Positions 1-64,000 of a stretch of 64,000 bases of DNA are shown in pieces. The notes beneath the pieces are model-generated. The model was given only the letters and a program-made list of their open reading frames with translations. It had not been told where the DNA came from and did not search any database. This DNA is from Parazoarcus communis (GTDB lineage: Bacteria > Pseudomonadota > Gammaproteobacteria > Burkholderiales > Rhodocyclaceae), in contig NZ_CP022187.1 in assembly GCF_003111645.1 (NCBI RefSeq), positions 2,046,001 to 2,110,000 on the forward strand, written 5' to 3'. How positions within the stretch are numbered: position 1 is the stretch's first letter; every line of letters starts with the position of its first letter. A program made the translations under genes and the position numbers.

Positions 1-1
1 A

Positions 2-178
2 CGCAGCACCGCAATTGCGATCGAGCGCATGCAGGGGCCGGATGCCGGCTTCTACGGCGCCAAGCTCGTCACCGCGCGCTATTTCGTCGAGCACGTGCTG
101 CCCGAGGCCAACAGCCTGCGCGACGCCATCGTGAATGGCGCCGAATCCGTGCTGGCACTGCCCGAGGAGCTGTTCTGA
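2..178 (+). CDS. Acyl-CoA dehydrogenase, C-terminal end (partial)
   Basis: Only the last 58 codons are in the window; the frame is open from base 2 and ends with TGA at 176-178. The visible tail ([18 protein letters not shown], then ALPEELF) resembles the extreme C-terminus of long acyl-CoA dehydrogenases that carry an extra C-terminal domain. These flavoproteins oxidise acyl-CoA to enoyl-CoA and pass electrons to ETF. The stop codon overlaps the ATG of the ETF-ubiquinone oxidoreductase (ATGA), so the two are probably translationally coupled, which fits one electron path. The family assignment rests on a short tail plus context, so it is moderate. Confidence 0.7.
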
Positions 179-1809
179 TGAGCCGCGAATCGATGGAATA
201 CGATGTCGTCATCGTCGGCGCCGGCCCCTCGGGGCTGAGCACCGCGATCCGGCTCAAGCAGCTTGCCGAAAAGGCGGGGCGCGAACTGTCGGTGTGCGTG
301 GTGGAGAAAGGTTCGGAAGTTGGCGCGCACATTCTGTCCGGCGCAGTGATCGAGCCGCGCGCGCTCAACGAGCTCTTCCCCGACTGGAAGGAACGCGGCG
401 CCCCGCTCAACACCCCGGTCACCGAAGACCACTTCATGCTGCTGTCGGAAAAGGGCGCGCGCAAGCTGCCGACGCCGCCGCAGATGCACAACGAAGGCAA
501 CTACATCATCAGCCTGGGCAACTTCTGCCGCTGGCTGGGTGAACAGGCCGAGGCGCTGGGCGTGGAGATCTACCCCGGCTTCGCCGCCGCCGAAGTGCTG
601 TTCGACGAAGCCGGTGCGGTACGTGGCATCGCCACCGGCGACATGGGCGTGACCCGCAACGGCGAACCAGGCCCCAACTACCAGCAAGGCATGGAGCTAC
701 ATGCGCGCCAGACGGTGTTCTCGGAGGGCTGCCGTGGTTCGCTCACCAAGGGTCTGATGGCGCGTTACGACCTGCGCCGCGATGCCGACCCGCAAACCTA
801 CGGCATCGGCATCAAGGAGTTGTGGGAGGTCGATCCGGCCGTCCATCGCCCCGGCCTCACGGTGCATACCGCCGGCTGGCCGCTGAAGTCGGACACCTAC
901 GGTGGCTCCTTCCTGTATCACCTCGAAGGCAACCTGGTGTCGGTGGGCTTTGTCGTCGGCCTCGACTACAGCAACCCCTGGCTGTCGCCGTACGAAGAGT
1001 TCCAGCGCTTCAAGACCCACCCCGAGATCCGCAAGTACTTCGAAGGCGGCCGCCGCGTGTCGTATGGCGCACGTGCGCTGTCGGAAGGCGGCTTCCAGTC
1101 CCTGCCCAAGCTCACGTTCCCGGGCGGCATGCTGGTCGGCGACACCGCAGGCTTCCTAAACGTGCCCAAGATCAAGGGCACCCACATGTCGATGAAGTCG
1201 GGCATCGAAGCCGCTGCTGCACTGTTCGCGCACCTGACCGCCGACGATGCAAAGACGACTGAAGTCACGGGCTACCCCGAGCGCCTCAAGGCGAGCTGGC
1301 TGTGGGACGAACTGTACTCGGTGCGCAACGTCCGCCCGTCCTTCCGCTGGGGCCTGTGGGGCGGCATCGCCTACAGCGCCATCGACACCTTCCTGTTCCG
1401 CGGGCGTGCGCCATGGACCCTGCGCAACCATGCCGACCACACCCAGCTGAAGAAGGCGGCCGACTGCGAGCAGATCGTCTATCCGAAGCCGGACGGCAAG
1501 ATCAGCTTCGACCGCCTGTCATCGGTCTTCATCTCGGCCACCAACCACGAGGAAGAGCAGCCCTGTCACCTGCGGCTGAAGAATCCGCTGACGCCCATCG
1601 TCACCAACCTCGCCGATTTCGAGGCCCCCGAGCAGCGCTACTGCCCGGCCGGCGTGTATGAAATCGTGCGCGAAGAACAGGGCCCGCGCCTGCAGATCAA
1701 CGCCCAGAACTGCCTGCACTGCAAGACCTGCGACATTAAGGACCCGACGCAGAACATCGACTGGGCGGTGCCCGAAGGCAGCGGCGGCCCCAACTACCCG
1801 AACATGTAA
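178..1809 (+). CDS. Electron transfer flavoprotein-ubiquinone oxidoreductase
   Basis: A 543-aa protein, the usual family length. The N-terminus has the FAD dinucleotide-binding motif ([10 protein letters not shown], about residues 9-18). The C-terminus has the 4Fe-4S ligand cluster [12 protein letters not shown], characteristic of ETF-QO. The enzyme sits on the inner face of the membrane, takes electrons from reduced ETF and gives them to ubiquinone. The ATG overlaps the stop of the preceding acyl-CoA dehydrogenase by ATGA, which supports this start and a beta-oxidation operon. No missing key motif was seen. Confidence 0.96.
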
Positions 1810-1864
1810 TCAAGCCCGCACGACAGCATCAACAAACAACTTTTAACAGACGAGGAGAGACATC

Positions 1865-3283
1865 GTGTCCATGCAACGCCCTCACGGGGCCGAACAGCCC
1901 TACTGGCCATTTGGCCCCTTCAAGATCCGGCTGCCCTTCATCCACTATCGCTGGGAATATCCCGAGATGATCCAGGGCCTGATCATGTTCGTGGTCGGCC
2001 TGGCGATGATTCCGCTGCTGCAGAAGTATCTCGGCATGCCTTACGAGGCTGCGCTCGCCTTCTGCGTGATCGCCGGTGTCGGCTACATGCTGCCCGCCCT
2101 GCTCGGGGTGCCACTGGTACCGGGCTGGATCACCCCGGCCATTCCGGTGGTGATCCTCTTCCTGCAAGGCTTCGAGCCCGGCCCCGAGGCGATCAAGGCG
2201 CTGTTCGCGCTGCAGATCGAAGTGTTCGCGATCTTCCTGATCCTGGGCATCACCGGTCTCGGCAACCGTTTGGTCACCATCATCCCCAACTCGCTCAAGT
2301 CCGGCATCATCATCGGCGCCGGTATCGCTGCGATGATGGGCGAACTGAAGGTCGGTGGCCGTATCGACAACACACCCATCTCGCTGATCATCGGCTCAAT
2401 CGTGTCGGCTTACGTGCTGTTCTCGCTGTCGTTCAAGAGCATCGTCGAGAACAACGTATGGGCCAAGCGCATCTCCAACTTCGGCATGGTGCCCGGCATG
2501 ATCCTGGCCATGCTGGTCGGCTGGGCCGTGGGTGAGTACCCGTGGCCGGACGTGCAGTGGGGCATCACCAATCCCGACTTCAAGCTGATGTGGAACTACC
2601 TGGTGTTCTCCACTGGCCTGCCCGACGCCAGCACCTTCCTGCTCGCGCTCCCGACCGCCATCATTGCCTACGTGATCGCCTTCGGCGACATCGTGGTCGG
2701 CTTCACCCTGGTGAAGCGGGTCGACCACCTGCGTGAAGACGAGAAGATCGAAGAGGGCATCACCCGCGTTCACCTGGTGACCGCCATCCGTAACGGCATC
2801 CACGCCTTCTTCGCGCCGTGGCCCGGCCTGGCCGGCCCGTTGTGGACGGCTGCGCACGCCACGGTTGCCGAGCGCTATGCACTCGGCCGCAAGGCGATGG
2901 ACTCCATCTACAGCGGCGGCGGCACCTTCTGGATCACTGGCTTCATCGCACTGTTCATGCTGCCCCTGGTCAGCATCTTCAAGCCGGTGCTGCCGATTGC
3001 GCTGTCGCTCACCCTGGTGCTGACGGCCTACATCTGCATCATGGTCGGCATGGAAGAGCTCAAGAGCTCGACCGAGCGCGGCGTGGCCGGCATCGTTGCG
3101 GTCACCCTGGCGATGCCAGATCCGAAATCCACCGTGTATGCAGTGGTGATCGGCCTGGTCCTGTACTTCCTGATCGAGCGTCCGCATCGCATCGGCACCC
3201 GTGAAACCAAGGATGTGAGCATCCTTGCCAACACCACTGCCGAAATGGAAGCGGCCGACAGCCACGGTCAGACCCGCGGTTAA
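1865..3283 (+). CDS. Polytopic permease, xanthine/uracil (SLC23/NCS2)-like
   Basis: A 472-aa hydrophobic protein with roughly 12 predicted membrane segments. The GTG start is chosen because a strong GAGGAGA ribosome site lies six bases upstream; the ATG at 1871 would be too far away. Sequence style (long helices, an internal LALPTAIIAYVIAFGDIVVGFTL segment split by polar turns, a C-terminal MPDPKSTVYAVVIGLVLYFL helix) suggests the NCS2/solute carrier 23 superfamily, which moves nucleobases or other small anions with protons. I recognise no substrate-specific motif. It follows the ETF-QO gene by 55 bases and may share its transcript. Confidence 0.6.
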   Translation: MSMQRPHGAEQPYWPFGPFKIRLPFIHYRWEYPEMIQGLIMFVVGLAMIPLLQKYLGMPYEAALAFCVIAGVGYMLPALLGVPLVPGWITPAIPVVILFLQGFEPGPEAIKALFALQIEVFAIFLILGITGLGNRLVTIIPNSLKSGIIIGAGIAAMMGELKVGGRIDNTPISLIIGSIVSAYVLFSLSFKSIVENNVWAKRISNFGMVPGMILAMLVGWAVGEYPWPDVQWGITNPDFKLMWNYLVFSTGLPDASTFLLALPTAIIAYVIAFGDIVVGFTLVKRVDHLREDEKIEEGITRVHLVTAIRNGIHAFFAPWPGLAGPLWTAAHATVAERYALGRKAMDSIYSGGGTFWITGFIALFMLPLVSIFKPVLPIALSLTLVLTAYICIMVGMEELKSSTERGVAGIVAVTLAMPDPKSTVYAVVIGLVLYFLIERPHRIGTRETKDVSILANTTAEMEAADSHGQTRG

Positions 3284-3291
3284 ACGCACAC

Positions 3292-3325
3292 GGCCATCAT
3301 TGCCCTGCAAGGGGTCATGGTGGCC
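3292..3325. terminator. Hairpin downstream of the permease
   Basis: GGCCATCATTGCCC and AGGGGTCATGGTGGCC can pair as a stem of about 14 bp with one mismatch and G-T wobbles around a TGCA loop, just after the permease stop. There is no T-run, so it could be a weak terminator or an RNA-stabilising hairpin. It overlaps the earliest possible start of the next small ORF. Confidence 0.4.
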
Positions 3326-3514
3326 GCCTCCCACGCCCCTGCCCCCATGTCCGCACTCATTCATCGCCTATGCGGCGCCGACGCCGAGCCCCTCCCGCGC
3401 AGCCGGAGCCTCGCCCGTCTCGGACTGACCGTTGCGCTTGTCTCCCTCTATGCGCTGACCATGCTGCTCGTCTTTGCGCCCGAAGCGCTGCACTGGGCCG
3501 CGTTCGGAAACTGA
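3317..3514 (+). CDS. Small single-span membrane protein, unknown
   Basis: An ORF of 65 codons from ATG 3317, or 55 codons from ATG 3347. The C-terminal half has one clear hydrophobic helix (LGLTVALVSLYALTMLLVFA) preceded by arginine-rich residues, as in a small inner-membrane protein. AAGGGG lies only three bases before the first ATG and no good ribosome site precedes the second, so the start is unsettled. No family is recognised. It lies between the permease and trhO on the same strand. Confidence 0.4.
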   Translation: MVAASHAPAPMSALIHRLCGADAEPLPRSRSLARLGLTVALVSLYALTMLLVFAPEALHWAAFGN

Positions 3515-3604
3515 ACACCCACCGCCTGCCGCGCACCCTCATCGTGGTGCAAGCCGGCCACCAATCCGGGCTAAAATTGGCCGCATTCCATTCCGGCCTT
3601 CCCC

Positions 3605-4537
3605 ATGTCCCGTTTTCTGACCGCAGCGCTGTACAAGTTCGTCCGCCTCCCCGATTTCCGAGAGCTGCAAGCCCCGCTGCTGGATTGCTGCAACCGTCAT
3701 CAGGTCAAGGGCACGCTGCTGCTGGCCGAGGAAGGCATCAACGGCACCATCGCCGGCTTGCCCGAAGACATCGAAGCGGTGCTGGCCTGGCTGCGCAGTG
3801 ATCCGCGTCTGGCCGAACTCGAGCACAAGTCCTCGTGGGCCGAAACGCCCCCGTTCCAGCGCATGAAGGTGAAGCTCAAACGCGAGATCGTCACCCTTGG
3901 CGTGGAAGGCGTGTCACCCACCAACATGGCCGGCGAGTACGTCAAGCCGCAGGACTGGAACACGCTGATTGCCGCCCCCGACGTGGTGGTGGTCGATTGC
4001 CGCAACGACTACGAGGTGGCCATCGGCACGTTCGACGGCGCGGTCGATCCACACACCCGCAGTTTTTCCGAACTGCCAGCCTGGGTGGAAAAGGAGTCCG
4101 CACCCGGCGGACTGCTCGCCGACAAACCGAGGGTGGCGATGTTCTGCACCGGCGGCATCCGCTGCGAGAAATCCACCGCCTTCATGCGCATGCAGGGCTT
4201 CGAGGCGGTCTATCACCTCGAAGGCGGCATCCTCAAATACCTCGAGACCATTCCTGAGGCTGACAGCACCTGGCAGGGTGAATGTTTCGTGTTCGACGAC
4301 CGCGTCTCGGTCGGCCACGCGCTGGTACCTGGCGGGCTGGGCCGCTGCCTTGCCTGTGGCTACCCGCTCACCGCAGAAGAACAGGCCTCCGAGCACTACG
4401 AGGATGGCGTGAGCTGCCCGCATTGCTGCGACTCGACCGAAGAACGCAAGGCCGAACTGCGCGAACGCCGCCGCCAGCAAGCGCTGGCCGCAGAACAGAA
4501 GCGCGCCGACGACAAGGCCGCACGCCCCAAGCCGTGA
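3605..4537 (+). CDS. trhO: tRNA uridine(34) hydroxylase, rhodanese-domain protein
   Basis: A 310-aa protein of the YceA/TrhO family. The N-terminal domain (about residues 1-100) is followed by a rhodanese domain with the active-site loop FCTGGIRCEKS near residues 180-190. The C-terminal region carries a zinc-ribbon-like cysteine set (CLACGYP and CPHCC) and a charged tail. TrhO hydroxylates U34 of certain tRNAs with O2 as an early step toward 5-(carboxy)methoxyuridine. The gene starts with ATG and its TGA overlaps the next gene's GTG. Confidence 0.93.
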   Translation: MSRFLTAALYKFVRLPDFRELQAPLLDCCNRHQVKGTLLLAEEGINGTIAGLPEDIEAVLAWLRSDPRLAELEHKSSWAETPPFQRMKVKLKREIVTLGVEGVSPTNMAGEYVKPQDWNTLIAAPDVVVVDCRNDYEVAIGTFDGAVDPHTRSFSELPAWVEKESAPGGLLADKPRVAMFCTGGIRCEKSTAFMRMQGFEAVYHLEGGILKYLETIPEADSTWQGECFVFDDRVSVGHALVPGGLGRCLACGYPLTAEEQASEHYEDGVSCPHCCDSTEERKAELRERRRQQALAAEQKRADDKAARPKP

Positions 4538-5199
4538 GCGACGGCGCCCTGCCCCTGCTGTATTCGTTCCGGCGCTGTCCCTATGCGATGCGCGCCCGCC
4601 TCGCGATTGCAGCCAGTGGCGTGCAGGTCGAATTACGCGAGGTCGTGCTCAGGGACAAACCGCCCGAACTGATCGCTGCCTCGCCCAAAGCCACCGTCCC
4701 GGTGCTGGTCCTGCCCGACGGCAAGGTGATCGAGCAAAGCATCGACATCATGTTGTGGGCGCTGCGCTTGCACGACCCGCAAGCCTGGCTGAATCCGCCA
4801 TCGGGCAGGCTCGACGAGATGCTGGCGCTCATCGCCCGCAACGACAGCAACCGCGAAGGCGGCTTCAAGTACCACCTCGACCGCTACAAGTACCCGAACC
4901 GCTATCCGGCTGCAGACGCCGCACCGCATCGCAGCGCAGGCTCCGCCTTCCTGATGGAACTCGAACACCGGCTCGAAGCGACGGCGTGGTTGTTCGGCAA
5001 CCGTCCAGCACTCGCCGACATGGCGATTGCCCCCTTCGTGCGCCAGTTCGCCGCCACCGACCCCGACTGGTTTGCCGGCCAGCCCTGGCTGCGACTGCAA
5101 GCCTGGCTGAACACCATCACGACAAGTCCGTGCTTCAACCACGTAATGGGCAAGTACCCGCAGTGGCGAGCAGGTGCGCAACCCACCCTGTTTCCATAA
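4534..5199 (+). CDS. Glutathione S-transferase-like protein
   Basis: About 221 aa if translation begins at GTG 4534, which overlaps the trhO stop as GTGA. The open frame extends further upstream, but that part lies inside trhO and does not resemble GST. The N-terminal thioredoxin fold starts LLYSFRRCPYAMRARLA with a CPYA motif, followed by a VPVLVLPDG turn (cis-Pro context) and an EQSIDIMLW segment, as in GST/glutaredoxin-2-like proteins. The C-terminal half is helical. It probably acts on glutathione conjugates or disulfides in the cytoplasm; the substrate is unknown. Confidence 0.82.
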   Translation: MSDGALPLLYSFRRCPYAMRARLAIAASGVQVELREVVLRDKPPELIAASPKATVPVLVLPDGKVIEQSIDIMLWALRLHDPQAWLNPPSGRLDEMLALIARNDSNREGGFKYHLDRYKYPNRYPAADAAPHRSAGSAFLMELEHRLEATAWLFGNRPALADMAIAPFVRQFAATDPDWFAGQPWLRLQAWLNTITTSPCFNHVMGKYPQWRAGAQPTLFP

Positions 5200-5217
5200 T
5201 CAGTCCATAAATCGACT

Positions 5218-5287
5218 CACGCGGAGACGCGGAGAGCGCAGAGAAGGTCCATTCGGATTTTCTCCGCGCTCTCCGCGCCTCCGCGCG
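5218..5287. repeat. Dispersed GC-rich inverted repeat, copy 1
   Basis: Two 28-base arms (5218-5245 and 5260-5287) flank a 14-base loop. The arms are built of iterated CGCGGAG / CTCCGCG units and pair over their whole length; the three non-Watson-Crick positions are G-T wobbles. It lies between the convergent ends of the GST gene and the ABC ATPase gene. A related copy is at 13849-13913. The element may work as a bidirectional terminator, but it looks like a spread intergenic repeat. Confidence 0.75.
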
Positions 5288-5344
5288 AAACACCTTCCGC
5301 CATCATCACCGACGACGCAAATAAGCGCTGGCGTAACGCGGCGT

Positions 5345-7105
5345 TCAGGTCATGGTCTCGGGCTGAAAGTGCGGGATCGCGTTGATGAGCGTGCGGGTGT
5401 AATCCTCCTGCGGGTTGCGCAGGACCTCGGTTGCCGTCCCGGTTTCGACGATGCGCCCGCGGTTCATCACGATCACCCGTTCGCACAGCAACCGCACCAC
5501 GTTGAGGTCGTGCGACACGAAGATATAGCTCATGCCCAGCTCGCGCTTCAGGCGGTCGAGCAGCTGCAGCACGACCGCCTGCACCGATACGTCGAGCGCC
5601 GACGTCGGCTCGTCCAGCACCAGCAACAAGGGATCGACCGCGATCGCGCGGGCGATGCCGACGCGCGCTTTCTGCCCCCCCGAAAGCTGGTGCGGAAAGC
5701 GCGTCAGCAGCTCGCGTGGCAGGCCGACCATGTCGGCAAGCTGCGTGACCCGCGCGGCGATCTTGCGCCCGTCGCGCATGCCCTTGAGCCTGCGCAAGGG
5801 TTCGCCAATCGCATCCTGCGCGGAGTAACGCGGATCGAGGCTGTCGGTGGGATCCTGGAACACCATCTGGATCTTCATGCGCTGCGGCAGACTGGCAAAG
5901 CGCGCCGCGGGGTGCGTGGTGATGTTCTCGCCGTCCAGGATCACGTCCCCCGAACTGGGATCGAGCAGGCGGGTAATGATGCTCGACGTCGTCGACTTGC
6001 CGCAGCCCGACTCGCCTACCAGCCCCAGGCTCTCGCCGCGCTGCAGCCTGAAGGAGATCCCATCCACTGCGCGAAACTCGCTCTCGGCCGGATCGGCGCG
6101 GCGCCACGGCCAGCCGCCGCCGGTATCGCGGCGCGGAAAGACCTTCACCAGATCGACCACCTCGAGCACGGTGTCGCTGCGCGCCGGCGCATGGGCAATG
6201 ACGGCAGGCGCTTCGCTGCCACCCGCCAAGACCATCGCTTCACCCGAGGCTGCCGTGCCGACGAGACCATCGACAAGCTCGTCGGGCACCGCGGTCAGAT
6301 CTGAAAGATCGGTCTCCGGTCCCGGCGACGCCGCGATCAGCTTGCGGGTGTAGGGGTGGGAGGGATGTCTGAACAGGTCGGCCACCGCCGCCGACTCCAC
6401 GACCTTGCCCTTCTGCATCACCGCAATACGGTCGCAGTAGGCCGCAGCCAGGCCAAGGTCGTGCGTGATCAGCACCACCGCCATGTTGCGCTCGCGGGTC
6501 AGGTCGGCGATCAGGTCCATCGTCGCCTTCTGCGTGGTCACATCCAGCCCGGTCGTGGGCTCGTCCGCGATCAGCAGGCGCGGATTGCACGCCAGCGCCA
6601 TCGCGATCATCACGCGCTGACACATCCCGCCCGAAAGCTCGAAGGGATAGGCGTGGTAACGATGGGCGGGGTCGACGATGCGCACCTTGTCGAGCATCTC
6701 GATCGCCTTTTCGCGTGCGGTCAGCCGGGTTGCCTGCGAATGGCGCACCAGCACGTCCTCGATCTGACGGCCGACGGTGCGAATCGGATTGAGTGCGGCG
6801 CGCGGGTTCTGGAAGATCATCGAGATCTCGCGTCCGCGCAGATCGCGCAAGGCGGCCTCCGACGCGCCGGTCAGCGGCATGCCGTCGAAGCTGGCCGAGC
6901 CTCCGGCAGCCGTGCCGGCGGCATCGAGCAGGCCGAGCACGGTATAGGCGGTGACCGATTTGCCGGAGCCGCTCTCGCCCACCACACCGAGTACTTCACC
7001 TTTCTCGACCGTGAGCGAAACCTCGTCAAGGGCACGGACGACGCCGTGCCGGGTGCGAAACTCGACCGACAGACGATCCACCGACAGCAGGGGATGAGTG
7101 GACAC
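5345..7105 (-). CDS. Dpp/GsiA-type ABC transporter, fused double ATPase
   Basis: A 586-aa protein with two complete ATPase domains, equivalent to DppD and DppF joined (GsiA-like architecture). Domain 1 has Walker A GESGSGKS, signature LSGGM and Walker B LLIADEP. Domain 2 (about residue 320 onward) has GESGCGKST, LSGGQ and LVLDEP. It starts with GTG at 7105 after GGAG. It is the last gene of the leftward atzF operon, 10 bases after the second permease. It should power import of a peptide-like or ureide-like solute bound by the protein at 9061-10671. Confidence 0.94.
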   Translation of the reverse strand: MSTHPLLSVDRLSVEFRTRHGVVRALDEVSLTVEKGEVLGVVGESGSGKSVTAYTVLGLLDAAGTAAGGSASFDGMPLTGASEAALRDLRGREISMIFQNPRAALNPIRTVGRQIEDVLVRHSQATRLTAREKAIEMLDKVRIVDPAHRYHAYPFELSGGMCQRVMIAMALACNPRLLIADEPTTGLDVTTQKATMDLIADLTRERNMAVVLITHDLGLAAAYCDRIAVMQKGKVVESAAVADLFRHPSHPYTRKLIAASPGPETDLSDLTAVPDELVDGLVGTAASGEAMVLAGGSEAPAVIAHAPARSDTVLEVVDLVKVFPRRDTGGGWPWRRADPAESEFRAVDGISFRLQRGESLGLVGESGCGKSTTSSIITRLLDPSSGDVILDGENITTHPAARFASLPQRMKIQMVFQDPTDSLDPRYSAQDAIGEPLRRLKGMRDGRKIAARVTQLADMVGLPRELLTRFPHQLSGGQKARVGIARAIAVDPLLLVLDEPTSALDVSVQAVVLQLLDRLKRELGMSYIFVSHDLNVVRLLCERVIVMNRGRIVETGTATEVLRNPQEDYTRTLINAIPHFQPETMT

Positions 7106-7115
7106 GGAACGCTCC

Positions 7116-7961
7116 TCAGGTACGACGCTGGGGGTCGACCAGGTCGCGCAGACCGTCGCCCAGCAGGTTGAAACAGAACACCGCCAGCATCAGCGCCAGG
7201 CCGGGAAAGAGCGCCATCCACCATTCGCCGGACACGATGTAGGTCGCGCCCTCTGCAACCATGATTCCCCACTCCGCATCGGGCGGACGCACGCCCAGCC
7301 CGATGAAGGACAGGCCGGCCGCATTCAGGATTGCCCAGCCCATGTTGAGCGAGACCTGCACCATCATCGGCGGCAGGATGTTTGGAAAGAGATGCGTTGC
7401 CAGAATGCGCACATCGGTGCAGCCGCACAGGCGCGCCGCCTGCACGAAGCCGGCGTTGCGGCGAATGCTGGTTTCCGAACGCGCGACCCGGGCGTAGAAC
7501 GGCAGGTTGATGATGGCCGTGGCGTAGATGATGTTCTCCACCGAGTTGCCCAGCGCGGCAACCACACCCATCGCCAGCACGAACAGCGGGAAAGCCATGA
7601 TGGTGTCCGTCACCCGGCCGACGATGCGGTCGGTCCATCCGCCCCAGAAGCCGGCGGCACAGCCAAGCGCACTGCCGACGAAGAAGGACAGCGCCACCGC
7701 GGCGAGGGCGATGCCGAGGTCGAGCCGGGTGGCCACGATCACACGGCTCAGCATGTCGCGACCGAGGTGGTCGGTGCCGAAGGGGTGCGCCCACGACGGC
7801 GCCTGCAATGCATTGGCGGCACTGGTGGCGATCGGGTCGTACGGTGCCAGCGCCGGGCCGAACAGGGCGATCAGCACGATGGCAAAGAACAGGAAGAAGG
7901 CCCCGGCCGTCACCGGGTTCTCACTCATCACATAACGGAAATGACGCAGGAAGCGGATCAT
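7116..7961 (-). CDS. Dpp-type ABC permease (DppC-like)
   Basis: A 281-aa inner-membrane protein with about six helices. It has the typical DppC N-terminus, a periplasmic HPFGTDHLGRDMLSR motif, and an EAA-type loop around the RNAGFVQAARLCG segment that contacts the ATPase. It lies 11 bases after the partner permease and 10 bases before the ATPase gene. It forms the heterodimeric channel with the DppB-like subunit. Confidence 0.94.
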   Translation of the reverse strand: MIRFLRHFRYVMSENPVTAGAFFLFFAIVLIALFGPALAPYDPIATSAANALQAPSWAHPFGTDHLGRDMLSRVIVATRLDLGIALAAVALSFFVGSALGCAAGFWGGWTDRIVGRVTDTIMAFPLFVLAMGVVAALGNSVENIIYATAIINLPFYARVARSETSIRRNAGFVQAARLCGCTDVRILATHLFPNILPPMMVQVSLNMGWAILNAAGLSFIGLGVRPPDAEWGIMVAEGATYIVSGEWWMALFPGLALMLAVFCFNLLGDGLRDLVDPQRRT

Positions 7962-7972
7962 TGCAATGGTCC

Positions 7973-8995
7973 TCAGGCGTCAAGACCGACGCGCGGATCG
8001 ACCAGGGTCAGCACCACGTCGATCAGCAGATTGACGAAAACGAACAGCAAGGCCATTGCCAGCACGAAACCCTGCACCGCAGCGTAATCGGACGCCACCA
8101 GCGCCTGGATCGCGTAGGAACCGATGCCCGGCCACGAGAACACCTTCTCGACCAGCACGTTGGCGCCGAGCAGGAAGGAGAACACCATGCCCAGCGTCGT
8201 CAGCACCGGCAGCGCCGCGTTGCGCAAGGCATAGGCGCCCAGGATGGTGGAGCGCGACAGGCCGTTGGCGCGTGCCGAGCGCACGTATTCGCTGGACAGC
8301 GCATTGAGCATTGCTGCACGCGTCATGCGGGCAATGGGCGCCATCGCGAACACGCCCAGGGTGATCGCCGGCAGCACCAGCTGGCGCAGACTGGCCCAGA
8401 AGGTCTCGGCGTCACCGGCGATGATGCTGTCGATGAGGAAGAAGCCGGTCACGCGCTCGGGCGAGAGATACAGAATGTCCAGCCGCCCCAGTGGCGACGG
8501 AGCCCAGCCCAGCAGAAAGTAGAAGATGTAGATCAGGAACAGTCCGGTGAAGAAGGTGGGGAGCGAAACCCCCGCCGTCACCACCACGCGGCACAGATGA
8601 TCGATCCACGAGCCGGGACGGGTCGCCGCCAGTACGCCGAGCGGAATCGCCACCGCGATCGCCAGCCCCAGCCCGCAGAATGTGAGCTCCAGCGAAGCCG
8701 GCAGCCGCGTCAGCAGCTCCTCCATCACCGGCACGCCGGTGCCGAGCGACATGCCTAGGTCGCCCTGCAACAGCCGCCCGACGTAGAGAACGAACTGCTC
8801 CGGCCAGCTCCGGTCCAGACCCAGCGATTCGCGCACCTGGGCAATGGACGCAGCGTCGGCCATCGCGCCGGCAAAGTAGGCCGCCGGATCGCCCGGCAGC
8901 GCCCGCGTCAGCACGAAGGAAATGACCACCACACCGAACAGTGAAGGAAGCGACTGCAGCAGCCGCTTCCCGATCTGGATGAGTTTTGTCGGCAT
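7973..8995 (-). CDS. Dpp-type ABC permease (DppB-like)
   Basis: About 340 aa from ATG 8995 (MPTKLIQIGKRLLQSLPSLF). The open frame reaches 9106, but the extra N-terminal residues are polar and not family-like. The N-terminal helix ends in the conserved FVLTRALPGDPA motif, and the C-terminus ends VDPRVG as in DppB/OppB. About six membrane helices are present. It follows the substrate-binding gene by 65 bases and precedes the DppC-like gene by 11. Confidence 0.93.
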   Translation of the reverse strand: MPTKLIQIGKRLLQSLPSLFGVVVISFVLTRALPGDPAAYFAGAMADAASIAQVRESLGLDRSWPEQFVLYVGRLLQGDLGMSLGTGVPVMEELLTRLPASLELTFCGLGLAIAVAIPLGVLAATRPGSWIDHLCRVVVTAGVSLPTFFTGLFLIYIFYFLLGWAPSPLGRLDILYLSPERVTGFFLIDSIIAGDAETFWASLRQLVLPAITLGVFAMAPIARMTRAAMLNALSSEYVRSARANGLSRSTILGAYALRNAALPVLTTLGMVFSFLLGANVLVEKVFSWPGIGSYAIQALVASDYAAVQGFVLAMALLFVFVNLLIDVVLTLVDPRVGLDA

Positions 8996-9060
8996 CAGCG
9001 CACCCCGCCCGAAGACATGGGTGCGCGCGCCATGGGCACCGAAGCTCTGCTCACGATATC

Positions 9061-10671
9061 TCAGGCCTTGGTGATGGTGCTGCAGTCGAGCTGGCGGTGG
9101 TACCACGAGGCGTAACCACCGACGTTCTTCGCCAGCGCGGCATCCAGATAGGGCTGATACAGCGGGATGCGCGGCACGTCGGCGAACGCAATCGCGATCA
9201 TGCGCTTGATGTTGGGCGCGTACTTCGGATCGCTCACTTCCATGTGCAGGGTTTCATCCACGAGCTTCTCCATCTCTTCGTTCTTGTAGTTCGAGGAGTT
9301 GAACAGGTGCCCATGCTTGTACGCCCAGAAGAAGTAGTAATCCGGGTAGTTGAGCCAGCCGCCGAAGTTTTCCAGATGCATCGGCAGGCGCTTTTCCACC
9401 AGCGCAGCGGTACGCCAGTTGGCACCCGGAATCTTGTCCAGCGTGACCTTGATACCGATCTTGCCCAGCGCCTCCTGAATCAGCAGCGCGGTCGGCTCCT
9501 GCCAGTCGGCCAGCCCGAGGTTGAAGGACAGCGTCGTTTCGAAGCCGCCCGCAAGGCCCGCCTCCGCAAGCAGCGCACGCGCCTTGACCAGGTCGGTATC
9601 GTAGGGGAAAGCCTGCGGCCACTCGGTCGTGGCTGGCGTTTTCGCACCAGCACCGAACATCGGCTTGCCGCGGCCATAGGCTGCAGCGGAAAGGATGTCC
9701 TTGTACGGCAGGGCATAGGCGACGGCCTGGCGCACACGCGGATCGTCGAAAGGCTTGTGCGTCACGCTGAGCCCGAGCACGTGCAGGCAGTTGTCGATCG
9801 GCGCACCGGAGACCTTGACCTTGCCGCCTTCCATGAGCTCCTTTGAGTCCTTGGCCGGCACATCCATGTAGAGATCGGCATCGCCGCGCTCGATCAGCGC
9901 ACGACGCGTTGCCGCGGACGGCACCTCACGCACGATCACGCGGCGCAGCGCCGGCTTGGGTCCGAGGGCCCAAGCGTCGTTGCGTTCGTACACGAACTGC
10001 TGACCCGGTTCCCAGCGCGCAATCTTGAACGGACCGGAGCCGGCCGGCGTCTTGTGCAGGTACTCGGTGGCCCAGGGGTCTTCCTTGGTCGCATGTTTCC
10101 TGGCGACCTTGGCGTTGATGATGAAGGGCACCGGCACCGCGAGGTCGGGCAAGGTCAGCTTCGAAGGCGCGGGCAGGTCGATGCGAAAGGTCTGCGCATC
10201 GACCACCACGAACTGCTCCGGACTGGTCATCGAGCCCGCCTTCATCTGCACACCGGCAAAACCGCCCAGGCTCACTGCCCGATCGAAGGACCACTTGACG
10301 TCCTCCGCCGTCACCGGCGAACCATCCCAGAAGCGTGCCTTGGGGCTGAGCTTGAAGGTGATCGACTTGCGGTCGCTCGAGTAGGTCCAGGATTCCGCCA
10401 CTTCCGGCACGATCTTGGTCGAATCGTAGGACAGCGAGCCATCTTCCAGCGTCTTCACACCGAAACGCACCAGGCGGTCGTAGACGTTGACCGTAATCTG
10501 GTAGCTCGGACGGTTGGTCCCGGCGCGGTGCAGGTCGAGGCTGTTGATGCCGTCACCGGTCACCACCACCAGCGTGTCGCTGCCGGCCGCTGCGTGGGCG
10601 GGCAGGTGACGCAGGAAAGGCAGCACGCTCGCGCCGACTACGCCTGCCTTGATGAAATCTCGTCTTTGCAT
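9061..10671 (-). CDS. ABC transporter substrate-binding protein, family 5 (DppA/OppA-like)
   Basis: A 536-aa periplasmic protein from ATG 10671, preceded by AGGAG. The N-terminus MQRRDFIKAG followed by a hydrophobic stretch and PAHAAAG looks like a twin-arginine signal peptide. The body has family-5 solute-binding features: VNVYDRLVRF, then FKLSPKARFWDGSPVTAEDVKWSFDRA. It is encoded 22 bases after atzF. The ligand is not shown by sequence; the operon partner suggests an allophanate-, biuret- or ureide-like nitrogen compound, but peptides remain possible. Confidence 0.92.
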   Translation of the reverse strand: MQRRDFIKAGVVGASVLPFLRHLPAHAAAGSDTLVVVTGDGINSLDLHRAGTNRPSYQITVNVYDRLVRFGVKTLEDGSLSYDSTKIVPEVAESWTYSSDRKSITFKLSPKARFWDGSPVTAEDVKWSFDRAVSLGGFAGVQMKAGSMTSPEQFVVVDAQTFRIDLPAPSKLTLPDLAVPVPFIINAKVARKHATKEDPWATEYLHKTPAGSGPFKIARWEPGQQFVYERNDAWALGPKPALRRVIVREVPSAATRRALIERGDADLYMDVPAKDSKELMEGGKVKVSGAPIDNCLHVLGLSVTHKPFDDPRVRQAVAYALPYKDILSAAAYGRGKPMFGAGAKTPATTEWPQAFPYDTDLVKARALLAEAGLAGGFETTLSFNLGLADWQEPTALLIQEALGKIGIKVTLDKIPGANWRTAALVEKRLPMHLENFGGWLNYPDYYFFWAYKHGHLFNSSNYKNEEMEKLVDETLHMEVSDPKYAPNIKRMIAIAFADVPRIPLYQPYLDAALAKNVGGYASWYHRQLDCSTITKA

Positions 10672-10693
10672 GATCGAACTCCTTGGTGTGTAG

Positions 10694-12496
10694 TCAGGTT
10701 GAAGCCAGCGCGGCCATGTAGGCGCGCCAGCCTCCGAAATGGGTAATGTCCTCGGCACCCGCGGTGCCCATGGGCTCGCACAGAAATCCCTTCACCTGGC
10801 TGCCATCCGCCAGATCGAGCGTGCCGATGCCGAGCGGCTGCGGAATGCCGCGCATGAACTCGCCGAAGCGGGAAAGCGGCAGCGCCCAGACTTCGAGATC
10901 GATCGCAGCACCCGCCTCGCTGCGCACCAGCCCGGGCCGCCGCGGCGGGCCACCGGCGAGGCTGTAGAAGCGATAGTTCGGGGCGGTTTGCGTGGCGCGC
11001 AGAAAGCGGGCACCGAGGCGGGTCAGCTCGTGGTTGAGCGGCAGACCCGACATGTGCGCGCCCACCACGGCCAGCGCAATCTCGTCACGGTTGGCGACCG
11101 GCAAAACGTCGGCAGCCTGAGGCAGGGGCCAGCCGGTCGCACCGAGCGGTGCGGCGCAGTCCTGCTGCAGCACCGCGGCGACTGCCGCGATGCGTGCATC
11201 CTCCCCGCGGCCGGCGATCAGGGTGACACTGCCCGGCCTGCCGTCGGCACGCGTACGAACCGGCACCGCGATTGCGCACATGTCGAGCAGGTTCACGAAA
11301 TTGGTATAGGTTCCGAGGCGGGAATTGGGCCCCACCGGATCCGCTTCGAGCTCGGCCACGGTGCAGAAGGTCGGAATCGAGGGCACGCACAGGAGGTCGA
11401 CCGCATCGGCCACGGCAAGCGCCTCGCGACGCAGATCCTGCAGACGGTAGAAACCGCGGAATGCGTCGGCCGCAGAGAACTTCTCGGCGCGCTGGATGAT
11501 GGCCCGTGTCACCGGCAGCACAGCCTCGGGCTGCTCGCGCAACAGCGCCTCGATCACGGTGTATCGCTCCGCCACCCAGACGCCGTCGTAAAGCATCTCC
11601 GCGATGGCATAGAGCGGACCGAAGTCGAGTTCGACGATCTCCGCCCCCCGCTCACGCAGGGATTCCAGCGTGGCATCGAAGGACGCCGCCTGTACCGCAT
11701 CACCGAAGAAGCGCCGACTCGCGGTATCCGGCACACCCACGCGGAACGTCGGCGCGGCGACGGGGCTCTCGGCCAGCACAAGCGGTCGCGCGTACGAATC
11801 CGCGGGGTCGAACACTGCCGCAGCGGCGAACACCTTGTAGGCGTCGCCAACGGTCAGCGCGAAGATCGAGATCGTATCGAGGGTGCGGCAGGCGGGCACC
11901 ACGCCGGTCGCCGAAAGCGCACCGAGCGTTGGCTTGAGCCCCACGATGCCGTTCAGCGCCGCCGGCACCCGGCCCGACCCGGCGGTGTCGGTGCCCAGCG
12001 AGAAACTCACGATGCCGTGCGCGACCGCCACCGCAGAACCGGAACTGGATCCGCCCGGCACGATCGCGGGGTCGAGCGCGTTGAGCGGTACAGGAAAGGG
12101 GGTGCGCACACCGACCAGTCCGGTCGCGAACTGATCCAGGTTGGTCTTGCCGATCAGGATTGCCCCCGCGGCACGCAGCACACCGACGACGAAGGCGTCT
12201 GCCCCGGCCTCGTAGGCATAGGCTGGGCAGCCTGCGGTGGTGGGCTCGCCGGCGGCGTCGATGTTGTCCTTGATGGCAAACGGAATGCCCCACAGCGGCT
12301 TGCTGTCGGGATCAAAAGCGCCAAGCTGCGCAAGCTGGGCCTGCAGCGCAGCGGGCTCGAGCACATGCAGGAAGATGCCCGGATCGCCTGCGGCCCCGAT
12401 GCGGCGGTGGGCCTCCTCCATCACGGCAGCGGGATCAAGCCCCTGCGCATAGGCGGCGTGCAGGCTGGAGATATCGAACGGGAGTGTGTGCAGCAT
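10694..12496 (-). CDS. atzF: Allophanate hydrolase
   Basis: A 600-aa protein that fits AtzF along its full length. The amidase domain contains the IKDNIDAAGEPTTAGCPAYAY lysine region, the signature PGGSSSGSAVAVAHG and the GTDTAGSGR serine motif of the Ser-cisSer-Lys triad. The C-terminal domain (AVVGAHMSGLPLNHELTRLG through ITHFGGWRAY) is the second AtzF domain. It hydrolyses allophanate toward ammonia and CO2. No urea carboxylase or cyanuric-acid gene is in the window, so it is not in a classical urea amidolyase locus. It is the first gene of a leftward operon, divergent from a LysR regulator. Confidence 0.95.
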   Translation of the reverse strand: MLHTLPFDISSLHAAYAQGLDPAAVMEEAHRRIGAAGDPGIFLHVLEPAALQAQLAQLGAFDPDSKPLWGIPFAIKDNIDAAGEPTTAGCPAYAYEAGADAFVVGVLRAAGAILIGKTNLDQFATGLVGVRTPFPVPLNALDPAIVPGGSSSGSAVAVAHGIVSFSLGTDTAGSGRVPAALNGIVGLKPTLGALSATGVVPACRTLDTISIFALTVGDAYKVFAAAAVFDPADSYARPLVLAESPVAAPTFRVGVPDTASRRFFGDAVQAASFDATLESLRERGAEIVELDFGPLYAIAEMLYDGVWVAERYTVIEALLREQPEAVLPVTRAIIQRAEKFSAADAFRGFYRLQDLRREALAVADAVDLLCVPSIPTFCTVAELEADPVGPNSRLGTYTNFVNLLDMCAIAVPVRTRADGRPGSVTLIAGRGEDARIAAVAAVLQQDCAAPLGATGWPLPQAADVLPVANRDEIALAVVGAHMSGLPLNHELTRLGARFLRATQTAPNYRFYSLAGGPPRRPGLVRSEAGAAIDLEVWALPLSRFGEFMRGIPQPLGIGTLDLADGSQVKGFLCEPMGTAGAEDITHFGGWRAYMAALAST

Positions 12497-12555
12497 GAAA
12501 TGTCTTCCGGAAACGTCTGGAAGTGATTTGAGCAGGGATCACTGACGCGGCATAC

Positions 12556-12590
12556 TGCTAATTTTCGCCATCTGTGCTGCAAATTTTGCA
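12556..12590. promoter_or_regulatory. Putative LysR operator between atzF and the regulator gene
   Basis: TGCAAATTTTGCA at 12578-12590 is a perfect 6-1-6 palindrome fitting the LysR T-N11-A rule. A related sequence, TGCTAATTTTCGC, begins at 12556, 22 bases upstream, i.e. about two helical turns. The pair sits in the 116-base divergent gap. The arrangement is that of a recognition site plus an activation site; binding is inferred. Confidence 0.6.
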
Positions 12591-12612
12591 TCACAGAAAA
12601 CGGAGCATCGCC

Positions 12613-13521
12613 ATGAAGCATCTTCTGCCGCTGCGCTACATCGACGTCATTGCTCGCAGCGGCTCCATCCGCAAGGCGGCAGACAGTCTCGCGATCACAT
12701 CCACCGCACTGAACCGTCGCATCCTCGCGATGGAAGAGGAACTGGGCGTACCCATTTTCGAGCGCCTGCCCCGCGGCGTGCGACTGTCCGCCGCCGGCGA
12801 GATCCTGATCCACCATGTACGCAACCAGTTGAGCGACATGGAGCGCGTCAAGAGCCAGATCTCCGACCTCACCGGCGAGCGTCGCGGGCATGTTTCCATC
12901 GCCTGCAGCCAGGCCCTGCTGCCGTTCTTCCTGCCCAACCAGATCGCCCAGTACCGGCGCGCGCACCCGGCCGTCACCTTCGAAGTCCTCGTCCGCGACC
13001 GTGCCGCCGCCGAGCAGGCGCTGGTCGACATGAGCGCGGATCTTGCACTGGTATTCGAGCCCTTAAGGCTCATGGACTTTCAGATCCTGCAGCGCGTGCG
13101 CCAGCCGGTTCATGCGCTCATGCGCCCGAACCACCCGCTGGCACAGGCCGGGACCTTGCGCCTGCGCGACTGCCTGCGTTATCCGGTGGCGCTGCCGACC
13201 TCGCAATATGGCGTGCGCCACCTGCTCGAACTGGCGGTGCAGCGCAGTTCGCTCACCTTGCAGCCGGTGGTCGAGTCAGACAGTTTTGAATTTCTGCGCA
13301 GTCACGCGCTGGAAGAAGACATTCTCGCCTTCCAGATTCCGATCGGCCTGCCGATCGACACCGAAGGCAGCGGCATGGTCAGCAGACCGCTCGACGTACG
13401 CGACGTCCCGCCCGGCGTGCTCTATTTCGGTCAGTTGCGGGGTCGCATCCTGCCGGTTGCGGTGTCGCGCTTCGCCAGCCAGGTACTGGAAACCCTCACC
13501 CTCCGCTTCGAGACGGACTAG
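12613..13521 (+). CDS. LysR-family transcriptional regulator of the atzF operon
   Basis: A 302-aa protein from ATG 12613, seven bases after GGAG at 12602. An in-frame ATG at 12574 lacks a ribosome site and lies in the operator region. The N-terminal winged helix-turn-helix (SGSIRKAADSLAITSTALNRRILAMEEELGVPIFERL, split here: residues about 14-48) is followed by a periplasmic-binding-like effector domain. Divergent transcription from atzF suggests it controls that operon in response to a nitrogen compound. Confidence 0.92.
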   Translation: MKHLLPLRYIDVIARSGSIRKAADSLAITSTALNRRILAMEEELGVPIFERLPRGVRLSAAGEILIHHVRNQLSDMERVKSQISDLTGERRGHVSIACSQALLPFFLPNQIAQYRRAHPAVTFEVLVRDRAAAEQALVDMSADLALVFEPLRLMDFQILQRVRQPVHALMRPNHPLAQAGTLRLRDCLRYPVALPTSQYGVRHLLELAVQRSSLTLQPVVESDSFEFLRSHALEEDILAFQIPIGLPIDTEGSGMVSRPLDVRDVPPGVLYFGQLRGRILPVAVSRFASQVLETLTLRFETD

Positions 13522-13533
13522 CGAGTCCGCTAG
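13518..13533. terminator. Short hairpin between convergent genes
   Basis: CTAGCG-AGTC-CGCTAG is a perfect 6-bp stem with a 4-base loop at the junction of the convergent regulator gene and the small membrane gene. It lacks a T-run and overlaps the regulator stop, so it is a weak terminator candidate. Confidence 0.35.
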
Positions 13534-13537
13534 AACT

Positions 13538-13816
13538 TCATTGCGCCGGCATGGACTCAAGGACCACAACCACGCCAAACGCGCCAATGGAAACCAGACG
13601 CTGATTCACCATCGTGTAGGACGCCACTCCCAGCGGATGATAGTGCGACACGAAGGCCGTAAAAGCACCCAGTCCGAGCAAACCCGCGACGGGACTGCGC
13701 TCGGCAATCGCCTGCCGAATCTGCTCCCGGTGCTGCTCGGGGGTCGGGTTGAGCCAGAATGCCAGCGCGACGACTGCCAGTGTAATGACCACGGACACGA
13801 TGGAAGCTTTAGCCAC
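13538..13816 (-). CDS. Small membrane protein, DUF4359-like, unknown function
   Basis: About 92 aa from GTG 13816, chosen because AGGAA lies nine bases upstream; another GTG at 13852 would add 12 residues. An N-terminal hydrophobic helix (IVSVVITLAVVALAFWL) is followed by NPTPEQHREQIRQAIAE and a second hydrophobic stretch near the C-terminus ending SIGAFGVVVVLES. The layout recalls DUF4359 proteins (an N-terminal helix followed by an NP motif), but this is a weak impression. The copy-2 inverted repeat lies just upstream. Confidence 0.6.
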   Translation of the reverse strand: MAKASIVSVVITLAVVALAFWLNPTPEQHREQIRQAIAERSPVAGLLGLGAFTAFVSHYHPLGVASYTMVNQRLVSIGAFGVVVVLESMPAQ

Positions 13817-13848
13817 TGCAATGTTTCCTGTAATAGACGAAGCGCGCT

Positions 13849-13913
13849 TCACACGGAGGCACGGAGCACCCGCCCATTATGCCTTTCTCCGCGACCTCCG
13901 CGCCTCCGCGTGA
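13849..13913. repeat. Dispersed GC-rich inverted repeat, copy 2
   Basis: The 18-base arms 13849-13866 and 13896-13913 pair with two G-T wobbles. The right half (13885-13916) is nearly the same as the right half of copy 1, with the series TTTCTCCGCG, CTCCGCG, CCTCCGCG. It lies in an intergenic gap between divergently oriented small genes. Confidence 0.7.
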
Positions 13914-14039
13914 AACCGCCACGCTCCGCGCTTCCCCTTGGTGCGGGCGAGCGCCCTGAACGCCTTACGCAACGACTGGCCAGTTTGACGGTCGGACCTT
14001 GCATGCATAATCGGGGCCTTGCTCCGGGAGGAAGTCACC

Positions 14040-14441
14040 ATGGCCATAGGCTGGATCACCTTGTTGAAGACCGTCCCCTGGGCGGATGTCATCGCCACTG
14101 CACCGGTGGTCGCCGACGGTGCGAAAAGGCTCTGGAAGACGGTTGGCAGGAAGACGCAGTCCGACACCGTCGCAACTGACGAGAGCGCGGAGGCGGTACC
14201 CGCCGACGCTGATGCTGCGACGAAGCTGCAGTCGAGGCTGCTTGCGCTCGAGAATACCTCGCAGGATCTGCACGCCCAGATGCTGGCGTCGTCCGAGCTG
14301 ATCAATGCGCTCGCCGAACAGAATACCGAACTGGTGAAACGGGTCGAGGCCAACCGCGTTCGCCTGCTATGGCTGTCCGTTTCCACGCTTGTCACCACCG
14401 CAGCGGTGGTGCTCTGCCTGATTTTGCTGCTGCGCGCCTAG
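14040..14441 (+). CDS. Coiled-coil protein with C-terminal membrane anchor, unknown
   Basis: A 133-aa protein from ATG 14040, preceded by GGGAGGA; an upstream in-frame ATG at 14019 covers the ribosome site. Residues about 60-108 (LQSRLLALENTSQDLHAQML and onward) look like a coiled coil. Residues about 112-132 are a hydrophobic helix (LLWLSVSTLVTTAAVVLCLI) at the extreme C-terminus, so it is probably tail-anchored with its body in the cytoplasm. No family or function is recognised. It stands alone between the repeat and a secreted-protein gene. Confidence 0.72.
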   Translation: MAIGWITLLKTVPWADVIATAPVVADGAKRLWKTVGRKTQSDTVATDESAEAVPADADAATKLQSRLLALENTSQDLHAQMLASSELINALAEQNTELVKRVEANRVRLLWLSVSTLVTTAAVVLCLILLLRA

Positions 14442-14585
14442 ACAGGCGACAGTCGATCACCGCGAGCCTGCGCGGACGCCCCCTGTCCCGGCTTCGGCGC
14501 ATACGTGCCGGACAACACGCTCCGGATTGAAAAACCCCCTCCATAGCCTATGTTGAGATCACACGGCATGGTGGAGGTCGTTACC

Positions 14586-15353
14586 ATGATCACGGAATCG
14601 CACTGCATTGCGCGCTTCGCTTCCGGCTGGCGCGCGCTGACCGGGCTGTTGGCCGCGGCCACCACAGCATTCGCCCTGCCGGCCGCAGCGGCGGCACAGG
14701 AGGAATGGCTCTCCCTCGGCAGCAAGCACTGGTCCCCGACCGTGTTTTCCAAGACCGGCGCAGGCACCGAGAACGCCGTTGCCGAGGCGCGTGTCACACG
14801 GGCTGCGATCGAGGGCTGGTGCGCCAACTGGACCCCCGGCGACCGCGACTGCGTGCGCAGCCAGCTTTCCACCCCTGAGGCGAAAAAGACCTGGCGCGCC
14901 ACGGCCAACTGTATCAAGGGCCGCATCACGGCGGTCGATGGCAACACCTACACCCTGGCCGGACGCTGGGACAACGCCGACATCGGTGGCGGACGCACGC
15001 GCTGGCGGGATGCCTCGGGGCAAATCGTCGGGCGTGACAACGCCAGCGGCGGACTCGGCATCTCACAGCAGTGGGAGGTGCTGTGCCCCGCAACGGCCGC
15101 CTCTGCACGCCCGGCGGCGCCATCCAGCAGCGGCGTTCAGCGTCCGGCGCAGTCCGCTGCGACAACGGCAGGCTTCACCGTCGGCGAAACCGTATATGCC
15201 CGCTACGGCGCCGCCTGGGTTCGTGGCAAGGTCACCCGCATCAGCCGGGTCAGTGGCGCCAAAGGCCCGGAGCTTGCCTATAACGTCACACTCGAAAACG
15301 GTGAGCGCGGGCTGCTGCCTGCACACATGATGCGAAAGACGCAGGGCAGATAA
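14586..15353 (+). CDS. Secreted protein with C-terminal Tudor/SH3-like domain, unknown
   Basis: About 255 aa from ATG 14586, eight bases after GGAGG. The N-terminal signal peptide has a hydrophobic LLAAATTAFALPAAAAAQ stretch. The middle region has four cysteines (WCANW, DCVRS, NCIKG, VLCPA) that could form two disulfides. After a serine/alanine-rich linker, the last about 60 residues (GETVYARYGAAWVRGKVTRI ... NGERGLLPAHMM) resemble a Tudor/Agenet-like beta-barrel. Such domains usually bind modified peptides or act as scaffolds; in a secreted bacterial protein the role is unknown. Confidence 0.7.
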   Translation: MITESHCIARFASGWRALTGLLAAATTAFALPAAAAAQEEWLSLGSKHWSPTVFSKTGAGTENAVAEARVTRAAIEGWCANWTPGDRDCVRSQLSTPEAKKTWRATANCIKGRITAVDGNTYTLAGRWDNADIGGGRTRWRDASGQIVGRDNASGGLGISQQWEVLCPATAASARPAAPSSSGVQRPAQSAATTAGFTVGETVYARYGAAWVRGKVTRISRVSGAKGPELAYNVTLENGERGLLPAHMMRKTQGR

Positions 15354-15473
15354 CGCCCCAGCGCCAGCGCGGTCGCCCAGCCACTCCCGCGTCTCCGTCA
15401 CCGTCAGTCCGGTGGTCGTCACCGGGGCGCGTTAAAATGCGTCCTCAACGACAAGAAGAACACGGGAGACCCG

Positions 15474-16811
15474 ATGAGTCCGGACATTCAGTCGTATTTG
15501 CAGCGCCTGCCCGATTTGCTGACGGAACTGGCAACCGTGGAACTGTTTTACGAACTCGGCGTGCTTGCGCTCGCAGGCCTCATCGCCTGGGTGATTCACC
15601 GCACGATGCGCGAGTCCTTGCGCGCCGGGCTTGAGGCCGCATCCAGCAAAGGCCTGCGTCATCTGACCCTGCGCACTGCCCAACGCATCCTGCTGCCGGC
15701 AACGATGCTGCTCGGGGTGCTGCTCGGCCGCGGCGCCCTGCGTTCGGCACAACTGCCTGTCGGCCTGCTCGATGTCGCCGTGCCCCTGCTGCTGTCGCTG
15801 GTCGCCATCCGCCTGCTGGTGTACGTCCTGCGCAAGGGTTTCCCGGTGACCCCGGCGCTGAAGACGTGGGAGAACCTCATCTCTGGCAGCATCTGGGCCA
15901 TGGTGGCACTGCATCTCGTGGGCTGGCTGCCTGCCGTCGAAGCCACGATGGACGAACTCGCCTTCAATATCGGCGCCTCGCGCATCTCGCTGCTGGCCAC
16001 GGTCAAGCTCGTCGCACTCGTCGCCCTGCTGCTGACCCTCGCGTTCTGGGTGTCCGGAGTGATCGAGCGGCGCATGCGTGCATCCACCCACATGACGCCC
16101 TCGCTGCAGGTCGCCTTCGGCAAGTTCAGCAAGGTGTTCCTGATCGCGCTGGCCTTTCTGCTCGCCATCGACGCGGTGGGCATCGACCTCACCACGCTCA
16201 CGGTGTTCGGCGGAGCGCTCGGCGTGGGCATCGGTTTCGGCCTGCAGCGTATCACCAGCAACTTCATCAGCGGCTTCATCCTCGTGCTCGACCGCTCGAT
16301 CAAGCCCGGCGACGTGATTTCGGTCGGCGGCAACGATGCCAAGTTCGGCTGGGTGCAGGAGTTGCGCGCGCGTTACGTGGTGGTGCGCGACCGTGACGGC
16401 GTCGAGCGACTGATCCCGAACGAAAACCTGATCACGTCCGAAGTGGTGAACTGGAGCTACTCGGACACCAACACCCGTGTGCGACTGCCGGTGCAGATCA
16501 GTTACAGCGACGACCCCGAGCAGGCCATGGCCCTGCTGCTCGAAGCGGCCAAGGCCTCGCCGCGGGTGCTGCCCCTGCCGGAGCCCGCCGCGCGCATGCT
16601 CGACTTTGCGGACAGCGGCATCCAGCTCGAACTACGGGTGTGGATCAGCGATCCGGAGAACGGCATCGGCAACGTGCGCACCGACATCAACCTCGCGATC
16701 TGGAAGCTGTTCAAGGCCGCAGGCATCTCCATCCCCTTCCCGCAACGGGATGTGCACCTTCACACCGTAGCCGCACCGGAACTGGCCGCTGCACAGGAGC
16801 GCCCCGCGTGA
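15474..16811 (+). CDS. Mechanosensitive ion channel, MscS family
   Basis: A 445-aa membrane protein. Several N-terminal helices precede the MscS core: the pore helix region LTVFGGALGVGIGFGLQRIT followed by SNFISGFILVLDRSIKPGDVIS, the most conserved part of the family. The C-terminal cytoplasmic vestibule contains VVVRDRDGVERLIPNENLI and the terminal alpha-beta domain. It is longer than E. coli MscS (286 aa) because of extra N-terminal helices. It opens under membrane tension to release solutes. Confidence 0.95.
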   Translation: MSPDIQSYLQRLPDLLTELATVELFYELGVLALAGLIAWVIHRTMRESLRAGLEAASSKGLRHLTLRTAQRILLPATMLLGVLLGRGALRSAQLPVGLLDVAVPLLLSLVAIRLLVYVLRKGFPVTPALKTWENLISGSIWAMVALHLVGWLPAVEATMDELAFNIGASRISLLATVKLVALVALLLTLAFWVSGVIERRMRASTHMTPSLQVAFGKFSKVFLIALAFLLAIDAVGIDLTTLTVFGGALGVGIGFGLQRITSNFISGFILVLDRSIKPGDVISVGGNDAKFGWVQELRARYVVVRDRDGVERLIPNENLITSEVVNWSYSDTNTRVRLPVQISYSDDPEQAMALLLEAAKASPRVLPLPEPAARMLDFADSGIQLELRVWISDPENGIGNVRTDINLAIWKLFKAAGISIPFPQRDVHLHTVAAPELAAAQERPA

Positions 16812-16842
16812 GCGCGCGCAGCGCGGGACGGGGCGATGTGGA

Positions 16843-17448
16843 TCAGATGCCGGTGAGCTCGCGGTAGGCGCGCCGCGTCTCGGGCGACACCGCTTCCAGC
16901 ACCTGTTCGTGACTGGTCTTGTGGCGCGCCAGCAGGCGGGCAGAAGCAATCGTCCGCGATTTGCAGAACCAGTGGCAGGTATGCTGCATCAGGTACATTT
17001 CTGCCGACAGCAGAAAGGCGCGTTCGCGCGGCGAGCGGCCCGCTTCGTTTTCCACTGCGCGCTCGAAGCCGCGGGCATGGATGTCGAAGGCCTTGCCCAA
17101 CGCGAAGGTCGAGGACGGAAACAGGCGGTCGGCGTGGGGCAGAGCAAGCGGCAGCGTGCTGATGAGCACCTGCGCAGCGTCGATCCGCGCGATGTCCGCA
17201 GCAAGACGACGAAACTGACTGGCGAGTGCGGTCTCGTGCGACTGCATCAGCGCGAGAACCTGATCCTGACGGTTCGGGTCCTGCTCGCCAAGGGCACGGT
17301 CATAGCCCTCGGCCAGCGTCTCCATGAGTTTTTCGATCTGGTAGTTGCTCAGGTGGCTGCCCAGCAGGGTGATGCGGCGACGCTGATCCCGGGACTTGAG
17401 CACCAGAACACCAACGGCCGCGAACATGAAGATAAAATAGGTTTCCAT
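16843..17448 (-). CDS. Membrane-anchored conserved hypothetical protein
   Basis: About 201 aa from ATG 17448 (METYFIFMFAAVGVLVLKSR); an in-frame upstream start at 17493 is less likely because the membrane helix would be buried. One N-terminal helix anchors a mainly helical soluble domain rich in charged residues. No domain is recognised. It ends 31 bases from the MscS stop, convergent with it. Confidence 0.7.
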   Translation of the reverse strand: METYFIFMFAAVGVLVLKSRDQRRRITLLGSHLSNYQIEKLMETLAEGYDRALGEQDPNRQDQVLALMQSHETALASQFRRLAADIARIDAAQVLISTLPLALPHADRLFPSSTFALGKAFDIHARGFERAVENEAGRSPRERAFLLSAEMYLMQHTCHWFCKSRTIASARLLARHKTSHEQVLEAVSPETRRAYRELTGI

Positions 17449-17851
17449 CCCGCTATTGTCCTGTGTGCCACGCATATTGGGCAACTCCGGCAATCAGGAA
17501 GCCTTGCACAATTCATGTCAGGCACGACTGTTACCACGCCGGCGCCACGACAGCCGGCGGGACAAGGTATCATCCGTGCGGTAGCGACGAAGCCCGACAC
17601 CGCGCCCTCGCCTTGCAAAGCCAGGCCAGCCGTTCACCGGGCACGCCGTGAAGCCGTTCATCTGCTCACGCGCGCCATCAGGCCTCGCCACCGTCACCCA
17701 CACTTTCCGCACTGTCGACCGCGCCGGCGATGATGGCGGGCACTCCATACCGGCCCGCAGCAGGACAGAACCCAATGTCGTCAGAACACTTCACCGCAGG
17801 CAAGGACGCCGCGCTCGGCCACGCCAAACTGCACAGGACCCCGCAGGCAGC
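17449..17851. other. 403-base divergent intergenic region with a possible 26-codon leader
   Basis: This gap separates the hypothetical membrane protein from the kinase gene. The only ORF I would note is ATG 17775 to TGA 17855 on the plus strand, 26 codons, whose stop overlaps the kinase ATG as ATGA. Its weak upstream AGGAC and short length make it a doubtful leader peptide. A GCCGGCG-type inverted repeat lies near 17540-17562. No sigma-70 promoter is clear enough to call. Confidence 0.35.
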
Positions 17852-18721
17852 ATGAAAACACCGCACAGAATCGCCCCACTGGTCGAAGACGGCCTCGTCG
17901 ACAGCGTGCTGCGTCAGCTCATGAGCGGCAAGGAGGCAATGGTCTACGTCGTCCAGTGCGGCGACGAAGTACGCTGCGCCAAAGTGTACAAGGAGGCCAA
18001 CAAGCGTGGCTTCCACAAGGCAGTCGACTACACCGAAGGCCGCAAGGTGAAGAACAGCCGTCAGGCGCGCGCCATGGCCAAGGGCTCGCGCTACGGCCGC
18101 CAGGAACAGGAAGCAGCGTGGCAACACGCCGAAGTCGACGCCCTGCGCCAGCTCGCCGCAGCCGGTGTGCGCGTGCCCGTACCCTACGACTTCCACGAAG
18201 GTGTGCTGCTGATGGAGCTGGTGGCCGATGAAGACGGCGAACCCGCACCGCGCCTCAACGACATCGAACTCAGCGCCGACGACGCCCGCACGTTTCACGC
18301 CTTCCTGATCCGTCAGGTGGTGCGCATGCTGTGCGCCGGCATCGTGCACGGCGACCTGTCCGAGTACAACATCCTGGTCGACCATGCCGGCCCGGTCATC
18401 ATCGACCTGCCACAGGCGGTCGATGCCGCGGCCAACAACAACGCCAAGCGCATGCTGGCGCGCGACGTGGACAACCTTGCCGACTACTTCGGCCAGTTCG
18501 CCCCCGAACTGCTCCAGACCCGCTACGCCGATGAAATCTGGGCGCTGTACGAAACCGGAAAACTGCTTCCCGACAGCCCGCTCACCGGCACCTTCAAGGA
18601 CGTCGAGACCCTGGCCAATCTGGATGAAGTGATGCAGGTGATCGACGCCGCGCGCCGCGAAGAAGCCGCACGTCAGGCAAGAATGGCCGGCGAAAGCACG
18701 GACGGCGCCGACGACAACTGA
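17852..18721 (+). CDS. RIO-type serine/threonine protein kinase (PA4780-like)
   Basis: A 289-aa protein from ATG 17852. The longer open frame starts at 17648, but the N-terminus MKTPHRIAPLVEDGLVD matches the usual start of this family. RIO kinase features are the flexible ATP loop with SGKEAMVYVV, the lysine in CAKVYKE, the catalytic IVHGDLSEYNIL and the metal site VIIDLPQAVD. Bacterial PA4780-like RIO kinases are cytoplasmic; their targets are mostly unknown. The C-terminus is charged. It is convergent with the next gene, only 9 bases away. Confidence 0.92.
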   Translation: MKTPHRIAPLVEDGLVDSVLRQLMSGKEAMVYVVQCGDEVRCAKVYKEANKRGFHKAVDYTEGRKVKNSRQARAMAKGSRYGRQEQEAAWQHAEVDALRQLAAAGVRVPVPYDFHEGVLLMELVADEDGEPAPRLNDIELSADDARTFHAFLIRQVVRMLCAGIVHGDLSEYNILVDHAGPVIIDLPQAVDAAANNNAKRMLARDVDNLADYFGQFAPELLQTRYADEIWALYETGKLLPDSPLTGTFKDVETLANLDEVMQVIDAARREEAARQARMAGESTDGADDN

Positions 18722-18730
18722 GCCACGGGC

Positions 18731-19105
18731 TCAGGACGCCTCGCTGGCATCGAGCAGGCGCTCGCACTCCAGCATCATCGCCTGCGCCAGCTCTGACTGG
18801 TAATTGGGGTCGAGCGCCTCCATCATTTCATACGCAGTAAAAAGCCCGGCCTCACGCGACAAGGTGGCGGCGATCTGCCGCGCCATGTCGTCGCTCAAGC
18901 CAGAGAGCTGCTTGCGCTCGGACTGCGGCAGCGTGCGTTTCGTGCGCCGCAGCCAGTCCGCCGCCAGCGTCGCCCCCTGCCCTTCGTTCATCCACTGCCC
19001 ATGCTCATAGAAGGCCGACAGGCGTTCGGCAGTGAGCGCGAAGATCAGCGCAATGCGGATGCCGCGCTCAGTGGGCGGCGTGCCCTGCGGGTTGTCGAAA
19101 ATCAT
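18731..19105 (-). CDS. Conserved helical hypothetical protein
   Basis: A 124-aa protein from ATG 19105, predicted mostly helical and acidic at the C-terminus (AQAMMLECERLLDASEAS). No family is recognised. Its ATG overlaps the stop of the decayed Fic-family gene (ATGA), so it was probably the second gene of a Fic operon and may have been its partner. It could also be unrelated and simply coupled. No promoter of its own is apparent. Confidence 0.62.
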   Translation of the reverse strand: MIFDNPQGTPPTERGIRIALIFALTAERLSAFYEHGQWMNEGQGATLAADWLRRTKRTLPQSERKQLSGLSDDMARQIAATLSREAGLFTAYEMMEALDPNYQSELAQAMMLECERLLDASEAS

Positions 19106-19444
19106 GCGTCTGGGTCCGTGTGTTCGCGCTGCCACTGGATTTGATAACGGGTACTGCGACCACCTCCGGGCAACCTGACGAGGCAGCCCTTGGCGATGAG
19201 GTCTGCGAGATGGCGGGTGGCCGAGGACGCGGTCAAGCTGCGCTTCGGCGCAGTGAATGGCGCTGCGCAAGCTTACAAGGAAGCACTGCAACCAGGGTGT
19301 GAGATTGATGGCCTGCTCAGGCTCGGGCAGTGTCTGCGCTCGTTTGAGCTGCTGTTAACAGCCCTTGCGATCAGCCAGGATGGCAACAGAGATGGCGTAG
19401 AAACGGATGCTCTGCGGCTCGCACTGTGCGAGCGCGGCATCGGT
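19102..19444 (-). pseudogene. Decayed Fic-family gene, C-terminal remnant
   Basis: Minus-strand pieces match the C-terminal part of Fic proteins with a winged-helix tail. Reading leftward: DAALAQC and IRFYAISVAILADRKGC, then a TAA (19355-19357), QQLKRAQTLPEPEQAINLT and PWLQCFLVSLRSAIHCAEAQ in the same frame, then a frameshift and probable loss of about 40 residues, then TASSATRHLADLIAKGCLVR and PGGGRSTRYQIQ, ending at TGA 19102-19104. The Fic catalytic HPFxxGN region is absent. The homology rests on remembered family patterns. Confidence 0.72.
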
Positions 19445-19476
19445 GCGTTTGCAGTTGGAAGAGTGATGCGAATGCC

Positions 19477-19513
19477 AACGTTATTCGGCTCATGCAATGA
19501 GCCGAATAACGTT
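19477..19513. repeat. Perfect 17-bp inverted repeat (hairpin)
   Basis: Arms AACGTTATTCGGCTCAT (19477-19493) and its exact complement (19497-19513) are separated by GCA. It lies between the end of the ABC permease gene and the Fic remnant. There is no T-run. It could be a terminator for the long leftward operon, or a mobile-element or repeat remnant. Confidence 0.8.
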
Positions 19514-19569
19514 CCGGGAAAGACGCCACGCTTACGGGAAGGATGGCGAGCGGGTACGTCCAGTCGCTA

Positions 19570-20385
19570 TCAGGCTCCGCCCGGCTTCCCGGCGCGCTTG
19601 ACGATACCGCGCTGCGGGTCGTAACCCCATGCGGCGAGCAGGAAAAACACGGCCAGGCAACCCACGACGATCGCCAGCGATTGCGGCGCCCACTGCCCGT
19701 ACAGCGCAAAGCGCGTCGCCTCCACCGCGTGGCTGAAGGGGTTCCAGCTGGCGATGAAGTGGATCACGCTGGCGCCGGATTCTTCCAGCTTCCACAGCGG
19801 ATACAGCGCCGGCGACACGAAGAACATCGGGAAGATGACGAAATTCATCGTGCCGGCGAAGTTCTCCAGTTGCTTCACATGCACCGACAGCAGCAGCCCG
19901 AGCGCCCCCAGCATCATCCCCGACAGCACCAGCACCGGCAGCGCATACAGCCAGCCCGACCACGGCACGCCCACGTCGAACAGCGCCGCGATCGCCAGAA
20001 ACACGTAGGCTTGCAGCACCGACAGCAGCGTACCCGCCAGCAACTTGGCAAACAGCAGGTAGGCGCGTGGCAGCGGCGCGGTGAGCAGCAACCGCATCAC
20101 CCCCATCTCGCGGTCGTACACCATCGCCAGCGAAGACTGCATGCCGTTGAACAGCAGCACCATGCCGAGCAGACCGGGCACGATGTAGGTCTGATAAGGG
20201 ATATAGGTGTCGTAAGGCGGGATGATCGACACCCCGAACACGTTCTGGAAGCCGGCGGCAAACACCACCAGCCACAGCAGCGGACGCACCAGGGCTGAGG
20301 CCAGACGGCCACCCTGGCGGACAAACTTGGCCACCTCTCGGCTGGTGACGGCCTGCAGGGCGAGGAGCGCATGGCTCAGTTTCAT
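19570..20385 (-). CDS. pedC: ABC-2 type permease of PedC/LutF type (PQQ/lanthanide-associated)
   Basis: A 271-aa inner-membrane protein with about six helices, including LVRPLLWLVVFAAGFQNVFG near the start and MNFVIFPMFFVSPALYPLWK near the end. It fits the ABC-2 permeases found in PQQ-alcohol-dehydrogenase clusters (PedC in Pseudomonas putida, LutF in Methylorubrum). Those systems are needed for growth on trace lanthanides. It is the last gene of the leftward operon, 33 bases after the binding protein. Orthology is inferred from the four-gene set rather than from a search. Confidence 0.85.
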   Translation of the reverse strand: MKLSHALLALQAVTSREVAKFVRQGGRLASALVRPLLWLVVFAAGFQNVFGVSIIPPYDTYIPYQTYIVPGLLGMVLLFNGMQSSLAMVYDREMGVMRLLLTAPLPRAYLLFAKLLAGTLLSVLQAYVFLAIAALFDVGVPWSGWLYALPVLVLSGMMLGALGLLLSVHVKQLENFAGTMNFVIFPMFFVSPALYPLWKLEESGASVIHFIASWNPFSHAVEATRFALYGQWAPQSLAIVVGCLAVFFLLAAWGYDPQRGIVKRAGKPGGA

Positions 20386-20418
20386 GTCGGGGTTCCAGGT
20401 CGGCTGGTGGGTTCAGGG

Positions 20419-21600
20419 TCAGGGTTTGCAGCGGCTGTCGCGCTGATCGAAGCCCAGCGTGTCCATATTGTTCTGCTGATGCAGGAAGCCCTGGATCGGC
20501 GCACGCTCGATCACCGAGTTGTGGGTGGCGAGCAGGATGGGCTGGCGCAACTGGCGATCCCAGGGGCGAAAGCCGAGCCGGTTGCCCTTGAAGCCATCGA
20601 TCGTGATCTCGTCGCCGGCGAGGTAGCTCACCAGCTTGGCGAAAGGCGCATTGTCGGTGCGCACCACCGCCTCGATCACCGACTTGATCGCAATCCACGC
20701 CGCCCAGTCGGGGCTCGACGGCTGGCGCTCGGCCTGCTTCTGCATGCGGCTGGACAGTTGCGGCGCGCCGTGGCGCTCCCACGCCCAGTGCCAGGCCTCG
20801 GCAACCAGGCCCTCACTGCCCACGACCGGACGCGGGCGCACGGTTCGATACGGCAGATTGCGCGCGAATTCGCCGTCGCTGTCCGCAACGAACACCACAT
20901 CGTGATCGGCTCCACCCGTCAGCAGCAGGGGATTGCCCTGATCACGTTGGCGCGGATCGTTGCTGAGCACGAAGCTGCGCTTGTCCACGATCTTCAACCC
21001 GAAGCGTTTTGCCGACGTCTCGAAGGCTGCGCCCAGCAACTTGTCGGCCGCCAGCGGCCCTTCCAGCAGCAGCACCGAACGCCACTTGCGCGACACCAGA
21101 TACTGCGCCATCGCGTCGGTCTGCATCGCATGGTTGGGCAAGGTGTGGAAGAGATGCGGCTGGCATTGCTCCTGACGTAGCACGTCGTCTGCGGCCGACA
21201 CGTTGAACAGCAGCAGTTCCTTGCCGCGAGTGGCCCTGGCCAGTTCGGCCACGACCTCGGCCGGCGCGTCGACCAGGAAATAGCGCACCCCCGCAGACTG
21301 CAGCGTATTCACCTGCGCCAGCAATGCTGCGGCGTCGGCACCCTTCACCCGTTCGAGCGCGAACTCGAGCTTGAGCGCCTGGCCGACGAAACGCGCTTCC
21401 CGCATCGCCACCTCGGCGCCGGCAAAGGGCCTGCCAAAGGCTTGCGACAGATTGCGATGGAAGGTTCGCTTCTCGTCGTATCGCGCATCCTTGTCGAGCT
21501 CAAGGAAGGCGAAGCGGATGGTCTCTGCGGCAGCAGGCAGGCTGAACAACAGCACGGCGACGATGGCCAGCGATCGGCGAAGGAGAGTCGAAAATGGCAT
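20419..21600 (-). CDS. PQQ-associated ABC substrate-binding protein
   Basis: About 393 aa from ATG 21600 (MPFSTLLRRSLAIVAVLLFS, a signal peptide ending AAAE). The open frame reaches 21681, but the extra residues are polar. The fold is like branched-chain amino-acid receptors (SRKWRSVLLLEGPLAADKLL; DHDVVFVADSDGEFARNLPY). This is the unusual receptor type seen next to the PQQ-linked beta-propeller, ATPase and permease genes (PedA1/LutA-like). Its ligand may be a lanthanide or a metal complex; this is not shown by sequence. Confidence 0.83.
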   Translation of the reverse strand: MPFSTLLRRSLAIVAVLLFSLPAAAETIRFAFLELDKDARYDEKRTFHRNLSQAFGRPFAGAEVAMREARFVGQALKLEFALERVKGADAAALLAQVNTLQSAGVRYFLVDAPAEVVAELARATRGKELLLFNVSAADDVLRQEQCQPHLFHTLPNHAMQTDAMAQYLVSRKWRSVLLLEGPLAADKLLGAAFETSAKRFGLKIVDKRSFVLSNDPRQRDQGNPLLLTGGADHDVVFVADSDGEFARNLPYRTVRPRPVVGSEGLVAEAWHWAWERHGAPQLSSRMQKQAERQPSSPDWAAWIAIKSVIEAVVRTDNAPFAKLVSYLAGDEITIDGFKGNRLGFRPWDRQLRQPILLATHNSVIERAPIQGFLHQQNNMDTLGFDQRDSRCKP

Positions 21601-21670
21601 GTGAAATTCCCTGGAGTCTGGCGACTGCCGGGCAAGCAGCGGCCCCGCAGTCGCACCAGCAGCGTTCGGA

Positions 21671-22657
21671 TCAGTCGTCAATCACCGCGGTATGCGGCAC
21701 GCGCCCGACCGGAACCGAACGCAACACCTTGTTGTTCCTGGTATCAACGATCGACATGTCGTCCGACAGCCCATTCACAACGAACAACCGACTTTGGTCG
21801 CGGCTCAGGGTGACACCCCACGCGCGCTGCCCGACCAGCACGTATTCCTTCACCGCACGGCTGGCGACATCGACCACGGCGACATGGTTGGCACGCCCCA
21901 GGGTGACATAGGCGGTCTTGCCGTCGCGGGTCATGGCGATGCCGACCGGGGTCACATCGTCGGCACGGAAGCCCTTGGGCGCGAACGATACGGTGCCCTT
22001 GATCTCGTTTTTCCTGCCATCGATGATGGTGACCGAGCCGCCGAGTTCGTTGGTGACCCAGATCTCGCTGCTGTCCGGGGTGGCGGCGAAGCGGCGCGGC
22101 CGGTTGCCGACCACGATATTGGCGGCGATTTCGTTGGTCGCGGTGTCGATCACATGCACCATGTTGGCAACTTCCGAGGTCACATACAGGCGCTTGCCGT
22201 CAGGGCTCATCATCACGCCCTCAGGCTCCTCGCCGACCTCGATCTCGGCCACTTTCTTGCCGGCCGCGACGTCGATCACCGACACCTTGGCGTCTTCTTC
22301 CATCGACACATAGAAGCGCTTGCTGTCAGGGCTGAAGGCGAACATCTCCGGATCTTCGCCGACTTCAATCGAGCGTTCCACCGCCAGCCTGGCGATGTCG
22401 ATCACGTCCACCCGCTCGGAATTGCTCGCGATCACGAACAGTTTCTGGCCGTCAGTGCTGAGCCTCATGTCGCGCGGTCGCTCACCGGTGGGAATGGTCT
22501 TCACCACCGCGTAGGTCTTGCCGTCGAGCACGGTCACCGCATTGTCGTTCTCGCTGCTGACAAAGATCTGGCCGGAGCCCTTGGCGTGCACGGCGCTCAC
22601 AGGCAGAAGTAACAGCGCACTGGCAGCGAGTGCCATGCTGAGGGAGTTCAGACGCAT
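21671..22657 (-). CDS. YVTN-type beta-propeller protein, PQQ-associated
   Basis: A 328-aa secreted protein from ATG 22657, preceded by AGGAG. The signal peptide ends VHAKG. The rest is about seven repeats of about 42 residues with the YVTN pattern (IFVSSENDNAVTVLDGKTY, LYVTSEVANMVHVIDTATNE, IWVTNELGGSVTIIDGRKNE), i.e. a seven-bladed propeller. Such proteins accompany PedA-type transporters in PQQ clusters, probably in the periplasm as a carrier or receptor. It lies 23 bases after the ATPase gene. Confidence 0.9.
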   Translation of the reverse strand: MRLNSLSMALAASALLLLPVSAVHAKGSGQIFVSSENDNAVTVLDGKTYAVVKTIPTGERPRDMRLSTDGQKLFVIASNSERVDVIDIARLAVERSIEVGEDPEMFAFSPDSKRFYVSMEEDAKVSVIDVAAGKKVAEIEVGEEPEGVMMSPDGKRLYVTSEVANMVHVIDTATNEIAANIVVGNRPRRFAATPDSSEIWVTNELGGSVTIIDGRKNEIKGTVSFAPKGFRADDVTPVGIAMTRDGKTAYVTLGRANHVAVVDVASRAVKEYVLVGQRAWGVTLSRDQSRLFVVNGLSDDMSIVDTRNNKVLRSVPVGRVPHTAVIDD

Positions 22658-22680
22658 GAGGACAATCTCCTGTTGGTTAT

Positions 22681-23460
22681 TCATTTTGACGACTGCAGCG
22701 ATCCTGATGAGGGTTCGCCACCCTCCGTCATGGTCATGAAAGCCTCGGCCAGCGACGCCACACCGGAAGCGGCCACCAGCGACTGCGGCGTTCCTTCGGC
22801 GAGGATCTTTCCACGGTGCAGCACGATCACGCGATCGGCTTCCTCAGCCTCATCCACCAGGTGCGAGGCCCACAAAATACCCACGCCGCCCTCGCGCAGC
22901 GCCAGCACCTCGTCCAGCAGCTGTCGACGCGAGGCAGGGTCGAGCCCCACCGTGGCCTCGTCCATCAGCAAGACCGAGGGTTTGTGCACCAGCGCCCGCG
23001 CCAGTTCGACCTTGCGCCGGTTGCCGCCGGAGAGCTCGCGTACCCGGTCGTGGGCGCGTTCGGACAGCCCCAGCCGTTGCAGCGCATCCGCAATCCGGGC
23101 CTTCGATTCGCGCCCGGCGATGCCATGCAGGCGGGCGTGAAACACCAGATTGGCCTCCACGCTCAGGTCGAGGTCGAGCGTCATCTGCTGAAACACCACG
23201 CCGATACGGCCCAGCGCTCGCACCGGTTCGCGCTGCATGTCGTGACCGCACACCCGCACCACGCCGCCGTCGGCATTGAACAGGCCGGTAAGCAGCTGGA
23301 ACAGGGTGCTCTTGCCCGCCCCGTTCGGCCCCAGCAGCGCAACGAACTCGCCCGGCCTCACCGTCAGGCTGACGCCCTTGAGCGCCTCGCGCGTGCCGTA
23401 GGATTTGCGCACCTCCTCGACCTGCAGCGACCACTGCGCGACCACCACGTCCTCATGCAT
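22681..23460 (-). CDS. pedB: ABC ATPase, PQQ/lanthanide-associated (PedB/LutE type)
   Basis: About 259 aa from ATG 23460, which overlaps the preceding ATPase gene by eight bases. It has Walker A GPNGAGKST, a Q-loop FQQMTLDLDL, signature LSGGNRRKVE, Walker B VLLMDEATVGLD and switch WASHL. The SGGNRRK variant and ABC-2-type style fit the ATPase partner of the PedC-like permease. The open frame extends upstream to 23592, but that part lies inside the preceding gene. Confidence 0.88.
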   Translation of the reverse strand: MHEDVVVAQWSLQVEEVRKSYGTREALKGVSLTVRPGEFVALLGPNGAGKSTLFQLLTGLFNADGGVVRVCGHDMQREPVRALGRIGVVFQQMTLDLDLSVEANLVFHARLHGIAGRESKARIADALQRLGLSERAHDRVRELSGGNRRKVELARALVHKPSVLLMDEATVGLDPASRRQLLDEVLALREGGVGILWASHLVDEAEEADRVIVLHRGKILAEGTPQSLVAASGVASLAEAFMTMTEGGEPSSGSLQSSK

Positions 23461-24259
23461 CCGTGCGCACCTCAATGTTGTTTCTGCCCTGTGCCCTTCC
23501 CTGACCTGCATTTCCACTTTGATCCAGCAAACCGGCCAGCAGGGCCGGATGGCGGTCGAGCAGTTCGCGCTGCAGTGCGAGCACCGCGGCATCGTTGGGC
23601 AAGCGCGGACCGCTCAACCCTTCCCGCCACTCCAGCATCACCCTGCCCGGCGCACCGGACATGAAACACACGCGACCGCCCAGCGCCAGTGCCTCGCGCA
23701 GGTCGTGGGTAACGAACAGCACGGAGGTATTGCAGCGCTGCCACAAACTGACCAGCATCGCGCGCAGGCGGTCGGCGGTGGGCGCGTCGAGCGACACGAA
23801 GGGCTCGTCCATCAGCAGCACCCGGGGCTCGATCACGAAGGCCCGCGCCAGCGCCACCCGGCGCTGCATGCCGCCGGAGAGCCGGCCCGGATAGGCGTCG
23901 AGCACGTCGCCCAGTTCCATCGCCTGCAACAGGTCGCGCGCCCGTGCCGGTGCAGTCGGATCATCGCCCGCCACCAGCAGCACGTTCTCGATCACGGTCA
24001 GCCACGGCATCAGACGCGGCTCCTGGAACATGAAGCCGATGCCGTCCTGCAAGGGACTGCCATCCAGGGTGACGCGCCCGCTCACATCGTGATCGAGCCC
24101 GCCGACGACGTTGAGCAAGGTGCTCTTGCCGCAGCCCGAGGGGCCGACCACACAGACAAATTCGCCCGGCTGGACCTGCAGCCGCAAATCTGCCAGCGCA
24201 ATATGCGAGCGCCCGCCCCGGTCCGGATAACACTTGCGCACAATCTCGATATCCAGCAT
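23453..24259 (-). CDS. ABC importer ATPase, nitrate/sulfonate/taurine (SsuB/TauB) type
   Basis: A 268-aa ATPase with Walker A GPSGCGKST, Q-loop FQEPRLMPWLTV, signature LSGGMQRRVALARA, Walker B VLLMDEPFVSLD and switch VTHDL. The PRLMPW segment after the Q-loop is typical of the nitrate/sulfonate/taurine family. It starts three bases after the permease stop and its end overlaps the next ATPase gene. It powers the importer formed with the two upstream genes. Confidence 0.93.
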   Translation of the reverse strand: MLDIEIVRKCYPDRGGRSHIALADLRLQVQPGEFVCVVGPSGCGKSTLLNVVGGLDHDVSGRVTLDGSPLQDGIGFMFQEPRLMPWLTVIENVLLVAGDDPTAPARARDLLQAMELGDVLDAYPGRLSGGMQRRVALARAFVIEPRVLLMDEPFVSLDAPTADRLRAMLVSLWQRCNTSVLFVTHDLREALALGGRVCFMSGAPGRVMLEWREGLSGPRLPNDAAVLALQRELLDRHPALLAGLLDQSGNAGQGRAQGRNNIEVRTDA

Positions 24260-24262
24260 CGC

Positions 24263-25093
24263 TCAGCCCCTCCACCGCGTCAGCCGGCGCTCGAGCGGGC
24301 GCAGCGCAAAGGCCTCGACCACCAGCACGATCGCGGCGAACACCAGCGTATAGGCCAGGATGCCGGCGATGTCGAAGAACTGGAAGAAGACATTGAGCTG
24401 GAAGCCGATGCCGTTGCTGCGCCCGAGCAGCTCCACCACCAGCACGATCTTCCAGATCAGCGACAGCCCGGTGCGCGCGGCTGCCATCAGATAGGGGTAG
24501 AGCTGCGGCAGATACACCCGTGACAGCGTGCGCCAGCGCGGCAGGCGATAGGCGCTGGCGACCTGCATCAGGCGCGGATCGACCGCACGTGCGCCCTCGC
24601 GCACGGTAACGATCACGGTGGGGATCTTGTTGATCGCCACCGCGACAATCGCGGCGGTGTCGTTGAGGCCGAACCAGACGTAACACAGGATGATCGTGAC
24701 CAGCGCCGGCACATTGAGCCCGAGCACCAGCCATCCGTCGAGGAAGAGATCGAGCGTGCGCCAGCGCCCCATCGCGATGCCGATCACGGTGCCAATCACC
24801 ATCGCGGCGGCAAACGCGATCACCACCCGCGACAGGGTGATGCCCAGGTGATACGGCATCACCAGCGACAGGGTTTCGTCGATCACACGACCGAACACCG
24901 TCAGCGGCGCTGGCAGCGCGTTGCTCTGCAGCACGGACGCCAGCACATGCCACAACACCACGAACACGAGCAGCGAAGCGAGGCGAACGCCCGCGTCGCC
25001 GCCATGGCGAAAGCGCCTGGAAAGTGGCGCGGATGCCGCAGCCAGATGCTGTGCAGCGGTGTCGTGGCCGGCGCCCTGGACCCGCTCGATCAC
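24263..25093 (-). CDS. ABC importer permease, nitrate/sulfonate/taurine (SsuC/TauC) type
   Basis: A 276-aa permease with about six helices and an EAA loop near VASAYRLPRWRTLSRVYLPQ. It begins with GTG overlapping the stop of the binding-protein gene (GTGA), so translation is coupled. An N-terminal charged extension of about 30 residues precedes the first helix; a later start cannot be excluded. Its substrate is set by the neighbouring binding protein. Confidence 0.92.
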   Translation of the reverse strand: MIERVQGAGHDTAAQHLAAASAPLSRRFRHGGDAGVRLASLLVFVVLWHVLASVLQSNALPAPLTVFGRVIDETLSLVMPYHLGITLSRVVIAFAAAMVIGTVIGIAMGRWRTLDLFLDGWLVLGLNVPALVTIILCYVWFGLNDTAAIVAVAINKIPTVIVTVREGARAVDPRLMQVASAYRLPRWRTLSRVYLPQLYPYLMAAARTGLSLIWKIVLVVELLGRSNGIGFQLNVFFQFFDIAGILAYTLVFAAIVLVVEAFALRPLERRLTRWRG

Positions 25094-26079
25094 CGTTCCA
25101 GGCCCCCGGCCCAGAAGGTACCGCTGGCAAGCGATGTGGCCTTGCCGACCAAGGCCTGCCCGCCCTCGGCGGCGAGGATGGCGAACACCTTGCGTGCCAC
25201 CTGCTCGGACTCACCCATGCTCGCAGCGGGAATGCCCGCACGGAATCCCTCGCGCAGCGCCACGAAAGTGGCATCGTCCGTGACCTTCATCATCGGCCGC
25301 AGCTCATCCCACACCGCGTCCGATTCAAGCATGTGCTGCTTGGTCGCGGCCGAGGCGCGCAAAAAACTGCGTATCGCCTGCGGATGCGCCGCCGCCCACT
25401 TCTCACGAAAAACCCAGCCCACCAGCGGCAACTCGGCATCCACGTCGAGGGTGCGCAGGATCTCGCCCATGCTCAGCAGCGGCACCATGCCCGCGGCCCG
25501 CAGGCGCGCGCCGTAGTGCCAGAAGTTCATCGCCGCGGGAAATTCCCCGCGCAGCATCAGCTCGTTGAGCAGCGGCGGCGCAACGAAAGCCGGCTCCAGC
25601 CAGCCTGCGGCGTCCGCTCCCACGGTGCGGCGGGCATAGGCGCGCAGCAGCAGCCAGCTCTTGTCGAGTGGCCCGCCGGCCACACCCAGACGCTTGCCCT
25701 TGAGGTCGGCGAACGTTTTGACCCCGGCGTCGGGACGCACCATCACCCCGCCCACCGCCAGCGAATACGGCACAAAGGTGAAGTCCTGCCCCTCGGCGCG
25801 CTGACGCGCAACCCAGATCCAGTCATTGACCACGACATCGACTGCACTGCCGAGCATGGCGATATTGGCTGCATCCTTCAGCGCCAGCGGCACGACCTCG
25901 ATCCGCACGCCCTCGCGCTCGGCAAACCCGCCTTTCTGCATCACCGCCAGTTCCCAGCTGACCGTGCCGAACTGCAGCACGCCAACCCGCAGCACCGGCA
26001 GTTCGGCAGCACGAACCGGCGCCGCCGTGAGGCATAGCAGCGCGAAGAGCGCCAGGCCGGCTCTCAGAAACGACATCAT
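25090..26079 (-). CDS. ABC substrate-binding protein, SsuA/NMT1-like, PQQ-operon linked
   Basis: About 329 aa from ATG 26079 (an adjacent ATG at 26076 is equally possible), preceded by GGGGGAG. The signal peptide has LALFALLCLTAAPVRAAE. The body follows the SsuA/ThiY-like periplasmic receptor pattern: LRVGVLQFGTVSWELAVMQK, AMLGSAVDVVVNDWIWVARQ, KTFADLKGKRLGVAGGPLDK. It is the first transporter gene after pqqA, 105 bases away, and the same strand continues through seven transport genes. Its ligand is unknown. Confidence 0.9.
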   Translation of the reverse strand: MMSFLRAGLALFALLCLTAAPVRAAELPVLRVGVLQFGTVSWELAVMQKGGFAEREGVRIEVVPLALKDAANIAMLGSAVDVVVNDWIWVARQRAEGQDFTFVPYSLAVGGVMVRPDAGVKTFADLKGKRLGVAGGPLDKSWLLLRAYARRTVGADAAGWLEPAFVAPPLLNELMLRGEFPAAMNFWHYGARLRAAGMVPLLSMGEILRTLDVDAELPLVGWVFREKWAAAHPQAIRSFLRASAATKQHMLESDAVWDELRPMMKVTDDATFVALREGFRAGIPAASMGESEQVARKVFAILAAEGGQALVGKATSLASGTFWAGGLER

Positions 26080-26184
26080 GGCGCTCTCCCCCGTTCTTGT
26101 TCGCTGTATTCCCGTGGGCAGGAAGCAACGCGGCAACCAGTTTCTGCGGGGCCGACGCTGTATGCGCCACCCCGCCCGATCACC

Positions 26185-26259
26185 TTAACGGGTGGCGATG
26201 TACATCGTGATTTCAAACCCAAAACGAAAATCGCAGGCTGCAGGGGTTTCCCATTTCAT
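26185..26259 (-). CDS. pqqA: PQQ precursor peptide PqqA
   Basis: A 24-codon gene (ATG at 26257-26259, TAA at 26185-26187) with AGGAGA six bases upstream. The peptide begins MKWETPAACDFRFGFE and ends ITMYIATR. Glu16 and Tyr20, the residues fused to make pyrroloquinoline quinone, are present in the EITMY motif. It matches PqqA in length, composition and C-terminal pattern. No pqqB, C, D or E lies in the window, so maturation enzymes must be elsewhere. It heads an apparent operon of two ABC systems. Confidence 0.95.
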   Translation of the reverse strand: MKWETPAACDFRFGFEITMYIATR

Positions 26260-26370
26260 GACGTGTCTCCTGTTGGTCGGTAAAGCGACATGGCGTTCTG
26301 GATGACCGCTCACAGCCCCAGTGTGCCTTCGGCGTCGCATCCGCCGCATCAGGATTCCGACCGAAATCGC

Positions 26371-26387
26371 CTCATGATTTTCATGAG
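26371..26387. promoter_or_regulatory. Palindrome upstream of pqqA
   Basis: CTCATGA-TTT-TCATGAG is a perfect 7-3-7 inverted repeat, 112 bases upstream of the pqqA start in the 183-base gap to the next gene. It may be an operator for pqqA and the transport genes. The regulator is unknown; the MoxX-like protein at 60905 is one candidate. Confidence 0.5.
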
Positions 26388-26442
26388 ATCCAGGATCAAA
26401 GGGATCAAAGGGGTCAGAGTCGTTTGATCGCTTCGTTTCGCC

Positions 26443-26658
26443 TCAACCCACCGCGCGCTTGAAGATCCAGTTGCGGTTGGTATTGCTGTCCGGTGCCTGC
26501 ATCAGCTCCCAGCCCTGGGCGCCGAGCTTGTTCAGCTCCGCCAGCACGACCTCCGTATAGGCGCGCAGGCGGTCTTTTTCGCGGCTGCCGTGGGCGCGGG
26601 CGACGTCTTCGGCGATCTGGTGGATGTCGCTGCGGATCTGGTACTCAAAGCATTGCAT
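26443..26658 (-). CDS. DUF4177-like small protein
   Basis: A 71-aa protein. The pattern FEYQIRSD ... LNKLGAQGWELMQAPDSNTN ... NWIFKRA is that of DUF4177 (small alpha-beta proteins with an LN-LG-GWE motif). Function is unknown. It is divergent from arfB, with its start 24-90 bases from the possible arfB starts, and lies upstream of the pqqA promoter region. Confidence 0.75.
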   Translation of the reverse strand: MQCFEYQIRSDIHQIAEDVARAHGSREKDRLRAYTEVVLAELNKLGAQGWELMQAPDSNTNRNWIFKRAVG

Positions 26659-26747
26659 AGGGTGCTCGATAGGGTGATGAGGTGCGCATGGCAGGACGCC
26701 AGCACATGGGCGACAATAACACCCAACTCCTGCACCGGCCGCCCCGC

Positions 26748-27152
26748 ATGCGCATCCATTTCACCATCCTGCCGGAAGAAGTCGACATTACCGCCATCCG
26801 CGCCCAGGGCTCGGGTGGGCAGAACGTCAACAAGGTGTCGAACGCGGTGCACCTGCGCTTCGACATCGCCGCATCGTCGCTGCCCGAGGCCATCCGCGAG
26901 CGCCTGCTGCGCCTCGGCGACCAGCGCATCAGCAAGGACGGCGTGATCATCATCAAGGCACAGGCCTTTCGCAGCCTGGAAAAGAATCGTGCCGAGGCAA
27001 TCCGCCGACTGGAGGAACTCATCGAGAGCGCGGCCACGGTGCAAAAGACGCGCCGACCGACGCGCCCCACCCGGGGCTCGGTTACGCGCCGGCTTGAAGG
27101 CAAGACCCGGCGCGCCGCGGTCAAGGCCGGAAGAGGAAGGGTCGGCGAGTAG
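26748..27152 (+). CDS. arfB: Alternative ribosome-rescue factor ArfB (peptidyl-tRNA hydrolase)
   Basis: 134 aa from ATG 26748, chosen because MRIHFTILPEEVDITAIRAQ lines up with the N-terminus of E. coli ArfB; upstream in-frame ATGs at 26706 (AGGA nine bases before) and 26688 (GAGG five bases before) have better ribosome sites and would add 14-20 residues. The catalytic GGQ sits in RAQGSGGQNVNK. The basic C-terminal tail (KTRRPTRPTR ... KTRRAAVKAGRGRV) enters the empty mRNA channel. It releases nascent chains from stalled ribosomes. Confidence 0.93.
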   Translation: MRIHFTILPEEVDITAIRAQGSGGQNVNKVSNAVHLRFDIAASSLPEAIRERLLRLGDQRISKDGVIIIKAQAFRSLEKNRAEAIRRLEELIESAATVQKTRRPTRPTRGSVTRRLEGKTRRAAVKAGRGRVGE

Positions 27153-27439
27153 CATCCGTCGGCAACCCTGTCATAATGGAGGCGCTGCACGAGCGGGCGA
27201 GGCTCTGCCTGACCACCGAATCAGCGCATCATGCCTCTCCGCGCAAGGCGCGAACGCATGACCGCCAATGACATCCCCCACAACGGTGCCCTCGTGGAGG
27301 ACAAGCCTCCGACCGGGGTCATCCGGCGGCGCCCATTTATCTTGTGCTGCTCCCCTCGGAAACGGAAGCATCAAGTAACCGTTTCTCCTTCCTTCACCCG
27401 CGTTCGATTCTGCCCTACGGGGCAATCAGAGGAGGCCAC

Positions 27440-27616
27440 TTGGCCAAGCCAAATTACCAGTTCGAGAAACGCCAGCGAGACCTGGCAAAGAAGCGCAAGC
27501 AGGAAGAAAAACGCATCCAGAAACTCGCCGCCAAGGCGGCAGGCGGCAGCGACGACAATGCCGACGCCGAGCCTGAAGTTGAAGCAGCAGAAAGCAACAC
27601 CCCGCCGCTTGCCTGA
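27440..27616 (+). CDS. Small basic conserved protein with TTG start
   Basis: About 58 aa from TTG 27440, four bases after a strong AGAGGAGG. The N-terminal AKPNYQFEKRQRDLAKKRKQ pattern is a recurring small betaproteobacterial protein, very rich in Lys, Arg, Glu and Gln and probably helical; the C-terminus is acidic. A longer frame from ATG 27344 does not look coding. Function is unknown. Upstream bases 27153-27439 contain no gene I can support and may be a long 5' leader. Confidence 0.75.
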   Translation: MAKPNYQFEKRQRDLAKKRKQEEKRIQKLAAKAAGGSDDNADAEPEVEAAESNTPPLA

Positions 27617-27651
27617 GGCCTGAAGCGGTCAAGCGCAGCGACGGCCACACG

Positions 27652-27670
27652 GGATGGTGCGCCACCATCC
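27652..27670. terminator. Hairpin between convergent genes
   Basis: GGATGGTG-CGC-CACCATCC is a perfect 8-bp stem between the small basic gene and the stop of the convergent DUF411 gene. It probably serves both as a terminator, though no clear T-run follows. Confidence 0.5.
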
Positions 27671-28138
27671 TCAGTGGCTGGCGAAAACCTCGTGACTGCC
27701 GTCGCTGCCGAAACTGACGACCTTGTAACGATCGGCCGGATACGGCCCCTCCATGCCAGGCGAACCCATCGGCATGCCCGGCGCCGAGATGCCGACGATC
27801 TTCGGCTGCTCGGTCAGCATCCGCTTCACATCAGCGGCCGGCACATGGCCTTCGACCACATAGCCGCCCACCTTCGCGGTGTGGCACGAGCCGAGCGCCT
27901 GCGGTACGCCGGCGCTGCGCTTGACGTCGCTCATCTGCGCTGAAGCGATCTCTTTCACCTTGAAGCCGTTCTCACGCATGTGCTCGGCCCATTTGCCGCA
28001 ACAGCCGCAATTCGGGTCCTTGTACATCGTCACCTCCTCGCCGGCAGCCAGTGCAGGCGAGGCCGATACGGCCGCGACCAGCGCGGTGGCGAGCACGAGT
28101 CGATGCGGAAGACGGAATCGTGTGGAATGCGGGTTCAT
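27671..28138 (-). CDS. DUF411 metal-binding protein (CopG-like)
   Basis: A 155-aa exported protein. The signal peptide ends SPALAAG. The DUF411 motif MYKDPNCGCCGKWAEHMREN provides a CxCC thiol set, and a later CHTAKVGGYVVEGHVPA motif holds Cys and His residues. Such proteins occur in copper-resistance loci and probably bind Cu(I) in the periplasm. It ends the copper block at its left side, 35 bases beyond the sensor kinase gene and on the same strand. Confidence 0.88.
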   Translation of the reverse strand: MNPHSTRFRLPHRLVLATALVAAVSASPALAAGEEVTMYKDPNCGCCGKWAEHMRENGFKVKEIASAQMSDVKRSAGVPQALGSCHTAKVGGYVVEGHVPAADVKRMLTEQPKIVGISAPGMPMGSPGMEGPYPADRYKVVSFGSDGSHEVFASH

Positions 28139-28173
28139 GAAACCTCCTTGTGACAGTTTGATATCCGGGCCAA

Positions 28174-29559
28174 TCAGGAAAAAGACGCCAGCGGAAGGAC
28201 AATCTCGAAGACCGTGCGCCCCGCGTCCGATACTGCGCTCACGCGCCCGCCGTGGGCCTCGACAATCGAGCGGGTGATGGCCAACCCCAGTCCGGCGCCC
28301 TCGCCATGCCGGTGACGCTCCGGCCCTGCGCGGTGAAAGCGTTCAAAGATCCGGCCAAGCTGCTCGGGGGCGATGCTGTCGCCGGCGTTGCACACCCGCA
28401 GCACGGCCTCACCCTTCGAAGCCGAAACATCGATGTCCACCGTTGTGCCGCGCGACGCGTGCCTGAGGGCATTCGACAGCAGGTTTGAAACCGCGCGCCG
28501 CAACATCAGTCGGTCGCCGCTGACCCGTGCTTCTCCGTTGACCTCGACACGCACGCCCTGTTCCTCGGCGAGCGCATCGTAGAACTCTGCCAGCGCGCGT
28601 GCCTCGTCGGCCAGCGACACCACTTCGGCGGGTCGCGGCAGGTGTCCGTTCTCGGTCTGCGCCAGAAACAGCATGTCGCTCACCATGCGCGCGATGCGTT
28701 CGTACTCCTCCAGATTCGAGCCAAGCACTTCGCGGTACTCTTCGGTGCTGCGCGCACGCGACAGCGCGACGGCGGTCTGCGTCATCAGGTTGGAGACCGG
28801 CGTGCGCAGTTCGTGGGCGATATCGGCGGAGAAGTCGGCGAGGCGCTGGAAGGACCGTTCGAGGCGTTCGAACATGCCGTTGAGCGCCTCTACCAGTTCG
28901 CGCACCTCGGCCGGCGCATCGCCCTCGATCAGGCGTACGCCGAGACGATCCGCCGACTGCCGCCTTGCCACCTCGGTCACCCGGCGCAGGGGTGCGAGAC
29001 CTCTGTGCGCGGCCAGCCAGCCCAGCAGCGCGGCCACGGCCGTCGCCACCACGATACCGATCCACATCCGCATGCGCACCTCGTCGAGGAAGCGGGTGTG
29101 ATGAACAATATCAAGCCCGAGCAGCACCCGGACCGGACGCGAGGAAAGCGGCATCTCCAGCACTGTTTCGCGCCCCACGAAGTCACGCCCGTCCAGCCGC
29201 CACGCCCCGCTACCATTGGCGAGAGCCTCGCCTGCGAGTTGGGCAGGGGCAAACTGTGATGCGTTGAGCACGTAGATCACGCTGCCCTCATCGTCGCGCA
29301 TCAACAGCGACACCCCGTCGTGACCGGTAAAGGCATCGTCCAGCGCCTGCGGAAGCGCCTCCAGCTCCGCAGCAGAACCCACCCGCTGCAACAGCTTGGC
29401 GATCAGGCTGAACTTGCCCGACAGTTCGTGCTCGTCCAGCTCGCGAAAGTGATCCTCGGCAGCACGTCCGAGCACGACCCCGACGACAATAAGCAGACAG
29501 GCGGTGAGTACCGCGAAGAGCAATCCCAGGCGTGCGGTCAGCGACAGCGGAACGCGCAC
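28174..29559 (-). CDS. cusS: Heavy-metal sensor histidine kinase CusS-like
   Basis: About 461 aa from GTG 29559 (VRVPLSLTARLGLLFAVLTA). The open frame continues upstream inside cusR and is not used. Two membrane helices flank a periplasmic domain of about 130 residues, then HAMP, the H-box DFSADIAHELRTPVSNLM, an N-box (LRRAVSNLLSNALRHA) and the GEGAGLGLAI ATP-lid box. It senses copper or silver in the periplasm and phosphorylates the linked regulator. It begins three bases after the cusR stop. Confidence 0.92.
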   Translation of the reverse strand: MRVPLSLTARLGLLFAVLTACLLIVVGVVLGRAAEDHFRELDEHELSGKFSLIAKLLQRVGSAAELEALPQALDDAFTGHDGVSLLMRDDEGSVIYVLNASQFAPAQLAGEALANGSGAWRLDGRDFVGRETVLEMPLSSRPVRVLLGLDIVHHTRFLDEVRMRMWIGIVVATAVAALLGWLAAHRGLAPLRRVTEVARRQSADRLGVRLIEGDAPAEVRELVEALNGMFERLERSFQRLADFSADIAHELRTPVSNLMTQTAVALSRARSTEEYREVLGSNLEEYERIARMVSDMLFLAQTENGHLPRPAEVVSLADEARALAEFYDALAEEQGVRVEVNGEARVSGDRLMLRRAVSNLLSNALRHASRGTTVDIDVSASKGEAVLRVCNAGDSIAPEQLGRIFERFHRAGPERHRHGEGAGLGLAITRSIVEAHGGRVSAVSDAGRTVFEIVLPLASFS

Positions 29560-29561
29560 GC

Positions 29562-30242
29562 TCAGCTCTCCCCGGTCGCTTCGAGCACGTAGCCCATGCC
29601 GCGCACGGTACGGATCAGGCGCGGCTCGAAGGGCTCGTCCACCTTGGCGCGCAACCGCCGCACGGCCACTTCGATCACGTTGGTGTCGCTGTCGAAATTC
29701 ATGTCCCACACCTGCGAGGCGATCAGCGAACGCGGCAGCACCTCGCCCTGCCGCCGCAGCAGCAACTCAAGCAGCGCGAACTCCTTGGCGGTGAGGTCGA
29801 TGCGCACACCCGCGCGCAGCACGCGCCTGCGCACGAGGTCGAGTTCGAGGTCGGCCGCACGCAGCAGCTCGGGCTCCTTCGCCTTGCCCCGGCGCAACAG
29901 GGTACGCACACGGGCAAGCAGCTCGGAAAAGGCAAACGGCTTCACCAGGTAGTCATCGGCCCCGAGCTCCAGGCCACGCACCCTGTCCTCGACCTGGTCG
30001 CGCGCCGTAAGAAAGAGCACCGGCATCTCCTGCCCCTGCCCGCGCACGGTCTGCAATACGCCCCAGCCATCAAGCGAGGGCAGCATCACGTCGAGCACGA
30101 TCAGGTCGTAACCGCCGCCAAGCGCCAGGTGCAGACCGTCGAGTCCGTCGCGCGCGAGATCGACCACGAAGCCCGCCTCGACCAGGCCCTGGCGCAGGTA
30201 GTCGCCGGTTTTGGGTTCGTCCTCGACAATCAGGATCTTCAC
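29562..30242 (-). CDS. cusR: Heavy-metal response regulator CusR-like
   Basis: A 226-aa OmpR/PhoB-type regulator. The receiver domain has ILIVEDE, the phospho-acceptor in [14 protein letters not shown], and LTARD. The C-terminal winged helix has [20 protein letters not shown] and [16 protein letters not shown], typical of CusR/CopR. It is divergent from the cupredoxin gene. A perfect palindrome that fits its class lies 66 bases upstream. Confidence 0.94.
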
Positions 30243-30307
30243 GGCTTGCCCGCCTCGAATGCAGTGTTCCCCATATTGTGCCCGCCGCCGCCCAGCGTCG
30301 AGCCAGG

Positions 30308-30323
30308 ATTACAAAGATGTAAT
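30308..30323. promoter_or_regulatory. CusR/CopR-type operator
   Basis: ATTACA-AAGA-TGTAAT is a perfect 6-4-6 palindrome between divergent cusR and the cupredoxin gene. It matches the form of CopR/CusR boxes in proteobacteria. It would let the regulator control both directions. No further perfect copy was seen upstream of cusC. Confidence 0.72.
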
Positions 30324-30494
30324 GTTCGCGTCAGCTTTCTGTCCGTCACCGACAGGCAAGATTGCGTGGCTCAAGTCGGACACGTATCTTCGTTGCCCCG
30401 CCTATCACCAAGACTGACCATCCATGACCTCTTGCGCCCGCAACAACAGCTTCAACGCAATTTCCACGCTGCCCGGGCACGAGCGGAGGCAGCC

Positions 30495-30995
30495 ATGACC
30501 AGCCGCCGCCGCTTTATTGCTGCCGGTATCGCCAGCGGCTTGCTTGGCTTCACCTCCATGGCGCGCGCCCATGGCGACGCTGCCCACACTGGCAAGGCAA
30601 AGACACCCGATGCCGCCGAGCAGCAGGCGTGGGGAATTGCCGGCGCACCCGGCAAGGCGCACCGCACGATCCGCATCGAAATGAGCGACGACATGCGCTT
30701 CACCCCGGACCGTATCGCGGTGAGGCTGGGCGAAACCATCCGCTTCGAGCACCACAACACGGGTGCGGTACTGCACGAGATGGTCATCGGCACGCCGGAA
30801 ACACTCGCCGAGCACGCAGCCCTGATGATGCGTTTTCCAGACATGGTGCATGACGAGCCGTGGATGGCGCACGTCCCGGCCGGCGAGAAGGCGGAAATGA
30901 CCTGGACCTTCAACCGCGCAGGGGATTTCGAATTTGCCTGCCTGATGCCGGGCCACTATCAGGCAGGCATGAAAGGCGCGCTCATCGTCCGTTGA
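30495..30995 (+). CDS. Periplasmic cupredoxin-domain protein
   Basis: 166 aa from ATG 30495, after GGAGGCAGCC; the long upstream frame is not coding. The N-terminus MTSRRRFIAAGIASGLLGF is a likely Tat signal. The cupredoxin core has FTPDRIAVRLGETIRFEHHN, HEMVIGTPE and FACLMPGHYQAGM, giving a plausible His-Cys-His-Met type 1 copper site. It probably binds or carries copper in the periplasm. It is the first gene of the rightward copper operon. Confidence 0.88.
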   Translation: MTSRRRFIAAGIASGLLGFTSMARAHGDAAHTGKAKTPDAAEQQAWGIAGAPGKAHRTIRIEMSDDMRFTPDRIAVRLGETIRFEHHNTGAVLHEMVIGTPETLAEHAALMMRFPDMVHDEPWMAHVPAGEKAEMTWTFNRAGDFEFACLMPGHYQAGMKGALIVR

Positions 30996-31059
30996 GCCGG
31001 AGGCTAACGCCACTCACCGCCACGGCAATCACTCGTACAGACCCACATAAGGAACAGCC

Positions 31060-31410
31060 ATGAAAACCACCCTCGCCACCCTTGCCGTCGCCACCTTCGC
31101 CACCCTCGCGATCAGTGCCCCTGCGCTTGCCAGCAACGACCACGCTGGGCACCAGGCCGGCATGGGCAACATGCACGACGCTGCCGGGATGATGTCAGAG
31201 GGCACGGTGAAAAAGCTCGACGCGGCTGCAGGCAAGCTCACCATCAGCCACGGCCCGCTCGCCAACCTCGACATGCCGCCCATGACCATGGTGTTTCGCG
31301 CCAGCGATCCTGCCCTGCTGAATGGCGTAAAGGTTGGAGACAGGATCCGCTTCAAGGCGGAGCGCGTCAGTGGTGCCTTTACCGTGACCGAACTGGAAGT
31401 CGCCAAGTAA
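31060..31410 (+). CDS. cusF: Periplasmic copper-binding protein CusF-like
   Basis: A 116-aa protein. A signal peptide ends PALAS. A His/Met-rich segment (NDHAGHQAGMGNMHDAAGMM) precedes the CusF barrel, with TISHGPLANLDMPPMTMVF carrying the His and Met ligands of the family, ending in a VTELEVAK strand. It carries Cu(I) or Ag(I) to the CusCBA pump. It lies 64 bases after the cupredoxin gene. Confidence 0.93.
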   Translation: MKTTLATLAVATFATLAISAPALASNDHAGHQAGMGNMHDAAGMMSEGTVKKLDAAAGKLTISHGPLANLDMPPMTMVFRASDPALLNGVKVGDRIRFKAERVSGAFTVTELEVAK

Positions 31411-31578
31411 TCCGTCCCCCGGTGATCGCTCCCCACGGGGCCGGGGCGCAGCACGGGTCGGGCCGGCTACGCACCAGCGCGCACCGTCGAATCCACTGCT
31501 GGAACCGCCCCGCATGCCTCGCCTGAACGCGAACTGCAAGCGACTCCTTGTCTGAAACTCTCTTTCATCAAGGCCGCC

Positions 31579-32856
31579 ATGACTGATCTGCGCCTTCCCC
31601 GGGGACTGCTGGCAACTTCGGTCCTCTATGCCTTGCTCAGTGCCGCGCCGGCGCTGGCCGACGGCCCGATGCTCGGCGGCAGCGTCGACGGACTGATCGA
31701 ACATGCCCGCCTCCACAACCCGGCCTTTGCCGCCGAACGGGCCGAGGCCGAGGCTGCACGCGAGCGCATCGAACCCGCCGGCGCGCTGCCAGACCCGGCA
31801 TTCCAGATCGAACTGATGGACGCCACCAACACCATGCGCGGTGGCGGCACAACGATTCTGCCGGGCGAGGTGGGCGAAACCCGCTATCGCGTGGTGCAGT
31901 CGTTTCCCGCCTGGGGCAAACGCGAACTCGACGTCCGCGCCGCCACCGCACGTGCAGGACGCGCCGACGCCGGACGCGAAGCAGTGTGGCTGGAGCTGAG
32001 CGCGAGCATCAAGGGCGCGTGGCTGCGCTACTACGCAGCCGACCGCGAAGCCGTATTGAACCGGGACGCACTGCGCCTGCTGCAGGGTCTTGAGGAAATC
32101 ACCCTCTCACGCTACCGCCTCGGCCTGCTGCCGCAGCAGGCCGTACTGCGCGCGCAACGCGAGATCACCGCCCAGCGCCTGTCCCTGGTTGCCGTCGAGC
32201 AGCGCCGCCGCACGGCCGCCGCCGCCCTCAACGCACTGCTCGCGCGCGCACCGAACAGCCCGCTTGCCGCACCGGCGGAACCGGCGCCGCTCGTCGACCT
32301 GCCGCCCATCGACCAGCTGCTGACACATACCCGCGACCGTAACCCGCTGCTTGCAGCCGAAGCCGCCGGCGTTGAAGCCGCCCGCTTCGAGCGCGACCGC
32401 ACCTGGCGCGACCGCTACCCGGACTTCAGCATCGGCCTCACCAACAACCGTCCGCGCGGGGGCGACCCATCATGGGATGTGATGTTCGAGGTCATGATTC
32501 CGCTGCAGCAATCGGCACGGCGGGCCCGCGAGCGCGAGGCGACCTACATGCTGACAGCTGCCGACGCCCGCCGCGAAGCGGTGGAGGCGAAGCTGCAGGG
32601 TGAGCTTGGCAGCGCACATGCAGCCTACAGCGCGGGCCACGACAGCCTGCGCCTGTTGCGCGGCACCCTGCTGCCGCAGGCAGAAGCCACGCGTGACGCC
32701 AGCCGCTCGGCCTTTGCCGCCGGCAGCGTCGACTTCGACACCGTGCTCGAAGCCGAGCGCCAGTTGGTGGCCACCCGCCTCGCCCTGCTGCAGGCCGAAC
32801 TCGACGCACGCCTTGCATTGACCGAACTCGAAAAGATTGCTGGAGAGCTGCCGTGA
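31579..32856 (+). CDS. cusC: Outer-membrane efflux protein, TolC family (CusC/CzcC)
   Basis: A 425-aa protein with a signal peptide (SVLYALLSAAPALAD) and the two long coiled helical repeats of TolC-type channels, here about residues 40-220 and 235-420. The FTNNRPRGGDPSWDV-like segment and PLQQSARRAREREA fit heavy-metal types. Its stop overlaps the cusB start, so it belongs to the CusCBA pump. Confidence 0.9.
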   Translation: MTDLRLPRGLLATSVLYALLSAAPALADGPMLGGSVDGLIEHARLHNPAFAAERAEAEAARERIEPAGALPDPAFQIELMDATNTMRGGGTTILPGEVGETRYRVVQSFPAWGKRELDVRAATARAGRADAGREAVWLELSASIKGAWLRYYAADREAVLNRDALRLLQGLEEITLSRYRLGLLPQQAVLRAQREITAQRLSLVAVEQRRRTAAAALNALLARAPNSPLAAPAEPAPLVDLPPIDQLLTHTRDRNPLLAAEAAGVEAARFERDRTWRDRYPDFSIGLTNNRPRGGDPSWDVMFEVMIPLQQSARRAREREATYMLTAADARREAVEAKLQGELGSAHAAYSAGHDSLRLLRGTLLPQAEATRDASRSAFAAGSVDFDTVLEAERQLVATRLALLQAELDARLALTELEKIAGELP

Positions 32857-34409
32857 ATTCAGGCCTGAATCGCTCGCTGACCGCACTTGCGGTCGTACTC
32901 GCCCTTGGCGCAGGCTACTGGGCAGGCAGCCGTAACGATGCCATGCCCAACGCGATGGACACGGCAGCAGCGCCTGCAGGCACTGCACAAGGCGACGCCA
33001 GCGGTGAGGCGCGCAAGATTCTTTATTACCGCAACCCGATGGGCCTGCCCGACACCTCGCCCGAGCCCAAGAAGGACTCGATGGGGATGGACTACATTCC
33101 GGTGTATGCCGACGACACGCCGGACGACAGCGGCGTGGTCCGTGTCAGCCCTGCGCGGGTACAGACCCTGGGGGTGAAGACCGCGCTGGCTGAAAACAAG
33201 GTGCTCGACGCCGTTGTTCGCGCCGTGGGTCGTATCGAAGTCAATGAACGCACCGTGGTCGACGTTGCCCCCCGCTTCGAAGGCTGGATCGAACGCCTCT
33301 ACGTCAATGCCGTGGGCGACCCGGTTCGTCGCGGCCAGCCGCTGTTTTCGGTGTACAGCCCCGAGCTGCAGTCCGCCGGCGAGGAGCTGAATATTGCCGA
33401 ACGCCTGCAGCGCAGCAGCGCCGGCAGCGATCCCGTCGCCGCCGAAGCGGCCGCCCGCCTCGCCGATGCCACCCGCGCACGCCTGCGCAACTGGGAGATC
33501 GCGGCGCCGGCCGGCGGAAAAGTCCCGTCGCGCCAGACCTTCAACGCCCCCGCCAATGGCGTGGTGCTGGAAAAACGCGCGGTTCAGGGGGCACGCTTCA
33601 TGGCAGGCGAGGCGATCTACCGCATTGCCGATCTCTCCACCGTGTGGGTCATCGCCGACATCTTCGAGCAGGACCTGGCCCGGGTACGGGTCGGCCAGGC
33701 GGCGACGATCAGCCTCGACGCCTTTCCCGGACGCAGCTTCGAGGCCCGCGTCGATTATCTCTACCCCACGCTCAACAGCGCCACCCGCTCCACGCCGGTG
33801 CGACTGACGCTCGACAATCGTGACGGTCTGCTGCGCCCGGGCATGTTCGCGCATGTCGATCTGGCCAGCGCTGGCGCTGCGCCACGCGTGACCGTGCCGA
33901 TTTCGGCAGTGATCGACGATGGCGCCCGTCAGGTCGTGCTGCTCGCCCTCGACGAGGGCCGCTTCAAGCCGCAGCCGGTCAAGCTCGGACAACGCGGACG
34001 CACCGAGGTGGAAGTGCTCGACGGCGTGCAGGCAGACGACCGCGTGGTGGTGTCGGCCAACTTCCTGATCGACTCCGAGAGTCAGCTCAAGGCCGCGCTC
34101 TCCAATCTGAGCGAAGCGGACGAAGCCGCAACCACCAGTTACGAGGCCTCTGGCGTATTCGAGGCCGCCGACACCGAAAGCGGCACGGCGACCTTCACCC
34201 ACGAGCCGATTCCCGCCCTGAAATGGCCGGACATGACCATGGATTTTGGCCTCGACACCCCCGAGCTGACCGCTGACATCGCGCCGGGCACCCCGGTCCG
34301 CTTCACCTTCGAGCAACGTGCGCCGGGCGAATTCGTCATCACCCGCATCGACGAGGTGAAGCCAGGCGCCGCAAGCGCTGCGTCCGACAGCGCCCACGGG
34401 AGCCACTGA
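32853..34409 (+). CDS. cusB: RND periplasmic adaptor CusB with CusF-like C-terminal domain
   Basis: A 518-aa adaptor, longer than E. coli CusB (407 aa). The order is an N-terminal anchor, a heavy-metal-binding domain (YYRNPMGLPDTSPEPKKDSM), then barrel-sandwich and beta-barrel adaptor regions. About residues 430-505 form a second CusF-like fold (FTHEPIPALKWPDMTMDFGL, then FTFEQ). The metal chaperone domain is thus fused to the adaptor in addition to the separate cusF. The GTG start overlaps the cusC stop and cusA follows after one base. Confidence 0.93.
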   Translation: MNSGLNRSLTALAVVLALGAGYWAGSRNDAMPNAMDTAAAPAGTAQGDASGEARKILYYRNPMGLPDTSPEPKKDSMGMDYIPVYADDTPDDSGVVRVSPARVQTLGVKTALAENKVLDAVVRAVGRIEVNERTVVDVAPRFEGWIERLYVNAVGDPVRRGQPLFSVYSPELQSAGEELNIAERLQRSSAGSDPVAAEAAARLADATRARLRNWEIAAPAGGKVPSRQTFNAPANGVVLEKRAVQGARFMAGEAIYRIADLSTVWVIADIFEQDLARVRVGQAATISLDAFPGRSFEARVDYLYPTLNSATRSTPVRLTLDNRDGLLRPGMFAHVDLASAGAAPRVTVPISAVIDDGARQVVLLALDEGRFKPQPVKLGQRGRTEVEVLDGVQADDRVVVSANFLIDSESQLKAALSNLSEADEAATTSYEASGVFEAADTESGTATFTHEPIPALKWPDMTMDFGLDTPELTADIAPGTPVRFTFEQRAPGEFVITRIDEVKPGAASAASDSAHGSH

Positions 34410-34410
34410 C

Positions 34411-37400
34411 ATGCTGGATCGCGTCATCGACTGGTCCGCGCGCAATGTCTTTCTCGTCATTCTGGCAACGCTGTTCCTGATCGGCGGTGGCCTCTATGCG
34501 GTCAAGAAGACGCCGCTCGACGCCATCCCCGACCTCTCGGACGTGCAGGTCATCGTCTACACCGACTATCCCGGACAGGCGCCGCAGGTGGTCGAGGATC
34601 AGGTGACCTATCCGCTCACGACCTCGATGCTCGCGGTGCCGCGGGCCAAGGTGGTGCGCGGCTTCTCGATGTTCGGCGCGTCCTATGTGTACGTGATCTT
34701 CGAGGACGGCACCGACATCTACTGGGCGCGTTCGCGCGTGCTCGAATACCTCAGCTCCGCCGCGGGGCGTCTGCCTGCCGGCGTGGCGCCGCAGATTGGC
34801 CCGGACGCGACCGGCGTCGGCTGGGTGTTCCAGTACGCGGTGACGGGCAAGAACATGTCGCTTGCCGACACCCGCAGCCTGCAGGACTGGTATCTGCGCT
34901 ATCAACTCACCCAGGCCGAGGGCGTCTCGGAAGTGGCCAGCGTCGGCGGCTTCGTGCGCGAGTACCAGGTGACGGTCGACCCGCACCGCCTCGCCACTTT
35001 CGGCATCGCGCTCGACGAGGTGGGCAAGGTGATCAGCGCCTCCAACCGCGACGTTGGCGGACGCGTCATCGAGATGGCGGAAAAGGAGTACATGGTGCGC
35101 GGCCGCGGCTATCTGCGCGGCGTGGAGGACATCGAGAACCTGGTGCTGAAAAGCGTGGGCGGCACGCCCGTTACGGTGGCCGACATCGGCCGGGTGGAGC
35201 TGGTGCCGGCCGAACGGCGCGGCATCGCCGAACTCAACGGCGAGGGCGAAGTCGCTTCCGGCATCGTGATGGCCCGCTTCGGCCAGAATGCGCTCGACGT
35301 GATCGCCAGCGTCAAGGCCAAGCTCGCCGAGCTCGCGCCCGGCCTGCCGGAAGGCGTCGAGATCATTCCGGTGTACGACCGCTCGACGCTGATCGAGGAC
35401 GCCATCGCCAACCTGAAATGGACGCTGATGGAAGAAAGTTTGATCGTGGCTGCGGTGTGCGTCATCTTCCTGCTTCATGTGCGCAGCGCGCTGGTCGCCA
35501 TCATCACCCTGCCGCTGGGCATCCTGGTCGCCTTCATCGCCATGCGCGCGCTCGACCTGGGTTCCAACATCATGAGTCTGGGCGGCATTGCGATTGCCAT
35601 CGGCGCCATGGTGGACGCGGCGATCGTCATGATCGAGAACGCCCACAAACGGCTCGAGCGCCTGCCACCCGATGCCACGCGTGCCGAACATGCGCAGACC
35701 ATCATCCGCGCCTGCAAGGAGGTAGGGCCGGCGCTGTTCTTCTCGCTGCTGATCATCACCGTGTCCTTCCTCCCGGTGTTCACGCTCGAAGGCCAGGAGG
35801 GCCGCATGTTCTCGCCTCTGGCCTTCACCAAGACCTTTGCCATGGCCGGCGCGGCGCTGCTGTCGGTGACGCTGGTACCGGTGCTGATGCTGTTCTTCGT
35901 GCGCGGGCACATCCTGCCGGAGGCGAAGAACCCGGTGAACCGCTTCCTGATCTGGGTCTACCGCCCGATCATCCGCCAGGTGATGCGCTTCAAGGTACTC
36001 ACCATCCTCGTCGCCCTGGTCGCGATGGCGGCAACCGTCTTCCCGGCTCGCCAGATCGGCTCCGAATTCATGCCCACGCTCAACGAAGGCGCAATCTTCT
36101 ACATGCCCGCGGCCCTGCCCGGCATGTCGGTGACCGAAGCCGGACGCCTGCTGGCCACCACCAACCGCATCATCAAGACCTTCCCCGAAGTGGCCTCGGT
36201 CTATGGCAAGGCCGGTCGTGCCAACTCCGCCACCGACCCGGCGCCGCTGGAAATGTTCGAGACCGTCATCAATCTAAAGCCCAAGGACGAATGGCGTCCC
36301 GGGCTGACGGTGGATGGATTGATCGCGGAGATGGACGCCGCACTCAAGTTCCCCGGGCTGGCCAACTCGTGGACCATGCCGATCAAGGCCCGCATCGACA
36401 TGCTCTCCACCGGCATCCGCACCCCGGTCGGGGTCAAGGTGTTCGGCAAGGACCTCGACACCCTTGAGCAGGTGGCACGCCAGGTCGAAGCCGCCGTGCG
36501 CAGCCTGCCCGCCACCTCCAGCGCCTATGCCGAACGTGTCGCCGGCGGCTACTACGTGGATATCGAGCCGCGCCGCGACCAGATCGCGCGCTACGGGCTG
36601 AGCGTCGGCATGGTGCTCGACGTGGTCGCGACCGCACTCGGCGGCGACAGCGTCACCACCACCGTCGAAGGGCTGGAGCGCTACAACGTCAGCGTGCGCT
36701 ACCCGCGCAGCCTGCGCGATGATCCGCAGCGCATCGCCACCGAGATCTATGTGCCGACCGCCAACGGTCCGATCCCGCTCGGCCAGCTGGCAACGGTCAG
36801 CCTGCAGCGTGGCGCGCCGGCGATCCGCACCGAGAACGCGCTGCTTGCGGCCTACGTCTATGTCGACACCCGCGACGGCGACATCGGCGCCTTCGTCAAG
36901 CGCGCACAGCAGGCGGTGACCGAGCAGGTCAGCTTCCCGCCCGGCTACTACGCCACCTGGAGCGGCCAGTTCGAGAACATGGAACGCGCCAAGGCCAAGC
37001 TCGCCGTGGTCGGACCGCTGACGCTGGCGCTGATCTTCGTGCTGCTCTATCTCAACTTCCGCCGCTTGAGCGAAACCCTGATCGTGATGCTGTCGGTGCC
37101 TTTCGCCTTGGTGGGCGGCGTCTGGCTGATGTGGTGGCTCGACTACCAGATGAGCGTTGCGGTGGCGGTCGGCTTCATCGCGCTCGCCGGGGTGGCGGCG
37201 GAAACCGGCGTGATCATGCTGATCTACCTTGATCAGGCGTGGAAGGAGATCCGGGCCAGACGCGCTGCGGAAGGTCTCGCCCCGACCCCGGCCGACCTCT
37301 ACCACGCCATCATGGACGGCGCGGTGGAGCGCGTGCGCCCGAAGATGATGACGGTGGTTGCGATCATGGCAGGCCTGTTGCCCATCATGTGGAGCACCGG

Positions 37401-37542
37401 CACCGGTTCGGAAGTCATGAGCCGCATCGCCGCCCCGATGGTGGGCGGGATGATTTCTTCCACCGTGCTGACGCTGGCAGTGATTCCGGCGCTGTATGCC
37501 CTGGTCAAGGAGTGGCAACTCAAGCGCGAGGGGCGTATATAG
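34411..37542 (+). CDS. cusA: Heavy-metal efflux RND pump CusA
   Basis: A 1043-aa inner-membrane pump, usual length for the HME-RND family. It has about 12 helices and two large periplasmic loops. Methionines at CusA-type positions are visible in YMPAALPGM, PLEMFETV and TMPIKARIDM, supporting Cu(I)/Ag(I) rather than Zn/Co/Cd export. The transmembrane region holds GGIAIAIGAMVDAAIVMIEN, with the proton-relay acidic residues. Together with CusB and CusC it expels metal to the outside. Confidence 0.96.
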   Translation: MLDRVIDWSARNVFLVILATLFLIGGGLYAVKKTPLDAIPDLSDVQVIVYTDYPGQAPQVVEDQVTYPLTTSMLAVPRAKVVRGFSMFGASYVYVIFEDGTDIYWARSRVLEYLSSAAGRLPAGVAPQIGPDATGVGWVFQYAVTGKNMSLADTRSLQDWYLRYQLTQAEGVSEVASVGGFVREYQVTVDPHRLATFGIALDEVGKVISASNRDVGGRVIEMAEKEYMVRGRGYLRGVEDIENLVLKSVGGTPVTVADIGRVELVPAERRGIAELNGEGEVASGIVMARFGQNALDVIASVKAKLAELAPGLPEGVEIIPVYDRSTLIEDAIANLKWTLMEESLIVAAVCVIFLLHVRSALVAIITLPLGILVAFIAMRALDLGSNIMSLGGIAIAIGAMVDAAIVMIENAHKRLERLPPDATRAEHAQTIIRACKEVGPALFFSLLIITVSFLPVFTLEGQEGRMFSPLAFTKTFAMAGAALLSVTLVPVLMLFFVRGHILPEAKNPVNRFLIWVYRPIIRQVMRFKVLTILVALVAMAATVFPARQIGSEFMPTLNEGAIFYMPAALPGMSVTEAGRLLATTNRIIKTFPEVASVYGKAGRANSATDPAPLEMFETVINLKPKDEWRPGLTVDGLIAEMDAALKFPGLANSWTMPIKARIDMLSTGIRTPVGVKVFGKDLDTLEQVARQVEAAVRSLPATSSAYAERVAGGYYVDIEPRRDQIARYGLSVGMVLDVVATALGGDSVTTTVEGLERYNVSVRYPRSLRDDPQRIATEIYVPTANGPIPLGQLATVSLQRGAPAIRTENALLAAYVYVDTRDGDIGAFVKRAQQAVTEQVSFPPGYYATWSGQFENMERAKAKLAVVGPLTLALIFVLLYLNFRRLSETLIVMLSVPFALVGGVWLMWWLDYQMSVAVAVGFIALAGVAAETGVIMLIYLDQAWKEIRARRAAEGLAPTPADLYHAIMDGAVERVRPKMMTVVAIMAGLLPIMWSTGTGSEVMSRIAAPMVGGMISSTVLTLAVIPALYALVKEWQLKREGRI

Positions 37543-37547
37543 CAGGC

Positions 37548-38780
37548 ATGAGCGACCCCGGCCCCGCGAGCGAAGCCTCTCCTCTCAAACCGTCTCCGAA
37601 GGCGGGGCTGCCACCTGCGATCTGGATGCTGGGCTTTGTCAGCCTGCTGATGGATGTGTCTTCCGAGCTGATCCACAGCCTGCTGCCGGTCTTCCTGGTC
37701 ACCAGCCTGGGCGCGGGGACGCTGGTGGTCGGGCTGATCGAAGGCGCGGCCGAGGCCACGGCGCTGATCGTGAAGGTCTTCTCCGGCGTGCTGTCCGATT
37801 ACTGGGGCAAGCGCAAACCGCTGGCAGTGCTCGGCTACGGTCTCGGCGCACTGTCCAAGCCACTGTTCGCACTCGCCAGCGGCCCCGGTCTGGTGCTGGG
37901 TGCGCGGCTGATCGACCGTGTCGGCAAGGGCATCCGCGGCGCGCCGCGCGACGCGCTGGTTGCCGACATCGCCCCGCCCGAGATGCGCGGCGCGGCGTTC
38001 GGTCTGCGCCAGTCGCTCGACACCGTCGGAGCCTTCGTCGGCCCGCTGCTCGCCATGGGGCTGATGCTGCTGTGGGCAAACGATTTTCGTGCGGTGTTCT
38101 GGGTCGCCATCGTGCCCGGCGTGCTGTCGGTGGCGCTGCTGCTGTTCGGCGTACGCGAACCCGAACGTCCGCCACAGGCAAGGCGCACCAACCCGCTCAA
38201 GCGCGAAAACCTTCGCCTGCTGTCCTCAGCGTACTGGTGGGTGGTCGCGATCGGGGCCCTGTTCACGCTGGCGCGCTTCTCCGAAGCCTTCCTCGTGCTG
38301 CGGACGCTCGATGGCGGACTGGCGATCGCACTGACCCCGCTGGTGCTGGTTGGCATGAACGTCGTGTACGCCCTCACCGCCTACCCCTTCGGAAAGCTGT
38401 CGGATGGCGCGAGCCACACGCTGTTGCTGGGACTGGGGCTCGCGGTGCTGATCGCGGCCGACCTCATCCTCGCCTCCGGCACGCACTGGACGTCGCTGGT
38501 GGCAGGCATTGCGCTGTGGGGGCTGCACATGGGCATGACGCAAGGCCTGCTCGCGCGCATGGTGGCCGACAGCGCCCCTGCCGAACTGCGCGGTACCGCC
38601 TACGGCTTCTTCAACCTCGTCAGCGGCCTCGCCATGCTGCTGGCCAGCGTGCTCGCCGGCTTGCTGTGGGAAATGCACGGCGCACAATGGACATTCATCG
38701 CCGGCGCCGGCTTTGCCCTGCTTACGCTGCTGGCGACGTTTCTGCCCCGCCGGGCCGGCACACCGGCCAGCGGCGCCTAG
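37548..38780 (+). CDS. MFS transporter linked to the copper operon
   Basis: About 410 aa from ATG 37548; the open frame upstream lies inside cusA. Twelve helices are predicted. The MFS motif A region reads GVLSDYWGKRKPLAVLGYGL, and RVGKGIRGAPRDALVADI is a well-conserved loop in this MFS group. It begins five bases after cusA and probably shares its transcript. The substrate is unknown; metal-complex or drug export is possible. Confidence 0.88.
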   Translation: MSDPGPASEASPLKPSPKAGLPPAIWMLGFVSLLMDVSSELIHSLLPVFLVTSLGAGTLVVGLIEGAAEATALIVKVFSGVLSDYWGKRKPLAVLGYGLGALSKPLFALASGPGLVLGARLIDRVGKGIRGAPRDALVADIAPPEMRGAAFGLRQSLDTVGAFVGPLLAMGLMLLWANDFRAVFWVAIVPGVLSVALLLFGVREPERPPQARRTNPLKRENLRLLSSAYWWVVAIGALFTLARFSEAFLVLRTLDGGLAIALTPLVLVGMNVVYALTAYPFGKLSDGASHTLLLGLGLAVLIAADLILASGTHWTSLVAGIALWGLHMGMTQGLLARMVADSAPAELRGTAYGFFNLVSGLAMLLASVLAGLLWEMHGAQWTFIAGAGFALLTLLATFLPRRAGTPASGA

Positions 38781-38793
38781 GCGTGTAGATCCA

Positions 38794-39777
38794 CTAGGCC
38801 GGCCCCGCACCGGACTCGGGCTCCGCCTTGCGGCTCATGCCCGACTCATTGATGAGCCAGTTGCGGAACGCCGCAACAACCGGCCGTTCGGCGGTCTCCT
38901 CCGGCGTCACGATGTAGTAGGCAAAGCGCCGCCCGAGCGATATGTCGAAGGGTGCGATCAGCTGTCCTGCGGCAATCTCTGCGGCAACGAGCGGCCGCGA
39001 CAGCAGGGCAACGCCAAACCCGCCCAGCGCCGCCGCAATCGCAAGACCCGAGTCGGTGAAGTGCGGCCCCGCCGTCGTATCCACCCCCTTCACACCCGCC
39101 ACCTTCAGCCACTCGGCCCAGTTCGGCCGCTCCTGCAGATCCTGAATGGTGTCGTCATGGATCAGCGTCTGATAGCGCATGTCCGCCGGCTTGCGCAATG
39201 GCAGCTTGCCGCGCAGCAACTGCGGGCTGCACACCGCGGTGTAGTCGGTTTCGAGCACCAGATCGACGCGACAGCCGGGATAGCGGCCGTGACCGTTGCG
39301 AATCCAGACTTCAGGCGCATTACTAAGTGCCGCCTCGACGTCGGGCAGACGCTGGGGCGCCGCATCGCCGCGGTCGATCATGGCCGCCGAGCCTGACAGA
39401 TGCAGCTCGACATCCGGATACATGCTGGTAAAGCGCTGCAGTCGCGGCAACAGCCAGCGCAGCGCAAGCGATGGCGGCGCCAGCACGACCAGACGCGGGT
39501 CGGGCGCACATTCGCGCACGGCCGCAACCGCTGCCGTGAAGCAGTCCATGCCCTCGCGCAACTTGGGCAGCATCGCCATGCCTTCCGGCGTCAGCTCCAG
39601 CGCGCGGGTCAGGCGACGGAACAGCGAAACCCCGAGATGCTCCTCGAGCGTGCGAATCTGGTGGCTGATCGCGGTCGGCGTGACAGACAGTTCCTCTGCC
39701 GCACGGCGGAAGCTGAGGTGGCGGGCAGCCACCTCGAAAGCACGCAGGGCATTGAGCGGAGGAAGACGTTCGACCAT
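38794..39777 (-). CDS. LysR-family regulator, GcvA-like
   Basis: 327 aa from ATG 39777 (MVERLPPLNALRAFEVAARH, the classic GcvA-type N-terminus). The helix-turn-helix is LSFRRAAEELSVTPTAISHQ and onward. The effector domain follows. It is convergent with the MFS gene and divergent from a 54-aa protein gene; both palindromes in the gap could be its sites. Its target is unknown and may be that small gene. Confidence 0.92.
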   Translation of the reverse strand: MVERLPPLNALRAFEVAARHLSFRRAAEELSVTPTAISHQIRTLEEHLGVSLFRRLTRALELTPEGMAMLPKLREGMDCFTAAVAAVRECAPDPRLVVLAPPSLALRWLLPRLQRFTSMYPDVELHLSGSAAMIDRGDAAPQRLPDVEAALSNAPEVWIRNGHGRYPGCRVDLVLETDYTAVCSPQLLRGKLPLRKPADMRYQTLIHDDTIQDLQERPNWAEWLKVAGVKGVDTTAGPHFTDSGLAIAAALGGFGVALLSRPLVAAEIAAGQLIAPFDISLGRRFAYYIVTPEETAERPVVAAFRNWLINESGMSRKAEPESGAGPA

Positions 39778-39802
39778 ACAGATGAGATTTTCTAATCCGT
39801 CG

Positions 39803-39872
39803 GATGACAATTCATCGTTTGTTGCGCCGCAACATTCGCGCTAGATTTACACCGTTCCCACACGACGGGAAC
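39803..39872. promoter_or_regulatory. Divergent control region with three inverted repeats
   Basis: The gap between the GcvA-like regulator and the 54-aa gene has GATGA-CAAT-TCATC (39803-39816), the perfect TGTTGCG-C-CGCAACA (39820-39834) and GTTCCC-ACACGAC-GGGAAC (39854-39872). The middle one has the length and symmetry of a LysR box. The last lies 20 bases before the start and could form an RNA hairpin before the ribosome site. Confidence 0.55.
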
Positions 39873-39891
39873 ACGTAAAAGGAGCGTCAAA

Positions 39892-40056
39892 ATGGAATAC
39901 AAGCCCGAACAGATCGACTCAATCGTCCGTGAGGCCAACCGCCTCCGCAGCGAGGAGCTCGGCCGCCTGATCGCGGCCGGCCTCAGCAGTGCCCAGCAAC
40001 TGGCTGCCTTCGTCATGCACAAACTGAACCTGTCTTCGCGTCACGCCCATCGCTGA
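39892..40056 (+). CDS. 54-aa conserved-looking small protein
   Basis: ATG 39892 to TGA 40056, with AAGGAG eight bases upstream. The sequence begins MEYKPEQIDSIVREANRLRS and continues with two amphipathic helices (EELGRLIAAGLSSAQQLAAF), ending in a short basic tail. It recalls small helical proteobacterial proteins with the MEYKPEQI start, whose function I do not know. Good ribosome site and position opposite a LysR regulator support a real gene. Confidence 0.78.
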   Translation: MEYKPEQIDSIVREANRLRSEELGRLIAAGLSSAQQLAAFVMHKLNLSSRHAHR

Positions 40057-40183
40057 GCCTGACCCGTGGCCGCCCTCGAGTCCCCCTCGGGCAGCACGTA
40101 TCTGATCGAAAACACCGAACTGGCACGTCAGCCGCGCCCTTGCGCACGCTGATGTGCCAGCTTCGTTTACGGCGGCAACAGCC

Positions 40184-41311
40184 TTACTGCAGCTGATCCA
40201 GCGCCTGCTTCAGGCTGGCCACGGTGCGCTCGACGTTGTGCAGTTTGTCGAGACCGAACAGCCCAAGGCGGAAGGTCTTGAAATCGGCCGGCTCGTCACA
40301 CTGCAGCGGCACGCCTGCTGCGCTCTGCACCCCGACTGCAGCAAACTTGCTGCCGGTACGGATGCCGTCGTCCTCGGTATAGCTCACCACCACACCGGGC
40401 GCCTTGAAGCCATCGGCAGCCACACTCCGGATGCCCCGGCCCTCAAGCAGCTCGCGCACTCTCGCACCCAGTTCGATCTGTTCGGCGCGAACCTTCTCCA
40501 GGCCGTAGGCTTCGGTTTCCTTCATCACGTCACGCAACTTGACCAGTGAGTCTGTAGGCATCGTGGCGTGATACGCATGTGCGCCGCCTTCGTAAGCCTC
40601 CATGATCTGCAGCCACTTCTTGAGGTCGCAGGCGAAGCTGGTGCTGGCGGTATTCTCGATGCGCTCACGCGCCAGCCTGCTGAACATGACCATCGCGCAG
40701 CACGGCGATGCGGTCCAGCCCTTCTGCGGCGCACTGATCAGGATATCGACACCGGTTTCGGCCATATCGACCCACATGGCGCCGGATGCGATGCAGTCGA
40801 GCACGAACAGGCCGCCTTCGGCATGCACGGCCTGGGCAACGGCCTTGATGTAGTCGTCGGGCAGGATCATGCCGGACGAGGTTTCGACATGCGGCGCAAA
40901 CACGACGTCGGGTTTGTGCTGACGGATCGCGGCGACCACATCCTCGACCGGCACCGGCGCAAAAGGCGCCTGCGGGCCGGAGTTCACCGGGCGGGCCTTG
41001 AGCACGACAGCGGTTTCGGGAATGCGCCCCATGTCGAAGATCTGCGTCCAGCGGTAGCTGAACCAGCCGTTACGGATCACCAGCGCGCGCTTGCCGGTGG
41101 CGAACTGACGCGCCACGGCTTCCATGCCGAAGGTTCCGCTACCGGGCACGATTGCCACGGCATCGGCATTGTAGGCGCGCTTGAGCATGGCCGACAGGTC
41201 GCGCATGACGCCCTGGAAAGCCTTGGACATGTGGTTGAGCGCGCGGTCGGTGTAGACCACAGAGTATTCGAGCAGGCCGTCGGGATCGACGTTATCTAGC
41301 AAAGCGGGCAT
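40184..41311 (-). CDS. Class V aminotransferase, alanine/serine-glyoxylate type
   Basis: A 375-aa PLP enzyme. The PLP lysine is in ISAPQKGW; other markers are VPGSGTFGMEAVARQFA (phosphate-binding turn) and LFVLDCIASGAMWVDM (the aspartate that contacts the pyridine nitrogen). It resembles alanine-glyoxylate and serine-glyoxylate aminotransferases, which transfer an amino group to glyoxylate, but the substrate cannot be fixed by sequence. It stands alone on the minus strand, between the 54-aa gene and the chromate transporter. Confidence 0.87.
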   Translation of the reverse strand: MPALLDNVDPDGLLEYSVVYTDRALNHMSKAFQGVMRDLSAMLKRAYNADAVAIVPGSGTFGMEAVARQFATGKRALVIRNGWFSYRWTQIFDMGRIPETAVVLKARPVNSGPQAPFAPVPVEDVVAAIRQHKPDVVFAPHVETSSGMILPDDYIKAVAQAVHAEGGLFVLDCIASGAMWVDMAETGVDILISAPQKGWTASPCCAMVMFSRLARERIENTASTSFACDLKKWLQIMEAYEGGAHAYHATMPTDSLVKLRDVMKETEAYGLEKVRAEQIELGARVRELLEGRGIRSVAADGFKAPGVVVSYTEDDGIRTGSKFAAVGVQSAAGVPLQCDEPADFKTFRLGLFGLDKLHNVERTVASLKQALDQLQ

Positions 41312-41451
41312 CGTGCCTCCTTATTGATATCCTGGCCGCCCGGTGGCACACGGGCCCTGCCGGGACGGTTGAAGGGCGGTCATTGCAACTGCCGTTAGCC
41401 GATGATTGTAACCACTCCTGTCGCAGCCGTGGTTTCAACCTCAACGCGAGC

Positions 41452-42822
41452 TCAGCCGATGATGGACCTGGCAGCGAGCCCCAGCAGCGCACAGCCCGCA
41501 ATGACGTGGATCACGTTCATCCTGAAGCGGAACAGTGCCAGCGCGGCGACAAGCGCAATCAGCGCCGAGGGCCAGTCGAACGCGCCCTCGAAGCCGGCCG
41601 GCCACAGCACGTGATAGCCGAAGAAGAGCGCCAGGTTCAGGATCACCCCCACGACCGCTGCGGTAATCGCGGTGAGCGGCGCGGTGAACTTCAGGTCGTC
41701 ATGGGTGGATTCCACCAGCGGCCCGCCCGCCAGGATGAAGAGAAAGGAGGGCAGGAAGGTGAACCAGGTCACCAGCGCTGCGGCCACGGCGCCCGCCAGA
41801 AAGCGCGTTTCGGGGCCGAACAGCTCAGCGACGTAGCCGCCGACGAAGCCGACGAAGGCGACCACCATGATCAGCGGACCGGGCGTGGTTTCGCCCAGGG
41901 CAAGGCCGTCGATCATCTGCGTCGGACTCAGCCAGCCGTAGTGCCCGACCGCCCCCTGATACACATAGGGCAGCACCGCATACGCGCCGCCAAAGGTCAG
42001 CAGGGCCGCCTTGGTGAAGAACCAGCCCATCTGCGTGAGCGTGTCATTCCAGCCGAAGGACGCCGTCAGCAGCCCCATCGGCACCACCCACAGCAAGGCG
42101 CCGCAGGTGAGCACCATCGCCAGCCGGCGCCAGCTGAAGCGGGCGTGCACGGGTGTCGGCGTGTCATCGCCGATCAGGGCAGCGGTGGCCGTGCTTGCCG
42201 CGCCTGCATGCCCGCCACCTGCGCTGAACCGGGCCGGGGCAATGCGCCCGCCGATGAAGCCCGCCAGCGCCGCGCCAGCCACAATGGCGGGAAACGGCAG
42301 ATGCAACGCAAAGATGGCGACGAACGACGCCCCCGCGATTCCCCACAAGGCCGAGTTCTTCAGCGCGCGCGAACCGATGCGGTGCGCGGCCTGCAGCACG
42401 ATCGCGGTCACGGCAGGCTTGATGCCGTAAAACAGCCCCGCAACCAGCGGGACATTGCCGAACGCGATGTAGATCCACGACAACGCAATCAGAATGAACA
42501 GCGAAGGCAGCACGAACAGCGCGCCGGCCATGAGCCCGCCCCAGGTCCGGTGCAGCAGCCAGCCGATGTAGGTCGCCAGCTGCTGAGCCTCGGGGCCGGG
42601 CAGCAGCATGCAGTAGTTGAGCGCATGCAGGAAGCGCTTCTCGCTGATCCAGCGCCGGCGCTCGACCAGCTCGGCGTGCATGATCGAGATCTGCCCGGCG
42701 GGACCACCAAAGCTGATGAAGCCGAGCTTGAGCCAGAACAGGAAAGCCTCACCCGGGCTGACGCTGGCGGGCGGCTCGCAATCAGGTACCGGCACAGCCG
42801 CGGAAGCACGATCGGACATCAT
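41452..42822 (-). CDS. chrA: Chromate transporter ChrA (CHR family, long form)
   Basis: About 456 aa from ATG 42822 (another ATG at 42819; the frame opens at 42837). Two homologous CHR halves are present. The first has FLFWLKLGFISFGGPAGQIS and LPGPEAQQLATYIGW; the second has FTKAALLTFGGAYAVLPYVY and LGETTPGPLIMVVAFVGFVG. Around ten helices are predicted. It exports chromate by exchange or proton coupling. No chrB or other resistance gene adjoins it. Confidence 0.92.
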   Translation of the reverse strand: MMSDRASAAVPVPDCEPPASVSPGEAFLFWLKLGFISFGGPAGQISIMHAELVERRRWISEKRFLHALNYCMLLPGPEAQQLATYIGWLLHRTWGGLMAGALFVLPSLFILIALSWIYIAFGNVPLVAGLFYGIKPAVTAIVLQAAHRIGSRALKNSALWGIAGASFVAIFALHLPFPAIVAGAALAGFIGGRIAPARFSAGGGHAGAASTATAALIGDDTPTPVHARFSWRRLAMVLTCGALLWVVPMGLLTASFGWNDTLTQMGWFFTKAALLTFGGAYAVLPYVYQGAVGHYGWLSPTQMIDGLALGETTPGPLIMVVAFVGFVGGYVAELFGPETRFLAGAVAAALVTWFTFLPSFLFILAGGPLVESTHDDLKFTAPLTAITAAVVGVILNLALFFGYHVLWPAGFEGAFDWPSALIALVAALALFRFRMNVIHVIAGCALLGLAARSIIG

Positions 42823-42973
42823 CGCTCGACAAATCACTGAGAGGCGGCGAGCTTAGCGTGCACAGGCTTCAATCAATAGCGTTTCAGGACCGCGGCATGA
42901 GCGCGCGCAACACCGGGCCGGAACTCGCCGCCCGCCACAGGCTCTACCCACTTTCCCCCACGGCGTCTTCCTC

Positions 42974-44218
42974 ATGCGCAATCAAGCACTCTGCACGCTC
43001 CTGCTCGCATGCGCTGCCATCAGCGGCGTCCCCACGGTTGCGGCAGCGCCCGCCGCCCCTGTCGGTGATCGCACGCCCGGCTGCATCGGACCAGCCACCT
43101 GGGCCAACCCGCAGGCCAGCGGCATCCGCGCCACGCCCGGACCCGCAACCGTGGCCTCGATGGCGCTGCGGGATGTAGTCCTGCTCGGCGAGCAGCACGA
43201 CAACGCCGACCACCACCGCTGGCAGCTCCAGACCCTCGCTGCCCTGCACGCCCAGCGCCCGGACATGGTGATCGGATTCGAGATGTTCCCGCGCCGCCTG
43301 CAGGCGGTGCTGGATCAGTGGGTCGGGGGCAGCCTGAGCGAAGCACGCTTTCTGGAGCTCACCTCATGGGACACGATCTGGCGAATGCCCGCAGAACTCT
43401 ACATGCCGCTGTTCCAGTTCGCGCGCCTCAACCGTATCCCGATGCTTGCGCTCAACGTCGAGCCGCAACTGATCCGCGACACCTCTGCGGGTGGCTGGGC
43501 GTCCGTACCGGAATCGAAACGCGAGGGCGTTGGCCGGGCGGCTGCGGCCCCGTCCGCGTATGTGGATGAGCTGTTCGAGGTGCACAAGGCACATGCCGAC
43601 ATGCGTGGCCACATGCGCGGGCATGGTGCCGGCGGCGCCCGGGGCGCAGCCGGCCGCAACGACCCTGCCTTCCGCAACTTCGTCGAGGCGCAGCAGGTAT
43701 GGGACCGCGCAATGGCCGAGGCGCTGGCGAGCCGCTCACGCGCCACCGCCGACGGCGGCAGCAAACCCCTTGTGGTCGGCATCATGGGGGGCGGACACAT
43801 CCGCGGCGGGCACGGCGTGCCCCACCAGCTGCGGGATCTCGGCATCGACAGCATCGGCACGCTGCTGCCGATCGCGGCGTCGACCCCGTGCGCCGACATT
43901 CCCGGCGGCCTCGCCGACGCGGTGTTTGCCATTCCCGAACAGGCGCTCGACGCCCCGCCCCCGCCCCGCCTCGGAGTCGGGCTGGAGGCCCATCGCGAAG
44001 GCGTGCGGGTTGCCACGGTATCGCCGGCCAGTCTCGCCGAGCGTTCGGGCTTTGCCGTCAGTGACATCATCATCGAAGCCGCGGGCGAGAAGACGCCAAC
44101 GCTGGCCGGACTGATCGCCACCATTCGCACGCAGCCTGCCGGCACCTGGCTGCCGATGACAGTGAAGCGCGGCAGTGAAACCCTCGAGCTGATCGTGCGG
44201 TTTCCGGCGAAGTCATGA
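42974..44218 (+). CDS. ChaN-family protein with C-terminal PDZ domain
   Basis: A 414-aa exported protein. The N-terminus has a signal peptide, with a possible lipobox LLAC at Cys13 or a Sec site after AAA. The ChaN domain (about residues 60-310) has VVLLGEQHDNADHHRWQLQT, FEMFPRRLQAVLDQWV and GGGHIRGGHGVP, where His residues bind heme or iron in ChaN. The last about 85 residues form a PDZ domain (LGVGLEAHREGVRVATVSPA, then AERSGFAVSDIIIEA). The stop overlaps the start of the M1 peptidase. Confidence 0.87.
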   Translation: MRNQALCTLLLACAAISGVPTVAAAPAAPVGDRTPGCIGPATWANPQASGIRATPGPATVASMALRDVVLLGEQHDNADHHRWQLQTLAALHAQRPDMVIGFEMFPRRLQAVLDQWVGGSLSEARFLELTSWDTIWRMPAELYMPLFQFARLNRIPMLALNVEPQLIRDTSAGGWASVPESKREGVGRAAAAPSAYVDELFEVHKAHADMRGHMRGHGAGGARGAAGRNDPAFRNFVEAQQVWDRAMAEALASRSRATADGGSKPLVVGIMGGGHIRGGHGVPHQLRDLGIDSIGTLLPIAASTPCADIPGGLADAVFAIPEQALDAPPPPRLGVGLEAHREGVRVATVSPASLAERSGFAVSDIIIEAAGEKTPTLAGLIATIRTQPAGTWLPMTVKRGSETLELIVRFPAKS

Positions 44219-46302
44219 GCGCAGTGCTCACCTGCGTGCTGCGGCCGGGGGTGTGGCTCCGGGCCATGTGGCTCGCGCTCGTCGTGCTGCACTCAGGCGT
44301 CGCCAGCGCAGCGGCGGATGACCGGCTGCCCTCGATCGCCCTGAAGCTGAGCCTCGACCCCGACACCCGTGCCTTCGACGCCGTAGCCGAAATCCGGCCG
44401 CAGTCGGCAGACTTCATCTTCGCGCTGCATCAGTCGCTCAGCGTCACCTCGGCCAGTGTCGACGGCCGTCCGCTTCGCGTCGAGCCGGGCGGCCGCCGGG
44501 GCGAGATCCGCAGCTGGCGCATCGTCCTGCCGGCCAACGGAACCCTGCAGCTGCACTATGGCGGCACCCTGCCGGCGCTCGACGCCCGACTCGATCACCG
44601 CGACGTCCTTCAGCGCCTGCTGCCTGCCGCCTCGACCGCCGGCAGCTTTCTGCCCGCCGGCAGCGGCTGGTACCCGCACCCCGGCGCCATGTTCACCTAC
44701 CGGGTCGAGCTCACCGTACCCGCCACACAGCGTGCGCTCGTGGCCGGCCGCCTGATCGCCGAAACACAGCCGCAGGCGGACGACGCCACTTACCGCGCAA
44801 GTTTCGAGTTCCCTCACCCCGCCGACGGCATCGACCTGATGGCCGGCCCCTGGCAAATCAGGGAGCTGCAGGTGCCGCGCACGGACGCCGGCCCGCTGCG
44901 GCTGCGCACCTACTTTCCCGCCGACCTCGACGCCGTCGAAGGCCTGCCGGCTGCCTACCTGGACGATACCCGGCGCTACATCGAGCGCTACAGCGAAGCC
45001 ATCGGCCCCTATCCCTTCGACAGCTTTTCGGTCGTCGCAAGCCCCCTGCCTACCGGCTTCGGCATGCCCACGCTCACCTACATCGGCGCGCAGGTGCTGA
45101 AGCTGCCCTTCATCCGTGCCACTTCGCTCGGTCACGAGGTTCTGCACAACTGGTGGGGCAACGGCGTGTTTGTCGATTATCAGCGCGGCAACTGGTCCGA
45201 AGGACTCACCACCTTCATGGCCGATCATGCCCACAAGGAAGAGGAGTCCGCTGCTGCCGCGAGCGCAATGCGCATGGGCTGGTTGCGCGACTTCGCCGCC
45301 ACCCCCACAGCGGACCAGCCCACGCTGACCTCGTTTCGCTCCCGCACGCATGGCGCGGCCGCAGTGGTGGGCTACGGCAAGTCGGCGATGCTGTTCCTGA
45401 TGCTGCGCGACCTCATCGGCGAAGAGGCGTTCAAGCGTGGTATCCAGCTGTTCTGGACCCAGCACCGCTTCAGGGTGGCAGACTGGGACGCGCTCCGCAG
45501 CAGCTTCGAGACCACCTCGGGGCGGTCACTAGCAACCTTCTTCGAGCAGTGGCTCACACGCCCCGGTGGGCCAGCGCTCACCCTCGACAAGGCCAGCGCA
45601 ACGCAGCACGGGAGCAGCGTCCGGCTTACGCTCGAACTCAGTCAGTCGTTCCCCGCCTATGTGCTTGAGGTGCCGCTCAGCCTGAGCTATGCCGATCATC
45701 ATGAAACACGCCGGGTCAGTCTCGATCAGCGCCGGCAGCGCCTGATGCTTGAACTTCCGGCGCTGCCTCAGCGGGTCGCACTCGACCCCGAGCTGCGACT
45801 GTGGCGGGTGCTGTCCGCGAACCAGTTGCCGCCCATCCTGCGCCAGTGGATCAGCGCCCGTTCCCCGCGCCTGATCATCGCCGACGACCAGGCAGGACCG
45901 GACGCATCAGGCTTCACGGCATCGGCGCAGGCGCTGGCAGATGCAGTGTTCGAGAACCCTGCCCGGCGTACATCCATTGCTAACCTGAAGACCGACACGA
46001 CCCCTGTGCTGCTGATCGGTCGCCATGCCGCCGTCGACGCTTCACTTGCCACCGCCGGGCTGCCGCCCCGCCCTGACCAGCTGGGAGTGCGCGGCAGTGC
46101 GCAGGTGTGGACCACTGCAGACCAGGCGCATGCGCCGCTGGCCGTCGTTTCGGTCGCAGACACCGATGCGCTGCGCGCCTTGCTGCGCCCGCTGCCACAT
46201 TACGGCGCCCGCAGCTGGCTGGTCTTCGATGGTCGGCGCGCAATCGAACAGGGGGTGTGGTCTGCGTCGGGAATGGAGATCCCGGTTCGAACCGGCAACT
46301 GA
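44215..46302 (+). CDS. M1-family metallopeptidase, exported
   Basis: A 695-aa protein starting ATG 44215 inside the preceding stop (ATGA). The signal peptide is LALVVLHSGVASAAAD. The zinc site is HEVLHNWWGNGVFVDYQRGN, with the third ligand in WSEGLTTFMADHA (HExxH plus Glu). It resembles bacterial M1 aminopeptidase-like proteins. About 250 C-terminal residues follow the catalytic part without a motif I recognise. Coupling to a ChaN-PDZ protein suggests a joint periplasmic role, perhaps in handling heme or iron peptides. Confidence 0.88.
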   Translation: MSAVLTCVLRPGVWLRAMWLALVVLHSGVASAAADDRLPSIALKLSLDPDTRAFDAVAEIRPQSADFIFALHQSLSVTSASVDGRPLRVEPGGRRGEIRSWRIVLPANGTLQLHYGGTLPALDARLDHRDVLQRLLPAASTAGSFLPAGSGWYPHPGAMFTYRVELTVPATQRALVAGRLIAETQPQADDATYRASFEFPHPADGIDLMAGPWQIRELQVPRTDAGPLRLRTYFPADLDAVEGLPAAYLDDTRRYIERYSEAIGPYPFDSFSVVASPLPTGFGMPTLTYIGAQVLKLPFIRATSLGHEVLHNWWGNGVFVDYQRGNWSEGLTTFMADHAHKEEESAAAASAMRMGWLRDFAATPTADQPTLTSFRSRTHGAAAVVGYGKSAMLFLMLRDLIGEEAFKRGIQLFWTQHRFRVADWDALRSSFETTSGRSLATFFEQWLTRPGGPALTLDKASATQHGSSVRLTLELSQSFPAYVLEVPLSLSYADHHETRRVSLDQRRQRLMLELPALPQRVALDPELRLWRVLSANQLPPILRQWISARSPRLIIADDQAGPDASGFTASAQALADAVFENPARRTSIANLKTDTTPVLLIGRHAAVDASLATAGLPPRPDQLGVRGSAQVWTTADQAHAPLAVVSVADTDALRALLRPLPHYGARSWLVFDGRRAIEQGVWSASGMEIPVRTGN

Positions 46303-46403
46303 GCCCGGACGCGAATCGCGCTGGCAGGCACACAGGGAGAACCACACTATGCAGTGAGCCTCGTCCGTCTACAATCTTCTAAACAGGATGGAGACAGCAG
46401 CCC

Positions 46404-47243
46404 ATGAGCCAGCACACCCCAGGCGCCAGCGATAACACCACCCGCGTCGCCCCGCCGCCACGCGCGCCGCGAAGCTACCCGGCGCAGAAACCAACCGATG
46501 TCTATCTGTTCGGCACCTGCGTGCTCGACCTGTTTTACCCGGATGCAGGCATGGATACGATTCACCTGCTCGAACGCGAAGGCATCCGCGTGCATTTCCC
46601 CCAAGGGCAGACCTGTTGCGGACAGCCCGCCTACACCTCGGGCTACACGGATGACGCACGTGAGGTAGCCCGCGCCCAGCTCAAGCTCTTTGCGCGCGAC
46701 TGGCCGGTGGTCATCCCGTCAGGGTCGTGCGCGGGGATGTTCTGCCATCACTATCCGGAACTCTTCGCCGCAGAGCCCGACACCCTGAAGCAGGTGGAGT
46801 CACTTGCCGGACGCACCTACGAGCTGGCCGAGTTCCTGCTGGAAGTGTGCAAGGTCCGTTTCGAGGACAGCGGCGAGCCGGTCAAGGTGGCGCTGCACAC
46901 CTCGTGCTCGGCGCGCCGGGAGATGGGCACGCACATGCACGGTCGCGCACTGCTCGCACAGCTCGAGCAGGTCGAACGCGTCGATCACGACCACGAGAGC
47001 GAGTGCTGCGGTTTCGGCGGCACTTTCAGCGTGCGCATGCCGGACATCTCGGGCGCAATGGTGCGCGACAAGACCGCGGCCCTGAAGGGCTCGGGCGCGG
47101 CCGAGGTGGTCAGCGCCGACTGCGGCTGTCTGCTCAACATCAATGGCGCGTTCGAGAAACAGTACGACCGCCTGCGCGGCGAGCACCTTGCCAGCTTCCT
47201 GCTGCGCCGCTCCGGCGGCAAGACCACGGGAGCTCAGTCATGA
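46404..47243 (+). CDS. lutA: L-lactate utilisation protein LutA (LldE), Fe-S/CCG subunit
   Basis: A 279-aa protein with two CCG domains: TCCGQPAYTSGY near residue 72 and CCGFGGTFSVRM near residue 202, matching LutA/LldE. An N-terminal extension of about 30 residues is poorly conserved. It is the first gene of a lutABC operon; its stop overlaps the lutB start. The complex oxidises L-lactate to pyruvate. Confidence 0.94.
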   Translation: MSQHTPGASDNTTRVAPPPRAPRSYPAQKPTDVYLFGTCVLDLFYPDAGMDTIHLLEREGIRVHFPQGQTCCGQPAYTSGYTDDAREVARAQLKLFARDWPVVIPSGSCAGMFCHHYPELFAAEPDTLKQVESLAGRTYELAEFLLEVCKVRFEDSGEPVKVALHTSCSARREMGTHMHGRALLAQLEQVERVDHDHESECCGFGGTFSVRMPDISGAMVRDKTAALKGSGAAEVVSADCGCLLNINGAFEKQYDRLRGEHLASFLLRRSGGKTTGAQS

Positions 47244-48718
47244 ACGCACCAGCCCCCAGCCAGGCCACCACCCCGACTGCGACAACGGCTGCGCACGCAC
47301 CCGCCATTCCGATGACGTTCAAGCAGCGCGCACACGGCGCAGTGCACGACAAGCAGCTGCGCAGGAACTTCCGTGGCGCGATGGATTTCCTGATGGCCAA
47401 GCGCGCGGCGCAGTTTCCCGACGGCGACGAGCTCGAACGCCTGCGCACCTTCGGCAACCACGTGCGCGCACGCGCGCTGTCGAAACTGCCCGAACTGCTT
47501 GAGCGCCTCGAAACCAACCTGACCCGCAACGGCGTCAAGGTGCACTGGGCCGAGACCGTCGACGAGGCCAATGCGATCGTGCATGAGATCGTCAGCGCGC
47601 ATGAAGCGAAGCAGGTGATCAAGGGCAAGTCGATGGTGAGCGAGGAAATGGAGATGAACCATTACCTCGAGGGCCACGGCGTCGATTGCCTCGAGTCCGA
47701 CATGGGCGAGTTCATCGTCCAGCTCGGCAACGAGAAACCGTCGCACATCATCATGCCGGCCATTCACCTCAATGCCGGCCAGGTGGCCTCGCTGTTTCAC
47801 GACAAGCTCGAAGTCGATTACACCGAGGACGTCGACAGACTCATCCAGATCGGACGCGAGACGTTGCGGCGCAAGTTCTTCGAGGCCGATATCGGCGTAT
47901 CGGGGGTGAACTTCGCCATCGCCGAGACCGGCTCGCTGCTGCTGGTGGAGAACGAGGGCAACGGCCGCATGTCGACCACGGTGCCGCCGGTCCATATCGC
48001 GGTCACGGGCATCGAGAAGGTGGTGGAGAACCTGCGCGACGTGGTGCCGCTGCTGTCGCTGCTCACCCGCTCCGCCACCGGACAGCCGATCACCACCTAT
48101 GTGAACGTAATCTCCGGCCCGCGCAAGGCGGAAGAGCTCGATGGCCCGCAGGAAGTGCACCTGGTACTGCTCGACAATGGCCGCAGCCAGGCCTTCGCCG
48201 ACAGCGAGCTGCGCCAGACCCTGAACTGCATCCGCTGCGGCGCCTGCATGAACCATTGTCCGGTCTATACCCGTATCGGCGGCCATGCCTACGGCACGGT
48301 GTATCCCGGCCCAATCGGCAAGATCATCACCCCGCACATGCTCGGACTGGAAGAGACCAAGGACCTGCCCAGCGCATCCTCGCTGTGCGGCGCCTGCGGT
48401 GAAGTGTGTCCGGTCAGGATTCCGATTCCGGCCATCCTGCGTCGCCTGCGCGAGGAGAACGTCCGCGCGCCCGACGCCAGCCCGCAACACATGCGCGGTC
48501 AGGGCAGCAAGTATTCGCGCGCCGAGGGCATGGCGTGGAAGGGCTGGCGCCTGCTCAACACCTCGCCCCGCCTGTATCGCGTCTTCAACCTGGCAGCCAC
48601 CCGCCTGAGCGCGCTGACCCCGCCCAAGCTCGGCCCCTGGACCCAGCACCACAGCGCCCCGAAGGCCGCCCCGCGCAGCCTGCACGAACTGGCCCGCGAC
48701 CATCTGGGAGAAGACTGA
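47240..48718 (+). CDS. lutB: L-lactate utilisation iron-sulfur protein LutB (LldF)
   Basis: 492 aa from ATG 47240, which overlaps the lutA stop; the open frame runs upstream inside lutA. Two 4Fe-4S clusters are encoded by LNCIRCGACMNHCPVY and SLCGACGEVCPVRIPI. The N-terminal LUD-domain part holds GVSGVNFAIAETGSLLLVEN. It conveys electrons in the LutABC lactate dehydrogenase. It continues directly into lutC. Confidence 0.95.
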   Translation: MNAPAPSQATTPTATTAAHAPAIPMTFKQRAHGAVHDKQLRRNFRGAMDFLMAKRAAQFPDGDELERLRTFGNHVRARALSKLPELLERLETNLTRNGVKVHWAETVDEANAIVHEIVSAHEAKQVIKGKSMVSEEMEMNHYLEGHGVDCLESDMGEFIVQLGNEKPSHIIMPAIHLNAGQVASLFHDKLEVDYTEDVDRLIQIGRETLRRKFFEADIGVSGVNFAIAETGSLLLVENEGNGRMSTTVPPVHIAVTGIEKVVENLRDVVPLLSLLTRSATGQPITTYVNVISGPRKAEELDGPQEVHLVLLDNGRSQAFADSELRQTLNCIRCGACMNHCPVYTRIGGHAYGTVYPGPIGKIITPHMLGLEETKDLPSASSLCGACGEVCPVRIPIPAILRRLREENVRAPDASPQHMRGQGSKYSRAEGMAWKGWRLLNTSPRLYRVFNLAATRLSALTPPKLGPWTQHHSAPKAAPRSLHELARDHLGED

Positions 48719-49390
48719 ATGAGCGCCAAGGAACGCATCCTCGCCAAACTCGGGCACAGCCTCGCCGGCACCACGCCGCTCGCCGACGACTACGACGAAG
48801 CCCTGCTCACCGAACCGTGGACCTATGCGCCCGAACAACGCATTCCGCGCCTGCGTGAATTGCTCGAAGCCGTGCACGGCGAAACGCAGCTGACCACCAC
48901 CACCGACTGGCCTGCGCGGGTCGTCGAAGCGCTGACCGCACGGGGCATCGACGAGTTGCTGATCTCGCCCGACACCCCGCATGGCCAGCAGTTCGCCAGC
49001 CACCTTGCGGATCAGGCCAAGGCAATCCGGCTCAAGGCCTACGACCGCCCGGTGGAGGAATGGAAGGACGAGCTCTTCTTCAATACCCCCGCCAGCCTCA
49101 CCGGCACGCTCGGCGGCATTGCGGCCACCGGCAGCCTGATCATGTGGCCGACCACGACCGAGCCGCGGCTGATGAGCCTGGTGCCGCCCCTGCACATCGC
49201 CCTGCTCAAGGCGAGCGAGGTCTACGACAATCTGTACACCGTGCTGCAGGCACAGTCCTGGGCAGCAGGCCTGCCCACCAACGCCCTGCTGGTGTCCGGC
49301 CCATCCAAGACGGCGGATATCCAGCAGACGCTGGCCTACGGCGCCCATGGCCCGAAAGAGCTGATCGTGCTGATTCTCGAAGACGCCTGA
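48719..49390 (+). CDS. lutC: Lactate utilisation protein LutC (LldG)
   Basis: A 223-aa LUD-domain protein starting right after the lutB stop. It has the family pattern GTLGGIAATGSLIMWPTTTE (ATGS turn) and ends with GPKELIVLILEDA. It is the third subunit of the lactate-oxidising complex. A hairpin terminator follows at 49400. Confidence 0.94.
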   Translation: MSAKERILAKLGHSLAGTTPLADDYDEALLTEPWTYAPEQRIPRLRELLEAVHGETQLTTTTDWPARVVEALTARGIDELLISPDTPHGQQFASHLADQAKAIRLKAYDRPVEEWKDELFFNTPASLTGTLGGIAATGSLIMWPTTTEPRLMSLVPPLHIALLKASEVYDNLYTVLQAQSWAAGLPTNALLVSGPSKTADIQQTLAYGAHGPKELIVLILEDA

Positions 49391-49399
49391 CGTCTCCGC

Positions 49400-49424
49400 C
49401 CCGCGGGCCGGACCGGCTCGCGGG
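49400..49424 (+). terminator. Terminator after lutABC
   Basis: CCCGCG-G-GCCGG pairs with CCGGC-T-CGCGGG around a very small loop, with one internal mismatch. A run of TTTT follows at 49437-49440, 12 bases beyond. It fits an intrinsic terminator for the lut operon. Confidence 0.6.
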
Positions 49425-49513
49425 ACACCGGTGCCGTTTTCTCGAGCAAGGTTCTTGAACCGGCATCGCCCCCGCGGCGAGAATATGCGCCGACAGATCA
49501 CTGGCCCACCCCC

Positions 49514-50407
49514 ATGAGCATCCCAATCCGTTACGTCGAACCCGTCTTTCGTCCGCCGAGCGAAGCCGACTCCCTGATCCTGCCGGTTACCGACGGCTGC
49601 TCGTGGAACAAATGCACCTTCTGCGAGATGTACACCGCACCTCAGAAGGCGTTTCGTGCGCGCAGCGAGGACGAAGTGCTCGAGAGCATCCGCAAGACCG
49701 GTGCGCGCTACGGCGACCGCATCCGGCGCATCTTTCTCGCCGACGGTGATGCACTGGTGCTGCCGACCCGGCGCCTGCTGAACATTCTCGAGACCATCCG
49801 GCGCGAGATGCCTGCCGTGCGCCGGGTGTCGAGCTACTGTCTGGCCCGCAACCTGGCAAAGAAAACCGTCGAGGAATTGCGCGCGCTGCGCGAGGCCGGG
49901 CTCTCGCTGGCGTATCTGGGTGCGGAGTCGGGCGACGACGTGGTGCTGGCGCGGGTCAACAAGGGCGAGACCTTCGACTCCACCTGCGAAGCGCTGGACA
50001 AGCTCGGCTCGGCCGGCATCACGCGCTCGGTGATGATCCTCAACGGCCTCGGCGGCCAGGTGTTCAGTGAGCAGCATGCCGACAATTCCGCACGCCTCGC
50101 CAACGCCACCCAGCCCGAGTATCTGGCCACGCTGGTGGTGAGCTTCCCCACCGGCGAAGCGCGCTTCCGTGCCGACTTCCCCGAGTGGGAGCCGCTCGAT
50201 CAGCACGGCCTGATCGCCGAGATGGAACGCTTCCTGTCGCAGCTCGAATTGCGCCGCACGGTGTTCCGCTCCGACCATGCCAGCAACTGGCTGGTGCTGA
50301 AGGGCACCCTGGGCGCAGAAAAGGACCGTCTGCTGACGCAGGTCCGCGCCGCCCTCGCCGACCCGGAACATGCCCACCTGCGTCCGGCCTGGGCGCGCGG
50401 ACTCTGA
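49514..50407 (+). CDS. Radical SAM protein
   Basis: A 297-aa enzyme. The cluster motif is CSWNKCTFCEMY (Cx3-Cx2-C after two flanking residues: C-S-W-N-K-C-T-F-C, i.e. CX4CX2C spacing), a slight variation of the usual CX3CX2C. LAYLGAESGDDVVLARVNKG is typical of B12-free Elp3/MiaB-like radical SAM cores. The reaction is unknown. It is separated from lutC by the terminator, so its transcription is probably independent. Confidence 0.85.
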   Translation: MSIPIRYVEPVFRPPSEADSLILPVTDGCSWNKCTFCEMYTAPQKAFRARSEDEVLESIRKTGARYGDRIRRIFLADGDALVLPTRRLLNILETIRREMPAVRRVSSYCLARNLAKKTVEELRALREAGLSLAYLGAESGDDVVLARVNKGETFDSTCEALDKLGSAGITRSVMILNGLGGQVFSEQHADNSARLANATQPEYLATLVVSFPTGEARFRADFPEWEPLDQHGLIAEMERFLSQLELRRTVFRSDHASNWLVLKGTLGAEKDRLLTQVRAALADPEHAHLRPAWARGL

Positions 50408-50531
50408 TCTGCGGACTTACCCGAATCGGGATCACAAACCCCCACGACAAGGTCTATGCTTGATAAGATCGCGGGTTCGCGCACGCACCCAAGTAACTGA
50501 TCGCAGTGCGATTTAGTGGCAGGAGCCTTTC

Positions 50532-51185
50532 ATGTTCTACGGCATCACCGACCTGACGACCTTCATCCTCGGCACCATTTTCATCGTGTTGCTGCCGGGG
50601 CCGAACTCGCTCTATGTGATGTCGGTTGCCTCGCGCCTTGGCGTGGCTGCAGGCTATCGCGGCGCCTGTGGCATTTTTGTCGGTGACATGATCCTGATGA
50701 TTCTGGCCACGACCGGCGCGGCCTCCCTGCTGCGGGCGACGCCCGAGCTGTTTCTGGTCATCAAGTATGCCGGTGCGGGCTACCTCGCCTGGCTGGGCCT
50801 GAGCCTGCTGCGCAGTTCATTTGCAAGCTGGAAGCAGCGCGGCGAAGAATCCGGCGAAACCACGCCACCCGTCACCAACGCATCCAGCCCCTTCCGCACC
50901 GCGCTGATGATCAGCCTGATGAACCCGAAGGCGATCCTGTTCTTTGTTTCCTTCTTCATCCAGTTCGTCGACCCGGGCTACGCCTGGCCGGGCCTGTCCT
51001 TCATCATTCTCGGCATCATCGTGCAGATCTGCAGCGCGCTGTACCTGTCGGCGCTGATCTTCGGCGGCGTGCATCTGGCGCGGCAGTTCCGCCGCCGGCG
51101 CCGCCTTGCCGCTACCGCAACCGGCAGCGTCGGCGGGCTGTTCATCGGATTCGGGCTCAAACTGGCCAACGCCACGCTGGGATGA
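50532..51185 (+). CDS. LysE-family amino-acid exporter
   Basis: A 217-aa protein with about six membrane helices. It starts FYGITDLTTFILGTIFIVLL and has the LysE signature PGPNSLYVMSVASRLGVAAG at about residues 25-44. AGGAG lies upstream. The substrate is probably an amino acid, such as leucine or homoserine lactone-like, but cannot be told. It is convergent with the TRAP operon. Confidence 0.92.
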   Translation: MFYGITDLTTFILGTIFIVLLPGPNSLYVMSVASRLGVAAGYRGACGIFVGDMILMILATTGAASLLRATPELFLVIKYAGAGYLAWLGLSLLRSSFASWKQRGEESGETTPPVTNASSPFRTALMISLMNPKAILFFVSFFIQFVDPGYAWPGLSFIILGIIVQICSALYLSALIFGGVHLARQFRRRRRLAATATGSVGGLFIGFGLKLANATLG

Positions 51186-51209
51186 GCGTGGCGCGCCAGC
51201 GCAAGCGGT

Positions 51210-52181
51210 TCAGCGACCGTTGCTGAACAGGGCTTTGAGCTTTGCCGCATTCTGCGGGCTGGCCTGCTCGATGCCGGCCCATCCTGCCTCGTAGGCCTTG
51301 GCACGGAAGAGATTGACCTGCGCTTCCGGAAGCGCGTAGGTCTCGATGCCGGCCTTGGCCTGCTTTGCCTTTTCCTCGGTCGCGGTCGCCAGATCCTTCT
51401 CGTTCTGGGCTTCGGCCCACGCCAGCTGCTTTTCAAGGAAGGCTCGCTGAGCCGCGTCGAGCTTCTTCCAGGTGTTCTGGTTCATGAAGAAGCTGACTTC
51501 GACGTTGTAGAAACCGGGCTCCACGCGATACTTGGTTTTCTCCTGCCAGCCGAGATCGAACATCCCGATCGAAGGCCAGCCGTAACCATCAACCACCCCG
51601 CGCTCGAGCGCGGTATAGACCTCACCCGGCGGCACCTGCAGCGGCGCGGCACCGACCGCCTGGAAGAAGGCACGATAGACCGGCACGCTGCGCAGCTTGA
51701 AGCCGGAGAAGTCACTCCCGCTTGGCTTCTTCGTGGTGTAGATGTGGTAATCAAGCCCGTCCGACACACGCGCCAGCCAGACCATGTTCGCCTTCTGGCG
51801 GTGGATGCTGTCCAGCAGCGCGTAACCACCGTTGGCGCGGATTTCCGACATCGGCTTCTCGGCCAGCGTCATTGCCAGCGCCTCGGGCACGAGATTGGCG
51901 TGAAACACCCCCGTGCTGTTGGCGAAGTCCACCACCCCGGCACGCACTGCGTTGCCCACCTCGAACGGCGGCATGGACTCTGGACCGCCCACTACCCGGA
52001 TCTGCATGATGCCCTTTCCCTCGGCGTTCACCTTGTCGACGAAGGCGTTGAAGCGCTGCGAGAAGAAGGTGTCCTTGCCAAAGGCGCTGACCGCCTTGAG
52101 CGTGATTTCCGCCGCCTGTGCTGAGGTGGCGAGCAGCGAGAGCAGCACACTTGCGGTGAGTATTCCGTATTTTCTCTGCAT
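51210..52181 (-). CDS. TRAP transporter substrate-binding protein (DctP), set 1
   Basis: 323 aa from ATG 52181 (MQRKYGILTASVLLSLLATS, signal ending AQAAE). The DctP pattern is visible: VDKVNAEGKGIMQIRVVGGP, and GFKLRSVPVYRAFFQAVGAA, which contains the conserved arginine that binds a carboxylate. It is the last gene of a leftward dctQ-dctM-dctP operon. The ligand is likely an organic acid. Confidence 0.93.
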   Translation of the reverse strand: MQRKYGILTASVLLSLLATSAQAAEITLKAVSAFGKDTFFSQRFNAFVDKVNAEGKGIMQIRVVGGPESMPPFEVGNAVRAGVVDFANSTGVFHANLVPEALAMTLAEKPMSEIRANGGYALLDSIHRQKANMVWLARVSDGLDYHIYTTKKPSGSDFSGFKLRSVPVYRAFFQAVGAAPLQVPPGEVYTALERGVVDGYGWPSIGMFDLGWQEKTKYRVEPGFYNVEVSFFMNQNTWKKLDAAQRAFLEKQLAWAEAQNEKDLATATEEKAKQAKAGIETYALPEAQVNLFRAKAYEAGWAGIEQASPQNAAKLKALFSNGR

Positions 52182-52222
52182 GGTAGATCTCCGTGGGGTT
52201 GGTGCAGTCGGGTGGGGAACGC

Positions 52223-53542
52223 TCAGCTCATCAGCCGTGGCAGGCCGACAGCCAGCCACGGCACGGTGAAGATGAGGCCGAGGACGATCAACTCGATCAC
52301 AAGGAAAGGGGTCGCTGCCGCATAGATCTGCGGCAGGCGGATGTGCGCCGGGGCAACGCTCTGCATCACCATCAGCAGCAGGCCGAAGGGCGGTGTGAGC
52401 AGCCCCATCTCCATCGCGATCAGCATCATCACCCCGAGCCAGACGGGGTCGATGCCAGCCGCAGAGGCCAGGGGCATGAAAAAGGGCAGCGTGATCATCA
52501 TCATGCTGACCTGGTCGATGACGCAGCCCAGCACCAGCAGCAGGAGCAGCATGCCGACGACCAGCATCACCGGCGACAGCTCGAGTTCGGTGATCAGCCC
52601 GAGCAGGCCCGACGTTGCGCCGGAGAAGCTGAGCAGCTGCGAGAAGGTCGTCGAGGCCACGAGCACGAACAGGATGATGACCGAGATGCGGGCCGTTTCC
52701 ATCAGCGCCTTGAACAGCGCATGCAGCGTCAGCGCGCGATAGGCCATGGTCGCCACCACCGACGCCAGCGCACCGATTGCAGCCGATTCGGTCGGAGATG
52801 CCCAGCCTGCCAGCATGCTGCCCACGACGGCGACGAAAATGCCGAGCAGCGGCACCACATCACGCAGGAAGGGCCACCAGCGCGCCCAACCCACAATGGC
52901 CGGCCCGTCCTGTGCGTCGACCGGTGCCAGTTCGGGGTGCGCGCGGCAGCGCAGAATCACGTAGCCGAGAAAGCCGATCGACATCACCAGGCCGGGCAGG
53001 ATGCCGCCGATCAGCAACTGGCCGATGGAGATGCCGGCCAGACTGCCCAGCATCACCGCCAGCGCCGAGGGCGGAATCAGCATCGCAATGCCGCCCACGG
53101 CCATGATCGGCCCCATGGCGAGCGTCGGGTGATAGCCGCGTCGCAGCATCTCGGGCAGCAGCGTGCCGCCCATCATTGCCGTATTGGCGATGGTCGAACC
53201 GGACAGGGACGCGAAGGTCGTGCCGCCCAGCACCGCCACGACCGACAGGCGTCCGGGCAGGCGGGTGATCAGACGTTCGATGGCCTCGATCGCCCGGTAG
53301 GCGAGGCCGGTATGGAACAGCACCTCGCCCATCAGCACGAAGAGCGGGATCGGGGTGAGCGAGAAACTGCTGATCGAGCCCACCGAGTTGCGCACCAGTT
53401 GCCCGAGTCCTGCCTCGCCGCCGAGGAAGATCCAGGCGCCGAGCAGATTGACGCCGAGAAAGCCGAATGCGACCGGCACGCCGATCAGCATCAGCGCAAA
53501 CAGGGTGCCCAGCATCAGGGCAAGTGCTGCCTGCCATTCCAT
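52223..53542 (-). CDS. TRAP transporter large permease (DctM), set 1
   Basis: 439 aa from ATG 53542, immediately after the dctQ stop. About 12 helices are predicted; it has the typical SISSFSLTPIPLFVLMGEVL and GSIGQ-like substrate turns (LSGSTIANTAMMGGTLLPEM; IPPSALAVMLGSLAGISIGQ). The open frame upstream to 53596 overlaps dctQ. It forms the sodium-driven channel. Confidence 0.94.
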   Translation of the reverse strand: MEWQAALALMLGTLFALMLIGVPVAFGFLGVNLLGAWIFLGGEAGLGQLVRNSVGSISSFSLTPIPLFVLMGEVLFHTGLAYRAIEAIERLITRLPGRLSVVAVLGGTTFASLSGSTIANTAMMGGTLLPEMLRRGYHPTLAMGPIMAVGGIAMLIPPSALAVMLGSLAGISIGQLLIGGILPGLVMSIGFLGYVILRCRAHPELAPVDAQDGPAIVGWARWWPFLRDVVPLLGIFVAVVGSMLAGWASPTESAAIGALASVVATMAYRALTLHALFKALMETARISVIILFVLVASTTFSQLLSFSGATSGLLGLITELELSPVMLVVGMLLLLLVLGCVIDQVSMMMITLPFFMPLASAAGIDPVWLGVMMLIAMEMGLLTPPFGLLLMVMQSVAPAHIRLPQIYAAATPFLVIELIVLGLIFTVPWLAVGLPRLMS

Positions 53543-53543
53543 C

Positions 53544-54065
53544 TCAGCGTCCTCCGCGGCGACGCGTCGCCGCATGCAGCCGGCGTGCGAATTCAACCGT
53601 CAGCAGGATGAAGGCGAAGCCCATGGGCAGGTTCAGCCACCACTCGGGAAAGATCAGGACCTTGAACACCATGCCGCCCTGCTGTGCGGCGTCGAGCGCC
53701 ACCAAGACGCACTGCCACGCAAGCACCGCACTGATGAGCAATCCAAACGTATCGGTCAGCAGTTCGAGCCACCAGCGACCGACTGCAGACGAAGCTCGCA
53801 GCAGAATGTCGATGCGGATGTGGTCACCCACGTAGAGCAGCCAGGGGGCTGCGATGAAGGTGGCAAGCATGAGCATGTACTCGGTGACCTCGACACTCCA
53901 TGTCAGCGAACCAAGGCCGAGATTGCGCATGAACACGTCGGCACAGACGAGCAGTCCCATTGCGCCGAAGAGCAGCGCCGACACCAGTCCACAGCCCGAC
54001 ATCAGGGCGTGATAGGCGCGGTTTGCGGGGGAGCGGAAGGCGGGCTGTGAATGCTGAACAGTCAT
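53544..54065 (-). CDS. TRAP transporter small permease (DctQ), set 1
   Basis: A 173-aa, four-helix membrane protein with the DctQ pattern VLMRNLGLGSLTWSVE-like (here VFMRNLGLGSLTWSVEVTEY). It is the first gene of the leftward TRAP operon and overlaps nothing upstream. It joins the large permease to transport the DctP-bound acid. Confidence 0.92.
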   Translation of the reverse strand: MTVQHSQPAFRSPANRAYHALMSGCGLVSALLFGAMGLLVCADVFMRNLGLGSLTWSVEVTEYMLMLATFIAAPWLLYVGDHIRIDILLRASSAVGRWWLELLTDTFGLLISAVLAWQCVLVALDAAQQGGMVFKVLIFPEWWLNLPMGFAFILLTVEFARRLHAATRRRGGR

Positions 54066-54528
54066 ACGTTGGCACCTGCCGTAAAATTAATTTAGGCATC
54101 AACATATCAGCAGTAAATCTTCATGTCCACGCGCGTTCATCGCGACTCGCCGACAAACCGTGCGACACCGCGCAGCACCCCGACGCCAGCGTAAAACCAC
54201 AATCAAATCATGGCGATAGCGCCGCACCACGGGGGTGCAGGGAACACCCGCATGCACCTTAAAGGATCACGTTTTCGCGACTCGATCAAACGGATGCTGC
54301 ATAGCACAACGGCTTATTTCATTGCAAAACAAGGTCTTGTCGTTTTCCTTCGTCATGCTTTGAAGCTGGCATGATTGACGCTTGACTGTAGAGGCGCAGT
54401 CACACATGAACCGGCAGTTCCGAACGCGCTTCTGCGGCGTTTGCATGGCTTTCGCAGCATGCCTGAGGGGGCCGGTGCAGTGACGAGCAGATCTTTGAAT
54501 GCCCTACAAAAAGTAAAGGAGACAGATC
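54066..54528. other. 463-base divergent intergenic region
   Basis: This gap lies between the leftward TRAP operon and the rightward CBS gene. It is less GC-rich than its surroundings at 54075-54120 and 54290-54400, as expected for promoters. I see no ORF with a ribosome site, no strong palindrome and no sigma-54 box. A start on each side is expected. Confidence 0.5.
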
Positions 54529-54963
54529 ATGCCGAGCCGCCCTATCCACCACGTCCTTGCCGACCGCAAATTCGTCTGCGTGCCATTTGACATGCCCGTG
54601 CGGGAGGTCACCCGTCTGATGCTTCAGCACAACGAGAGCGCTGCACTCGTCACCGAGCATGGCATCCTGACCGGCATCTTCACCGAGCGTGACGCCACCT
54701 TTCGCGTGCTGGCCACCGGCATCGACGCCGACCTCACGCCGGTTGGCGCAGTGCTCACGCACAATCCCCAGGCCATCACCGAAGACCGTCCCTTCGGTCA
54801 CGCCCTGCACATGATGTTCGAGGGCGGTTTCCGCCATGTACCGGTGGTGAACGCAAGCGGGCGGCCGACCGGCGTCGTGACCGCGCGCGACGCGCTCGGC
54901 CTCGAGGCCGAGGCCTTTGGCGCCGAACTCGTCCGACGGGAAGAGATCACCGTCATTCTGTAA
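54529..54963 (+). CDS. CBS-domain pair protein
   Basis: A 144-aa protein made of two CBS motifs (residues about 12-62 and 75-130), with the ends GILTGIFTERDATFRVLA and GRPTGVVTARDALGLEA. Such proteins bind adenine nucleotides and often sense energy state. It has GGAGA before its ATG and a hairpin terminator behind it. It sits at the edge of the PQQ alcohol dehydrogenase cluster; a link to it is inferred only from position. Confidence 0.9.
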   Translation: MPSRPIHHVLADRKFVCVPFDMPVREVTRLMLQHNESAALVTEHGILTGIFTERDATFRVLATGIDADLTPVGAVLTHNPQAITEDRPFGHALHMMFEGGFRHVPVVNASGRPTGVVTARDALGLEAEAFGAELVRREEITVIL

Positions 54964-54970
54964 GTAAAGA

Positions 54971-54999
54971 CGCCCTGTTTCCGCAACGGGGACAGGGCG
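54971..54999 (+). terminator. Terminator after the CBS gene
   Basis: CGCCCTGTTTCCG and CGGGGACAGGGCG form a 13-bp stem (two G-T wobbles) with a CAA loop, followed by a T-rich stretch (GTTCTGCTTCATTTCC). It is a good intrinsic terminator; on the other strand it may also stop the cytochrome transcript. Confidence 0.7.
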
Positions 55000-55079
55000 C
55001 GTTCTGCTTCATTTCCGGAAACGGATCTGCCGGCAGGCAGCTATCGCGATCAACCGCATCGCCTGCACCCGGCCGTAGC

Positions 55080-55463
55080 TCACCTTCCCAGTGCCAGAAT
55101 CCAGTCGACGAGACGGCGTGCATTGCCTTCAGTGATCGCAACCGCATTTGGCGGCATCGACAAGCCGCTGACCTTGCCCTTCCAGTGGCTGCTGTAGGGG
55201 CTGGAGCCCTCAAGGACGATACGGGTCAGGAACTCGCCTGCGCCGGGCTTGCCTGCGTACTGCTTGCCCACGTCCTGCCACGCCGGCCCGATGGGCGCCA
55301 AACCGTTCGGCCCCGGCTTGCCCGATTCGATGCTGTGACAGGTCAGGCATCCGCTTGCGGAGGCGAGCTTCATCATCTCGGCGTCGGCCATCGGGTCAGC
55401 TGCGTGCGAACTGGCAGCAAGGGCGAACACTGCAATACCTGCAAATGATCGAATGGAAATCAC
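55080..55463 (-). CDS. Class I c-type cytochrome (likely ADH electron acceptor)
   Basis: 127 aa from GTG 55463, preceded by AAGGAG. The open frame further upstream is not coding. A signal peptide ends SSHAADP. Heme binding is CLTCHSIESGKPGPN; the axial Met is in GLSMPPNAV, giving a c551/c550-like protein. It lies 131 bases downstream of the PQQ alcohol dehydrogenase on the same strand, so it probably accepts its electrons in the periplasm, as ExaB/PedF does. Confidence 0.88.
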   Translation of the reverse strand: MISIRSFAGIAVFALAASSHAADPMADAEMMKLASASGCLTCHSIESGKPGPNGLAPIGPAWQDVGKQYAGKPGAGEFLTRIVLEGSSPYSSHWKGKVSGLSMPPNAVAITEGNARRLVDWILALGR

Positions 55464-55593
55464 GTTAAAAGCTCCTTCTGGATGAATGCTGGTTGTTCCG
55501 GGGCGGAAACGGCGCACGAGCCACCCGCGCCAGGGCACGGAAGCCGCCACCGCCCGCGTGCTGCCCGGTCATGCGGACCGGGCAGCATTCACA

Positions 55594-57393
55594 TCAGGAC
55601 TTGTGCAGCTTGAACACCCACACCGAGCCACCCTGCTCAAGCGTGTTGATGCGGCGGGCAACATCGCCCCCCCACAGCGGCACCGCACCGCCCCAGCCGG
55701 AAACGACGGCGATGTACTGCTCGCCATTCTCTTCCCAGGTCACCGGGGGCGCGATCACGCCGGAGCCGGTCTGGAACTGCCACACTTCCTCACCCGTCGT
55801 GGCGTTGATCGCCTTCAGGTAACCCTCCGGCGTACCGTAGAACACGAGGTTGCCTGCGGTGGTCATCACGCCACCCCACAGCGGTGCGCTGTTCTTGACC
55901 TCCCACACGATCTTTCCGGACACCGGATCGACTGCGCGCAGCGAACCGATGTAATCCTCGTACAGCGGCTTGATGGTAAAACCGGCGCCCAGATAGGCTG
56001 CGCCGCGCTTGTACGACACCGGCTCGTTCCAGATGTCCATGCCCCACTCGTTGGCCGGCACGTAGAAGAGACCGGTCTTCGGGCTGAAAGCCATCGGCAT
56101 CTGGTTCTTGCCACCGAGGAAGGACGGTGCGGCGAACACCACCTCACCCTTCTGACCATCGCCCCCCCCTTCGGTGAAGGGGTTGCCCGGACGCTTGTCG
56201 TCGTTGTACATCGGACGGCCGGTCTTGAGGTCGTAACCCTTTGCCCAGTCGATGCGGCTCACGAAGGGGAAGGCATTGATCAGCTTGCCGTTGGTGCGGT
56301 CATTGACGAGGAAGAAGCCGTTCCGGTCGGCCTTGCCACCGGCCTTCACCATCTTGCCGGTCTTCGGATCGTTGTATTCGAAGGAGATGAATTCGTTCAC
56401 CCCGTCGAAGTCCCAGCCGTCATGCGGCGTACCCTGGAAGTGCCACACGATCTTGCCGGTATCGGGATTGATCGCGATCGTGGAGGACGAATACAGGTTG
56501 TCGCCCGGACGCAGCCAGCTGTTCCACGGTGAGGGGTTGCCGGTGCCGATGTAGATCAGGTCGGTATCCGGATCATAGTAGGCCGCCTGCCAGGGAGCCG
56601 CGCCGCCCGTCTTCCACAGGTCGCCGGGCCAGGTTGCGTTGGTCTTGCCGGAGATGCCGTTGTCGCTCGGCTTGCCGTCCTTGTCGAACTTCTGCCCCAT
56701 GTGACCTTCGACCGTCGGTCGGGTCCAGATCAGCTTGCCGGTCTTCGCATCGCGTGCATCAACGCGGCCGACTACGCCGAACTCGCCGCCCGAGTTGCCG
56801 GTGATGACCATGCCCTTGACGATCTGCGGCGCAGCGGTAAAGGAGTAGCCCGCCTTGTAGTCCTCGATTGTCTCGCGCCACACCACCTTGCCGGTGTCCT
56901 TGTCCAGCGCCACGAGCTTGGCGTCGAGCGTGCCGAAGATCACCAGGTTGTCGTAGATCGCGGCGCCGCGGTTGATCACGTCACAGCACGGCATGATGCC
57001 GTCGGGCAGACGGGCCTCGTACTTCCACAGCTTCTCGCCGGTCTTGGCATCGAGCGCAAACAGACGGCTGTAGGAAGCCGTTACGTACATCTTGCCGTCG
57101 AAGATGAGGGGCTGGGATTGCTGACCGCGCTGCTTCTCGCCACCGAAGGAGAACGACCAGGCCGGAACGAGATCCTTCACCGTTTCCGTATTGACCTGCG
57201 TCAGCGGGCTGTAGCGCTGACCCTTGGTACCCAGACCGTGAGTGACCACCTGGGTGGTGATCGTGGCGTCGTTGACGATGTCGTCATTGGTGACTTCTTT
57301 CGCGGTGGCCTGCGTCGCTCCCAGCACCAGCAGCGCGCCGGCAATGACGCTCAGCCGGCGTGGTGCGGCAGACATCCTTGATCTTGTACTCAT
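55594..57393 (-). CDS. Lanthanide-type PQQ-dependent alcohol dehydrogenase (ExaF/PedH-like)
   Basis: 599 aa from ATG 57393, preceded by AGGAGG. The Sec signal ends GATQATAKE. It has the eight-bladed quinoprotein fold, the vicinal disulfide Cys136-Cys137 (GIMPCCDV), metal ligands Glu204 (SGGEFG), Asn286 (GTGNPSP) and Asp328 (GWDFDG), and an extra acid Asp330. Calcium enzymes have Ser or Ala at that place; lanthanide enzymes have Asp. It should oxidise alcohols in the periplasm and reduce a cytochrome c. The open frame upstream to 57669 is not coding. Confidence 0.93.
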
Positions 57394-57707
57394 CGTTTTC
57401 CTCCTTGGTCTCTCGGTATTTGTCTCAGGCAAGCTCCTGCGGATCGTGCAGACACCGCAGACCTCCTGCCCTCCCTGTCTGCAAGCGTCATGCCATCCCG
57501 CAAGCACTGGCCCTTCGGTTTCACCCGGTGCCAGCGCCTGTATCAAATCAAGGCAAGTGCTCCAGAATGGAACACGAAACAACACATGGAACACCCGTAA
57601 AGCGAGCGAGTCCCGCGTCGGGCCTGCGGGGCAAGGCGACTGGCACAGGCATTGCATGTAGACGCGCAAGAACGGCGCGGCACGAACCGCGCCTCAGAGG
57701 AGACACA
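57394..57707. promoter_or_regulatory. 314-base divergent control region, ADH and SoxYZ-like genes
   Basis: No gene is supported here. The region must hold both promoters. A direct repeat of ATGGAACAC (57567-57575 and 57586-57594, 19 bases apart) is a candidate activator site, such as for the MoxX-like regulator encoded at 60905. No similar repeat was found upstream of pqqA. Confidence 0.45.
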
Positions 57708-58490
57708 ATGCGTCTGATCACACTGATCGCCGGCGCGGCCCTGGCATTCGCCCTGGCGCCGCTTGCGTTCGCAGCAGCTGAAAGCCCCGCGCAGGACCCG
57801 CTCGGCTCCTCGCGCTGGGGCGACATGAAGCGCGAGTTCTTTCGCGACGAACGGGTCGTCTTCGATGAGCGCGTGAAGGTGTCCGCGCCCGCCACCGCAG
57901 AGGACGCCATGAACGTGCCGGTCAAGGTCGATGCCAGCGCGCTCGCAGGGGTCGAGGAAGTGCTCGTCTTCGCCGACTTCAACCCCATCGTGAAGGCGCT
58001 CAGCTTTGAACCCGGACGGGCACGCAGCGTCCTCGGCTTCCGCCTCAAGCTGCAGCAATCAACCCCGGTTCGCGCTGCAGCGCGCACGGCGGATGGCATC
58101 TGGCATGTCGGCGGCATCTGGGTCAATACCACCGGAGGCGGCTGCACCCTGCCCTCGACCGGCGCCGGATCGCCGGAGTGGGAACAGCGCCTGAACGAGG
58201 TCAGTGCACGCCTGTGGCCGCGAATCGATGGCGGCACCCGGTTGCGCCTGCAGGTGATCCATCCGATGGACACCGGACTGGCCCCGGGCATTCCGGTGTT
58301 TCACATCGATGAACTGGGCGTGCTGCTGGCCGGGGGCGAGCAGCTGATGATGATCCGTCCGGCCGAACCCGTTGCCGAGAATCCGCTGTTCACCATCGAC
58401 ATCCCGCCCGGCATCCTCGGCACCGGCGTGCTGAAGATCAACGGACGCGACAACAACGGCAACCGCATCGACGCAGAGGTGACGCAATGA
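57708..58490 (+). CDS. Quinoprotein-associated SoxYZ-like carrier protein
   Basis: 260 aa from ATG 57708, preceded by AGGAGA; the long upstream frame from 57360 overlaps the ADH promoter. Signal peptide: LIAGAALAFALAPLAFAAAE. An N-terminal SoxY-like half (VDASALAGVEEVLVFADFNP) contains GGGCTLP with a potential carrier cysteine, and the C-terminal half is SoxZ-like (HPMDTGLAPGIPVFHIDELG). It is the single-chain SoxYZ fusion often found next to PQQ dehydrogenases; its cargo is unknown. The stop overlaps the next start. Confidence 0.87.
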   Translation: MRLITLIAGAALAFALAPLAFAAAESPAQDPLGSSRWGDMKREFFRDERVVFDERVKVSAPATAEDAMNVPVKVDASALAGVEEVLVFADFNPIVKALSFEPGRARSVLGFRLKLQQSTPVRAAARTADGIWHVGGIWVNTTGGGCTLPSTGAGSPEWEQRLNEVSARLWPRIDGGTRLRLQVIHPMDTGLAPGIPVFHIDELGVLLAGGEQLMMIRPAEPVAENPLFTIDIPPGILGTGVLKINGRDNNGNRIDAEVTQ

Positions 58491-59461
58491 GCAGGCGGCA
58501 CACCGCAAGCCGTGGCCCGAAGCTGATCGCAGCCCTCGCGCTCGGCCTGCAGGCCCTGCTGTTCTCCCCCTCCGCCCTCACCGCTTCCTTCGACTACGAA
58601 CTCGCGCCGCGCGAGATTGCCGACGGCGTCTACGTGCTGGTCGGCCTCAAGGAGGACTTCTCCTTCGACAATGGCGGCAACATCGTAAACACCGGCTTCA
58701 TCGTCGGCCCCAGCGGCATCACCGTGATCGACACCGGCTCGTCAAAGCGCTACGGCGAGCAGCTGCGCAACGCCATCGCCCGCATCAGCCCCTTGCCGAT
58801 CGTGAAGGTGATCAACACCCACCATCATCCGGACCATTTCCTCGGCAATCAGGCCTTCCCTGCGGACACGCTGTCGGCCACCGCGGTGACCATGCAGGGG
58901 ATCGGCGACGAAGGCCCGGCCTTTCTTGACAACATGTACCGCCTCAACGGCGACTGGATGCTCGAAACCGAGATCGCCGCGCCGCACGCCGCGCTCGCTG
59001 CGGGCCGGATCGACGCGGGGGGGCGCACACTCGAACTCATTGCCTTGAGCGGCCACACCCCGGCCGACCTTGCCGTGCTCGACATCGCCAGCGGCACCCT
59101 GTTCGCCTCCGACCTGGTGTTCAACGGCCGTGCGCCCACCACGCCGCATGCCAGCATCGACCAGTGGCTGAAGGCCCTGGATCAGCTGCAGCAGATCGAC
59201 TTCCGCCACATCGTCCCCGGACACGGCGACCCTGCCACGGACAAGGCGCCCATCGAGCAGACCCGCCGCTACCTGCAGTGGCTGCAGCAGTCCATCCGCG
59301 AGGGCGCCGAACAGGGGCTGGACATGACCGAGATGCTGGCACGGCCGGTACCGGCCGAGTTCTCCGGCCTCGCCGAGGTGTCGCGCGAATACCTGCGCTC
59401 GGTGACCCATCTGTACCCGGCGGCGGAGCAGGCCGCCCTGAGCCGAGGCAGCCGCAGATGA
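58487..59461 (+). CDS. Quinoprotein relay-system zinc metallohydrolase (MBL fold)
   Basis: 324 aa from ATG 58487 (ATGA overlap with the SoxYZ-like gene). A signal-like hydrophobic stretch precedes TASFDYE. The metallo-beta-lactamase site is NTHHHPDHFLGNQAF, with later metal ligands in ALSGHTPADLAV and VPGHGDPA. It pairs with SoxYZ-like carriers in PQQ alcohol-dehydrogenase clusters and may process or detach a carrier-bound intermediate. Function in this setting is not established. Confidence 0.87.
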   Translation: MSRRHTASRGPKLIAALALGLQALLFSPSALTASFDYELAPREIADGVYVLVGLKEDFSFDNGGNIVNTGFIVGPSGITVIDTGSSKRYGEQLRNAIARISPLPIVKVINTHHHPDHFLGNQAFPADTLSATAVTMQGIGDEGPAFLDNMYRLNGDWMLETEIAAPHAALAAGRIDAGGRTLELIALSGHTPADLAVLDIASGTLFASDLVFNGRAPTTPHASIDQWLKALDQLQQIDFRHIVPGHGDPATDKAPIEQTRRYLQWLQQSIREGAEQGLDMTEMLARPVPAEFSGLAEVSREYLRSVTHLYPAAEQAALSRGSRR

Positions 59462-59504
59462 TCCGCCCTGAGCACCGCATGTCGACGACGGAGGCGCATC
59501 CGCG

Positions 59505-60908
59505 ATGAAGACCGACACCGGCAGCACACCCCAGCGCCCGCAGCGGGGCGGTATCCGCATCAGCCTGCATGCGCGCCTCAGCCTGATCATCACCGCTCTG
59601 CTCGCGCTTGCACTGATGGCAGGCGCGGCCGTGTGGACGAGTGAAGCCCGCAATACCATCCATGAGGAAACCGAGGCGGCCAATCGCGTCGCAGCTCAGT
59701 GGCTCAGCGTGCTGGTCGCCGAAACCCGGCGCGACCCGCTGCAGGCCGAAACCAATCTGGTGTCCGCCCTGCACGAAATCGGCCGCATCCGCGCCCATGT
59801 GATCGAGGCGAGCACGGCCAGCGGCGAACTCGTCTATCGCTCGCCCGGCCCCACCTACAAGGCCGGGCGCAGCGCCCCGGAATGGTTTGCGGCACGCCTC
59901 ACGCCCCAGCTGCCGCTGCGCCATTTCGCCACCGGAGAGCTGCAGCTGAGCCTGATCCCCGACCCGTCGCGCTCGGTGCTCGACGCATGGGACGACCTCC
60001 GTGGCCTGTCGGGCTGGTGCCTGGCCCTGCTCCTGCTGGCCTGGGTCGGCAGTCACGCCGCACTCAACCGTGCGCTGCAGCCGCTACGGGCGATTGACGA
60101 CGCCTTCGCGCGGGGCGCCGCAGGTCATTTCGACCGCCGCCTTGCCGTGGGTGGTGTGCCCGAGCTCGATCGCCTGGCGCACAGCTACAACCTGCTGGCC
60201 GAACGGCTCGACCACAGCCTGGCCAACAACACCCGGCTCGAAGCGGACCAGCGTTTCGCACGCGCGCTGCAAAGCCATCTGGAAGAGGATCGCCGAGCCA
60301 TCGCGCGCGAGCTGCATGATGAACTCGCGCAGGGCATCACCGCCGTGCGCGCCATCGCAGGCGCGATTCAGCAGCGCAGCGCCGACCAGCCCGGCATCCA
60401 TGGCAGCGCCCAGGCCATCGTCTCCATGGCGGGTCAGATGCATGACGGGGTGCGCGCAATCCTGCAGCGCCTGCGCCCGCCCAGTCTCGGCCACGGCGGC
60501 GTCGACGAGGCAGTGAAGACCCTGTGCGAACAATGGTCTGCGCTGCATCCCGACATCCGCCTCAAGTGCAGCACCGAGACGCCGGGGCGCGAAGTCGACG
60601 ATGCGCTGCAGCTCACGGTGCAGCGCCTGCTGCAGGAGGGGCTGACCAACGTGGTACGCCACGCCGGGGCCAGCGAGGTCGAGGTCGCGCTGCACTGCGC
60701 GGACAGCAGCATCGAGCTGCGCATCACCGACAACGGCTGCGGCCTCGGTGCGCCCTGCACTGACGACCGCCCGCGCTACGGCCTGACCGGCATGCAGGAA
60801 CGCACGCTGGCACTCCGCGGCGAACTGCGCTTCGAGCCCGCGCCCCGGGGCGGGCTGAGCGTTTGCGCCACCCTGCCCCTGCACACCCCCACGGAGACCA
60901 CGACATGA
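59505..60908 (+). CDS. MoxY-like sensor histidine kinase (NarX-type HisKA_3)
   Basis: A 467-aa membrane kinase. Helix 1 (LSLIITALLALALMAGAAVW, residues about 25-45) and helix 2 (about 168-190) flank a periplasmic domain of about 120 residues, which looks like the LapD/MoxY N-terminal sensor. HAMP follows. The phospho-acceptor is His271 in ARELHDELAQG. The ATPase part has GLTNVVRHAGASEV and a GLTGMQERT-type end. It may sense alcohol or metal state for the PQQ cluster. Its stop overlaps the next start. Confidence 0.9.
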   Translation: MKTDTGSTPQRPQRGGIRISLHARLSLIITALLALALMAGAAVWTSEARNTIHEETEAANRVAAQWLSVLVAETRRDPLQAETNLVSALHEIGRIRAHVIEASTASGELVYRSPGPTYKAGRSAPEWFAARLTPQLPLRHFATGELQLSLIPDPSRSVLDAWDDLRGLSGWCLALLLLAWVGSHAALNRALQPLRAIDDAFARGAAGHFDRRLAVGGVPELDRLAHSYNLLAERLDHSLANNTRLEADQRFARALQSHLEEDRRAIARELHDELAQGITAVRAIAGAIQQRSADQPGIHGSAQAIVSMAGQMHDGVRAILQRLRPPSLGHGGVDEAVKTLCEQWSALHPDIRLKCSTETPGREVDDALQLTVQRLLQEGLTNVVRHAGASEVEVALHCADSSIELRITDNGCGLGAPCTDDRPRYGLTGMQERTLALRGELRFEPAPRGGLSVCATLPLHTPTETTT

Positions 60909-61549
60909 CATCGCTGAACGGACTGCGCATCCTGCTCGCCGACGATCACGCCATCGTCCGCATGGGCTTCCGCCTGCTGATCGAAGGCGCCGGCGCCACC
61001 GTCGTCGCCGAAGCCAACAGCGGCGAAACCGCGCTGACCCTGCATGCCGAACACCGGCCCGACGCCCTGGTGATGGATGTATCGATGCCCGGCATGGGCG
61101 GGCTCGCCGCGCTCGACCGCCTGCTCGCCCATGACAGCGATGCCCGGGTACTGATGCTGTCGGCGCATGAGGACACCCAGATTCCGTCGCGTGCCCTGCA
61201 GGCCGGCGCCACCGGCTATCTCTCCAAGCGCGCAGATCCGGCCGAGCTGATCAGGGCGATCGCTGCGGTGGCGGGCGGTCAGCGCTATATCGACGCCGAT
61301 CTCGCGCCCCGCCTCGCGCTCGCGTGCCTGGGCAACAGCAGCGACCCGGCGGACACGCTGACTGGCAAGGAATTCAGCGTATTCCTGCAGCTCGCCCGCG
61401 GGCACTCGGTGACCGAAGTCGCCGGCACGCTCAAGCTCAGCACCAGCACCGTCGGCACCCACCTGTATCACATCAAGCAGAAGCTCAACGCCGCAAATGC
61501 GGCCGAGCTGGCACTGATCGCGGTGCGCTCAGGCCTGGTGGAAGCCTGA
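60905..61549 (+). CDS. MoxX-like response regulator (NarL/LuxR type)
   Basis: 214 aa from ATG 60905, overlapping the kinase stop (ATGA). The receiver domain has LLADDHAIVRMGF and phospho-acceptor Asp58 in LVMDVSMPGMGG. The LuxR-type helix-turn-helix is LTGKEFSVFLQLARGHSVTE, then AGTLKLSTSTVGTHLYHIKQ. By place and type it resembles MoxX/AgmR/ExaE regulators of PQQ alcohol dehydrogenases and may bind the region 57394-57707. Confidence 0.92.
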   Translation: MTSLNGLRILLADDHAIVRMGFRLLIEGAGATVVAEANSGETALTLHAEHRPDALVMDVSMPGMGGLAALDRLLAHDSDARVLMLSAHEDTQIPSRALQAGATGYLSKRADPAELIRAIAAVAGGQRYIDADLAPRLALACLGNSSDPADTLTGKEFSVFLQLARGHSVTEVAGTLKLSTSTVGTHLYHIKQKLNAANAAELALIAVRSGLVEA

Positions 61550-61560
61550 GCGGAAGCGCC

Positions 61561-62835
61561 TCAGCGGTAGACCAGGTCGCGCAGGGCCAGGCTCAGCTGC
61601 GGCACATAGGTGATCAGCAGCAGGCAGGCGACGACCGTGCCGACAAAGGGCAGCAGGGGGCGGATCAGCCGCTCCAGCGGCACCCTGGCAATGGAGCCGG
61701 CAGCGAACAGGTTCACCCCGAACGGCGGGGTGATCATGCCCAGTGCCAGGTTGATCACCATGATGATCCCGAAGTGCACCGGATCGATGCCAAAGGCCAC
61801 TGCCACCGGCAGCAGCAGCGGCGCCAGCACGACGATCGAGGCCGACGTCTCGATGAACATGCCGATCACGAACAGCGCCGCATTCACGCCCAGCAGAAAG
61901 CTGACCTTGTCGCTGAAGACCTGCGCCAGCCACTGGCCGAGCGCATCCGGCACGCCGGCGCGGTTGAGCAGAAAGCCGAACACGCCCGCATTGGCGATGA
62001 TGAACATGATGGTCGCGGTCGACACCACCGAGCGATGCAGGGTGGCAGACAGCGTGGAAAAGCTGATGCGGCGGTAAATCAGCATGCCCACCACCACCGC
62101 GTACACCACCGCAACCACCGACGCCTCGGTCGGGGTGAAGATGCCGCCGTAGATGCCGCCCAGAATGATGGCCGGCATCAGCAGGGCCAACCACGCGCGC
62201 TTGAACGCCGGCCACAGTGCGAGCCGGCCCTCGCCGTCTTTGAGCCCCAGACCATTGCGACGGGCGTACAGCCACACGTAGGCCATCAGCGCACCGGCAA
62301 TCAGGATGCCCGGCACCACGCCGGCAATGAACAGCTCGCCGGTGGAGGTGTCGGTGGAAACCGCAAACAGGATCATCGGAATCGAGGGCGGAATGATCAC
62401 GCCCAGTTCGGCCGCGGTCGCCTGCAGCGAGGCAGCAAAGGGCGCGGGGTAGCCGTGGCGTACCATGGCCGGGATCAGGATCGCACCGACCGCAAACGTG
62501 GTGGCGACACTGGAGCCCGCGACGGCGGCGAAGATCATGCAGGTGAGGACACAGGCCATCGCCAGCCCGCCCTGCACGCCGCCAACCAGGCCCTTGGCGA
62601 ACTCGACCATGCGTTCGGAGATGCCGCCGGCCTCCATCAGGTTGCCGGCCAGAATGAAGAAGGGAATCGCGACCAGCGGATACTTGTCGAGCGCGGCATA
62701 GAGTTGCTGTGCCACCACCAGCGAGGGCAGATTTGCCGCACTCACGCCTGCCATGGCCCCAAGGCCGATCGACACCGCAATCGGCACCGTCAGGCCGAAG
62801 AACACGAGCATCGAGACGATCATCAACTGGGACAT
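61561..62835 (-). CDS. TRAP transporter large permease (DctM), set 2
   Basis: A 424-aa protein with about 12 helices. LVAIPFFILAGNLMEAGGIS and IIPPSIPMILFAVSTDTSTG are family motifs. It is the last gene of a second leftward TRAP set (dctP-dctQ-dctM in that order) and ends 11 bases from the regulator gene, convergent with it. Its ligand depends on the partial dctP gene. Confidence 0.95.
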   Translation of the reverse strand: MSQLMIVSMLVFFGLTVPIAVSIGLGAMAGVSAANLPSLVVAQQLYAALDKYPLVAIPFFILAGNLMEAGGISERMVEFAKGLVGGVQGGLAMACVLTCMIFAAVAGSSVATTFAVGAILIPAMVRHGYPAPFAASLQATAAELGVIIPPSIPMILFAVSTDTSTGELFIAGVVPGILIAGALMAYVWLYARRNGLGLKDGEGRLALWPAFKRAWLALLMPAIILGGIYGGIFTPTEASVVAVVYAVVVGMLIYRRISFSTLSATLHRSVVSTATIMFIIANAGVFGFLLNRAGVPDALGQWLAQVFSDKVSFLLGVNAALFVIGMFIETSASIVVLAPLLLPVAVAFGIDPVHFGIIMVINLALGMITPPFGVNLFAAGSIARVPLERLIRPLLPFVGTVVACLLLITYVPQLSLALRDLVYR

Positions 62836-62885
62836 GGTGGGGCTACCGCATTGTTCGTGAAAAGGTGGATCGGGTCGGGCGGGTG

Positions 62886-63383
62886 TCAGCCCTGTGCGTC
62901 GTTACGCAGGGCCGGGGTATCGGCGCTGTCGCCGAGCCGGGCCAGGACGGCGATCGCGGCCAGCGCGGCGCCAATCGGGATGGCGACGTAGACCCAGGAA
63001 ATTGAAATGTCGAGACTGGGCACGGTCTGAAAGCGCACCCGCCAGGTCATCTGACCGCCGATCCAGGCAAGGAAGCCGAGGAAGCCGGCGCAGATCAGGC
63101 TCACCAGCAGGTCGAGCCAGCGCCGGTAGAACGTGCCGAGCAGATTGCGCAGCAACTCCACCCCCAGCATCATGCCCTGGCGAAAGGCCAGCGCGACGCC
63201 GAGCAGGACGGTCCAGATCAGCAGTGCGCGGGTGAGCACCTCGCTCCAGTCCGCCGGCGCTTCCAGTACGAAGCGTGCGATGACCTGCCAGAAGCCGGCT
63301 GCGACCGCAGCGACCAGAAACAGCTGGGCGAGGATGGACACACTCTTGAACAGGATGCGGTCCAGACGACGAATCAAAGTCAT
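62886..63383 (-). CDS. TRAP transporter small permease (DctQ), set 2
   Basis: About 165 aa from ATG 63383; the open frame begins at 63404. Four helices and the EVLTRALLIWTVLLGVALAF segment with RQGMMLGVELL fit DctQ. It lies 50 bases before the large permease gene, and 101 bases after the partial dctP gene. Confidence 0.92.
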   Translation of the reverse strand: MTLIRRLDRILFKSVSILAQLFLVAAVAAGFWQVIARFVLEAPADWSEVLTRALLIWTVLLGVALAFRQGMMLGVELLRNLLGTFYRRWLDLLVSLICAGFLGFLAWIGGQMTWRVRFQTVPSLDISISWVYVAIPIGAALAAIAVLARLGDSADTPALRNDAQG

Positions 63384-63484
63384 TTTGCTGCCCGGAAAAA
63401 ACAATGTCGGCCCTCAGGCCGACAGATGCACGGGGCATGCGGCGGGCCCGCGGGGGCCTGCCACATGGGTCTTCCGCATGGGAC

Positions 63485-64000
63485 TCAGCGGGTGTTCCTG
63501 ATCGATTCGATCAGCGCCTTGTCGAACTTCTTGTAGTACTCGGGGTACACCGGCGCCATCGCGTCCTCGAAGGACTTGCGATCAACCTTGGTCACGATTT
63601 CCATGCCTTCGGCCTTGAGCTGCTCCACGCCTGTCTTCTCGACATTGTCGACGAAATCCCGCATGGCCTGCGAAGCCTTCCTGGCGGCTTCGAGGAATTG
63701 CTGCTTTTCGGCGTCCGACAGGCCTTCATAGACCGTCGGCGAAACCATGATCACCGTCGGCGCATAGACGTGGCCAGTCAGCGACAGGTGTTTCTGCAGC
63801 TGTGACAGCTTGGCCGAGGTGATGACCGACAGCGGATTCTCCTGGCCGTCGATGGTGCCCTGCTGCAGCGCCGTGGCCACTTCCGGCCAGGCCATCGGCG
63901 TCGGCAGGATGCCGATCTGGCGGAACGCGAGAATGTGGATCTGGTTCTCGGTGGTACGGATCTTCAGGCCCTTGGCATCGGCCGCGCTGGCTACCGGGCG
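63485..64000 (-). CDS. TRAP transporter substrate-binding protein (DctP), partial, set 2
   Basis: The last about 171 codons are in the window; the frame is open to the right edge at 64000. It has the DctP pattern DAKGLKIRTTENQIHILAFR (with the conserved carboxylate-binding arginine) and TALQQGTIDGQENPLSVITS. The start lies outside the window. It is the first gene of the second TRAP operon. Confidence 0.93.
   Translation of the reverse strand, partial: RPVASAADAKGLKIRTTENQIHILAFRQIGILPTPMAWPEVATALQQGTIDGQENPLSVITSAKLSQLQKHLSLTGHVYAPTVIMVSPTVYEGLSDAEKQQFLEAARKASQAMRDFVDNVEKTGVEQLKAEGMEIVTKVDRKSFEDAMAPVYPEYYKKFDKALIESIRNTR

Follow-up and report, generated by a model that had tools for sequence, protein, structure and literature searches.

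Lanthanide import has been described for PedA1A2BC of Pseudomonas putida, which is reported to be required for growth at nanomolar lanthanide and to be homologous to the Lut ABC transporter of M. extorquens (PMC6839425). PQQ, in turn, is bound by the M. extorquens protein PqqT with a Kd of 50 nM, and structure 9B1V is described as PqqT with PQQ and Gd bound (PMC12828617); the same Kd of 50 nM is given in PMC12124388, according to which the TonB-dependent PQQ receptor PqqU (YncD) is recognized by Y/F/W99, R304, and R365, with F accepted at position 99. The precursor peptide of PQQ is PqqA, in which PqqE cross-links a conserved Glu and a conserved Tyr. Extra pqqA copies located away from pqqBCDE are described for Methylophilaceae, and these encode, like the copy reported here, a short precursor with the conserved Glu and Tyr (PMC11317620, PMC4109929). 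The supply of PqqA is described as the rate-determining factor in a methylotroph strain with five pqqA genes; in M. extorquens, two orphan pqqA genes responded to the neodymium source, and the authors raise the possibility that PqqA takes part in an alternative route of lanthanide uptake (PMC11317620); in another strain, pqqA copies are reported to go down with Nd (PMC10848612).

The window, the whole 64-kb stretch of DNA analysed here, comprises bases 2046001-2110000 of one 4.57-Mb contig of Parazoarcus communis. The original prediction was that a pqqA gene in this stretch heads a row of transport genes, and this observation is confirmed. Unlike the known extra pqqA genes, this copy is not free-standing, but heads importers and appears to derive from a full pqqABCDE at that place. 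All four subunits of the PedA1A2BC/Lut type are encoded, but in the order B-A2-A1-C and preceded by pqqA and a PqqT-like importer; the PqqT-like gene is followed here by permease and ATPase genes and then by the predicted lanthanide importer. The features of the locus are as follows.

19569..26390, minus strand: cassette homologous to the pqqABCDE-transporter block of an Azoarcus sp. MAG (G003), without pqqBCDE (blastn against locus L041)
26371..26387, no strand: palindrome CTCATGA-N3-TCATGAG (CTCATGAAAATCATGAG), here named the PQQ box, 128 bp before the pqqA ATG
26185..26259, minus strand: pqqA, second copy of the genome, recognized by the Pfam and NCBIfam PqqA profiles
26146..26175, minus strand: GC-rich hairpin following pqqA and lacking a T run (z -2.93 for the RNA fold of 26125-26190)
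25090..26079, minus strand: PqqT-like periplasmic binding protein (NMT1/SsuA superfamily); best PDB chains 9b1u/9b1v and 9ooz
24263..25093, minus strand: ABC permease, Sao/Tau/Ssu type; every profile score below cut-off
23453..24259, minus strand: ABC ATPase, Ssu/Tau type; the NCBIfam scores shown all below cut-off
22681..23460, minus strand: PedB-like ATPase; TIGR03864 336.6 bits, cut-off 302.25; the ORF opens at 23592
21671..22684, minus strand: PedA2-like beta-propeller protein; TIGR03866 351 bits, cut-off 287.3
20419..21600, minus strand: PedA1-like substrate-binding protein; TIGR03863 444.2 bits, cut-off 413.6; the ORF opens at 21681
19570..20385, minus strand: PedC-like permease; TIGR03861 366.7 bits, cut-off 241.35

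The 24 codons of pqqA translate into MKWETPAACDFRFGFEITMYIATR. The peptide scores 40.8 bits against the Pfam PqqA profile PF08042 (cut-off 21.1, E 2e-10) and 31.3 bits against TIGR02107 of NCBIfam (cut-off 20), Glu16 and Tyr20 show the conserved spacing of four positions, and an AGGAG ribosome site ends 7 bases 5' of the ATG. The original assignment of the ORF as the PQQ precursor, together with the profile match proposed as its check, is thus borne out. It also holds that no pqqBCDE lies nearby, as a tblastn search with B, C, D, and E (E 1e-6, matches of at most 40% identity discarded) returned nothing in the 64-kb window. Two pqqA matches were found in the genome at E 0.001, and the other one heads a full pqqABCDE near 3.265 Mb, 1.2 Mb from the window, with all profile scores above cut-off (pqqE 527, pqqB 425.9, pqqC 336.5, and pqqD 115.6 bits). 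Because this full set is present and the two PqqA peptides of the genome differ at one position, PqqA from either locus should be maturable by the cell.

The seven transport ORFs lie on the same strand as pqqA and span 26079 to 19570. With the likely starts chosen for pedB (23460) and pedA1 (21600), three of the six junctions among them are overlaps and the rest measure 3, 33, and 70 bp, in agreement with the earlier description of the genes as mostly coupled; the 105 bp between pqqA and the first transport gene are the widest spacing in the row. The genes had also been called a metal-uptake system, and for the last four this stands: four subunit families of the PQQ-associated ABC system adjoin one another, each above its cut-off, and can be equated by their described roles with PedB, PedA2, PedA1, and PedC of Pseudomonas putida, so that genes 4 to 7 are predicted to form a lanthanide importer. 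It does not extend to the first three genes, which are more likely a PQQ importer than a metal-uptake system because their binding protein matches PqqT. The match reaches 214.7 bits to 9b1u/9b1v and 212.8 bits to 9ooz, a sequence close to 9b1u/9b1v, and the other five structures among the matches listed have E-values of 3e-4 or worse. It covers residues 30-318, which is the whole domain, including the GVAGG-LDK stretch, and the Lys of LDK in 9b1u aligns with Lys140 of the window protein, which is invariant in eight of eight aligned relatives. The lysine at the PQQ site of PqqT is K142, and with an offset of 27 residues the Lys of LDK would correspond to it. The permease and ATPase presumably serve the PqqT-like protein, judging from gene order.

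Two other substrates were considered and rejected. For sulfonate or taurine transport by the first three genes, the binding-protein profile gives 30.5 against a cut-off of 163.5, as against 215 bits to PqqT. For the import of copper or heavy metals by the operon, the copper/heavy-metal efflux island of the window (28174-37542), which carries genes for a CopS-like kinase, a CopI-like cuproprotein, and TolC-, CusB-, and CusA-like pump components, is separate from the operon.

The pattern scan for sigma-70 promoters and terminators found none in 25700-26700, where shuffled sequences lead one to expect 0.1 and 0.9, respectively. The original prediction had named a separate promoter and terminator between 26185 and 26079 as evidence against it; the scan detected neither there, although the hairpin without a T run does lie in this interval. 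As no terminator was found between pqqA and the importer, we infer that pqqA and the importer genes are cotranscribed, and their position and the upstream palindrome make joint tuning likely.

The nearest relative of the cassette, at 87% DNA identity, is G003 (JAUSOD010000065.1), in which pqqABCDE is followed by the same seven genes. Positions 19569-26156 of the window align with it at 86.5%, and positions 26163-26390, which hold pqqA and its promoter region, do so at 82.5%. In G003, the two blocks are separated by 3.3 kb that comprise pqqBCDE and are absent from the window. Six further linked loci from three genera (G013; G165, G217, and G257; G085 and G169) were read, and a full pqqABCDE stands near the importer in all seven, in four of the six before the importer and in two after it, and as much as 7 kb of other genes can intervene. 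Since the relatives hold the whole pqqABCDE beside the importers, the lone pqqA is best understood as the remainder after the loss of pqqBCDE: the pqqBCDE-bearing state would be ancestral, and the window would hold a derived, reduced cassette that retained the promoter and pqqA. This bears directly on the version first proposed, a dedicated co-operon of precursor and metal-uptake genes formed when pqqA was brought to a transporter. Gene order and strand fit such an origin and a lanthanide importer is indeed predicted, but the polarity is more likely the reverse, given that seven linked relatives hold the whole pqqABCDE and none of them pqqA alone, and the first transport genes look like PQQ handling; we give it hardly any credence.

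The importer block also occurs in G004, with no adjoining pqqA, so the link is not a universal one. Seven named records hold a PqqT-like relative of at least 34% identity (L056-L062): L060 and L061 (= G003) show pqqBCDE, and L056, L058, L059, and L062 show no pqq gene match within the available stretch around the PqqT-like gene. In L057, a Thauera MAG, pqqB and pqqC but no pqqD or pqqE match are seen in the stretch upstream of the importer. Second, divergent pqqA-pqqD-pqqE clusters with the peptide end RLGFEVTAYVYVR and no pqqB or pqqC match are present in L123, L125, and L130 (from G217, G257, and G169), and the PqqE of L123 scores above cut-off; PMC9851590 refers to an operon pqqADE in a different species. 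Near the linked cluster on the G003 contig, L113:2786-5443 encodes a class III/IV lanthionine synthetase-like protein that scores below cut-off.

The cassette is, as judged from its flanks, an insertion in a chromosomal hotspot. The flanks match those of G001 at 97% and 93%, with about 10.5 kb of other DNA between them; in G002, no more than about 170 bp, including a short repeat copy, separate them; and in G003, the flanking genes are direct neighbors, on a contig other than that of the cassette. The promoter end of the cassette abuts the same repeat as in G002, at 26393-26445, and among the matches listed, parts of this repeat recur elsewhere in G000 and G001. The insert at the hotspot of G001, a sister species (L109, G001:C1:4863000-4875500 compared with window positions 19222-26403), encodes a type I restriction subunit, a radical SAM/B12 protein, a transposase, and Abi_2. 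Just beyond the pedC end of the cassette, 19478-19514 forms a perfect inverted repeat with 17-base arms (AACGTTATTCGGCTCAT-GCA-ATGAGCCGAATAACGTT), and the stretch around it is common in pieces to G001.

The extra pqqA could also be an ordinary one, a stray copy for precursor dosage whose place before the importers is due to chance. Several pqqA genes in one genome are known, with 3 to 12 described in Methylophilaceae (PMC4109929), and in a sample of 61 genomes that includes the genome of the window, 18 carry pqqA, 8 of them in more than one copy. The linkage to the importer nevertheless argues against it. Among 249 genomes of the family (PedA1 threshold E 1e-60, coordinates read by hand), pqqA occurs in 74, PedA1 in 27, and both in 23; they share a contig in 12 of the 23, and in 8 of these 12, the window's genome included, pqqA and pedA1 lie on the same strand within 16 kb, the remaining 4 having them at least 81 kb apart. 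By our own estimate, chance would place both within 20 kb in about 1% of genomes, and the seven loci read besides the window carry the full pqqABCDE, making an accidental neighborhood very unlikely. G001 and G002 have PedH and no PedA1 or PedB above cut-off.

The palindrome upstream of pqqA is perfect and is the sole match in the window at up to three mismatches, of which shuffled sequences give 2.3 by chance. Across 30 pqqA loci from 18 genomes of the order, the window's included, which are related and hence not independent, a site with at most two mismatches lies within 260 bp upstream in 22, as against none of 90 control stretches (best control 4 mismatches). Among the eight weak loci are the pqqA near 3.265 Mb in the same genome and the only pqqA genes of G001 and G002; all three keep just a GAAAATC core, at the same distance. 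As for the linked relatives, G003 and G165 have a perfect box, G217 and G257 one with a single mismatch, and G013, G085, and G169 a degraded one (4-5 mismatches of 17); in G085 and G169, where the importer stands ahead of pqqA, a weak box (ATACAGAAAATCATGAG, 4 mismatches) precedes the importer. The palindrome is probably a regulatory switch. Genome-wide, two perfect copies were found, one before pqqA and one 129 bp before a TonB-dependent receptor gene, and 12 more sites have one or two mismatches; the total is 14, compared with 5 for the reversed control pattern. Six of the near-palindromes were inspected and set aside as probably due to chance, because each of them is covered by a frame that stays open over more than 150 codons, such frames being common in GC-rich DNA.

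The comparison with G003 also bears on whether the retained pqqA still matters. If pqqBCDE were lost as redundant and pqqA was kept only because the importers need the promoter before it, its PqqA would add nothing. In G003, no box precedes the importer genes themselves (the best site has 6 mismatches), so that they probably depend on the pqqA promoter, and the complete pqqABCDE elsewhere makes the window pqqA dispensable in principle. Yet the start, the ribosome site, and the key residues are kept, and relative to G003 the 24 codons show three synonymous differences and a single amino acid replacement, at residue 23, which is weak evidence with so few codons; the intact gene may merely reflect a recent loss of pqqBCDE. 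A functionless relic is a serious competitor, but in our judgment an unlikely one, and we prefer a pqqA that still contributes precursor.

The receptor gene with the second perfect palindrome lies about 5.6 kb beyond the window. Its product matches the NCBIfam PqqU model over the full length at 634 bits, and since the equivalog cut-off is 1200, it is called PqqU-like only. Against the solved PQQ transporter 9c4o, it scores 501 bits; in a hand-counted alignment to 6v81, it has F, R, and R at the positions of Y/F/W99, R304, and R365, and it also keeps the residues at K274 and R536 of PqqU. The protein thus looks like a PqqU-type outer-membrane PQQ receptor, and compared with known PqqU, its gene is distinguished by sharing a palindrome with pqqA, from which joint regulation of the two genes may be inferred. 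In a Glaciecola MAG (L062:7570-10930), a PqqT-like gene, 34% identical, stands directly behind a TonB-dependent receptor gene, suggesting an import pair.

A possible user of PQQ and lanthanide is encoded about 29 kb from the pqqA cassette, together with the following neighbors.

55594..57669 (ORF limits; start probably nearer 57390), minus strand: PedH-like PQQ alcohol dehydrogenase with WDFDG; TIGR03075 793.5 bits, cut-off 480.05
57360..58490 (ORF limits), plus strand: quinoprotein-associated SoxYZ-like carrier; TIGR04557 205.8 bits, cut-off 140
58487..59461, plus strand: quinoprotein relay SoxH-like hydrolase; TIGR04558 410.9 bits, cut-off 300
59505..60908, plus strand: sensor histidine kinase, candidate partner of the LuxR-type regulator
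60863..61549, plus strand: LuxR-type response regulator, candidate reader of the PQQ box; Pfam Response_reg and GerE

No other protein of the genome exceeds the cut-off of the methanol/ethanol PQQ dehydrogenase family besides this dehydrogenase; another, encoded at 3.38 Mb, scores 440.8 against the required 480.05. Its best solved relatives, 6zcv and 6zcw, are labelled quinoprotein ethanol dehydrogenase, and we take them to be PedH. Lanthanide-dependent PQQ alcohol dehydrogenases have a second Asp two residues after the catalytic Asp, and this Asp is present in the WDFDG of the window protein, as in 6zcv, 6zcw, and the lanthanide-dependent XoxF 6oc5, whereas 1flg, presumably a calcium enzyme, has WDFSG. 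The ped cluster of Pseudomonas has the same components within a single genome, namely the importer, PedH, SoxYZ-like and SoxH-like proteins, and a two-component system; the difference is that the importer of the window stands some 29 kb off, in a cassette with pqqA. A role of the palindrome as regulator of all PQQ genes was rejected, as no good site precedes the pedH, SoxYZ, and SoxH-like genes; upstream of pedH and the SoxYZ gene, the best palindrome match has at least 4 mismatches of 14 in each case, which by this test places the dehydrogenase outside the regulon.

Homologs of the histidine kinase (50-55% identical) and of the LuxR-type regulator (67-75% identical) occur beside importer or pqq genes in eight loci of relatives. 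Near the G003 block, only distant homologs of the regulator (39%) are found, and neither in G003 nor in the genome of the window is the regulator near the cassette. The LuxR-type regulator is a natural candidate to bind the box.

Taken together, the locus probably represents a regulated supply of precursor tied to PQQ and lanthanide import, with PqqBCDE contributed from elsewhere in the genome. A regulator, perhaps the LuxR-type protein, would bind the palindrome and switch on pqqA, the importers, and the PqqU-type receptor gene. PqqA would be consumed one for one and matured by the PqqBCDE of the other locus, and for this reason an inducible pqqA could yield more PQQ without extra enzyme. The hairpin after pqqA, lacking a T run, could let pqqA messages exceed those of the importers while the transcript continues, and the importers would retrieve PQQ and supply the PedH-like alcohol dehydrogenase with lanthanide. 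All of the parts have been described before. What appears new is that they are combined, that only pqqA remains of pqqABCDE, and that pqqA has a palindrome in common with a PqqU-type gene; none of the three was found in the literature searched, which covered few subscription papers.

A bolder extension, which we consider improbable, is that PQQ serves as a lanthanophore: the palindromic operator would control pqqA, the PqqU-type receptor, and the PqqT-type and lanthanide importers, and PQQ would be overmade, released, and retrieved with lanthanide. If so, it would perhaps replace a LutH-type receptor. The locus also suggests what might be carried by importers whose assignment to the sulfonate/taurine group by profiles is only a loose one. 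The palindrome marks most of the sampled pqqA promoters of the order and one PqqU-type gene here, which makes a regulator and its regulon testable. For the spare pqqA genes and their response to lanthanides, the locus provides a concrete setting, in which pqqA heads what would be importers of PQQ and lanthanide.
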